Assembly: GCA_001314865.1 (NCBI GenBank)
Contig: LJZR01000036.1
Coordinates: forward strand, 1-39,164
From: Phormidesmis priestleyi Ana
GTDB lineage: Bacteria; Cyanobacteriota; Cyanobacteriia; Phormidesmidales; Phormidesmidaceae
DNA: 39,164 nt
Reading direction: 5' to 3'
Shown here: positions 1 to 39,164 of the stretch, one piece after another
How positions within the stretch are numbered: position 1 is the first letter of the stretch
How the letters are laid out: each line of letters begins with the position of its first letter
Made by a program: the position numbers and the translations under genes
The notes under the pieces: model-generated
Seen by the model: the letters and a program-made list of their open reading frames with translations, nothing else
Database searches by the model: none
Told to the model about the DNA's origin: nothing

Positions 1-2
1 AT

Positions 3-65
3 CTTCAGCGCTCGTTAGGTGATTACGTCAAAGCACCTCGCAGCAACGGTTTTGGTAATTATTAA
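3..65 (+). CDS. Possible 3' end of an unidentified plus-strand gene (partial)
   Basis: An open frame enters from the left edge and ends at a TAA at 63-65. The visible tail is LQRSLGDYVKAPRSNGFGNY, which I do not recognise. It would overlap the stop codon of the kinase gene on the other strand by four bases, giving a tail-to-tail arrangement like the one at 11653-11656. With only 20 codons visible, a chance open frame cannot be excluded. Confidence 0.3.
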   Translation, partial: LQRSLGDYVKAPRSNGFGNY

Positions 66-3000
66 GCGGCTTCCCAATCACCTTTACAGGGCTGGTATAA
101 AATACCTACGAGCTTACCCTGAAGGCTGATCGGCATACATAGAACTGAAATGGGTTGCTGAAGCCTGATGTAGGGATCGTTTTGGAACTGCCCAGTGCTG
201 AGATTGTCAAAAATAGCGGCCTTGCCGGTTCTAGCGACGGAGTAAATCAGACTTTGCGGTAGATTAGAGGCTTGTTCAACTGGAATTTCCACCGTTTCAA
301 CAACTTCAACAGCTTCAACAGCTTCCGAATTCGTTTGGGCTCTGACAATCCACTTTCTGCCCTGGTGTAAGATCAGACAGCCCGTTTGCGCGCCTGCACT
401 GATTATCACAATTTTCATGAGCGTGGTGGTCAGTTTATCCAACTCAATTTCTGTTGAAATCGCCTGGGCAGCTTTGAGCGTGGCAGCAAAGTCCAGGCAA
501 TGACTTGTGCTGCTGGTAGTAGTAGTAGTAGTGGTAGTGAGGGTTCTCGACTGAACTGTTTTTTTGGCAGTAGTAGCGATACTGACGGCTTCGGTAGGGG
601 TGAACCCTAGCAGTTGAGGCCCTAGCAGCTGAGAGTACTGTTGTTCTAGCTGAATAACTTTTGCCTTTGCACCCCACCGAGCGTAGCTATAATAGGCTTC
701 TTTTAAGTAACCAGCAGCAATTTTGGCTTTTCCCCATGCCAAATAAAACCGAGCGGCTAACTCATTGCCTAAGGCCGCTTCTTGAGGGTAGCTATGTGCT
801 GTCGCACCTGCGATCACCTGGTCATATAGCGCCATCGCCTGGTAAGGATTTTGGGTGACACGGCAGCGCTCAGCCTCTACCAGATCAAACTTGTGCCGGT
901 AGTTCATGGGTGCGTGATCGGCCCAGTGCTTTAGCTTGGTTTGGTTAGCATTGACGCGATCGGCTATTTGATTGAACGCTGTTGAATCTTCTTCTGTACT
1001 CGTGCAGTTTGTACTCACACAGGTTTGAAGTGCCACCAAAGAATCGTAGCAATAGAACACAGGCGTAATCGCAAATCCATCTCCGCCTGATAAGTAGCGT
1101 CTGCTCAGGATGGCATATTCTTGGGCGCGGGGAAGATCGCCAAATAAGTAGCTGAGGATAAGCTTGTGCATGTAGAGCTGATAGAGTCCGGTCAAATCGT
1201 TGGCTGCTAACAGTTGGGGAAGGATTTTTTCTTCATCGAAACACTCACCCTGAAGTAAAGAAGAATCAGAGCGAGGGTGAATCAAGTTGAGAACGGCTTG
1301 CTGACACATTTGCCCATAGTTAAGGGTCATGCGCTGCTTAAAGTTGGCCAGTACTTGGTTGTAGGCACTGATGCTGGCTTCTAGTCCTAGCAGCTCACTG
1401 CCCATCAGATAAGCATGGTGACAAATGTGAAAGGCAGCATATCCTACATATTCAAGATCGCCGCTTTCTAAGGCCATTTGATAGCTATGCTTGAGGAGCG
1501 AAAGCGATTCGCTCAGCGGATCGGTATGGTGCTTAATAAAGGTGCCGACAACAAAGTAAACCTTGGCCTTGAGTTCTTTGGATTGGAGATCGCCACTGAG
1601 GTCTAGGGCGAGCTGGCCAAATTGGTTGGCAGCTACAATATCGTTGCGAATGATGTTGCATAACAGGCCATAGGCGGCATAGCTATAGGCAGACATGGGG
1701 GCGTTGCCATATTGGATGGAGGCTCTGACCTGAGAGAAAATAATTAATGGGAAGAGTGGGGGCAGGCCAATAAAGGCAGCCGGAATAACGCTAGCGGTTA
1801 GCCTCATTACAGCCAACTGTTCGGCGGATGTCATTTGGGGTAGGTCGGCCAGGGTTGAGATATCTTGACTGGCTAGCAGTTTGTCAGTAGCTTGAAAGGC
1901 TCGTTGAATATCGTTGCGATTGGGCCGGATGGGGGCTGTCACGCCGAGTTGCTTGAGCGCTTGAGCGGCAATTACATGGGTGGGAAAGGTTACGCCGAGT
2001 TGCTTGAGGGCTTTGGCCGCGATAGCGATCGCCTCCGATAGCTGGTTTTGAGAGGTACTGGCTTGAACCTTCAGCTCATATGTTTTGACTCGGTCTAGCA
2101 GGGTGGCGGCGTTGTTGAAAACAATTTGAGTCCACTGTTCCATTCCTGCAAAGTCGCCGCAGAGTAGGGCTGTTTCGGCGGCTGTTTCGTATAGGCTTAG
2201 GGCCAGTGAATATTGGGTTTGCCAGCAGTTGGGCCTGAGTAAGTGAATGCCGGTGGTAAGGTACTGGTTAGCAATGGTATAGGCTGTTGAGGCTTTGGCT
2301 TTTTGCCCGGCTCTTAGATTCAGCTGGCAGAGCTTAGCAATTTGGGTGGGCTCGGTGATGAGTGCCACGCCGATATTGAGATGATTAACAATTTCAAATA
2401 GATTTTTTTCTCTTTCATCTTCAGTCGCGTGGTCTAAAAGACGCTGACCAATTTTTACATGGATGCTTTGTTTTTTATCTTCGCTGATCAGCGTATAGGC
2501 GGCTTGCTGCACCCGGTCATGAAGAAAACGGCAGCTGACGGTATTGTTGTTTTCGGCGCTTGCAGTGGAAGAGGCGTCATGATCTCCAGCGTAGAATTTG
2601 TAGATATGGCCTTGAGGAACGATCAGTCCTTCTTGAATGGCGCACCACAGGGTATCAGCCATATCCGCTTTGGACTGGTTGGCTGCGATCGCCAATGTTT
2701 CTAAGTCAAACTGATTGCCAATACATGCGGCTAGCTGAATCACCTGCTGTGTTTTCTCTGGCAGCTTTTGCAATTGCTGTACCATAAATTCCACCACATT
2801 ATTGGTGGAAGCTAGGCCGCTGACTTGGGCCATGTCGCATTCCCAATATCTTTGCTGGGCATTAAATCGAATGTGACCGTCTTCATGCAGTGACTTTAAA
2901 AACTGGGTTGTGAAAAAGGGATTGCCTTGAGTTTTTTGAATAATCAGATCGGTAAATGGCCTTGAGCGCTCCGCAGTACAGTGCAGCGTATCGGCTACTA

Positions 3001-4690
3001 AGCGGTTGATACCTGCGCTGTTCAGCGGCCCTAGCGTGAGGGTATTAACGGGGGTATTGGCTTCTTTGAGATCGGCTACGGTGAGCATCAATGGATGAGC
3101 CGACGAGACTTCATTGTCGCGATAAGCCCCGATCAGCAGCAAATGCTGTTGTTCGGCCATCAGCGATTTGATCAGCCGCAAAGAGGCTAGGTCGGCCCAC
3201 TGTAGATCATCAATGAACATTACCAGCGGTTGTTGGGGGCTCGTAAAGACCGCAATGAACTGTTGTATCAGGCGGTTAAATCGATTTTGGGTGGCGCGAC
3301 CTAAAAGGGTAGGGGCGGGTTTTTGAGGCCCGATGATGCGCTCAAGGGAAGGCACCACATTGATCAAAACTTGGCCGCAATCGCCAACTGCCGCCAAAAT
3401 TTTGCTACGCCAGTCGGCGATCGCAGCCTCGGACTCTGAGAGTAGCTGTTCGGTTAGGTCTTGCAGCGCTTGTAAAAAAGCAGACAGCGGCCGATTGCGG
3501 TCGAACTGGTCAAATTTACCCCTGATAAAGTAACTTTGCTGGCGCGTGATGGGCTTATGAACTTCGTTGACGATAGCGGTTTTACCGATGCCTGAAGAAC
3601 CGGCAATCAACAGCATCTCACTGTTGGTGCAAGAGGATGTGGTGTCATGATCATCCGCTTTAGCGGCTGCAATGCGATCAAAGGCGGCTAGTAAACTTTT
3701 GATTTCGGCTTCTCGTCCATAGAGTTTTTCCGAGATTAAAAAGCGATCGCACAAGTCTCGCGTACATAGCTCAAAAGGAACAATCTTCCCTGTGTGTTCC
3801 CACTGGTCAAGGCAAACTTCAAGATCATATCTGAGCCCGCATGCGCTTTGGTAGCGGTTTTCAGCGTTTTTAGCCATCAGCTTGGCGACAATGCTTGAGA
3901 CGGTTGGTGGAACTTCTGGGTTGAGATGATGGACAGGTTTTGCAGTTTTGGCAATGTGACAATGAACCAGCTCTAGCGGATCTTGAGACTCGAATGGAAG
4001 AGTTTGGGTGAGCAGTTCGTAAAGGGTAATGCCCAGGGTGTAAAAGTCAGTGCGATAGTCAATGCCTCGGTTCATACGTCCGGTTTGTTCTGGCGATAAG
4101 TAGGCCAAGGTGCCCTCTAAGCCATTAGGATTTTGGAGAGATTGGGTCTCTTTGGCCAGCCGGGAGGCAATCGAAAAGTCAATGAGCTGAATTTGGCCAG
4201 TATCTGGATGAATCAGAATGTTGGCGGGCTTGATGTCTTTATGGACAATGTGGTGAGCATGAAGGTCGTGGAGAATACCGGCCAGCTTATGTGCGACCTG
4301 TAAACAGGCGGTCACCGTGAGGGGATGGGCTTTTGCATATTGATTGAGAGATCTACCGCCAAAGTCTTCCATGACCAGGGCATAGCCATTTTGATAAGGC
4401 TCTAGGGCTATGACGCGAACAATTCCAGGGATTGAAAGCGGGTGGGTAATACTGTACTGATTGCGAAGCTGTACCAGGTCGCTAAAGCTAGGATATTCCT
4501 GTTGGAGTACCTTGATAATGACAGATTGAGAGACTGGGGAGCTAGGGATATTTGGGAGAGAACTTTCTTCGGTGTTAGCACAGCGGGTGGCCCGATACAC
4601 GGCTGTGTGTTCCCCATTAGAGAGCTGTTCTGTCAGAATGTAGCCAGAGAGGCGCGGCAAGCTGCTACTTGCGATCGCAGTAAGTACCAT
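62..4690 (-). CDS. Serine/threonine protein kinase - AAA ATPase - GAF signalling protein, lacking the usual histidine kinase end
   Basis: Large cytoplasmic signalling protein of 1542 residues. An N-terminal Hanks-type kinase domain (about 15-290) shows Lys60 in SVIIK, the catalytic HKD loop with Asp152 (VHKDIKPANIL) and DFS at 171-173. A STAND/AAA-type ATPase follows with the Walker A motif GSSGIGK (Lys370) and a Walker B-like MFIDDLQW. A long alpha-helical, TPR-like region leads to a poly-Thr linker and a GAF domain near the C-terminus. Family members in cyanobacteria usually continue from GAF into a HisKA/HATPase module of several hundred residues. Here the reading frame leaves the GAF consensus after VGILY and stops 10 residues later. 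It could be a natural short form or a truncation at the junction with the converging gene. A 51-bp in-frame duplication (1941-2042) repeats ALKQLGVT. The ATG at 4690 is used; the input signal is unknown. Confidence 0.9.
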   Translation of the reverse strand: MVLTAIASSSLPRLSGYILTEQLSNGEHTAVYRATRCANTEESSLPNIPSSPVSQSVIIKVLQQEYPSFSDLVQLRNQYSITHPLSIPGIVRVIALEPYQNGYALVMEDFGGRSLNQYAKAHPLTVTACLQVAHKLAGILHDLHAHHIVHKDIKPANILIHPDTGQIQLIDFSIASRLAKETQSLQNPNGLEGTLAYLSPEQTGRMNRGIDYRTDFYTLGITLYELLTQTLPFESQDPLELVHCHIAKTAKPVHHLNPEVPPTVSSIVAKLMAKNAENRYQSACGLRYDLEVCLDQWEHTGKIVPFELCTRDLCDRFLISEKLYGREAEIKSLLAAFDRIAAAKADDHDTTSSCTNSEMLLIAGSSGIGKTAIVNEVHKPITRQQSYFIRGKFDQFDRNRPLSAFLQALQDLTEQLLSESEAAIADWRSKILAAVGDCGQVLINVVPSLERIIGPQKPAPTLLGRATQNRFNRLIQQFIAVFTSPQQPLVMFIDDLQWADLASLRLIKSLMAEQQHLLLIGAYRDNEVSSAHPLMLTVADLKEANTPVNTLTLGPLNSAGINRLVADTLHCTAERSRPFTDLIIQKTQGNPFFTTQFLKSLHEDGHIRFNAQQRYWECDMAQVSGLASTNNVVEFMVQQLQKLPEKTQQVIQLAACIGNQFDLETLAIAANQSKADMADTLWCAIQEGLIVPQGHIYKFYAGDHDASSTASAENNNTVSCRFLHDRVQQAAYTLISEDKKQSIHVKIGQRLLDHATEDEREKNLFEIVNHLNIGVALITEPTQIAKLCQLNLRAGQKAKASTAYTIANQYLTTGIHLLRPNCWQTQYSLALSLYETAAETALLCGDFAGMEQWTQIVFNNAATLLDRVKTYELKVQASTSQNQLSEAIAIAAKALKQLGVTFPTHVIAAQALKQLGVTAPIRPNRNDIQRAFQATDKLLASQDISTLADLPQMTSAEQLAVMRLTASVIPAAFIGLPPLFPLIIFSQVRASIQYGNAPMSAYSYAAYGLLCNIIRNDIVAANQFGQLALDLSGDLQSKELKAKVYFVVGTFIKHHTDPLSESLSLLKHSYQMALESGDLEYVGYAAFHICHHAYLMGSELLGLEASISAYNQVLANFKQRMTLNYGQMCQQAVLNLIHPRSDSSLLQGECFDEEKILPQLLAANDLTGLYQLYMHKLILSYLFGDLPRAQEYAILSRRYLSGGDGFAITPVFYCYDSLVALQTCVSTNCTSTEEDSTAFNQIADRVNANQTKLKHWADHAPMNYRHKFDLVEAERCRVTQNPYQAMALYDQVIAGATAHSYPQEAALGNELAARFYLAWGKAKIAAGYLKEAYYSYARWGAKAKVIQLEQQYSQLLGPQLLGFTPTEAVSIATTAKKTVQSRTLTTTTTTTTSSTSHCLDFAATLKAAQAISTEIELDKLTTTLMKIVIISAGAQTGCLILHQGRKWIVRAQTNSEAVEAVEVVETVEIPVEQASNLPQSLIYSVARTGKAAIFDNLSTGQFQNDPYIRLQQPISVLCMPISLQGKLVGILYQPCKGDWEAA
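1941..2042. repeat. In-frame 51-bp tandem duplication in the kinase gene
   Basis: Two 51-bp units (1941-1991 and 1992-2042) share a start of acgccgagttgcttgag and encode two diverged copies of a 17-residue segment containing ALKQLGVT, in the helical region between the ATPase and GAF domains. The frame is kept. Confidence 0.7.
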
Positions 4691-4938
4691 AATAGGCTGT
4701 GACGAAGGATTTTATCAGGAAGAAGAGTGCCTCTAGAATGCCCTAAGAACCCAAAAAACTTGATAGGTTTCAAACTACGGCTTAAAAAACGTCAAAATTA
4801 GGGCAACGTCGCGAAAAACACCCTATTTTATCTAAATCTGACGTACACACTGAAATTGGGCTAATTATGCTTACAATACTGGCAAAGCAAACGGCCGCGT
4901 TGTGTTCCCTGCTTATTTTCGGCTTTGCTTGACTGCCT

Positions 4939-6243
4939 ATGCGTACCCGTCAAACCCTGATTGAGATCTTTTCTTCGTTTTTGCAATTCGAAGGCGATCG
5001 GTTCAAAAGCTGGCATCGCGATCCTCGATTGCAGCGCCATATGGAACGCTGCTGCCAAGCCTCAACTGTAAAACTCGCCACCGATGAAGTACAGGGAGAA
5101 CGCTATTGGGCACTCCATTGGCATCAGCAGTGGTCTAGTCAATTTCAGGCTGGCTCTCAGCCGAAATCTCAAAACCAATCGCAATCGACTTCGCTATCCC
5201 AAACCATTGCTAGAGATCATCTACTTGCCTATTTGCAGGAGACTTGCTACTGGGCTGCCTACAAGGTAAGTGCAAGATTTTCTAGCACTCAGTATGGTTT
5301 GTATGATTGTTTTCAACTGGCGATCGCCCAATTCGAAAAAGTACTCACAGGTTTTGATGCCCAGCAGGGCTTTGATCTTAAAAACTATGCCGGTGCGACC
5401 TTTCGCAGCTTCATTCGTGATCATCTACGCCAGCGCAGAGAAGTTGACATTTGTACAGATTGGTCGCTGCTGCGCAAAGTCAGTCAAAAACGGCTGCACT
5501 TGGCTCTCCAAAATCAGGGGCTGAGCGATCGCGAAATTGCATCATATATACTGGCTTGGCAGGCTTATAAACTAGTTTATGTACCGGCTCAAGAAACCGG
5601 CTCACGGCAGTTAGCTGCGCCAGACTTGAGCACTTGGGAGGCGATCTCTGCTCAGTACAACCGCGAGCGTCATTGCTTGAGTGCTCCAGCCAATACCCTG
5701 ATTGCCAAACAAGCCGAAACCTGGATGGTCGCTGCTGCCAAAGCGGTTCGCAGCTACCTGTACCCCAGCGCGGTGTCCATGAATGCAACCCGGCCTGGCC
5801 AGGACGCCGGAGAATTTATTGATAGCTTCACCGACGATGACCAAGTCTCCCCGCTGGGCGAACTGATGGCCGAAGAAGCCTACAGTTTGCGGCAGCAGCA
5901 ATACACTCAGCTAGGAGATATACTGGCGGCAACTGTTGCCCAGCTAGAACCCGATGCCCAAAAGCTGATTGCACTGTACTACGGTGATACGCTGACGCAA
6001 AAAGCAATCGCCGATCAGCTCGGTATCAAACAATACGCGATTTCTCGTCAGCTCACTCGTATCAAAAAGACACTATTGCTGGCATTGGCTCAGTGGAGTG
6101 AAAAAACCCTGCATATTCCGCCCGCCTCAGACCTACTTAATCATAGTGGACTCAATCATAGTGGACTCAATCATAGTGGGCTCAATCATAGTGGGGCAGC
6201 GCTAGAAGCATGGCTGACTAACTATTACGGCTCAAAGATCTAG
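4939..6243 (+). CDS. RNA polymerase sigma-70 family factor (alternative, group 3/ECF-like)
   Basis: A 434-residue alternative sigma factor. After an N-terminal extension of about 90 residues, a region-2-like segment (about 90-170, containing YDCFQLAIAQFEKVLTGFD and FRSFIRDHLRQRRE) would bind core polymerase and the -10 element. Region 4 (about 320-395) has a clear helix-turn-helix, TLTQKAIADQLGIKQYAISR, for -35 recognition. The segment between the two is long and does not match housekeeping region 3. The C-terminus carries four copies of LNHSG encoded by a 15-bp tandem repeat. The DUF1822 gene starts 103 bp downstream on the same strand, and genes for FecR, a beta-barrel and a CHAT protease follow; sigma plus DUF1822 is a pairing I recall from cyanobacteria. 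The gene is divergent from the kinase gene with a 248-bp spacer. No anti-sigma gene was recognised. The ATG at 4939 has no strong ribosome site. Confidence 0.85.
   Translation: MRTRQTLIEIFSSFLQFEGDRFKSWHRDPRLQRHMERCCQASTVKLATDEVQGERYWALHWHQQWSSQFQAGSQPKSQNQSQSTSLSQTIARDHLLAYLQETCYWAAYKVSARFSSTQYGLYDCFQLAIAQFEKVLTGFDAQQGFDLKNYAGATFRSFIRDHLRQRREVDICTDWSLLRKVSQKRLHLALQNQGLSDREIASYILAWQAYKLVYVPAQETGSRQLAAPDLSTWEAISAQYNRERHCLSAPANTLIAKQAETWMVAAAKAVRSYLYPSAVSMNATRPGQDAGEFIDSFTDDDQVSPLGELMAEEAYSLRQQQYTQLGDILAATVAQLEPDAQKLIALYYGDTLTQKAIADQLGIKQYAISRQLTRIKKTLLLALAQWSEKTLHIPPASDLLNHSGLNHSGLNHSGLNHSGAALEAWLTNYYGSKI
6136..6195 (+). repeat. 15-bp x 4 tandem repeat (LNHSG) in the sigma factor gene
   Basis: Four consecutive copies of ctcaatcatagtgga, with only single-base variants, encode (LNHSG)4 just before the C-terminal tail of the sigma factor. 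The near-identity of the copies points to recent expansion by replication slippage. Confidence 0.95.
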
Positions 6244-6257
6244 TGTCTCCATTTCTC

Positions 6258-6320
6258 TTGAACGCATTTTTATTGAATGCGTTTTTATTGAACGCTACTG
6301 AACGCTACTGAACGCTATTG
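6258..6320. repeat. Short degenerate tandem repeat between the sigma and DUF1822 genes
   Basis: The spacer is built from variants of ttgaacgc: two spaced by attttta-type filler, then three in a row as gaacgctact, gaacgctact and gaacgctatt. It fills most of the 103-bp gap. No promoter or terminator is evident in it. Confidence 0.75.
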
Positions 6321-6346
6321 CCGCTGTCAAAAAGGCAGCTCCTTCC

Positions 6347-7570
6347 ATGACTTCAACCGCATCGCCTTTTGACTTAGACATTGATCTAAACCGGGTTTAC
6401 TTAGAAATTGATCCGGCTTTGCGGGCTGCGGCTTGGTCACAGAGCCAGCACTTGGCCACCCCTGCTAGTCGCTGGCGCGCTTATCTCAATCAGATCAGTT
6501 TACAAACCGTACAGCCTTGGCTAACGGAGGCGATCGCAAGTCGGGCCATGCCGATGTTGGCCATGCCGCTACTGCCTACGATTTGGGAGTGGGTAGACGG
6601 TGTGGGCGTTGATCTGACGTTTGAAAAGGGCAGTGAACGCTGGGTTCTGTTGCCGACAGAAGCAATCGATGAAGACGAGCTACGGGTGCCCCAAGAATGG
6701 ATCGATATTCCGAGTTGGGTCGGTGATTATTACCTCCAGGTGCGGGTAAATGTGGATGACGGTTGGGTAAAGATTGCCGGACTGGCCACCCACCGGGCGC
6801 TGAAAATAAATGGATATTTAGACAGCAGCGATCGCACCTATAGCCTTCCAGCTAGCGACCTCATCACCGATATCAACCTGATTAGCCTCTCCCAAACGCT
6901 CCTTCCTGCCGCCTCAAAGCGAGCCAGCCTCGCTGAGAGTCCGCTATCCCTAGCGCGCAGCATGGCGCTCTCCCAAGCCCAACAACTCATCACTCGCCTC
7001 AGCAATCCTGAGCTGCTCAACCCTCGCCTTGCTGTTGATTTTGCCAGCTGGAGCGCTCTGATGGCCCATGGGGGCTGGCGCAGACAAATGACCGAACAAC
7101 GCTGGGGCCGTCCGGCTGCCTTCTCGGTGGGGCAATGGCTACAGTCCGGCATTACCCAAATCGCCGCACAAATCGGCTGGCAATCTGTGAGTTTTCAGCC
7201 AGCGGCAGAGGGTGCTCGCGGAGAAGAGGCCAGTATGGCCACGACGGGATTTTTGCGAACAGTCGAAATTTTAGAAGAGAACCGAATAGAAAACTATGTT
7301 CTGCAAATTTCACTGCTGGAAGGAGATATGCCTAACGCATGGCGCTTTGAGCTGCGTAAGCTCAATGGATTGGTGGCGCAGGGCGTGGTGCTGCGGCTGC
7401 TCAGCGAAGATTTGCAACCCTTTGAAAACAATGAGGTCACGGCCAGAGAACCTGTAGACCTGTTGTATGTTGATGTTGCCTTGGCACCTGGAGAGGGAAT
7501 TGTTTGGGCGATTGAACCTGTGCCCGCTCAGTATGAGCCTGAAATCTTGAGATTTGATCCGCTTTCTTGA
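6347..7570 (+). CDS. DUF1822 family protein
   Basis: A 407-residue protein of the cyanobacterial DUF1822 family, whose function is unknown. The family signature is the central block LLNPRLAVDFASWSALMAHG followed by GWRRQMTEQRWG. The N-terminal part (LYLEIDPALRAAAWSQ-like, then WRAYLNQISLQTVQPWL) also fits. The C-terminal half contains a predicted beta-rich segment ending in an acidic, Pro-rich tail. There is no signal peptide and no membrane segment, so it should be cytoplasmic. It follows the sigma factor on the same strand and probably shares its transcript. A regulatory or sensory role next to the sigma factor is inference only. The ATG at 6347 gives a start that fits the family. Confidence 0.85.
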   Translation: MTSTASPFDLDIDLNRVYLEIDPALRAAAWSQSQHLATPASRWRAYLNQISLQTVQPWLTEAIASRAMPMLAMPLLPTIWEWVDGVGVDLTFEKGSERWVLLPTEAIDEDELRVPQEWIDIPSWVGDYYLQVRVNVDDGWVKIAGLATHRALKINGYLDSSDRTYSLPASDLITDINLISLSQTLLPAASKRASLAESPLSLARSMALSQAQQLITRLSNPELLNPRLAVDFASWSALMAHGGWRRQMTEQRWGRPAAFSVGQWLQSGITQIAAQIGWQSVSFQPAAEGARGEEASMATTGFLRTVEILEENRIENYVLQISLLEGDMPNAWRFELRKLNGLVAQGVVLRLLSEDLQPFENNEVTAREPVDLLYVDVALAPGEGIVWAIEPVPAQYEPEILRFDPLS

Positions 7571-7577
7571 TGGGTAC

Positions 7578-7622
7578 TGCATAGTTTGCAAATGGCCACC
7601 CTAATACAACAGCAAAGAGGAG
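7578..7622 (+). promoter_or_regulatory. Weak match to the shared upstream element
   Basis: TGCATA at 7578-7583 is followed after 15 bases by CCCTAA at 7599-7604 and then a GAGG-containing tract. The TGCATA-15-CCCTAA spacing equals that in front of the CHAT gene (10300-10341), but the AGTC box is missing and the site lies about 240 bp from the FecR start. It is a possible regulon member, listed as tentative. Confidence 0.25.
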
Positions 7623-7766
7623 TGTTGAAATCGTGCGTCCTTGTTATTTCTTGTAACGGTGTGCAAACAAGTACCCGAATGGGTAATGGTGAGCATGGAG
7701 AATAAATTCTAGGGTAAAGATAAGGGTGCATTTGGATACTCGCAAAGCAGCCCATCCCGATAGCGT

Positions 7767-7846
7767 CAGTTGGTCTTCATTTCAGTTGGGCTCCCTTCCA
7801 GTTGGTCTCCATTTCAGTTGGTCTCCATTCCAGTTGGTCTCCATTG
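7767..7846. repeat. 16-bp x 5 tandem repeat directly upstream of the FecR gene
   Basis: Five head-to-tail copies of cagttggtctccattt (units start at 7767, 7783, 7799, 7815 and 7831). The second copy is the most diverged. The array ends where the ribosome site gagga (7846-7850) of the FecR gene begins, so it occupies the 5' untranslated region or promoter. The unit length is not a multiple of three, so it is not coding. Confidence 0.95.
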
Positions 7847-7858
7847 AGGATAAAACAC

Positions 7859-8974
7859 ATGCAGCAGCAAAAACAGATCTCTAGTCCTGTCGGGATGTCT
7901 AGCCTATGGATGGGTAGCTGTATGGCTTTTCTTTGGGCTTTGTTCTGGACGCCCTCGGCATTGGCCCAAGCGACGGCACTAACTCGTGCAGAAGTTTACC
8001 AGCTGCAAAATACGGTTGAACTGCTGCTTAGAAACCAGTCGCCTCGCCCAGCTCAACTACAGGATATTATGGCGCCCCGTGATGCCGTGCGTACCGGGAG
8101 CCGCTCTCGGGCAGAACTGCTTTTTAACGAAGGCTCTTTGGCTTGGCTAGGGTCTAATTCTACTTTTCGATTTTTGCCAGGGCTGCGGCGCTACCAGCTA
8201 CCCGATGGCAGCTTGCGATCTGAGGCGGTTATTCAGCTGCGGAGCGGTGTTTTGGCAATGGCCATACCGCCAGCCGCCGCAGGTGGCGACAATGTAGATA
8301 CCACAATTGAAACGCCAGAAGGGGCCATTCAAATTATTTCAGATGCTGAACGCTTAGGAGGTGGCTCAGACGGTTTGCCCGACAACAGTATTGCCTTGTT
8401 CGTGACCTCTGATCCAACCAATGGTCAGGTTCAGCTCATTGCGCTGACCAATATCGGGTTTCAGTTCTCGGGTATGTCTACCCCTATTTTGTTGCAAGGG
8501 GGACAAACAGTGACTATTTTGGATGGGCAGCTAGGCCCGATTCAAAATTTTGACCTGAGGCGGTTTTATCAAACCTCTCAGTTAGCTGCTGGGCTAGGAC
8601 CAGCGCCAGAAGAAGTATGGGCGCGATCGCCAGAATCTGTGCGGTCAACGCTACAGGCAGTCCGGCTGGATACTTTGGCGGCGATCGCCCGTCAAGATGC
8701 CCGCCAAGCACAAACCCCAAACACTGCCCCCGAAGGGCTCTGTACGCTAGATGCTCGCGGTGGTGATACAACGCTTTCGGCCAACTGTATTGGCACTGGG
8801 GCCGATAATCCGCTGACCGACTTTGAAGACCAGCGAGAAGACGGCTTTATCCCCGAAGACCGTCCACAAGAGCCACCACCAAACGATAACGTTATCCCTG
8901 GAGGGCAGCAGCCTGACCCGATTAATCAAGATCCGATTGACCAAAATCCTGGCAACAACAACCCACCTGGATAG
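7859..8974 (+). CDS. Exported FecR-domain protein
   Basis: A 371-residue protein with a signal peptide (hydrophobic SLWMGSCMAFLWALFWTP, cleavage likely after SALAQ) and a FecR domain. The domain is recognised by TRAEVYQLQNTVELLL, the PRDAVRTGSRSRAELLFNEG block and WLGSNSTFRFLPG. Classical FecR proteins are inner-membrane anti-sigma regulators with a cytoplasmic head. This one begins with an export signal and has no cytoplasmic domain, so it is more likely a periplasmic or surface protein. The C-terminus is low-complexity, rich in Pro, Asn, Asp and Gln. The start is the ATG at 7859, supported by gagga eight bases upstream. An in-frame TTG at 7802 lies inside the 16-bp repeat array and is unlikely. 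It sits between the DUF1822 gene and a beta-barrel gene. Confidence 0.8.
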   Translation: MQQQKQISSPVGMSSLWMGSCMAFLWALFWTPSALAQATALTRAEVYQLQNTVELLLRNQSPRPAQLQDIMAPRDAVRTGSRSRAELLFNEGSLAWLGSNSTFRFLPGLRRYQLPDGSLRSEAVIQLRSGVLAMAIPPAAAGGDNVDTTIETPEGAIQIISDAERLGGGSDGLPDNSIALFVTSDPTNGQVQLIALTNIGFQFSGMSTPILLQGGQTVTILDGQLGPIQNFDLRRFYQTSQLAAGLGPAPEEVWARSPESVRSTLQAVRLDTLAAIARQDARQAQTPNTAPEGLCTLDARGGDTTLSANCIGTGADNPLTDFEDQREDGFIPEDRPQEPPPNDNVIPGGQQPDPINQDPIDQNPGNNNPPG

Positions 8975-9019
8975 GGCTTTATCGTGAAATAGCGACAAAG
9001 TCACATCTTTTGTTTTCTG

Positions 9020-9054
9020 TTTTGAATCTTATTTGATTTTTTTTGAATCTTATT
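9020..9054. repeat. 14-bp direct repeat upstream of the beta-barrel gene
   Basis: ttttgaatcttatt occurs at 9020-9033 and again at 9041-9054, a 21-bp period, just upstream of the ATG at 9071. It is AT-rich and could contribute to a promoter, but no clear -35/-10 pair is visible. Confidence 0.7.
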
Positions 9055-9070
9055 GGTAGAGAGTAAAGCA

Positions 9071-10222
9071 ATGCGATCGCCCTATGCTGCTATTGGTTTG
9101 ACTATTGCAAGTACAACGGGTGTGATTGCGATCGCCTGTATGGGCCAAGTCGCCGTAGCGATGCCTGCATTATCTGGGTTGTACCTCAGCCAGACGCCCT
9201 CATCAGCCCCTGATCTGTTGTTAGATAATGAGGGATCGTCACCTAATCTCAATACAAATCTCAATACAAATCTCAATACAGAAGCCCCTGACAGCGAGGA
9301 CTCAGATCCGGAAAACACAGAAGATGAAAATTCAGAAGGTGAAAATGCAGAAGATGAAAATGCAGCGCCTGATGGTTTGGATATTGAAGACGATGATTTC
9401 CTCAACCCCGATCCGATGGAGGCCGCGTTAGATCCGTCGGAAGCGGCGGCTGAAGTAGGAGAGATTAAAATTATTCCTGAAGTACAAACGCCAGCGGCGG
9501 CTGTTCGCCGTCAGCACAATGGCCAGCTCTTGTTGCGCTCATCGGCTTTTACCAGTTCTAACATTACAGGCAGTACGCTTGAGCAAACTGGCGATATTGT
9601 GTTTGTTAATCAAGCAACGATACTGGTGACGCCAAAGCTAGGCCCAGAGACTCGCCTGATTGCAACAGCAGGAGGCGGGCTCACCCGTTTTGCTGAGGAA
9701 GGCGATCGCAATAATTACAATTCTCTGGACTTTAGTTTGGGGGTACAGCAGCGTTTGACCCATAGAATGTATGGCCAGCTCGATTGGGTTAATGCTCAGC
9801 TGTATAGCGCGGTAAGTGGCGATCGCACCTTGTCTGACAACAGTGCTCGCCTCCTGATTGGCCGACAAGATCAGCTCGATAAAAAAGTGCGACTAGACAC
9901 CGCCTATGAACTGCGTGTTCGCTTTACAAATCCTAGCGATCGCAGTCGTATTGAGAACAGTCTATCGACGAACTTACGCTACGATGTATCGCCCGATTGG
10001 CAGGCGTCTTTTGGCTATCGCTTAGCTTTAAATGATTACACTCAAAATGGCCGATTTGACACCACCCATCGCCTGCAAGCGGCAACCACCTTCCTGCCCA
10101 CCCAAGATACCTTTGTGACAGGATTTGCCGCATATCTGTTTGGTAATTCTTCCGCTGCCAATGTTGACTTAGAGAATTTTTCCTTTGGGCTGGGTGTAGG
10201 GGTAAACTTACCGCTGTTTTAA
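9071..10222 (+). CDS. Probable outer-membrane beta-barrel protein
   Basis: A 383-residue exported protein. The N-terminus (MRSPYAAIGLTIASTTGVIA) is a signal peptide with a likely cut near VAVA or MPAL. A strongly acidic low-complexity linker of Asp, Glu and Asn follows (about 55-130), including three copies of a 12-bp repeat. The C-terminal 230 residues alternate polar and hydrophobic residues in successive strands, for example LRYDVSPDWQASFGYRLALN. The protein ends FGLGVGVNLPLF, with the terminal Phe typical of barrels inserted by the BAM machinery. I cannot name the family. The ATG at 9071 has a gagag ribosome site; the in-frame TTG at 9053 is less likely. It lies 96 bp after the FecR gene on the same strand, so a joint envelope role is plausible. 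Confidence 0.65.
   Translation: MRSPYAAIGLTIASTTGVIAIACMGQVAVAMPALSGLYLSQTPSSAPDLLLDNEGSSPNLNTNLNTNLNTEAPDSEDSDPENTEDENSEGENAEDENAAPDGLDIEDDDFLNPDPMEAALDPSEAAAEVGEIKIIPEVQTPAAAVRRQHNGQLLLRSSAFTSSNITGSTLEQTGDIVFVNQATILVTPKLGPETRLIATAGGGLTRFAEEGDRNNYNSLDFSLGVQQRLTHRMYGQLDWVNAQLYSAVSGDRTLSDNSARLLIGRQDQLDKKVRLDTAYELRVRFTNPSDRSRIENSLSTNLRYDVSPDWQASFGYRLALNDYTQNGRFDTTHRLQAATTFLPTQDTFVTGFAAYLFGNSSAANVDLENFSFGLGVGVNLPLF
9245..9280 (+). repeat. 12-bp x 3 tandem repeat in the beta-barrel gene
   Basis: Three identical copies of aatctcaataca encode an NLNT-type repeat at the start of the acidic linker. A looser repeat of gaagatgaaaatgca follows (about 9318-9364). Confidence 0.95.
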
Positions 10223-10224
10223 GC

Positions 10225-10272
10225 GCCTAACGCTTGAGGTTCTTAAAAGCCTAGCGCTTGGGGCTCTTAAAG
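10225..10272. repeat. 24-bp direct repeat after the beta-barrel gene
   Basis: Two adjacent 24-bp units (10225-10248 and 10249-10272) start gcctaacgcttgaggttctt and gcctagcgcttggggctctt. They lie immediately after the barrel stop codon. AAGCGC and GCGCTT within them could pair, but there is no T-tract to make a standard terminator. Confidence 0.8.
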
Positions 10273-10299
10273 AAAGTTTTGCCTAATATTTCGACGATT

Positions 10300-10341
10300 T
10301 GCATAACACTTCAGAGTCAACCCTAAGTATTTACCGAGGGG
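10300..10341 (+). promoter_or_regulatory. Shared upstream element, copy in front of the CHAT gene
   Basis: The element reads TGCATA, nine bases, AGTC, a CCTAAGTA block, then GAGGGG, 42 bp in all. It ends 40 bp before the CHAT ATG. The same boxes with the same overall spacing occur upstream of the gene at 18795-19460 and, slightly shortened, upstream of 17155-17880. A promoter or operator for a common regulator is the likely reading. Inverted repeats (TTCAGAGTC at 10310-10318 with GACTCTGAA at 10361-10369, and GAGGG/CCCTC at 10336-10350) overlap it. Confidence 0.55.
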
Positions 10342-10381
10342 TTCTCCCTCCTGCAAAAAGGACTCTGAAGGAGAGACTGCT

Positions 10382-11656
10382 ATGGGCACGCCACATGCCA
10401 TCAAGACACGTCATCTACAAATTGTTGAATTAACTAAACTGACCGAACTCTTTGCTGCGCAGTCTTTATCATCGCCTTTTCCGACGCCTTGTTCGCCACT
10501 AACGAGCCACTATCCAACCGCATGGGGTGATCAACATAGCGCCAGACACAAGCGTGCTGTACTTAAGCTTGGCCTTCCTGAGTCAAAAGGGATTCCGGTG
10601 AGCCTTCAGATTGGCAATGAGGGGGCGCTACCTCAGCTAGAAACGACAGGCTGGTTGCCCCTAGCCACTGAGCTACTCGTCACTCAAGCGGCTTGGCAAC
10701 AGACTTACTGTCAAAACTATCACCAAGCTTTTCGCATTCATGTGTCTGAGGTACAAATCACGAATGTTAGCTATCAAGAAGAGACTGAACAGTGTCGTCA
10801 AGTGCATCAACGCTTGACGCAGCAGATCAACAGCTGGCTAAATTCAGAACTCTTTCGACCCGTGCGAGAAACTTTACTTTCTCAGCTACATCCGACAGAC
10901 ATGATTCGGTTAGTGTTCCAAACGGACGATGTACAGATTCGCGCGCTGCCGCTGCATGTATGGGACTGGTTTGATCGCTATCCGCAAGCAGAGCTGGTGC
11001 TGAGCCAATCAACTTATTGTCAATGGCCTCAACCAACGGCTCCTCAAGCGGCTAAGCGTCAGGCGCCTGAGGCTGCGAAGGTAAAGATTCTAGCTGTGCT
11101 AGGTGATAGTCAGGGATTAGATTTGCAGCGCGATCTTGACCTGCTGCGCGCTTTGCCGGATGTTGCGCTAACTTGTTTGGTCGAACCTGAGCGATCGCAG
11201 CTGAATGACGCCCTTTGGGAACAGTCTTGGGATATTCTCTTTTTTGCAGGGCACAGCCGCTGCACCGATCAAACGCAACAGCTTCGCCTCAATGCTAACG
11301 AAAGTCTGTCGCTGCATGACTTAAAACACGGCTTAAGAAAAGCCACAGTGCGAGGCCTGAAGCTAGCGATTTTCAATGCTTGCGACGGTCTAAAACTACT
11401 CAAATCTCTCAGTCAAGAACTTGTTTTGCCAACCACTATTTTGATGCGCCATCCCGTGCCGGATAAAGTGGCTCAAGCCTTCCTCAAATATTTTCTCAAT
11501 TCTTTTTCTCAAGGAATTCCGCTGCATCTAGCCGTCCGGGAAGCCAGAGAACAACTCGAAGGGCTAGAGTCCCAATTTCCCTTTGCTAGCTGGCTTCCTG
11601 TGCTTTGGCAAAATCCATCGGCGCAGCCTATCACTTGGACTCATTTAAAGTCCTAA
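10382..11656 (+). CDS. CHAT-domain (caspase-like) protease
   Basis: A 424-residue protein with a C-terminal CHAT domain, the caspase-related clan CD peptidase fold. The catalytic pair is visible: His291 in ILFFAGHS and Cys334 in LAIFNACDG. The closing REAREQLEG and FPFASWLPVLWQNP segments are typical of CHAT C-termini. The N-terminal half (about 1-215) is not assigned; it contains no TPR array or membrane segment, so this is not the usual TPR-CHAT form. The fold of the N-terminal part is unknown and may be the recognition or regulatory module. The ATG at 10382 has AAGGAG eight bases upstream. The stop codon overlaps by four bases the stop of the caspase-STAND-WD40 gene coming the other way, and both encode caspase-fold peptidases. 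A role in a protease-based stress or defence response is inference. Confidence 0.85.
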   Translation: MGTPHAIKTRHLQIVELTKLTELFAAQSLSSPFPTPCSPLTSHYPTAWGDQHSARHKRAVLKLGLPESKGIPVSLQIGNEGALPQLETTGWLPLATELLVTQAAWQQTYCQNYHQAFRIHVSEVQITNVSYQEETEQCRQVHQRLTQQINSWLNSELFRPVRETLLSQLHPTDMIRLVFQTDDVQIRALPLHVWDWFDRYPQAELVLSQSTYCQWPQPTAPQAAKRQAPEAAKVKILAVLGDSQGLDLQRDLDLLRALPDVALTCLVEPERSQLNDALWEQSWDILFFAGHSRCTDQTQQLRLNANESLSLHDLKHGLRKATVRGLKLAIFNACDGLKLLKSLSQELVLPTTILMRHPVPDKVAQAFLKYFLNSFSQGIPLHLAVREAREQLEGLESQFPFASWLPVLWQNPSAQPITWTHLKS

Positions 11657-14600
11657 AATTCACAGAGATCTTTCTTCAAAATAGTTGGATTGTGGGCCAG
11701 GTAATCGTTGACTTGATCGCAGGCTGCGGTTAGCAACTGGGCGAGATCCCAATTCCACAGGTTCACTTCCAAATCTTCTCCACTGCTGATGAACAGATGA
11801 CTATCGTGACTCACAGCCAAACTCTCTATTCCTTGATGATGGCCCTGCAAGCTGGTTAGCCGTTCACCCGTCTGCCAGTTCCAAAGCATGATGGTTTGAT
11901 CCGCGCTACCAGAAATGAGTATGTTTTTTGCTGATGTAGGAGGATTAGACACGAGGGCTAATGTAGTAACCCCGTTTTGATGTCCGGTTAAAGTGCGTAT
12001 GAGTGCGCCGTTTCTCACCCGCCAAATTTTGATGGTGTTATCCCAAGCTGATGAAATGAGATATTTGCCGTCTGCGCTAAAAGTCAGGGCTGCGATCGCT
12101 TCTCCATGCCCCTTTAATGTCTGCACTAGCGCCCCATCTTCATTCCAAATTTTCACCATTTTGTCATAGCTCCCTGACGCCATCCAATTGTTCTGCGGGT
12201 GCCACGCGATCGCCGTTATGCCCTCTTCATGAGTCTTCCAACTCTTTTGTTCTTTTTCCTTCACGAGGTGAAATAAACGCAGCAGTCCATCCTCTCCGCC
12301 CGAGAGTAGCCATTGTCCATTCGGGCTAAAGGCCACTGTGGTCATTGCCTTTGATGACCCGGTGACAATACTTGAAAACTTTCCTAAATCGATGCCTCCT
12401 TGCGTAATATCCCACAGCCTAATCTCTCCGGCCTCATGGGCAGAAGCTAATTGCGGTTTGCTGGGGTTAAAGGCTATTTTAAAAATATGATTGTCTCCAG
12501 CAAATAGTGTTGCTCGTCGCGATCCTAAAGCGTCATTCTCTTTTTTCCATAACTCAATACTGCCCTCCCAAGTGGCTCCTGCAAGTAAGCTGCTATCGGG
12601 GCTAAATGTGATGCTATAGAGCTTTTGCTCGGAGGTGGGTGCAGGCAACTGCCACAACCGAACGGTTTTGTCTCGGCTAGCAGAAGCGATTTGGGTGCCA
12701 GAAGGGTGCCATGCAGCGCTCAAAACTTCACCTCCATGCCCTTGAAAGGTCACTGGTGGGGTGTCTTCTGCTATGGGCCAGATGCGTGCAGTGCGATCGC
12801 CCCCCACCGACAGCAGAGACTTGCCGTCAGGGCTAAAGGCCACCGAATTCACCTGATTGTCATGTTCACCAATAATCTCGCCCGTAATTTTGCCTGTACT
12901 TTTGCCTGTACTTTTATCAGTACCTGGGGCTGTGCGATCGCTCAAGTGCCATAGCTTAATCATGCGATCGCTACCGCCAGAGGCAAGTCCCGCCTCGCCA
13001 AACGCCACCGAACTAACCCTTCCCTGATGGGCTACTGCCTCCCATACTAAGTCTCCGCTTTCGGTATCCCACACCTTAATTTTGCCATCTTCTCCACCCG
13101 ATGCCAGCTGCTGACCATCTGGATGCCAGTTCACTGTATTCACCCATCCCTGATGGCCACTCATAAGGGTTTTCAACAATGTTCCTTCTGCCGTCCAAAT
13201 CGAGATGCGACCATCTCGGCTGCTCGTTGCTAACCGCTCCCCATCTGGCGCATAAGCTACCGAGGTGACCCAATCGGAATGAGCCGATATGACCTGCTGT
13301 GGAACGACCCGCTGTGAAATATTCTGTTGTAAACTGACCGGCGATGAATTAACCTGCGATGAAGTATCCGGCTTAATTGCCCATAACGAGACCTGTCCGT
13401 TGGAGTGAGCGGTGGCAATTGTTTCACCCTCTGGGTGAAACGCGATACTCGTCACCCGGCTACGCACTGCTGCATCTCCCGCACCATCTATCTCACCATC
13501 GACTGGCACCGTCTGCAACAACTCACCATTGGCGTACCATACCTTAAGCGTGTCATCATCACTACCCGACGCTATCCACTCGCCATCAGCGCTGTAAGCC
13601 ACCGCATTGACCTGCTCACTGTGCCCCTCTAGGCGGTTGCGTTCTGCCCCTAAGCTCACACTCTGTTGCAACGTCCCGGTCGTCTGCGCCCATAAGGCAT
13701 TCGCCGCCCGCCCAAAAAATCTGAGTCCTCGAATATCTTGTAACTGCTGACCAGCTTCGATTGCCGTCATGGTCGCTTCTAAAGACTGATGAGTGGACAG
13801 TTGAGAAGTTGAGAGTGCATTCAAAGTTTCCACTTCTCGTAGCCGCGCCTGCTGTCGCTGAAAATAGGCAATCCCCCCTAAACCAATCGCCCCGATTGCC
13901 AGCACACTAATCGCGGCGATCGCTCGTTGTGCCCGCCGCAATCGCTTTAACGCCTGTGATTGTTCTTTTTCCCGTGCGTTCATTCCGGCTTCTATAAACC
14001 GCTGCACCTCTCCGGGTAGTTCATCGGTGTAGCTGATATACAGCTCTACTGCGGCATCTAACGGAATGCCTCGCAAGAGAAAATCAGACTGCTCGTTATT
14101 TTGCTTCCAGGCGATCGCAGCCTGCTCCACCTGCCGTTGCTTTCGCAATCGAACCCGATTCTCTTCTAGCCACCACCGCAATGTAGACCAATGGCGAATG
14201 AGAATTTCATGCGCTACCTCCACGGTTACAGGCGAAGAAGAGTCCGATGAAGAATGCGTGATAGAAGATGATTGTGCTGCTGCCGTTTCACCTTTTACCG
14301 TTTCACCTGCTGCTGTTTCCTCTTCAGTGCGTCCTCGACTACGCCCCCCATCATTGATCCTTTCACCTATCATTGCGCCTTCATGCAGGTCACTCTCTCC
14401 ACCGCCTATGACCACCAGCTTTGCGGCCACCAGTGCCTGCAATGTCCGCTCTACCCTTGCTGCTGGGTACTTCTTCACAACCAAATCCGTTTTTGCCACT
14501 CGCCGCCGCGTATCTTCTGTACCTTCACCCAGCTGAGTCAAATTCAGAAAAATCCAGCGAGCACAGTCTTGTTCTTCCCAGCTAAGCGCGTTGTATACTG

Positions 14601-17043
14601 TCTGTGCCTTTCGCTCTAGTGCGCCTTTAAGTCCGCCCACCTGTTCTTGATACACCTGCAAAGCCAGCTGTCCTGGCTCCCGCTTTTCCCAAATTTGTTC
14701 CAACACAAATTCCAACAACGGTAAATCACCCACCCCTTGGTTAAGATCTTGCAGTAGCACAGTAACCAGCTCTGGTTCAACGGCCAAACCTACTTTCTCA
14801 GCCGGACGTAGAATAATCTCTCGATAGGCCGCTTCTGAGAGGACGGGCGGAACTAAAATGTTGGACTGCTGGAGTTGGGGCGCGAGTTCAGGTAATTCTA
14901 GGGCAGTAGCCATGAAGTCAGTGCGCAAAGTGAGAACCAGTTTGAAACGATCGCTGGCGTGAGCGATCGCGCCCATGATTAAGGCCAAGAATGCCTGTCT
15001 CTCGACCTCACTTGACAGCGTAAACAGCTCCTCAAACTGATCGACCACCAGCACCACCATCGGCTCTGGGCGCGTTCTGAGCCACCGGACAAAGCCCTCT
15101 GGCCCCAGATGTAACAGTCCCTCAATCTGGAGCTGTTTCTGTATTTTGTCGGCTGTTTTGTCTTCACTGCTCACATCCACCAAGCGCTGTGCCAGTACCT
15201 GAATAGGATGCACCCCAGGGCGAAAGCTCTGCACCCACCAGCGATCGCTCCCCGGAATTTGTTTACCCTGTTTCAGCTGAGCCATCAGCCCCGCCTGCAC
15301 AACTGACGACTTACCACTCCCAGAAGCACCCACAACCGCCAAAAAGGACTGTTGGTTGATAGCCTGTAATAGCTGCTGTACAAGCTGCGATCGCCCAAAG
15401 AAAAAAGCCGCATCCGCTTCATCAAACGCCCGCAACCCCCTATACGGACACAGCCCAATATCTACCGCTACCGCCTCGGCTTGGGCAGTACTCTTCCCCG
15501 GCAGCACTTCTATCACCTCCTTCCCCGTCAGCCAAAAATAGGGGGTAATGGCGCTCAAGGCTAGCCGCCCCTGTAACTGCGTAATCCATCCCGCTGCGGG
15601 CATACCTTCCTGTAGCTCCGCCGCTGTCAAAGACTCTAAGAGTATCTGAGAGAAAATATGAGGAGATTTTCCGGTTGAAGCCGCCGCCAGTAAGCACTGA
15701 GCGCGGTCAGTATCAGCGCGGAGATCTTCTACCCAGGCATCTAAATTCTCGGCTTCAGGGAAATCTAAAACAACAATTTGCTGAGAAATTGCGGCGTCGC
15801 GCAGTACCTGGCGCAACCATGAACGACTCACCTGTGTACTCTCAGGCAGCACCAAAACCGCTTCCCCAGAGGGCAGTGTTTTCAGCTCTCCGCGCAAATA
15901 CAACAGAACAGTACCCGGTTCTACGCCGCTATTTGGCCCCTTTGCGAATCCCAAACACTGCCGTATGCTGGCGCGCACATTTGCCCATTTACCTCCGGGT
16001 TGAGGCCAATAGCTCACCTCAAAATTGCCACTTTGGCGCAAGACCTTACTCAACGCCAGGCTTGTCCCTGTATCTCTGAGCCCATCGACTAAAATTGCCC
16101 GACGTGGATATGCTCTGGCTGCGGCCTTTGCCTTCAGCACCAGCACACTTTCACCCACCCCTTCTACAATTCGCTTAGGGGTTTGTAGGGGATATTCTGT
16201 TTGCAGATGAAAGTCACCGCGACTGCGCTTTTGCTGATTGATAACCCGCAGTTGTTGATTGGTTTTGTCAATATAGCGCAGCGTTTGATAGTACACATAG
16301 CGATATAAGCTATCTGCCGAAATCGCGCCTTGGGCATTGGCGGCTTCTCCGCGCAGCCCCTGCATCAGGTAGTAGGTAAATACCCCATGACCTAGCTGGG
16401 GAAATTCCCAAGAACGCTGGTCTTGATCGCAGGAGAGAAGTGCGTAGAACCCGCTACTTTGAGCAGCCTGCCGTCGCAACACATCTACGGTGGTTCCCCG
16501 TAGGGTCATGTCACCACTGTGACAGGCATCTAGCCATACAAGCTGCTGTCGGGCAGCGCTACGATTCAATGCCCTAAGGAGAAACTGAAGGCTCAGACCT
16601 GTTTCTAATAAATTCTCTTTTTGAGTATCGCTGAAGCAAAGAACAGCTTGCGGAGCCTCAGAAACTGCTTCAGAGACTGCTGCTGTCGTTTGAATACCAT
16701 GCCCCGAAAAGTAGAACAAAATCGTATCTTGGGGCTGAGCCTTGGTGACGATCTGTTCAAGACTCGCTTGGACGCTCGCCAATGTTGGTGGCTGCAAAGC
16801 GCCATCATAATGCACCCGAATTTTTTGATAGGAAAATGCCGGAGTGGCGTCGTTAAGAGCTTCGCTAAGGCCCTGACAATCGACTGCTGAGTAACGTAGG
16901 TCGGGCAGGCTAGTGTCTTGGTAGTGGTTTACGCCCACCAATAGTAGCCAGAGCACAGAATCGGCTGAGGGATTGTGGGAAGAACGCTCTGTTGGGTTTT
17001 GGGTTGGAGAAGTAGGCTGGCTAGTGCCGATACTGACAGGCAT
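11653..17043 (-). CDS. Caspase - STAND NTPase - WD40 protein
   Basis: An 1796-residue multidomain protein. Residues about 30-270 form a caspase (C14) domain with His115 in FYFSGHG and Cys174 in WLDACHSGD. A STAND NTPase (about 530-1000) starts CPYRGLRAFDEADAAFFFGR, has the Walker A motif GASGSGKSS (Lys578) and VLVVDQFEELF as Walker B, and ends with the VAHEILIRHW block. One membrane segment (AIAAISVLAIGAIGLGGIAY) lies near 1040-1060. The C-terminus (about 1135-1790) holds 14 WD40 repeats, enough for two seven-bladed propellers. The family is thought to sense a ligand through the repeats, oligomerise through the NTPase and activate the caspase. A Glu/Ser/Thr-rich insert of roughly 60 residues splits the end of the STAND region, and a TGKSTGK repeat sits between propeller blades. 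The ATG at 17043 fits the family start. The gene converges with the CHAT gene. Confidence 0.93.
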   Translation of the reverse strand: MPVSIGTSQPTSPTQNPTERSSHNPSADSVLWLLLVGVNHYQDTSLPDLRYSAVDCQGLSEALNDATPAFSYQKIRVHYDGALQPPTLASVQASLEQIVTKAQPQDTILFYFSGHGIQTTAAVSEAVSEAPQAVLCFSDTQKENLLETGLSLQFLLRALNRSAARQQLVWLDACHSGDMTLRGTTVDVLRRQAAQSSGFYALLSCDQDQRSWEFPQLGHGVFTYYLMQGLRGEAANAQGAISADSLYRYVYYQTLRYIDKTNQQLRVINQQKRSRGDFHLQTEYPLQTPKRIVEGVGESVLVLKAKAAARAYPRRAILVDGLRDTGTSLALSKVLRQSGNFEVSYWPQPGGKWANVRASIRQCLGFAKGPNSGVEPGTVLLYLRGELKTLPSGEAVLVLPESTQVSRSWLRQVLRDAAISQQIVVLDFPEAENLDAWVEDLRADTDRAQCLLAAASTGKSPHIFSQILLESLTAAELQEGMPAAGWITQLQGRLALSAITPYFWLTGKEVIEVLPGKSTAQAEAVAVDIGLCPYRGLRAFDEADAAFFFGRSQLVQQLLQAINQQSFLAVVGASGSGKSSVVQAGLMAQLKQGKQIPGSDRWWVQSFRPGVHPIQVLAQRLVDVSSEDKTADKIQKQLQIEGLLHLGPEGFVRWLRTRPEPMVVLVVDQFEELFTLSSEVERQAFLALIMGAIAHASDRFKLVLTLRTDFMATALELPELAPQLQQSNILVPPVLSEAAYREIILRPAEKVGLAVEPELVTVLLQDLNQGVGDLPLLEFVLEQIWEKREPGQLALQVYQEQVGGLKGALERKAQTVYNALSWEEQDCARWIFLNLTQLGEGTEDTRRRVAKTDLVVKKYPAARVERTLQALVAAKLVVIGGGESDLHEGAMIGERINDGGRSRGRTEEETAAGETVKGETAAAQSSSITHSSSDSSSPVTVEVAHEILIRHWSTLRWWLEENRVRLRKQRQVEQAAIAWKQNNEQSDFLLRGIPLDAAVELYISYTDELPGEVQRFIEAGMNAREKEQSQALKRLRRAQRAIAAISVLAIGAIGLGGIAYFQRQQARLREVETLNALSTSQLSTHQSLEATMTAIEAGQQLQDIRGLRFFGRAANALWAQTTGTLQQSVSLGAERNRLEGHSEQVNAVAYSADGEWIASGSDDDTLKVWYANGELLQTVPVDGEIDGAGDAAVRSRVTSIAFHPEGETIATAHSNGQVSLWAIKPDTSSQVNSSPVSLQQNISQRVVPQQVISAHSDWVTSVAYAPDGERLATSSRDGRISIWTAEGTLLKTLMSGHQGWVNTVNWHPDGQQLASGGEDGKIKVWDTESGDLVWEAVAHQGRVSSVAFGEAGLASGGSDRMIKLWHLSDRTAPGTDKSTGKSTGKITGEIIGEHDNQVNSVAFSPDGKSLLSVGGDRTARIWPIAEDTPPVTFQGHGGEVLSAAWHPSGTQIASASRDKTVRLWQLPAPTSEQKLYSITFSPDSSLLAGATWEGSIELWKKENDALGSRRATLFAGDNHIFKIAFNPSKPQLASAHEAGEIRLWDITQGGIDLGKFSSIVTGSSKAMTTVAFSPNGQWLLSGGEDGLLRLFHLVKEKEQKSWKTHEEGITAIAWHPQNNWMASGSYDKMVKIWNEDGALVQTLKGHGEAIAALTFSADGKYLISSAWDNTIKIWRVRNGALIRTLTGHQNGVTTLALVSNPPTSAKNILISGSADQTIMLWNWQTGERLTSLQGHHQGIESLAVSHDSHLFISSGEDLEVNLWNWDLAQLLTAACDQVNDYLAHNPTILKKDLCEF

Positions 17044-17154
17044 GAGTTCAAGACACCTAAGCGATCGCTGTTATTTTACGAGCAAGAGTGGGCTGTAGGA
17101 GGCACCCTCATGGGTATGGGTGAAAACCTTTACCTAAATTTAGGCGGCAGGCTG

Positions 17155-17880
17155 CTAACGACCGAGTGTAATGGATGTTTCGAGTGCCAGCACATAAACG
17201 CTCCCCTGGGGAATTTGAACGATCCGTGAACTTTCGTCCTGGCGACCCGCGACCATGCCGATTAAGTTACCCAGCATACCGCCTCGATCAAAAGCATCAG
17301 GATCGCCACCATTGAGGAAGCCAAAACCACTGGCGGCCATTCGCCCGATAGTTGCGCCATTGTCGGCAGCACGGTCATTGGCACGGACATGGGTGATAGT
17401 AGTTCCTGGAATAATGGGGCTCTTGGCTTGAATAGGGACAATTTGCCCGCCGATCACAATGGACTGAGCAATGACTCTGGCACCGCCGTCTTCTGGCTGA
17501 ATGATAACGCTCACAGGGCTGTTTTCAGGCACAATTACATTCCCTTGCGCATCTGTAATCGCTTGCGAAAGCGGTAGGGTGACAGGATAGGCACCTTCAT
17601 CGGCATCAATAGAAACCGGGGCCAAAAAGCTGACAATGACGCCTGTGCTTGCTGGAATGGTAACAGTTGTCGGCTGGGGCAATAGATTCGTTCTCGGTGC
17701 GATAGGTCTCTGTGAGGAAGTTAATGTGTCGATTGTGGGTTGTTCTACAGGTTCGGCAGTCGGTTGTTCGGCAATGGTTGAGACAGGTGTGATCTCGGCG
17801 GCAACGGGTGACATTTGCCCGCCGATGGTAGCTGCTGCTGAGAGTGCAATGACCAATTTTAAAAGCGTTGGAGTTTTCAT
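17155..17880 (-). CDS. Exported protein of unknown function
   Basis: A 241-residue protein with a clear signal peptide (KLVIALSAAATIGG, cut probably after VAA). A Thr/Pro-rich spacer is followed by a beta-rich domain with VIVPENSPVSVIIQP, IVIGGQIVPIQAKS and a Gly-rich GRMAASGFGFLNGGD segment. The closing QIPQGSVYVLALETSITL has the look of a TrbI/VirB10-like beta domain, but this similarity is weak and I do not assign the family. It is probably periplasmic. The ATG at 17880 has AAGGAG nine bases upstream (17890-17895 on the plus strand), and the shared upstream element lies at 17932-17972. It stands 111 bp from the start of the caspase-STAND-WD40 gene on the same strand and could be cotranscribed with it. 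Confidence 0.65.
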   Translation of the reverse strand: MKTPTLLKLVIALSAAATIGGQMSPVAAEITPVSTIAEQPTAEPVEQPTIDTLTSSQRPIAPRTNLLPQPTTVTIPASTGVIVSFLAPVSIDADEGAYPVTLPLSQAITDAQGNVIVPENSPVSVIIQPEDGGARVIAQSIVIGGQIVPIQAKSPIIPGTTITHVRANDRAADNGATIGRMAASGFGFLNGGDPDAFDRGGMLGNLIGMVAGRQDESSRIVQIPQGSVYVLALETSITLGR

Positions 17881-17931
17881 TTTTACCGGCTCCTTTTTAA
17901 GGATAAAGTGTGTAGCTTGAGGCGGTTGGTT

Positions 17932-17972
17932 GCCCTTACTCTTTTATAGGGACGGACTTAGATAGATATGCA
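17932..17972 (-). promoter_or_regulatory. Shared upstream element, copy in front of the exported-protein gene at 17155-17880
   Basis: Read on the minus strand: TGCATA, eight bases, AGTC, 19 bases containing CCCTATAAAAGAGT, then GGG. The AGTC-19-GGG spacing is identical to the copies at 10300-10341 and 19510-19551. The TGCATA end overlaps a perfect 8-bp inverted repeat, AGATAGAT (17960-17967) with ATCTATCT (17979-17986). It lies about 50 bp upstream of the ATG. Confidence 0.55.
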
Positions 17973-18014
17973 CCAGGCATCTATCTGGTATGTACCTGTT
18001 ATGAAAAATTTCTT

Positions 18015-18701
18015 TTAAGGCGTGTCTTGGCGATCGCGCAAAAGCCAGTGCCAACCCGATCCCGGACGAACGATCCAAGGGATATTTCCCTCGGTTATTT
18101 GGTTCTCATACCAGTCCTGGTATTGCTCTAGGTGTTGATCCAGATATTGATCGGGGTATTGGTCGGGGTATTGATCGGTATTAGATGGTTGACTTGAATG
18201 CGGATAGGGCAGCGGCAACGGCGGGTGCGAAAGACTTGAAGGTGGCTCGACCTGTAGCCGAATATCATTGCACTGTCCTTGGATTTCAATAATGAGCGAG
18301 CGGCTGCCAGTGCGATCGCGCAAAATTTCACGAATGCTAGAACGGCTCTGGGCTGAATGCTGCTGCTGGTGTTCCCAGCGCCTGCTTTGCCCATCGGCGT
18401 TTTCAAAAAAGTCTTCAGATTCATAGCGATTTTCATGTTCATACCGGGTCAGATGATCGCAGCGAACAATAATTCTCGGCGAGGAAAAACTACGAGATGA
18501 TGATATATCAGGCGCAGTGAATTGCGTTCCATTCAACAATAGTAATTCACGGACAATCTCGGCGTTTTCATGCTGTGTTTTAGATAGGGTTTCTCTCGCT
18601 TGAGCCTGAAAAGAGAATAGAGGCCACAGTATCAGTGCTGTACCGCAGGCAAAAAATAGTCTGACATTTACCAGTTTGACATTCATCAGTTTGACATCCA
18701 T
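18015..18701 (-). CDS. Exported protein of unknown function with a Tyr/Gln-rich repeat tail
   Basis: A 228-residue protein, not recognised. A hydrophobic stretch (LFFACGTALILWPLFSF) ending QAQARE is a signal peptide. The mature part is polar and contains two cysteines (IIVRCDHL and IQGQCNDIRL) that could form a disulfide. A tail holds repeats of DQYP type (about 18121-18180, 12-bp period) and a final WIVRPGSGWHWLLRD. The extreme N-terminus is itself a 15-bp repeat: two copies of atggatgtcaaactg-like sequence and a third lacking the ATG, so the true start could be the ATG at 18701 or the one at 18686. It follows the gene at 18795-19460 after 93 bp that hold a strong hairpin, so the two may share a transcript. 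Confidence 0.6.
   Translation of the reverse strand: MDVKLMNVKLVNVRLFFACGTALILWPLFSFQAQARETLSKTQHENAEIVRELLLLNGTQFTAPDISSSRSFSSPRIIVRCDHLTRYEHENRYESEDFFENADGQSRRWEHQQQHSAQSRSSIREILRDRTGSRSLIIEIQGQCNDIRLQVEPPSSLSHPPLPLPYPHSSQPSNTDQYPDQYPDQYLDQHLEQYQDWYENQITEGNIPWIVRPGSGWHWLLRDRQDTP
18657..18701 (-). repeat. 15-bp x 3 repeat spanning the start codon of the gene at 18015-18701
   Basis: On the minus strand the units read ATGGATGTCAAACTG, ATGAATGTCAAACTG and GTAAATGTCAGACTA. The first two each supply an in-frame ATG. The repeat lengthens the signal peptide n-region without shifting the frame. Confidence 0.9.
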
Positions 18702-18726
18702 GACAAGAAATTCCGCAATAGGAGAG

Positions 18727-18760
18727 ACAGCTGCTGGTGACGAATCGCACCAACAGCTGT
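18727..18760 (-). other. Intercistronic hairpin
   Basis: ACAGCTGCTGGTG (18727-18739) pairs with CACCAACAGCTGT (18748-18760) over an 8-base loop. As minus-strand RNA all 13 pairs form, one of them a G-U pair. It lies between the genes at 18795-19460 and 18015-18701, with no U-tract after it. It may act as an mRNA-processing or stability element, or as a weak attenuator, rather than a standard terminator. Confidence 0.6.
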
Positions 18761-18794
18761 AAGCAGATGTTAAGCAATCGGTTGAACACCCGCC

Positions 18795-19460
18795 TTAGCG
18801 CTCTAGGAGACTGTCAACCTGTTCGCCACGACGGCCAGAGCGAATGCGGTAGCGCTCAGTTAGGTTGTCTTCATAGTTCATGTCTCGGGCAGCCGCAGCT
18901 TCTACGAAGGCGTCGCAGTTTTGACCCACTTCTACCGTAGAGGACTCAAATGTGTTGGCTGTAGACTCGCGGTTGTTATGGTTTTGAGAATTGCTATTAC
19001 TGCTGCGATCGCTTCTTTGCCCACTGCCGCTAACGCCAATCCCAAGGATGCTGACACCACCGCCGCCGCCGCCGCTAGATGCACTGGAAGAAGTATTGCG
19101 AGAGCTAGATGAGCTGCTATTACTGGATTGCAAGCTACTAGCAACTGTGTTGTTTCCTAATCCCACATCACTACAGAGGGCTCGCGGGTCTTCTACGAGG
19201 AGGTCTTGGCTTACCCAAGAGTCATGGTCGCCCAATCCTTGTACCTCGCTGTTGCCGACATTTTCAGATTGGTTAGCCTCAGGAGTCGTTTCAGCCGTAC
19301 CCACTGTACCGGCCCCCACTGTACCAGGCGTAATCAAGGTGCCAGGAGTAGCAAAAATGCCAGGGGAAACAGTATCAAAGGGACCAGCAAATGCAGGTAA
19401 TGACGTGAAAAGAAGACCTGTCGTTGCCAAGAGAGAGCTAGAGAGTTTGATGACGTTCAT
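18795..19460 (-). CDS. Exported Ser/Gly-rich protein of unknown function
   Basis: A 221-residue protein with a signal peptide (SSSLLATTGLLFTSLPAFA, cut before GPFD). A region rich in Gly, Thr and Pro (TPGTLITPGTVGAGTVGT) is followed by a segment with DPRALCSDVGLGNN, a Ser/Gly run of about 40 residues and a Asn/Ser/Arg stretch. The C-terminal part, VGQNCDAFVEAAAARDMNYE then ERYRIRSGRRGEQVDSLLER, looks folded. Two cysteines could pair. No sorting signal or membrane anchor is seen. The ATG at 19460 has AGGAAAG eight bases upstream, and the shared upstream element lies 49 bp before it. It is the first gene of a probable pair with 18015-18701. Function unknown. Confidence 0.65.
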   Translation of the reverse strand: MNVIKLSSSLLATTGLLFTSLPAFAGPFDTVSPGIFATPGTLITPGTVGAGTVGTAETTPEANQSENVGNSEVQGLGDHDSWVSQDLLVEDPRALCSDVGLGNNTVASSLQSSNSSSSSSRNTSSSASSGGGGGGVSILGIGVSGSGQRSDRSSNSNSQNHNNRESTANTFESSTVEVGQNCDAFVEAAAARDMNYEDNLTERYRIRSGRRGEQVDSLLER

Positions 19461-19783
19461 GAGTTGACTTTCCTAATCTTTACAAGGTTGTGTGTTTCAA
19501 AGAGGTTATCCCCTCCACTCTTTACTTAGGACGACTTGGAACAGGTATGCAGGTTGAGCACATTTTTTTGAAATCCGAAAAATTTTCATGCTCGACAGCA
19601 TAGACACTTCCCATTCGTAAGAATTAAGACGGATAGAGGTGTTCCTCTGCTACATCGCTTGAGATAGGATAAAGTTCTGAAGGATATGGCGTGGTTCCCA
19701 CGTATTCAAGGAAAAAGGCAAGCCTACGCCAATCAAAATCGTGAGTCACTTTTTCCCGTTACCACAATTGATGAAAATGCCCT
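19461..19783. other. Divergent intergenic region (323 bp)
   Basis: This lies between the minus-strand exported-protein gene and the plus-strand P450. It holds the 42-bp shared element (19510-19551) on the minus side. On the P450 side, GCATAGACACTTC (19598-19610) recalls the start of the CHAT element but lacks its later boxes. No RNA gene or further ORF is supported. Confidence 0.5.
19510..19551 (-). promoter_or_regulatory. Shared upstream element, copy in front of the exported-protein gene at 18795-19460
   Basis: On the minus strand: TGCATA, nine bases, AGTC, GT, CCTAAGTA, seven bases, GAGGGG. At 42 bp it has the same length as the CHAT copy. The GAGGGG end lies inside a short inverted repeat (AAAGAG ... 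CTCTTT). Confidence 0.55.
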
Positions 19784-21280
19784 ATGACAGCCCCCATTCC
19801 CCGCCCCCTAGCCTATGACATCCCCGGCCCAAAGCCCCTGCCCCTAATTGGTAGAACGCTGAACACCTTACAGTTTGTTAAAGACTCTGTCGGCTATACA
19901 CGACAGCTGTTCAACGAATATGGCAACCTGGTTTCCCTCGTAGAAGGCGGCGGTACTCGGCTCTATTCATCTCGGTCAGCCTGCCCAGGGACTGTTTTCG
20001 CCTGTGGACCTGAACTCACCCGTCAGGTCACCACTCAGCAAGATGTATACCATAAAGGCCCTCTAACCGGCCCGCTATACCGCCTACGCAACCATTCAGA
20101 ACGCACAAAGCCGCTCAGACATTTCCTGGTAGGTATTTTCGCCGACAACGACGACCGGCATCTCCAACAGCGAAAGCTGATGATGCCAGCCTTTCATCGT
20201 CAGCGTTTACAAAGCTACGCTCAAGATATGGTAACCATTACCGAAGATGAATTGAATCAGCTGGCCGTCGATCCAGATCCAGATCAAATAAAAGATATCT
20301 CTGCCTTCATGCGGCAGGTCACCCTGCGCATTGCAACAAAATCCCTCTTTGGAGAAGATGTTGGGAGCAAAGGCGGCAAAACAGGAAGCATTATTCAAGA
20401 AGCGTTCATGTTGCAGGTGAGCCCATCAATAAAACTACTGCGATTGGATCTGCCAGGTTTAGCGTGGCATCGCTATTTGAGTTTGGCTGCACAATACGAG
20501 AGCGTAGTACGAGGGCTAATAGCAACCAAAAAACAACGTGGCAGCGACGAACCCGACGTACTCTCTATGTTGATGCAGGCCCAAGATGAGGAAACAAAAA
20601 CAGGGCTCACCGAAGAAGAGCTACTCGGCCATGTAGGCGTAATATTCGTCGCCGGGCATGAAACCAGTGCCAACGCCCTCACCTGGACTCTATTTTTGTT
20701 ATCACAGCATCCACAGATAATGGCCGATGTTGTTGATGAGCTAGCAGCGGTGCTTCAAGGAGAAGCCCCCAGCCTAGAGAAGCTACAACAATTACCACTA
20801 TTAGACAGAGTAGTTAAAGAGAGCATGCGTGTGCTGGCTCCCGTACCCTGGAATGGACGCGTCACCGCAAAGCCCACAGAACTCGGTGGTTACAGCCTAC
20901 CAGAAGGAACAGAAGTATTGGTCAGCATCAGCCAAACGCATCATATGAGTGAGCTTTACCCTAATCCAGAATCGTTTGATCCTAGCCGCTGGGAGACGAT
21001 TGCACCGACCGCCTATGAATACAATCCGTTTAGTGCTGGGCCTCGCATTTGCATTGGTGCTGGCTTTGCAATGATGGAGATCAAAATTGTTTTGGCGATG
21101 CTGCTACAGCGATATCGCCTACAGTTTGTACCCAAAAATCCGATTGATCGCGCTGGAATCATTGTGATGACTCCGAAACACGGCATGTTAATGAAGATTC
21201 ATAGGCAAGACCGTCAGTTCAACGAGGGCGTGGGTGGAGTAAAAGGCAATATCCGTGATATGGTTCAGTTGCCACAATAG
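19784..21280 (+). CDS. Cytochrome P450
   Basis: A 498-residue soluble P450 mono-oxygenase. The diagnostic motifs are in order: the proline-rich start DIPGPKPLPLIGR, the I-helix oxygen-activation motif AGHETS (290-295), the K-helix ExxR (Glu346-x-x-Arg349, ESMR), and the heme loop FSAGPRICIGAG with Cys423 as the iron ligand. There is no N-terminal membrane anchor. It would need a separate ferredoxin and reductase, neither encoded nearby. The substrate cannot be inferred, and I do not assign a CYP family. The gene stands alone: divergent from the exported-protein genes and convergent with the polysaccharide operon, 158 bp away. The ATG at 19784 fits the family start; no strong ribosome site precedes it. 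Confidence 0.93.
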   Translation: MTAPIPRPLAYDIPGPKPLPLIGRTLNTLQFVKDSVGYTRQLFNEYGNLVSLVEGGGTRLYSSRSACPGTVFACGPELTRQVTTQQDVYHKGPLTGPLYRLRNHSERTKPLRHFLVGIFADNDDRHLQQRKLMMPAFHRQRLQSYAQDMVTITEDELNQLAVDPDPDQIKDISAFMRQVTLRIATKSLFGEDVGSKGGKTGSIIQEAFMLQVSPSIKLLRLDLPGLAWHRYLSLAAQYESVVRGLIATKKQRGSDEPDVLSMLMQAQDEETKTGLTEEELLGHVGVIFVAGHETSANALTWTLFLLSQHPQIMADVVDELAAVLQGEAPSLEKLQQLPLLDRVVKESMRVLAPVPWNGRVTAKPTELGGYSLPEGTEVLVSISQTHHMSELYPNPESFDPSRWETIAPTAYEYNPFSAGPRICIGAGFAMMEIKIVLAMLLQRYRLQFVPKNPIDRAGIIVMTPKHGMLMKIHRQDRQFNEGVGGVKGNIRDMVQLPQ

Positions 21281-21438
21281 CTCAGTAACCGTGGATGTCG
21301 AGCTATCGGCGCCAGAACACAGTCCGGTGTCCCGGCGTAAGAAGCAATCTTGAAAGAACTTATCCCCAGCTTTGGCTGTTGCTTACAACTCTAACTAACA
21401 TAGCTCTAAGCCAAATTTTAAGGCACTCCTGCCAGACT

Positions 21439-22662
21439 TTAATTTTGCGATATCGTGTGATTCAATGCTGATAAGAGGGTAGGTATCTGAGTTTCGTAAC
21501 AAAATACTTCCTGCCCTGCTCTGTAGGCACTTTGTCTCACTTTCTGAAGTTTACTGCGATGATGACCGTATTGATTAATTGCAGCAGCTAATTCAGAAGG
21601 ACTATTGCATGCAATTAGTGTACCTACATCCGGCATTTGGTTCATAATTTCTCGCTGTCCGGCGGTATCAGATGCAATTACGGCAAGGCCTGCTTGCATG
21701 TACTGAAACAGTTTATTGGTGGCGGTGTAATATCGGCTTTCGCACTCAGACATTTCCAGTGCTAATCCAATGTCATATTCGGCAATTCGTAAAGGCAACT
21801 CGGCATTGCTCACTGCATCGTGAATATTCACACGAGATCGCCATTCCGTTGGAATCATAGGCTCCATCCACGCTTGGCTGCTGGGTGGATAATTCCCTCT
21901 AAGATGAATCTCAACTGAATCTTTGAGGTAGGGGAGAGCCGCAAAGAGCGTTTCTAGCCCTCGGCCCGGCCCAATTGTTTGAGAATACCAATGCAACTTA
22001 AGCGGCTGTGACAGTTCTAATAATTTTGGTGCTACCCCGTCAGCGCGAGGAAATACATTGTAAATAACTTGGGGAGAGTTGGCTTCATAAGTCTTTGCCA
22101 GGGCATTAGCCATCACTTGCGATGTCGTCAGCTTAAACGTGCAACGCTGCATTAGATATTTCTCTAACTGCTGGATTTTATCTATAGGACGGGTTTTAAT
22201 AGCACTAGGCAACAAATCTCTAGAGAACCAATCCTCGAAGTCAACCCCAACAGCATAGCCTTTTTGAATCAGTTGTTTCCCAACCCACAACCCCGCTTCT
22301 GAATGCACAATAGTCAGATCCGCGCGGATGTGTTGGGCTTTGCGTAGTAAGGCTTTAGCGCCATATCCCAATAAAGCAGGTGAAAAAATGCCGCAGTGCT
22401 GAAACCCTTCCTTTGCTAAGCGGTGCTGCAAACGTACCGACAAACGGGTTAAACTAGGCTGACTAGGTCGAAAATCTAGCGCAATGTCGAACGAATAGGA
22501 TTGTTGCCCAGACAGTTTGCGATCGCGCATGGCCAAGGCATCATCAAACCAGACTCCACAGACTGTTACATCATGGCCCGCCGAGGCAAATGCGGCAGCC
22601 TCTTTTTGAGGTCGAGGGGCTGTACAAAGATGCCCCCCAATTAAGATCAAAATCTTTGCCAT
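21439..22662 (-). CDS. Glycosyltransferase, family 4-like (GT-B)
   Basis: A 407-residue glycosyltransferase of the GT-B fold. It starts MAKILILIGGHLCTAPRPQK followed by a Rossmann-like donor of DVTVCGVWFDD type. The C-terminal nucleotide-sugar half contains KLHWYSQTIGPGRGLETLFAAL, IHLRGNYPPSS and the terminal YYTATNKLFQYMQAGLAVIASD, where the acidic E-x7-E pattern of GT4 is partly replaced. Donor and acceptor are unknown. It is the last gene of the minus-strand polysaccharide set, 79 bp after the family 2 enzyme. Role: addition of a sugar to the repeat unit in the cytoplasm. Confidence 0.8.
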   Translation of the reverse strand: MAKILILIGGHLCTAPRPQKEAAAFASAGHDVTVCGVWFDDALAMRDRKLSGQQSYSFDIALDFRPSQPSLTRLSVRLQHRLAKEGFQHCGIFSPALLGYGAKALLRKAQHIRADLTIVHSEAGLWVGKQLIQKGYAVGVDFEDWFSRDLLPSAIKTRPIDKIQQLEKYLMQRCTFKLTTSQVMANALAKTYEANSPQVIYNVFPRADGVAPKLLELSQPLKLHWYSQTIGPGRGLETLFAALPYLKDSVEIHLRGNYPPSSQAWMEPMIPTEWRSRVNIHDAVSNAELPLRIAEYDIGLALEMSECESRYYTATNKLFQYMQAGLAVIASDTAGQREIMNQMPDVGTLIACNSPSELAAAINQYGHHRSKLQKVRQSAYRAGQEVFCYETQIPTLLSALNHTISQN

Positions 22663-22741
22663 AATAGTTCTGTCGTAAAACCTGATTAAATAGGTTTCTA
22701 GCTTAAAATATTCAGGTTTGGGTTATTCAGGATTTAGCTAT

Positions 22742-23725
22742 TTAACTTCTGGCTATTCGGGTCTGAGACAATAAGTGCTGTTGATTCCGAAAGTAATTGC
22801 GCAGGCGGCTAGCCTGTTTCCAACCCAAAACCTGAGATACTTTGTTGTACCAAGGGCTTCCTTTCGGTTGAAGGGTCGCACCACCAAACTGTTCTACTTT
22901 TAACACAGCCTGCGCTTGCAGATCGGGCACGGCCGGGTAAGCCTCATAGATAAACCGCTGAAAGACATTGGCACAAACTTGTTTTACCCGATGGCTATCT
23001 TCCGCAGCAAGCAAATGACTGGTTCCTTTGCTCAATGACAAAAAGGCTGATTTCCACGCAGTAGGGTTTTTTTGGCCGCTTAAGCTACTATCTAACCCCG
23101 ACCGATAGTAAGTGCGTGCCGCCTTGCAAAAGACAATCCCTTGGCTCGCCAAAATCACCCGTGAGAAGTAATCGAAATCATTGATCAGCGATAGGCGAGT
23201 ATCCCACGGCCCGGCTTTCTCAACAATATCCCGAGGTAGTAACCAAGCAGCCCCATGCATCATCAAATGATTTTCCCAAGCGCAAAGCAGCCAGTCTACA
23301 GGTGAAAAATCAGCCCATAGCGCTTGTTCTTTAAAGGTTGCCTCTTCAGGTGAGCGATAAAACCTTGCCCATGAAGCACTTGTTATATAGCCAGCAGGCT
23401 GACGTTTCAAGAGATTCAACTGATGCTCAATCTTATCTGGAGCTAGCAAATCATCAGCATCTAGGTATTGAATAAAATCACCCTGTGCCACTTTCAAACA
23501 ATGATTCGAAGCAGCACATTGCCCCTGATTTTTCTGATGGATCACAATGACTTGAGGTGACTCGTATTGCTTGGCAACGGCTAAGGTTTCATCTTGTGAG
23601 CCGTCATCTACAACGATAATCTCAATATTTTTCCAAGTTTGGGCCAAAACGGAATCGAGAGTTTCAGCCAACCAAGGTTCTGCATTAAAGGCAGCAACGA
23701 CAACAGATACAAGAGGTTTTTTCAT
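22742..23725 (-). CDS. Glycosyltransferase family 2
   Basis: A 327-residue GT-A enzyme. The N-terminal motif VSVVVAAFNAEPWLAETLDS leads to IIVVDDGSQDET (nucleotide binding) and FIQYLDADDLLAPDKIE, whose DAD triad would bind the metal and UDP or dTDP sugar. The middle carries YRSGLDSSLSGQK-type acceptor-loop sequence. There is no membrane segment, so it should act at the cytoplasmic face of the membrane. The start is the ATG at 23725; an in-frame TTG nine bases further upstream adds only three residues and has no ribosome site. It is part of the minus-strand polysaccharide set. Confidence 0.9.
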   Translation of the reverse strand: MKKPLVSVVVAAFNAEPWLAETLDSVLAQTWKNIEIIVVDDGSQDETLAVAKQYESPQVIVIHQKNQGQCAASNHCLKVAQGDFIQYLDADDLLAPDKIEHQLNLLKRQPAGYITSASWARFYRSPEEATFKEQALWADFSPVDWLLCAWENHLMMHGAAWLLPRDIVEKAGPWDTRLSLINDFDYFSRVILASQGIVFCKAARTYYRSGLDSSLSGQKNPTAWKSAFLSLSKGTSHLLAAEDSHRVKQVCANVFQRFIYEAYPAVPDLQAQAVLKVEQFGGATLQPKGSPWYNKVSQVLGWKQASRLRNYFRNQQHLLSQTRIARS

Positions 23726-23861
23726 GACAACCAATAGAGTCTAATAGAATGAAGCTGACCTAACCATAAAATGAATGCCAACACACCACAAACAAATTTT
23801 CCCCACAAAAAGTTTCCTGTACTGCAAAGTCCTTTACGAGAAAACTTGAGTTCAATAAAAA

Positions 23862-24797
23862 TTATTCGTCAAATAAGTCATGCCAAGGTGTGTTTGAAAA
23901 ATTTTGTTTTAACTGATCATAGTTAGTAATAACCTCTGACAAAGGCCATTTAGATTGTTTTTGAGTTTTAGCTTTAAGCGAATGTTGATCCACACTCAGA
24001 AAATTTTGAACTTTTTGACTCGTAGCATATAAATCACCTACGAGTTCTTCGTAAGTGAGATCAAGCTTGCGATGATGTGTAAAAAATTCGTCTGCTTCAG
24101 TCTCCATACGGCGATGCGCTTCAAAGTCACTCAAACATTCCTTAAAGTCAAGATTTACCTGAATTTTGGAAGCCATGGTGCCGATGCCTCCGGTAGCTCC
24201 TACCCCCCACTTACCAGAGGTCTGAGCAATCAAGCCTGATAGCTTACTACGCAATAAGTTTTTGCGTTTAAGATGAATAATGGCAATATCTGTATTCTCT
24301 TGTAAGTATTTCCAAAGGTCAGATTTGGCACTAGCCCAGCTAGGCTCACGCCCTACCCGTTCCCACCATCGATCAAACTCAGGCTCGTTCCACCAAGGAT
24401 TATCCTGACGACACTGCGGATAGAGCAATTTGAACCCTACAGCCCTCATCTTCTGTTGCTGAGGCTTGTAAATCTCTGTTTTTAAAAACTGAACCGGATC
24501 GGCATTTCTCATATTAACAATGTCCTGCCGATTTCCCTTTGCCTGATACCCTGGGACAGAAAAAGGAATAGACTCTAAATGACGATGAAATAATTCAAAA
24601 AAACAAACCACCTGTGGATGGCTCGATAGCAAAGAACTAAGCAAAGTCGAACCTGTTCTAATATTGCAAACTATCACAAACTTTTGATAGTCGCTTTGGC
24701 TCTTTAAAACTTGGCGATCAACTAACCAATTCTCAGTTCGACATTGGTATTCTTCTACTTTTGTCAGCAGCTTTGCTGACGATCGAGACATTAGCAT
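23862..24797 (-). CDS. Sulfotransferase family protein
   Basis: A 311-residue PAPS-dependent sulfotransferase. The 5'-phosphosulfate loop is FVIVCNIRTGSTLLSSLLSS (about 40-60), followed by HPQVVCFFELFHRH. Later, DIAIIHLKRKNLLRSKLSGL provides the Arg/Ser residues that normally bind the 3'-phosphate. The C-terminal LDLTYEELVGD is usual for the family. It would transfer sulfate to a hydroxyl of a glycan. The start ATG at 24797 follows a possible -10 (TATTAT on the minus strand, 24819-24824) and a weak terminator, so it may begin a new transcript within the locus. MSRS two codons further in is an alternative start. Confidence 0.82.
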   Translation of the reverse strand: MLMSRSSAKLLTKVEEYQCRTENWLVDRQVLKSQSDYQKFVIVCNIRTGSTLLSSLLSSHPQVVCFFELFHRHLESIPFSVPGYQAKGNRQDIVNMRNADPVQFLKTEIYKPQQQKMRAVGFKLLYPQCRQDNPWWNEPEFDRWWERVGREPSWASAKSDLWKYLQENTDIAIIHLKRKNLLRSKLSGLIAQTSGKWGVGATGGIGTMASKIQVNLDFKECLSDFEAHRRMETEADEFFTHHRKLDLTYEELVGDLYATSQKVQNFLSVDQHSLKAKTQKQSKWPLSEVITNYDQLKQNFSNTPWHDLFDE

Positions 24798-24860
24798 ACG
24801 GCTACCAACAGACTTCCTATAATATAAACGTATTGTCTTAATTTCTTACTCATCAAGGCC

Positions 24861-24883
24861 AAAAAGCGTCATTCTTTAACGCT
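24861..24883 (-). terminator. Weak intrinsic terminator after the gene at 24894-25877
   Basis: Minus-strand RNA forms AGCGT, a nine-base loop, then ACGCT, followed at once by five U residues. The stem is only five pairs, so termination would be partial. It separates the two genes on either side. Confidence 0.4.
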
Positions 24884-24893
24884 AGGGCAAGTT

Positions 24894-25877
24894 CTATGTA
24901 TCAGAGGCTAAAACCTGCTGCCATCCATGTCTGAAATACCACGGTTTAGAATCGGCAACATAGTGATGCATCTTTGCCGTCGGGGCGGACACCTCTTGTT
25001 CTTTTGGCATCACAATATACTCTTCTGCCGACATCACACTGCATGAGTGGCGAGCCATGAGCATCGCAATCATGGCTTGCTCTTGAAAATAATGAGTGCC
25101 TTCGGTCTCAATCATTTGTTTACACCAGTCTTCTAACTCATCCCAGTTCAGCATGTCACTCTTGAGGCCACAGATACCTACATTTATTTGTTCTGGAATC
25201 TCTAGGCCCGCTAGGGTCGTCATCAGAGAATTAGAATAACCATAGGCTGTTTCAGTATCTATCATGTGGCAAGGCTCACTGGGCGATTCAATCCAACTCA
25301 AGAGTTCTATAGGAGAATGGAAAAACAGCATGTCTGAATCTAAAACCAATTTCCAACCGCTAGCGCCTACATGAATATCTGTTAGCTTGCGAAGGTTTGG
25401 ATACTCTAAACGACGCGATCGCAGATAAGGAAATTTTTCGGCCGGTAGATGCTTGTCTAATCTCTCCTGGATTTCTTGGGCTGTGACGATACTTGCTGTT
25501 GGAAAGGTTTTTATAATCTTTTCTATATACGTCTGCGATAGCGTACCATCGTCATAGACAACTAGCTTCAAATTCAGGTTTGTTTGTTGTAATAAGGAGT
25601 AAAAGCAAAAACTTGTTTGATACCAAAAACGTTCACCACTGAGGAAATGCACTTCATAAACGGGGCCGGAGCGACAGGTTTGTGAGGGTACTAAGCGAAG
25701 TGCAGCCATTTCCATCTGATGCTTTTGCCATCTGTCTATAAGAAAGGGAATCATCCCCCGCTGCGACCATTTCTTAAGAAAACCAAGCGGTGCGAAAAAT
25801 AGGCGATAGGCCAATACGCCTAACCCTAAATGTTGACTAAAACGACGACAGGAGATATTTAAACTCATAGGGAGCAT
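24894..25877 (-). CDS. Putative glycosyltransferase (GT-A, GT8-like)
   Basis: A 327-residue protein with features of a GT-A glycosyltransferase. VYEVHFLSGERFWYQTSFCF and LNLKLVVYDDGTLSQTYIEK give the nucleotide-binding half, and GWKLVLDSDMLFFHSPIELL carries a DxD metal site (Asp180-Ser-Asp182). This pattern resembles GT8/GT27-type enzymes, but I cannot place it in a CAZy family. The N-terminus has a moderately hydrophobic segment (LGVLAYRLFFAPLGFL) that may attach it to the membrane. It starts four bases after the stop of the upstream family 2 gene, which argues for translational coupling. The ATG at 25877 is used; the ATG at 25868 is an alternative. Confidence 0.7.
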   Translation of the reverse strand: MLPMSLNISCRRFSQHLGLGVLAYRLFFAPLGFLKKWSQRGMIPFLIDRWQKHQMEMAALRLVPSQTCRSGPVYEVHFLSGERFWYQTSFCFYSLLQQTNLNLKLVVYDDGTLSQTYIEKIIKTFPTASIVTAQEIQERLDKHLPAEKFPYLRSRRLEYPNLRKLTDIHVGASGWKLVLDSDMLFFHSPIELLSWIESPSEPCHMIDTETAYGYSNSLMTTLAGLEIPEQINVGICGLKSDMLNWDELEDWCKQMIETEGTHYFQEQAMIAMLMARHSCSVMSAEEYIVMPKEQEVSAPTAKMHHYVADSKPWYFRHGWQQVLASDT

Positions 25878-25881
25878 ATGC

Positions 25882-26832
25882 CTAAGATAAATTAGCTTGA
25901 CCTTCTAGTAGGCCACAGCTGCCACACCAGTGGATATAGGCTTCAGTGTTTTTCCAGGCGCGCTGGGCAAGGAATGCTTTCATTTTTCTGGGAATCAAAC
26001 TCCAACGAGAAATTTTTGGCCAGTTACGAATCCCATGCATATCTAATACCTGTACCCAAGAGCGGGTCGCCGCTCGGTTTAACTTAGCCATGTACGTTTT
26101 ATTAAGGCGATTAGCTGCAATTAGGTGGGTCAAGCGGAGCTGTGGAAAATAGCCAACGCTCCAATCATTCTCAAGAATCGTTAGAATAATATCGTTATCT
26201 TCTCCTGAGGTGAGTTGACTACCTTTTCGTCCCAAACTGAGCTTGGCTAGATCAGTGTGAGCGTTAGATAAATAGGCAACAAAGGCTGCTCGACGAATCA
26301 CCATTCCTGCTCCCACTGGCGCACAATCAGGATAACTCTGACGCTGAGATGTGGGTTGTTGAGATGGCTGACTTGAGATTACAATGCATTCTCCCAAATC
26401 TCGCAGGGCCATCACCTGTTGAAATTTTTTAATCCAGGGTTCTGGAGAAATTTCATACTCAGGAATTGACTTTCCCGAAAAGGCGCCTATGCGAGGGTAT
26501 TCTTGCGAAATAAGGCTGATTTCAGTTAAATAATTCGGGTCTAAAACATTGTCATCATCAACAAATACTAGTATCTCACCTTGAGATTCACGTATGCCTG
26601 TTAACCGTGCTGAAGTTAGACCTAGAGTATCTTCTCGGATAACTCGTCCCTGCTCATGCCAGCTAAGATCTAACTGATCGGCGAGCAATGTTTGACTTGC
26701 ATTGTCTATAACCAGCAGTTCCCAATTGGCATGAAGAAGGGTTTGTTGAGCCAGGGCTTTTAACACACGGCTTAGGTAGTCTTCTCTGGGGTTGTGGGTA
26801 CACAGAATCACTGACAGCTTAAGTAATGACAT
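25882..26832 (-). CDS. Glycosyltransferase family 2
   Basis: A 316-residue GT-A enzyme. It starts MSLLKLSVILCTHNPREDYL, with WELLVIDNASQ and ILVFVDDDNVLDPNYL, whose DDD is the metal/nucleotide site. GEDNDIILTILENDW is the catalytic ED-type loop. The start is taken as the ATG at 26832 because the family begins directly before the SVILCTHN strand; a GTG 12 codons upstream only adds a basic, Cys-containing leader. The next gene begins after a four-base gap. Upstream, a 179-bp AT-rich spacer separates it from the GT4 gene. Confidence 0.88.
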   Translation of the reverse strand: MSLLKLSVILCTHNPREDYLSRVLKALAQQTLLHANWELLVIDNASQTLLADQLDLSWHEQGRVIREDTLGLTSARLTGIRESQGEILVFVDDDNVLDPNYLTEISLISQEYPRIGAFSGKSIPEYEISPEPWIKKFQQVMALRDLGECIVISSQPSQQPTSQRQSYPDCAPVGAGMVIRRAAFVAYLSNAHTDLAKLSLGRKGSQLTSGEDNDIILTILENDWSVGYFPQLRLTHLIAANRLNKTYMAKLNRAATRSWVQVLDMHGIRNWPKISRWSLIPRKMKAFLAQRAWKNTEAYIHWCGSCGLLEGQANLS

Positions 26833-27011
26833 TGTTCTATAGATACATGAGGTTCTACGGATACACACGCGCTGGCAAACAGTCTCTTCTTAGTTGTATC
26901 AACCATAAGTATACGATCAGGTTTGTTTCTCGCATTTATGATGCGTATACATATGACCCGATACATAAAATCTATAATATATGCTGTCACCTTAGCCAGG
27001 CAGGTGATTGC

Positions 27012-28277
27012 TCAGGCGACGCAACGATCTTTGGATTGACGGCGCTGTTTACTCTGGATTGCTCGCTCGTAGCTAGCAATCTGCAAGGCGCTAATTTTAT
27101 CAGTATTGTATTCAGTACATACTCGCTCACGGGCAGCAGCACCTAGCTGCGCGCAAAGAGAATTATCTTTTAGCAGATGGATCACCGCCTGGGCAATTTG
27201 TTGCGGTTGATGAGGCGTTATCAAAATGCCAGTTTTGCCATCACAAAGCATTTCGGCCATGCCACCCGCATTGCTTCCTACGATGGCTTTGCCAGCAGCC
27301 ATTGCCTCTAAGCAGACATTTGGAAAGTTTTCCCAATGGCTAGGAAAAACACAAATATCTGTTTTTGCTAAAATTTCTGGGATACTCTCTAGGGAAACGG
27401 GGCCGGTAAAATCTAGAGAAGTACGGTGCGATCGCAATCTTCTTTCTAAATATGATTGCATTGTCTCCGGAGGCTCCGGAGAGAGGTCTGTTGCGCCCAC
27501 AAAGCGAAAGGTCACTGGGGGAAAATGTCTTAATATCTGAGGAATGGCTAGCGCTAAATCTAAAATCCCTTTGCGCTGCTCTAAACGCCCTACAAATGTA
27601 ACAACTTTGCGATCACTGTTCAGTGAACTTCGTAAAACTGGTAAGTTCAACAATTCAGCGCTCGGGACATAGGGATTTGGTACTGTGAATACCCGATGGG
27701 GTGGCAACTGCCAACGATCAATTAGCAAATCGCCTAAAGCTTTAGACGGTGTCGTAATTTCATCTGCGCTGAGCGTATAGTATCGCTCTAAATCTTGCTC
27801 TCGATCATAGTGGGGCTGAGGAAAGGGTTTTGGCCATTGCCGCCGTCGAAACGCACCTATGTTTCGGCGAAACCGCATCTTTAAGGTCGGTTTTATCTGA
27901 TTGAGCTGATTGATTAAGCACTGAGGTGTATGAAGCTTAACTACTCGCGGTAGGGTAGGTAAGTGCTGTGCAATGCCTCGAGTCTCAGCACCTATCTCTG
28001 GCCCTTCAAATATATCAAAGCCAATCTGCCGGTGACGATCTATAAAGGTAGATGTAATCTCATTGCCAAAGCGTAATCGCTGCTTCCGATGCAGGCAAAT
28101 ACGATGTACGTTAATTCCTGATTCTTGGCAGGAGCCTGTACGAGTGGGGCTAGCGGTAAAAACTTCTACTAGGTGCCCAGCCTTCACTAGCATATGAGCG
28201 GCTTGGTATACATAAGTCGAAATCCCGCCATAGCTTGTATCTGGCGGGTATTCATAGCTGACAAGTGCAATCTTCAT
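27012..28277 (-). CDS. Glycosyltransferase family 4 (GT-B)
   Basis: A 421-residue GT4 enzyme: N-terminal acceptor domain (MKIALVSYEYPPDTSYGGIS), then the donor domain with VVTFVGRLEQRKGILDLALA, TDICVFPSHWENFPNVCLEA (the EX7E catalytic/donor motif) and MAAGKAIVGSNAGGMAEML. It is a retaining enzyme using an activated sugar, donor unknown. The start ATG at 28277 overlaps the TGA of the upstream sulfotransferase as ATGA, which supports this start over the in-frame ATG at 28304 and implies translational coupling. It belongs to the minus-strand polysaccharide set. Confidence 0.92.
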   Translation of the reverse strand: MKIALVSYEYPPDTSYGGISTYVYQAAHMLVKAGHLVEVFTASPTRTGSCQESGINVHRICLHRKQRLRFGNEITSTFIDRHRQIGFDIFEGPEIGAETRGIAQHLPTLPRVVKLHTPQCLINQLNQIKPTLKMRFRRNIGAFRRRQWPKPFPQPHYDREQDLERYYTLSADEITTPSKALGDLLIDRWQLPPHRVFTVPNPYVPSAELLNLPVLRSSLNSDRKVVTFVGRLEQRKGILDLALAIPQILRHFPPVTFRFVGATDLSPEPPETMQSYLERRLRSHRTSLDFTGPVSLESIPEILAKTDICVFPSHWENFPNVCLEAMAAGKAIVGSNAGGMAEMLCDGKTGILITPHQPQQIAQAVIHLLKDNSLCAQLGAAARERVCTEYNTDKISALQIASYERAIQSKQRRQSKDRCVA

Positions 28278-29089
28278 GGAGTAACCAATCGATTTTTTAA
28301 CCATCGTAATTTGCTAAACAATGGCTTAGGCAAATAGCGATAGAACAAAAAATATGTGTGATAGTAAAGGATTAAAAACTCTGTGTAAAAATCAGATTGT
28401 TTCTTGAGTTTATTTTGAGTAATCTGTAATGTTTTTGGATAGGAAATGCCGATGAAATCAAGAATTTTAGGCACTATCTCCCGATAGTTTTCAATCAGAT
28501 TTTCATAGTCTATTTCTATTGGTTGGATACTGTTTTCATGAAAAAAGTTAACCCAGAACTGCTCGCGATCACCCACACGTTTCAGCGCACTTTTTACATA
28601 AAATGGATGGAGATCTTTTGCTTTAGAATGCTTTTGAGTATTTTCGGTAGCCCTACTAGAACTGTGTTTTTCCCAAACAGCCGTTTGTTCCGCACGGCTA
28701 AGAGAAATTGCTTGTCTGATTTTTTCTCGGCGAGTGATAAAAATAAAACTTGCCTGTGGAAAGAGGCTAAGGATAATTTGCTGCTCAGAATAGCCAGCAT
28801 ATTTTGGCTGCTGCCGTAGTCGCTCCATCATCATTTGCCAAGTATTGTTCATAATTTTGACACCGCTGACTCCGTTGTCGGAAGCAAAATGAACCATTCG
28901 AGATTGGATATATTCGTCGTAGCCGCTATCGGGAAAGTGCTGACCAAACTCAGCTTCAGCTTTGTCATTTGGCAACAAAAACTCAGCAGGATGTCCTGCG
29001 AGACCTGAGTTCTCAAGAAAACGACAGAGCAAGGTACTGCCACTGCGCTGAGTTGCACAGATAATGTATGTCTTTCGAAGTTTTACCAT
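28274..29089 (-). CDS. Stf0-family sulfotransferase
   Basis: A 271-residue sulfotransferase of the Stf0 type, first known from mycobacterial trehalose sulfation. YIICATQRSGSTLLCRFLEN is the PAPS 5'-loop and GLAGHPAEFLL follows as in the family. ASFIFITRREKIRQAISLSR with EQTAVWEKH matches the central family motif for 3'-phosphate and substrate binding. The acceptor here is more likely a polysaccharide, judging from the neighbours. The ATG at 29089 is preferred to a GTG two codons upstream. Base composition is visibly more AT-rich than the left half of the window, and no HIP1 palindrome occurs in the gene. Its stop overlaps the next gene's start. Confidence 0.9.
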   Translation of the reverse strand: MVKLRKTYIICATQRSGSTLLCRFLENSGLAGHPAEFLLPNDKAEAEFGQHFPDSGYDEYIQSRMVHFASDNGVSGVKIMNNTWQMMMERLRQQPKYAGYSEQQIILSLFPQASFIFITRREKIRQAISLSRAEQTAVWEKHSSSRATENTQKHSKAKDLHPFYVKSALKRVGDREQFWVNFFHENSIQPIEIDYENLIENYREIVPKILDFIGISYPKTLQITQNKLKKQSDFYTEFLILYYHTYFLFYRYLPKPLFSKLRWLKNRLVTP

Positions 29090-29169
29090 AGACACTTATA
29101 AGCCTTTTGTTAAGTTTTGGGTTTGGGGGAGAATAAACGCTAGAACGAACTATGTCATGTCCTTTCAAT

Positions 29170-29949
29170 TCATCTCTTTAAAACAGCTAACGCTTCTGGC
29201 GTACTGAAGCTATATCCAAATCGACTTGCCCGTTTATCGAATTTTCTATAGTTTGAAAATGCATCAAAAAGTGATTTTTTGATGGGAGTTTTGGCAACGT
29301 TCTGCCATTCCTGAAAGTATTTTCTGTTAACGTTGCTATTAACTCTGACTGAATTTTGAAAAGATTGTAATCCAATCCATTCAAGCAAAGCACTAACATG
29401 CTTTTTGGGCTCTGCAACAAATTCTTCATACCTCAGAAGATAGATATTACTTAGTGAATGTGAATCAGTAAAAAATTGTTCATAACAGCGTAAATTGTGT
29501 TCAATCAGAAGCGGGATGGGACTTTTGCACCATTTTTTAGTTGCATAAGCGACGGCTATAGGATGTCGTAGCACAATCACAATTTTGCATTCAGGAAAAA
29601 GTTGATTCAAAAATCTAGTTCTTAATAGATTCGGAGGGGATTTTTCAACTAAAAATGGCTTGTCAAGATTCCAATATTGACTCCACTCCTGCCATAGCTT
29701 GTCTGCATTTTTGGTTGTAGCCAGTGGATGATTTTCATCCATCAAAGCATCTTTCCTAAATCCAAAACGACCGGGTCCTCCAAATGCAGCAGCCGGTAGA
29801 TATACAGATTGAAGATGCTGTCCCTCATCCTCCGGAACGCCTGTATTGTGAAATCCACTAACATCAGGATGTGACCGAAGAATTTGGTGTAGAAGAGAAG
29901 TCCCCGAACGGTGTAATCCTCCCACAAAAATAATTTTTTTACTGTTCAT
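29170..29949 (-). CDS. Sulfotransferase family protein
   Basis: A 259-residue sulfotransferase. The PAPS 5'-phosphosulfate loop is IIFVGGLHRSGTSLLHQILR at the very start, then HPDVSGF. FLVEKSPPNLLRTRFLNQLF precedes the 3'-phosphate-binding strand CKIVIVLRHPIAVAYA. This is the pattern of the general bacterial sulfotransferase family (Sulfotransfer_3-like). The ATG at 29949 begins two residues before the first strand, so no signal peptide is present and the enzyme is cytoplasmic. It lies 102 bp after the ABC ATPase gene and 80 bp before the Stf0 gene. AT-rich like its neighbour. Confidence 0.88.
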   Translation of the reverse strand: MNSKKIIFVGGLHRSGTSLLHQILRSHPDVSGFHNTGVPEDEGQHLQSVYLPAAAFGGPGRFGFRKDALMDENHPLATTKNADKLWQEWSQYWNLDKPFLVEKSPPNLLRTRFLNQLFPECKIVIVLRHPIAVAYATKKWCKSPIPLLIEHNLRCYEQFFTDSHSLSNIYLLRYEEFVAEPKKHVSALLEWIGLQSFQNSVRVNSNVNRKYFQEWQNVAKTPIKKSLFDAFSNYRKFDKRASRFGYSFSTPEALAVLKR

Positions 29950-30038
29950 AGCTGTAGCTCACATCATAACAACTTTTATAATTCTCGGATAAGTGTCACT
30001 TGTCAGTTGTGTGATCGAAATTCTTTAGAAACTTCGTT

Positions 30039-30073
30039 ACAGGTCATCTCATTAAACTAACGAGATGACCTGT
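30039..30073 (-). terminator. Perfect 12-bp hairpin around the stop codon of the ABC ATPase gene
   Basis: ACAGGTCATCTC (30039-30050) and GAGATGACCTGT (30062-30073) form a perfect 12-bp stem with an 11-base loop. The TAA stop (30052-30054) lies in the loop. The sequence after it on the minus strand is not a clean U-tract, so it may be a partial terminator or a 3'-end stabiliser that lowers expression of the downstream sulfotransferases. Confidence 0.6.
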
Positions 30074-31332
30074 TGAGGAGCACTTATTGTAATATCTGGC
30101 TTTAGTAGAACCGTTCCAAAGTCCCTATAACAATAAGGAACACCATCAGGATAAATTATTTTAGGGGTAAGGTTAAAGCTTAGAATGTAGGGAAGATCAA
30201 CAATTATCTCAACTTGTGGCCGTCTAAGGCTCAATGAAATGAGATAATTACCGCCAGCAAGTTTTTCATCAATAGCCAAGAATTGAAACTTCTGAACAAG
30301 TTTACCTTTGAACATTGGCAGCATCTTACGGTGGAGCCGTGGGCCAATTCCAGCTACGCGATTTCCTGTTTGAGTAAATAAAGCAATCGATATACCTACG
30401 CCCTTCTGCTCTCGCTGTGACTCAACGGCAACTGATACTTCTAAATCGATATTTTTTCCATTTTCTATAAGTTCAACGGTGGGTTCACATAGTCCCATTT
30501 GGTGTAACTCTGAGTAGCTTGCTGACTTAGCCGTTGCGGTATTAGGTTGACCAAACTGATCCATGTAAAGCTTAATGCCTTCTTCAGCAGCGCCCTGAAA
30601 CATTAGCTGACCATGGTTTAGCACTAGCGCCTTAGGACATAGCCGCTCTAAGGTGGCCATGTTATGGCTAACAAAGAGAACGGTGCGGCCTTCCCTGCCG
30701 ACATCTTCCATTTTGCCTAGACATTTCTTTTGGAAGGCAATGTCTCCCACTGCTAAGACTTCATCTACCACTAAAATCTCCGGCTCTAAGTGTGCTGCTA
30801 CCGCAAAGGCTAACCGCACATACATGCCTGACGAATACCGTTTTACCGGGGTATCTAAAAACTTCTCTACCTCGGCAAATGCTACAATTTCATCAAATTT
30901 GTGGGCAATCTCAGCTTTACCCATACCCAAAATTGCGCCATTGAGGAAGATGTTTTCACGCCCCGACAGCTCTGGATGAAAGCCAGTTCCCACTTCGAGT
31001 AGGCTAGCAACTTTGCCTCTGATTCTAATCTCACCTTTGGTAGGTTCGGTAATGCGACTAAGAATTTTAAGCAGAGTCGATTTACCCGCGCCGTTATGGC
31101 CAATAATACCGATGCGATCGCCCTGCTTTACCTCAAAACTCAGGTCATTTAAAGCCCAAAATGTATGATCGTTCTGTTTACGAGAACGATCTCCCCAGGG
31201 TAAAATCCGTTGTTTAATAGATTGAGCACCCTTCGCAATTTCATCACGAAAAGATTTGTACTTTTCCTTAGACTGATGGCCTAAGCAGTACTGTTTTCCT
31301 AAATTTTCAACGTGAATAGCAATATCTGACAT
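30052..31332 (-). CDS. ABC transporter ATPase for polysaccharide export (Wzt-like)
   Basis: A 426-residue ATPase. The N-terminal ABC domain shows Walker A GHNGAGKST (78-86), the signature YSSGM (166-170), Walker B ILVVDEVLAVGD (186-197) and the switch His in VLFVSHNMATLERL. Residues about 260-426 form an extra beta-rich domain of the Wzt C-terminal type, which in known transporters binds the terminal sugar modification of the glycan being exported. It acts with the permease whose gene ends 21 bp upstream. Together they move a lipid-linked polysaccharide across the inner membrane. The ATG at 31332 is used. A strong hairpin encloses its stop codon. Confidence 0.95.
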   Translation of the reverse strand: MSDIAIHVENLGKQYCLGHQSKEKYKSFRDEIAKGAQSIKQRILPWGDRSRKQNDHTFWALNDLSFEVKQGDRIGIIGHNGAGKSTLLKILSRITEPTKGEIRIRGKVASLLEVGTGFHPELSGRENIFLNGAILGMGKAEIAHKFDEIVAFAEVEKFLDTPVKRYSSGMYVRLAFAVAAHLEPEILVVDEVLAVGDIAFQKKCLGKMEDVGREGRTVLFVSHNMATLERLCPKALVLNHGQLMFQGAAEEGIKLYMDQFGQPNTATAKSASYSELHQMGLCEPTVELIENGKNIDLEVSVAVESQREQKGVGISIALFTQTGNRVAGIGPRLHRKMLPMFKGKLVQKFQFLAIDEKLAGGNYLISLSLRRPQVEIIVDLPYILSFNLTPKIIYPDGVPYCYRDFGTVLLKPDITISAPQQVISLV

Positions 31333-31353
31333 CAGAATAGACAGCTCAAATAA

Positions 31354-32190
31354 TTAAATGACGTCAGCGAATGTTTTCTCGTAGGCGCGGAAGTAATGAA
31401 TACTAAAGCCTAATAACACCAGTACTAAACTGGTAGATAGTGCAAACCCCTGCCAATGTAGGGGGGTGTCGCCTCCCAAAATAGCCCAGCGAAATCCGTC
31501 AATAACACCAACCATAGGATTGAGAGAATATAGCCAGCGCCACTGCTCAGGCACAACACTACTGCTAAACCCGACAGGAGAAATATATAGCCCAAACTGA
31601 ACAATAAAAGGAACAATATAGCGAAAATCTCGATATTGTACATTGAGGGTCGCGAGCCATAGGCCAGCTCCCATAGAAGCTGCAAAGGCGATCGCTACAA
31701 AGACTGGCAGCGTCAAAATATGCCAACTAGGAACAAAGTTGTACCAGATCATTAGCCCCATCAGAATAATCACTGAAACCAGAAAATCTACAAAGCTTAC
31801 AATGACCGCACTTGTTGGCACAATTAGCCGAGGGAAATAAACCTTGGAAATAAGATTGGCATTAGAGATCAGACTGTTACTGGCTCCTGTCAGAGAATTA
31901 GAGAAAAATTGCCAGGGCAGCATCCCTGAAAAAACTAAAATAGGATAGGGCGCACCACCCTCAGAGGGCAGTTTTGCCAGGCTACCGAAGACTACGCTCA
32001 AAACCACCATGGTTAAAAAAGGACGCAGTAATGCCCAGACAACACCAATCATTGTCTGCTTATAGCGCACTAAAATATCACGCCATGCTAAGAAATAAAA
32101 TAGCTCACGATAACTCCACAAATCCTGCCAATACTGACGATGGCTGCGTCCTGCGCTAATCCTTAATTCAGAAACGCCTGATGATGTCAT
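31354..32190 (-). CDS. ABC transporter permease for polysaccharide export (Wzm-like)
   Basis: A 278-residue ABC-2 type permease. The N-terminal amphipathic segment WQDLWSYRELFYFLAWRDIL with VRYKQTMIGVVWALLRPFLT is the signature of O-antigen/teichoic-acid type exporters. About six membrane segments follow (for example FLTMVVLSVVFGSLA, FVDFLVSVIILMGLM, IVPFIVQFGLYISPVGF). LYSLNPMVGVIDGFRWAILG is the conserved C-terminal block. It is the first gene of the minus-strand operon, starting at the ATG at 32190, and pairs with the ATPase 21 bp downstream. It diverges from the Wza-like gene across a 255-bp spacer. Confidence 0.95.
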   Translation of the reverse strand: MTSSGVSELRISAGRSHRQYWQDLWSYRELFYFLAWRDILVRYKQTMIGVVWALLRPFLTMVVLSVVFGSLAKLPSEGGAPYPILVFSGMLPWQFFSNSLTGASNSLISNANLISKVYFPRLIVPTSAVIVSFVDFLVSVIILMGLMIWYNFVPSWHILTLPVFVAIAFAASMGAGLWLATLNVQYRDFRYIVPFIVQFGLYISPVGFSSSVVPEQWRWLYSLNPMVGVIDGFRWAILGGDTPLHWQGFALSTSLVLVLLGFSIHYFRAYEKTFADVI

Positions 32191-32283
32191 GGCTATAGAA
32201 TAGGTTCCCTACAAACAACCTCAGCCTATATCCCACATGTTTGCGTTTGAGTATACGTCCATGTGCTTCTTTAAGGGTATTCC

Positions 32284-32309
32284 TTGACAGTAGTTTTTGA
32301 CAGTAGTTG
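32284..32309 (+). promoter_or_regulatory. 13-bp direct repeat with two TTGACA boxes
   Basis: ttgacagtagttt at 32284-32296 is followed directly by ttgacagtagttg at 32297-32309, in the spacer between the divergent exporter and Wza-like genes. Each carries a perfect TTGACA. Neither has a -10 hexamer at 17 bp, though AT-rich sequence follows. It may be a duplicated -35 or an operator. CACATG (32234-32239) with CATGTG (32260-32265) forms a further inverted repeat nearby. Confidence 0.45.
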
Positions 32310-32445
32310 TTATATTTATTGGGAATAATTGATATGAATACAGTGTTCCGTTCTGCGGGGTTAATTTAAAGTTACACAGCGTGCCGTTTCACCTTTCTCT
32401 CAGCGTTCTAGCCCCATCATCACCGTTTGCTGAGACTCAACCCTA

Positions 32446-33696
32446 ATGAAAAAAGCATCGAAAATGGAGACTTTTAAACAGCCATCTTCATCATCAAAGG
32501 CACTAATAACAGTCTGCACTAGGACGATACAAGCTGCCATCGGCGCTTATATTTGCTTGGGAAACTCTGCGATCGCTCAGCCACTAGACGGTCAAGTCAA
32601 TATAAATGTAGAAGAATTACCCATCCTCCCAGCAACTGTAAAACGTCCAGATATCAGCACCCCAGAAGCAATGCCAAGTTCAACATCGGTTTCGCCGGAC
32701 GTCTTTTCGAACCCGTCGCTGCCGCTCCCTAACATTTTAGAAGGCGGGCTCAATACCATTGTGTCTGATTCTTACAGGCTAACTAATGGGGATATCATCT
32801 CTTTATGGATAGCCAATGTACCGGAATACAGCACCCAATTTCAGGTACTAGGCGATGGAAGTGTCAACTTACCTGTGCTAGGTTCTGTTCCTCTATGGGG
32901 GCTTACGCTCGAAGAAGCAGCCACCCGCATAGCTACCCGATACAAAACAGAGCAAATCTTGGTTGAGCCAGTTGTAGAAGTCATATTGGCTGAAATGAGT
33001 CCCCTGCGAGTCGCTGTCGTAGGCGAGATTAGAAGACCAGGAACCTACAGCCTAACGCCAAATCACGGAGAATCACCGACACTAACAAGTCTCATTGAGC
33101 AAGCAGGCGGAATTACAGAGAAAACGAATTTAGAAGATGTTCAGATTTATCGCCTCACGCCCGATCATCGTCAGCGAGCAGTGAGTGTAAGCCTGTGGGA
33201 ACTGCTCATAGCTGGCGATCTTAGCCAAGATATCCCACTTCAAGATGGCGATACTATTGTCTTAAATGAAACAACGGACATTAATTTTGAAACCGCTCAA
33301 CAAATTGCATCAGCTAAATTTTCTAGCGAAGTGATCAACATCAACATTATGGGTGAAGTCACTAACCCAGGCTTAGTGACAGTTGCTTCAGACACCACCT
33401 TAAATGAGATCTTAATCTTGGCAGGCGGCTTTAGTAAACAAGCGAACAAAAGTAAAGTTGCATTGCTTAGCCTTAACCCGGATGGTTCTGTAAGCAGTCG
33501 AGATGTTGCCGTCGATTTTGAAGCACCTGTTAATCCGGATACCAATCCTCTGATGCAACACCGAGATATTCTTGTGGTCGGTAAATCAACGGGTTCTAGG
33601 ACTCGCGATATCGTGACGACCGTCAGAGACATTGTTAGAACAGTCACCAACAGTCCTATTGAAGGTCTACTTTCTATATTTGAACTACTTTTTTAA
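32446..33696 (+). CDS. Polysaccharide export outer-membrane protein (Wza-like, SLBB domains)
   Basis: A 416-residue periplasmic/outer-membrane export protein. A signal peptide (TIQAAIGAYICLGNSAIAQ) is followed by the polysaccharide-export domain (about 108-185: YRLTNGDIISLWIANVPEYS ... VLGDGSVNLPVLG). Two SLBB domains follow: RVAVVGEIRRPGTYSL with LIEQAGGITEKTNL, and ININIMGEVTNPGLVTV with ILILAGGFSKQANK. No convincing lipobox Cys is seen, unlike enterobacterial Wza. It would form the outer channel for the polysaccharide. The Wzc-like partner gene starts 12 bp after its stop, so the two form an operon. The ATG at 32446 is chosen; an ATG at 32464 would also keep the signal peptide. Confidence 0.92.
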   Translation: MKKASKMETFKQPSSSSKALITVCTRTIQAAIGAYICLGNSAIAQPLDGQVNINVEELPILPATVKRPDISTPEAMPSSTSVSPDVFSNPSLPLPNILEGGLNTIVSDSYRLTNGDIISLWIANVPEYSTQFQVLGDGSVNLPVLGSVPLWGLTLEEAATRIATRYKTEQILVEPVVEVILAEMSPLRVAVVGEIRRPGTYSLTPNHGESPTLTSLIEQAGGITEKTNLEDVQIYRLTPDHRQRAVSVSLWELLIAGDLSQDIPLQDGDTIVLNETTDINFETAQQIASAKFSSEVININIMGEVTNPGLVTVASDTTLNEILILAGGFSKQANKSKVALLSLNPDGSVSSRDVAVDFEAPVNPDTNPLMQHRDILVVGKSTGSRTRDIVTTVRDIVRTVTNSPIEGLLSIFELLF

Positions 33697-33708
33697 GTAG
33701 GCGTGAAA

Positions 33709-36159
33709 ATGCTGAAATCAGTTTTCGCTAAGAAATCTACTGGCCCAGACCAGACTGCTGGGCAGAAGGGTCAACGACAGTCTGACCAGCAGCAGAATGA
33801 TCAACAGCAGTTTGGTCAACAAATCGTGCTAAGTGCTCAAACGATTAGCACTCAGGGTAACGAGGCAGGTGAAGAGAATTCCGGTACTGGAGAAGGTGCC
33901 TTCAATCTCAGCAAATATATAGATACTGCCATTCGAAAATATTGGCTATTAGCTATTGTGGCTGCTCTCATGGCTTTTTACTCTGGTTATGAAGCCTCTA
34001 AAGAAGTTATCAAATTCAAGAGCAGCTTCCGAATTTTGGTTGAGCCTATTGCCGGCCAATCTAGTATCGATACTTTAACGGGTAAAGACACAAAAGATAA
34101 TGCTGACCTCAATTACTTTACCTTAATTGAGGTTTTATATAGTCCAAAAGTTTTAGGACCGGTAGCAGAAGAGGTTGCACTACAGTATCCGGGGGTCACC
34201 TATGAGCAATTGGCTAGTAGATTAAAGGTAGTTCGACTAGGTGAAACAACCATTATACAGGGTGCGTACGAAGAGGGTAATCCCGATAGGCTCAAACTCA
34301 TCTTAAACAAAGTTGCTCAATCATTTTTGGAATATAGCATTGAAGAGCAGCAACGACAGGTGAAGGGAGCGCTTGATTTTATTGATGAACAATTACCACA
34401 ATTGAAGCAGCATAACGATGAGTTGCAAGCACAGATCAAATCTATTCGAGAGACCTATGGTTTCATTGATCCCAATGACTTCGCTGATAAACTGGTGGCT
34501 AATATTGATACCTTACGATCGCAGCGACAGGTCGCCCAATCCGATTTAGAAAGCTTGTATCTACAATACCAGCAGCTACAGGCAGAGTACGGTGCTCGTC
34601 AGGCACTGTCTCAATCAGCCGACTATCAACTGTTATTAAATGAGTTTCAAGTTTTAGAAGAAGATATTGCCATAGAATCAGCACGTTTTGGTCCTCAACA
34701 TCCCACCATTCAGCTGATGCGTCGCCAGCAGCAAAACCTGTTACCACTAATGATAGCAGAGGCAGAACGCACTCTTGGAGATCAGATAGCCGGTATCGCC
34801 AACGAAATTGTTATATTAGAAGGACGCTATCAATCACTCTCAAATGCTTCAAGAAGGTTAGAGCTAGCTCTGCAAGAAATGCCTAGTATCCTACAACAAT
34901 TCTCTGAATTAGAGCGTGATTTAGCGGTAACCACTGCCAATCTCAACCGTTTTTTAGAAACTCGGGAACATCTTGAGCTACAGGCTGCTCAAAATGAAGT
35001 GCCTTGGCAGCTAATTACAGAACCCAAGCCCCCTGAACGATTACCTGTTAGCAATCCGATCAAAGCGATGATGACAGGCGCAATTATGGGGGGCGCATTG
35101 GGGTTTGCCATTGCTTACGCGATTGAAAAAGTTGAAGACACTTATCACAACTTGGAAGAAGCCAAAAATCAATCTCTACTTAAGGTGTTAGGCGCAATTC
35201 CTATTTATCCTGAGTTACAAATGCTAGGTGCTGACGCAAATATTATCGATTTACGAAAAGACCTACGAACAAAATCAATTGCTTTAGAGACAGAAACAAC
35301 CGTTCTCTCTGCAGATCTCAAACAGCAGGTCAAAAGCATTTTAAGAAATTCTGTTCACCGGCCTATCTCAAAAAAACCAACTCAGAAAAGTAGCGAATCA
35401 GTTCAGGTACTACTAAAGAAAATCGAAAATGTTCAGGCGATCGCTCCAGAGAATATGCGTAATTCTCACTATCTAGTGGAAGAACCCACGACGCAGTCTA
35501 ACGAAAACACTTGGCTAGAAGAATATGATGCTTATGGTTTTTTAGAGGCTTTTCGAGCGCTTTATCTGACAATTGATCGCCAAGAGGGCTATCGCTCGTT
35601 AAACTCTTTGGTCGTGACCTCTGCCTTACCTCGCGAAGGGCGAACAACCTTAACCGTTCACTTAGCACAGGCAGCCGCAGCAATGGGCTGTCGCGTCTTG
35701 ATAGTAGATACCCACTTGCGCCGAGGCGCCCAAAAGCTCCATAATTTTTTGGGTATTTCCAATCAGATAGGGTTGAGCGAGTTTTTACAGGGGCAGGTTT
35801 CTCTAGATCGGGTCATTCAACGGCTCTATTGGGAGCGAGGTCTCTATGTGATTACGTCAGGGCAAGTCCCACCTGATCCCACTCGACTACTTTCGTCTAG
35901 CGATATGTACGCCCTAATGCAGCAGTTGCGTGAAGCTTTTGACCTGGTGATATACGACATGCCGCCTCTAATGGGCCTAGCTGATGTGGGGTTAGTTGCG
36001 GCAAACAGTGCCGCTGTTGTGGTAGTCACTAGTTTGAATAAACGAGGATCGATCACTGCGCTTAAAAATGCAGTAGAACGGTTGCATCTAGTCAAGGCCA
36101 ACATGGTTGGATTAGTGGTCAACCAGGTGAAAAACTATAAAGTCGATTACTATGCTTAG
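33709..36159 (+). CDS. Polysaccharide co-polymerase, Wzc/GumC type, with degenerate ATP-binding motifs
   Basis: An 816-residue inner-membrane protein: a Wzz/chain-length domain with a first membrane segment (YWLLAIVAALMAFYSGY), a long periplasmic coiled coil (about 210-430), a second membrane segment (AMMTGAIMGGALGFAIAYAI) and a cytoplasmic BY-kinase-like domain (about 610-816). In the latter the Walker A motif reads ALPREGRTT, with Arg645 where Lys is expected. Walker A' reads VLIVDTHLRR, with His669 in place of the second Asp. Walker B VIYDMPP (Asp750) is intact. The tail NYKVDYYA has three tyrosines, a short version of the phosphorylated cluster. It likely controls chain length and export; kinase activity is doubtful. 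The start is the ATG at 33709, with AGG seven bases before it; the GTG at 33703 is an alternative. The N-terminus is Gln-rich. Confidence 0.9.
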   Translation: MLKSVFAKKSTGPDQTAGQKGQRQSDQQQNDQQQFGQQIVLSAQTISTQGNEAGEENSGTGEGAFNLSKYIDTAIRKYWLLAIVAALMAFYSGYEASKEVIKFKSSFRILVEPIAGQSSIDTLTGKDTKDNADLNYFTLIEVLYSPKVLGPVAEEVALQYPGVTYEQLASRLKVVRLGETTIIQGAYEEGNPDRLKLILNKVAQSFLEYSIEEQQRQVKGALDFIDEQLPQLKQHNDELQAQIKSIRETYGFIDPNDFADKLVANIDTLRSQRQVAQSDLESLYLQYQQLQAEYGARQALSQSADYQLLLNEFQVLEEDIAIESARFGPQHPTIQLMRRQQQNLLPLMIAEAERTLGDQIAGIANEIVILEGRYQSLSNASRRLELALQEMPSILQQFSELERDLAVTTANLNRFLETREHLELQAAQNEVPWQLITEPKPPERLPVSNPIKAMMTGAIMGGALGFAIAYAIEKVEDTYHNLEEAKNQSLLKVLGAIPIYPELQMLGADANIIDLRKDLRTKSIALETETTVLSADLKQQVKSILRNSVHRPISKKPTQKSSESVQVLLKKIENVQAIAPENMRNSHYLVEEPTTQSNENTWLEEYDAYGFLEAFRALYLTIDRQEGYRSLNSLVVTSALPREGRTTLTVHLAQAAAAMGCRVLIVDTHLRRGAQKLHNFLGISNQIGLSEFLQGQVSLDRVIQRLYWERGLYVITSGQVPPDPTRLLSSSDMYALMQQLREAFDLVIYDMPPLMGLADVGLVAANSAAVVVVTSLNKRGSITALKNAVERLHLVKANMVGLVVNQVKNYKVDYYA

Positions 36160-36188
36160 GCAACAATTTGCATTGAGCATCGATTATA

Positions 36189-36240
36189 GCGGCGTGCGGA
36201 TGCATATCGCAAAAGGCGAGGCTTTGCCAACGTACGCCGC
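36189..36240. other. Inverted repeat in the tail-to-tail spacer after the Wzc-like gene
   Basis: GCGGCGTGCG (36189-36198) and CGTACGCCGC (36231-36240) can pair with one mismatch across a 32-base loop that contains a smaller GGC/GCC hairpin. It lies in the 181-bp spacer between converging genes. There is no T-tract, so a bidirectional terminator is only a guess. Confidence 0.3.
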
Positions 36241-36340
36241 GACTCACTTGGCCTGTTATGCCGTAAAGGTTCCGCAGCATTCTCTGTATTCTAGCCAAGT
36301 GAAAAACGCTATAGTCAGTTCGCCCGATCAGTTCAGGCTA

Positions 36341-37033
36341 TCAATTCGCGTTAATAGTCGAGAGCTTCTCGACAACATCCAACCATATTGGCTCTATCTC
36401 CTCAGCGGCTTCAGAAAGAGATAAGTACTTTGTGCGACTAATTAAATGAATCCATAAACAGCTATCTTCCATAAGTGACCTCTGTCCCAAAAGCCAATAC
36501 GCTAAGTGAGGCAATTGCAAAGCACTGTAATATTGCTCGTGGCGAAACTGACTGACTGTTACGCTAGCCGTGCCTCTCGTATTAATACAGCTGTAAAGAT
36601 GCGTTTTCCCTTCTTGTTGCCAAAGACGATAGACTCCTTTATCTGTCACCCGATCTAATGTTTCTTTAGGCACTGTTGGAGAAGCAAAATTGGCAGATTT
36701 TAGAAATATATGCCAATCTCCATCGGTACGAACAACATAAGTTAGGATGATTTCAATCGGTGATGTATACTCTAGCCGTGAATGATATTGCTGACGAGCG
36801 ATCACTCGATGGTATTTAAGTTGAGGATCATGGTCTTGCAATATTGGGGATTTAGCACGAGCCTCTGTGGATATTAAATCCGAATAATAATAAACTTCCT
36901 GAGCTGCTTCTAGCGACTGAGGAAATTCTGGTGGCGTATATTTTTTAGCTGTGGGCGGAGCTATTAACAGTTTAATGATAGTTAGGAAAAGCCCTGCAAA
37001 AATGAATGGTAAGTAAAACTGAGATTTTGTCAT
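36341..37033 (-). CDS. Cyanoexosortase A system-associated protein
   Basis: A 230-residue protein with one N-terminal membrane segment (FYLPFIFAGLFLTIIKLLIA) and an external domain with conserved aromatic residues (VVRTDGDWHIFL, GVYRLWQQEGKTHLYSCINT). Its size, topology and position match the partner protein regularly encoded next to cyanoexosortase A; its exact role is unknown. Its ATG (37033) overlaps the exosortase TGA as ATGA, so the two are translationally coupled. It ends tail-to-tail with the Wzc-like gene, 181 bp apart. Confidence 0.82.
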   Translation of the reverse strand: MTKSQFYLPFIFAGLFLTIIKLLIAPPTAKKYTPPEFPQSLEAAQEVYYYSDLISTEARAKSPILQDHDPQLKYHRVIARQQYHSRLEYTSPIEIILTYVVRTDGDWHIFLKSANFASPTVPKETLDRVTDKGVYRLWQQEGKTHLYSCINTRGTASVTVSQFRHEQYYSALQLPHLAYWLLGQRSLMEDSCLWIHLISRTKYLSLSEAAEEIEPIWLDVVEKLSTINAN

Positions 37034-37872
37034 GGCTCTTGTGCAATAGGATTAGCACTTTCTCTCAAATAAGACTCTGTTATCCACCAATACACTCCGC
37101 CAAACACAAAAATTCCAACATTTGAAAAGATTTGGTTGCCTGCATCACCATGCCAATACTCGAAAAGCGCAGGCTGATGCACGAAAAAAGCCATAATAGA
37201 CACCCTAATACTTGCCAGTATGAGAGTCAGCCCTATAGCCCCAAAAGGCATTCCTAGCCGATGAGGCTTAGGTATCGGGACTAAGAGAACGACGGGCACA
37301 CAAAGCTGCCACAATAAAATGAGGATGTCGCCACCTGTACAACCATATGCAACAGAAACTGCCCCACGCTCAAGTATAATATCTGTTCCTTGGCGAGTGA
37401 CCTCTAGCCCTATGTAGTGTATAAAAAAAGTGGCTATCTGAGCAATAATAAGCTGCAAATGATGACCTACAAGTCCCTCTAACGCCTGATTAGTTAGGAT
37501 GGGAGGGAGCGCGAGGATGCCCATCAAAACACATTCTCTCCAATAGGTATAAAACTTAAATCCTGCTGCTAAAAGTACGATCCCTAATACAGAAATACTG
37601 GGAAAGATACGAACAAATGACGACTCAGATAAAAAGACAAAAAGACTTCTATATATAATAAAGACAATCAATAATGAACCCAGTGCATGGGGAATCCAAT
37701 GGTTGCTAGGCCCTAACCGCAACAATCGCTGCTTAAATGAAATAATTATAGCTAGCCAATAGAGTGCGCTAAGAAGGAGCTGGTCTGATTGCTCCGTAAT
37801 ATGCCAGACCAAAACTAGATGAATGGTCGCTAGGCTAATCGTAATGGCAACTAGCCACTGTACTGTTGTCAT
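37030..37872 (-). CDS. crtA: Cyanoexosortase A
   Basis: A 280-residue integral membrane cysteine transpeptidase of the exosortase superfamily, with about eight membrane segments. The catalytic triad is visible: Cys178 in VAYGCTGGDILILLW, Arg223 in LASIRVSIMAFF and His241 in YWHGDAGNQIF. Exosortases cut PEP-CTERM-like C-terminal sorting tails and probably transfer the protein to an extracellular glycan, and their genes accompany polysaccharide loci, as here. No protein in this window ends in a recognisable sorting tail, so its substrates must be encoded elsewhere. It follows the HpsJ-like gene by 65 bp on the same strand and overlaps its associated-protein gene. The ATG is at 37872. Confidence 0.9.
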   Translation of the reverse strand: MTTVQWLVAITISLATIHLVLVWHITEQSDQLLLSALYWLAIIISFKQRLLRLGPSNHWIPHALGSLLIVFIIYRSLFVFLSESSFVRIFPSISVLGIVLLAAGFKFYTYWRECVLMGILALPPILTNQALEGLVGHHLQLIIAQIATFFIHYIGLEVTRQGTDIILERGAVSVAYGCTGGDILILLWQLCVPVVLLVPIPKPHRLGMPFGAIGLTLILASIRVSIMAFFVHQPALFEYWHGDAGNQIFSNVGIFVFGGVYWWITESYLRESANPIAQEP

Positions 37873-37937
37873 GCCTCTATACTATTTTCTATATCTCTAT
37901 AACGTTTCCATATACGATGACTTCTACACCAGGATTT

Positions 37938-38966
37938 CTAGACACTACGCCGCAATCGGCTCGACTTATTAGCTTTGCCGTTTTTCCTTAACCGCTTGCC
38001 TTGTTTGGAGATCGCCAGTGTTTCGGCATTGCGGCCGTAAGACTTACGTCGTCTTGCCCACCGGGTCAGAGCCCATGTATAAATTAAAATAACTGCCCCT
38101 ATAAATGCCTCTACAACAATTTTGACCGTATTTTTGAGTAGGTTATCTCTTAAATTTTCGCGAGCATTTTCGGCCTGCGTATCTGCGGCTTGTCGAGCTT
38201 CACCAAGCCGGGTAATGACCTGTACTTTTGCTTCTTCAGGGTTTTTGGGTGCGTTGGGTAAGTTACCCTGCGTATCTGGCACTGGGATCAAGCTTGCTAA
38301 TTCTTCTGTTGTTGCTCTTTCAAGCTGTTCTTGAGTTGCTTCGAGCTGCTGCTTTTGTTGATTGACCTGGGTGCTAATTTGTTCGTTGTTTTGCACACTA
38401 ATACGCGCCGCATTCACTAAAGCTAGCGGCACCATGAGCAGGTGAATAACAGCAATCAGTACGGTAGCCCAAGACAGTACGAATAATACCCAGCGTTCAA
38501 TTTTTTTGCGGTCAGCGGTCTCCCCATAAAAAATGAGAATAAAAGAAATTGCTAACGTAGGGACCAGGCGAACTAAGTCACCCATGGCCTGATATTCCCA
38601 TACAATATTTGTAAATTCAGGTGGATAGAGGATGTATCCTACATCCACACAATATAGAATGAACAATCCATAACCAACCCATCGCATGATTCGTCGAATA
38701 CGGAAACCTGCAAGGTCGGTCTCTTTATCAGCGTCGTTTTCTTTAGATTTCTCCACAGAGATAGTGCTGAAGCTTTTTGAAGTTGGCTGCAGTATTACTT
38801 GATTGCCCTGATTTTGGTCTGATTCAGGAATAAACGGATAATCATCAGCTTTTGGCTGAGTTTGAATCTCTTCCGCCCTAACTGCAAAGGAAGCCGTTTC
38901 AGCGTCTTGCCCTGAAGCGGCAGATCGATGAAAGTCATTGTCAAGTACACGGTCAGTTGAAGTCAT
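37938..38966 (-). CDS. HpsJ-like membrane protein (cyanoexosortase-linked)
   Basis: A 342-residue membrane protein. After a polar N-terminal region of about 90 residues there are membrane segments at about 95-115, 131-148 and 160-185, a Gln/Glu-rich coiled coil (about 190-220, VNQQKQQLEATQEQLERATT), a second helical polar stretch (245-280) and a last membrane segment (281-303). The C-terminus is strongly basic. This layout matches the HpsJ family, named for hormogonium polysaccharide secretion in Nostoc and often encoded beside cyanoexosortase A. A role in polysaccharide secretion is inferred from family and neighbours. The ATG at 38966 follows a TATAAT-like box. It is the first gene of the three-gene exosortase group. 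Confidence 0.82.
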   Translation of the reverse strand: MTSTDRVLDNDFHRSAASGQDAETASFAVRAEEIQTQPKADDYPFIPESDQNQGNQVILQPTSKSFSTISVEKSKENDADKETDLAGFRIRRIMRWVGYGLFILYCVDVGYILYPPEFTNIVWEYQAMGDLVRLVPTLAISFILIFYGETADRKKIERWVLFVLSWATVLIAVIHLLMVPLALVNAARISVQNNEQISTQVNQQKQQLEATQEQLERATTEELASLIPVPDTQGNLPNAPKNPEEAKVQVITRLGEARQAADTQAENARENLRDNLLKNTVKIVVEAFIGAVILIYTWALTRWARRRKSYGRNAETLAISKQGKRLRKNGKANKSSRLRRSV

Positions 38967-38996
38967 ACAATGTATCTAATCTTCCCTACAGCTCGC

Positions 38997-39002
38997 ATTA
39001 TA
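38997..39002 (-). promoter_or_regulatory. Candidate -10 box of the HpsJ-exosortase operon
   Basis: A perfect TATAAT on the minus strand lies 30 bp before the HpsJ start codon. The -35 region at 17 bp is poor, so this is a weak call made from the -10 alone. Confidence 0.4.
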
Positions 39003-39074
39003 TGAGTACGTTGTTTTCGTTACTGTTCGTTTTATATCAAGTTAAGGATGTTTAAGTTATACCGGCCAGCCCTT

Positions 39075-39164
39075 TCAAGGTGCTTTCTTGTCTTCTTTAG
39101 CTTTGGCGAGCAGGCGAGCGGTAGAGACGTGAGGCTTCTTTTTATCGTATTTAGGCTTGGGAAT
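39075..39164 (-). CDS. 3' end of an unidentified gene (partial, Lys-rich tail)
   Basis: An open minus-strand frame enters from the right edge and ends with TGA at 39075-39077. The visible 29 residues begin IPKPKYDKKKPHVSTARLLA and end KEDKKAP: a very basic tail I cannot assign. The lack of stops, the Lys-rich composition and the natural position 108 bp before the HpsJ-like gene support it being real. The rest lies outside the window. Confidence 0.5.
   Translation of the reverse strand: MPKPKYDKKKPHVSTARLLAKAKEDKKAP

Follow-up and report, generated by a model that had tools for sequence, protein, structure and literature searches.

TGCATA-N16-CCTA, the putative promoter class of a DUF1822-associated sigma factor in Phormidesmis priestleyi Ana and other cyanobacteria

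According to our analysis, a short DNA element that recurs before genes on both strands of a 39,164-nucleotide stretch of the Phormidesmis priestleyi Ana genome (hereafter, the window; one contig of the 5.93 Mb genome) is most likely a real promoter, used by the sigma factor encoded in the same stretch. That the sigma factor of gene 4939-6243 uses this element as its promoter class has, in our estimate, a probability of about 0.88. Judged from sequence comparison, the core is TGCATA(A)-N16-CCTA, a predicted two-box promoter that is smaller than the element originally described and in which AGTC and GGG are minor. In the proposed mechanism, sigma region 4 would recognize TGCATA(A) as the -35 box, and region 2 would recognize CCTA, which lies 16 bases further along, as the -10 box. 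The active sigma factor would then switch the island on from five sites, with the genes for DUF1822, for the FecR-domain protein and its neighbour, for the CHAT protein, for 17155-17880 together with the STAND-WD40 protein, and for 18795-19460 together with 18015-18701 as targets. In other cyanobacteria, it would also drive unlinked genes, often for exported proteins. The sigma factor would not be self-activated, whereas its partner DUF1822 would be made under sigma control. The features are collected in Table 1.

Table 1. Genes and core sites in the window, with the variant sites near the paralogous sigma gene of the same genome.
Feature	Position	Strand	Remarks
Kinase-AAA-GAF protein	62-4690	-	
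Sigma factor of the sigma-70 family (434 aa) that would read the element	4939-6243	+	Pfam region 4; fold match to sigma chains
Core site TGCATA-N16-CCTA	6110-6135	+	237 bp upstream of DUF1822, within the sigma gene's 3' end
DUF1822 protein, possible anti-sigma or cofactor	6347-7570	+	Pfam DUF1822; constant sigma neighbour
Core site TGCATA-N16-CCTA	7578-7603	+	Before the FecR-domain gene
FecR-domain protein, exported-looking	7802-8974, likely ATG 7859	+	Pfam
Exported-looking protein, family not assigned	9053-10222	+	
Core site TGCATA-N16-CCTA	10300-10325	+	82 bp before the CHAT gene
CHAT-domain protein	10382-11656	+	Pfam
nSTAND1 NTPase with WD40 repeats	11653-17043	-	
Exported-looking protein	17155-17880	-	Homologues retain the site
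Core site TGCATA-N16-CCTA	17947-17972	-	92 bp before 17155-17880
Exported-looking protein	18015-18701	-	
Exported-looking protein	18795-19460	-	L091 and L213 relatives likewise carry the site
Core site TGCATA-N15-CCTA	19527-19551	-	91 bp before 18795-19460
TGCATA-N15-CCGTA sites (locus L256, G000:C7:66000-85900)	C7:74912, 78220, 82923		Before ORFs, 89-222 bp

From the gene order, the gene at 9053-10222 is possibly co-transcribed with the FecR gene, and single transcripts possibly join the nSTAND1-WD40 gene to 17155-17880 and 18015-18701 to 18795-19460.

The window holds five core copies, in comparison to 0.17 expected from its dinucleotide shuffles, and the gap between TGCATA and CCTA is 16 bases in four of them and 15 in the 19551 site. 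The sequence-only reading had listed copies at 10300-10341 (+), 19551-19510 (-) and 17972-17932 (-); all three are present there, with TGCATA, then 9, 9 and 8 bases, AGTC, CCTA, and GGG 19 bases past AGTC, just as described. A three-block pattern fitted to the three copies themselves (TGCATA-N8-10-AGTC-N2-4-CCTA) never appeared when the window was dinucleotide-shuffled 200 times, and a genome-wide scan found it three times in 5.93 Mb, always in the window (reversed control 0). The fixed geometry that had been assigned to AGTC and GGG did not survive comparison with relatives, in which the fixed pair is TGCATA to CCTA; AGTC lies 7, 6 and 8 bases ahead of CCTA in the three copies. The 10300 and 19551 copies do share a length of 42 bp, but this is a coincidence, because two gaps differ between them. 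The GGG block corresponds merely to a weak purine-rich downstream stretch in the logo of relatives. AGTC and GGG were both rejected as core blocks, since relatives keep neither of them at a constant position. The 7578 copy, previously taken for a weaker version, is a full core copy (TGCATA and CCTA), though without AGTC and GGG, and the probable ATG of its gene follows at 281 bp, not at the 40-50 bp given earlier for the listed copies. The earlier list lacked the fifth copy, which falls in the last part of the sigma gene.

The distance between the two boxes is sharply defined among relatives. In 37 sigma loci of relatives and in the window, TGCATA-Nk-CCTA gave a single sharp peak at k = 16 (20 matches), with 0-2 matches at every other k from 3 to 40. 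We also used the best 80 of 401 sigma loci from named organisms (1.41 Mb), all of them cyanobacterial except for one Bacteroidota-type bin (L138), where a close relative of the sigma factor is assigned to a metagenome bin of Crocinitomicaceae, possibly through a binning error. Outside the sigma gene, these best 80 of 401 loci contained 56 matches at gap 16, in comparison to 0-9 at other gaps, and the TGCATAA version had 55 matches at gap 15 (other gaps 0-8). The 56 sites are not independent: 30 are homologous and lie on the opposite strand at the sigma start, in 30 loci, and the remaining 26 are placed elsewhere, in 22 loci. When 30 offsets before CCTA were screened and every 6-mer seen at least 12 times was scored, TGCATA exactly 16 bases before CCTA ranked first in the best 80 of 401 loci, with a count, copies inside sigma genes included, of 94 against 1.5 expected.

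A logo was drawn from the best 80 of 401 loci, the 37 loci of relatives and the window, where 63 sites were left after removing those in long ORFs and 32 after removing similar ones. It consists of TGCATAA and CCTA, with a C, four bases ahead of CCTA, that is conserved in part (22 of 32 sites), an A four bases past CCTA (26 of 32) and then weaker purines; AGTC is absent from these 32 sites of relatives. The element shows two boxes at a fixed spacing before genes, the layout of a sigma promoter class.

In 30 of the best 80 of 401 loci (L100, L103 and others), TGCATA of the divergent site overlaps the sigma start codon (locus position 10000-10005; TATGCA on the sigma strand). On the sigma strand itself, no TGCATA-N15-17-CCTA was found within 500 bp upstream of the sigma gene in the best 80 of 401 loci or in the window, so the sigma factor seems not to be self-activating, and autoregulation was rejected.

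The protein has the regions by which such boxes are recognized. Sigma region 4 (-35 recognition) exceeded the Pfam cut-off in the window protein and was matched in 34 of 34 aligned members (E up to 0.1). Region 2 (-10 recognition and core binding) was matched in 29 of the 34 under the same limit, with a best E of 1.1e-6; in the window sigma it reached E 0.05 only, below the Pfam cut-off, and the fold search supports its presence. Sigma region 4 was at the top of a profile search of solved structures with the window sigma. The AlphaFold model of this protein had a mean pLDDT of 78 and a pTM of 0.44, and all 50 fold matches listed were sigma chains. The best of them had E 1.6e-4, and at TM-scores near 0.2 the fold search supports the sigma family only.

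The layout TGCATA-N16-CCTA is that of ECF-type promoters in general; the promoter of the ECF-type SigW of B. subtilis, for example, is TGAAAC-N16-CGTA. The window system resembles these in its two short boxes, the 16-base gap, a gene nearby and a sigma gene beside a constant partner. It differs in having TGCATA(A) where the first box is usually of the AAC type, and in a sigma factor of 434 aa whose fold matches are sigma chains extending beyond regions 2 and 4. With so general a layout, the sites might instead be promoters of another alternative sigma factor common in cyanobacteria (SigG, SigF or SigJ type), an explanation that we consider very improbable, as it predicts an excess of sites in all genomes, and the excess tracks the close sigma clade instead.

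This was seen in 290 genomes of the class (completeness 90% or more), which were scored for TGCATAA-N15-CCTA with the reversed pattern as a control. The 38 genomes with a close sigma homologue (E < 1e-90) had 198 sites against 42 controls. Middle homologues (1e-90 to 1e-50; 41 genomes) gave 64 against 46, which is no clear CCTA excess for them as a class, and the 14 genomes with distant homologues only gave 12 against 9. The 197 genomes with no sigma homologue gave 198 against 147, a small excess even without the sigma factor. When the close-sigma label was permuted within families (six families with 146 genomes in all, among them 33 of the 38 positive ones), the observed excess was reached in 0 of 20,000 permutations. 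The signal is carried by families f15, f24, f26 and f32; f1 has two positives, and the one positive genome of f13 is without a clear excess. Eight genomes reached via sigma-bearing named loci gave 64 against 9, a set overlapping the 290 in at least one genome (G065, with the same places as G077). The element thus follows the presence of the sigma factor. In P. priestleyi Ana itself, TGCATA-N16-CCTA has 14 sites (reversed control 2), of which four cluster in the window (P 1.8e-6); the ten others, of which the ORF context only was looked at, may be chance. In G008 and G021, several near-identical sites, TGCATAAC[GT]TCCTATCTCGAACCCTA, are scattered and possibly represent a dispersed repeat instead of promoters.

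The same association with the close sigma factor is visible before homologues of 17155-17880, which were present in 77 of the 290 genomes; 30 loci were taken for the upstream check. In genomes with the close sigma factor, the site precedes the homologue in 16 of 18 cases and is missing in 2; the window is itself among the 18, so 15 of 17 are new. Fourteen of the 16 sites have the form TGCATA-N16-CCTA and two end in -CATA, and they lie 59-92 bp before the first ATG. In the remaining genomes, the site was found before 0 of 12 homologues, five of them clear (E < 1e-20; including G032, which has a middle sigma homologue) and seven weak. With the window included and relatedness ignored, Fisher's test gave 0.0006 against the five and 1e-6 against the twelve. 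The conservation upstream of orthologues on which the earlier proposal depended is thus seen for homologues of 17155-17880 in the close-sigma genomes examined, and the absence of the site in the 12 others is a further point against another common sigma factor. Relatives of 18795-19460 in L091 and L213 (L213 by eye) have the site 94 and 90 bp upstream, in comparison to 91 bp in the window. In Cylindrospermum NIES-4074, relatives of both 17155-17880 and 18795-19460 (L205, L213; by eye) have one site each; a distance of 1.3 kb separates the two sites, and the sigma locus is about 1.7 Mb away.

Two alternative sigma factors with described features offer a further comparison, limited to the available parts of the sources. 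The SigJ J-Box of Nostoc punctiforme is an extended -10 element, GGGaAtacT, with a weak -35 (PMC6495340). It is likewise the promoter class of an alternative cyanobacterial sigma factor, found through motif comparison (PMC6495340); its sequence differs, both boxes are strongly conserved in our element, and the extended -10 GGGaAtacT was not recognized when its consensus was compared with the logo by eye, which also argues against a SigJ-type promoter. SigG, found in nearly all cyanobacterial strains compared, is co-encoded with a proposed regulatory partner, SapG (PMC2758279), much as in the window, but the clade of the window sigma is not near-universal. The same 2009 review called promoter recognition by SigG, SigH and SigI unclear (PMC2758279).

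Co-occurrence with the sigma gene cannot separate the sigma factor from DUF1822, which is as constant a neighbour: a DUF1822 homologue stands next to the sigma gene on its strand in 74 of the best 80 of 401 loci. The element could therefore also be an operator bound by a co-encoded repressor or activator, e.g., DUF1822, with transcription by an ordinary sigma factor. We regard this as improbable, since a pair of unlike boxes, at a fixed distance of 16 bases and lacking a palindrome, is promoter-like. Moreover, searches by sequence against solved structures found no relative of DUF1822 and no match to a DNA-binding protein (weak ones at E 0.29 or worse). Feedback by DUF1822 as an anti-sigma factor is our guess.

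A further argument against an operator comes from the same genome, in which a paralogous sigma gene (G000:C7:65622) occurs with DUF1822 and CHAT genes. Near it, CCTA is changed to CCGTA while TGCATA stays. The genome has four TGCATA-N15-CCGTA sites (reversed control 2), three of which lie 9-17 kb downstream of the paralogue. This clustering has P 1.5e-7, but two of these sites, along with similar ones in relatives, had already guided the choice of the pattern. Within family f1 (40 genomes), the CCGTA form, counted with some copies inside sigma genes, occurs 44 times against 11 controls in the 10 genomes with the paralogue and 22 times against 10 in the 30 without it; the difference has p 0.0009, rising to 0.014 after removing one per genome. 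G069 (f4), outside this comparison, has the paralogue and gave 4 against 0. The paralogue-bearing genomes G018, G273 and similar ones showed no CCTA excess. A kept TGCATA and a changed second box are what would be expected of two diverged sigma factors, and we consider this suggestive. Spacing, gene-proximal position, co-occurrence, the 17155 homologues and the second box near the paralogue together lend strong support to the earlier proposal that the element is the recognition site of the local sigma factor; the repressor offered beside it appears unnecessary and fits less well. What that proposal stressed in the anatomy (AGTC, GGG and the 42 bp) is mostly not conserved.

The core copy within the sigma gene is widespread as well. 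In the best 80 of 401 loci, TGCATA-N16-CNTA occurs near the 3' end of 63 of 80 sigma genes, 38 of them with CCTA, and 17 have no embedded copy at the exact spacing. The copy encodes a peptide (LHI...DLL) that is conserved across the sigma family, and its distance to DUF1822 varies; it might thus be a mere by-product of the peptide with no promoter function. We find this unlikely, because the third bases are far more uniform than codon usage would make them, a constraint on synonymous codons among relatives. Codon 399 varies between leucine, valine and isoleucine, yet its third base is A in 79 of 81 sequences; the third base is C at codon 398 in 65 of 81 (24 expected) and G at codon 391 in 76 of 78. 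Another alignment, in which 3 of 80 genes found no place and some rows were misplaced, likewise pointed to synonymous constraint here. Among 375 columns, codons 399, 398, 391 and 397 rank 1, 7, 8 and 2 in third-base bias, i.e., four of the eight most biased, with values of 122-184 against a median of 12. Other columns are biased too, and columns 128 and 235 of the top eight favour GCG before ATC, in keeping with the HIP1 octamer. The codons of the embedded site look chosen for DNA, and this constraint argues that DUF1822 is very likely served by a sigma-dependent promoter of its own within the sigma gene. A 15-bp tandem repeat (four units at 6135-6194, encoding NHSGL) directly follows the embedded promoter.

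The sites precede CHAT genes (window and L045), a gene for a caspase-domain protein (L106) and genes for many small proteins. Since our first rule for signal peptides was too lax (16 of 27 targets, background 410 of 1070), we adopted a strict version of this rule of our own. By that version, a signal-peptide-like start is present in 17 local targets among the 29 distinct ones that have an ORF, in comparison to 202 of 1176 ORFs of the same loci (p 6e-7). Among 30 genome-wide sites examined of 64, 22 had an ORF, 16 of these signal-peptide-like, and 8 had none. Eight of nine representative targets were without a Pfam family, and chance may account for some of the targets listed, for instance an NRPS-like protein in L116. 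On the best reading of these predictions, the targets of the sigma factor are rich in exported proteins and conflict-type genes.

Similar gene neighbourhoods have been described, and we compare them here with the available parts of the publications. ECF sigma and DUF1822 genes occur beside EACC2-caspase genes, for which transcriptional control by the sigma factor was proposed (PMC8195603); sigma, DUF1822 and conflict-type proteins are neighbours in the window as well, and the available text describes neither a promoter, embedded or otherwise, nor target genes farther away. Metacaspase operons of other phyla include sigma factors (PMC3501461). A 2024 classification sorts cyanobacterial sigma factors by domains (PMC11119718). 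By our own placement, the window sigma, with region 4 only above the Pfam threshold, is like its families J.1/K.1, for which the available text gives domains and no promoters (PMC11119718). In the open-licence literature, subscription papers and preprints lying outside the scope, we found no earlier report of the TGCATA element and no paper on an ECF sigma factor with a CHAT domain in cyanobacteria.

For a cyanobacterial sigma family, the element and its predicted targets amount to a promoter consensus and a list of targets that can be tested. They tie such a sigma factor to conflict-type and exported proteins, give a candidate promoter inside the sigma factor's own gene that is conserved by codon choice, and suggest two paralogous systems with different second boxes in one genome. 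As a tentative and rather doubtful extension, these might be self-contained sigma circuits, in which paralogues share TGCATA and are split by CCTA versus CGTA, and which switch on exported proteins and conflict proteins of CHAT, STAND and caspase type as a transcriptional arm of immunity or cell death. The end of the sigma coding sequence would double as the DUF1822 promoter in such a circuit, so that a cell with active sigma factor would also make its regulator.

An RNA element was rejected as a candidate, since the window had no Rfam match at gathering thresholds. A 16-bp tandem repeat with five units (7766-7845) lies between the 7578 site and the start of the FecR gene. Beyond 19460, the window continues with a P450 gene and then a polysaccharide cluster (21439-38966) with several sulfotransferases and glycosyltransferases and one exosortase.
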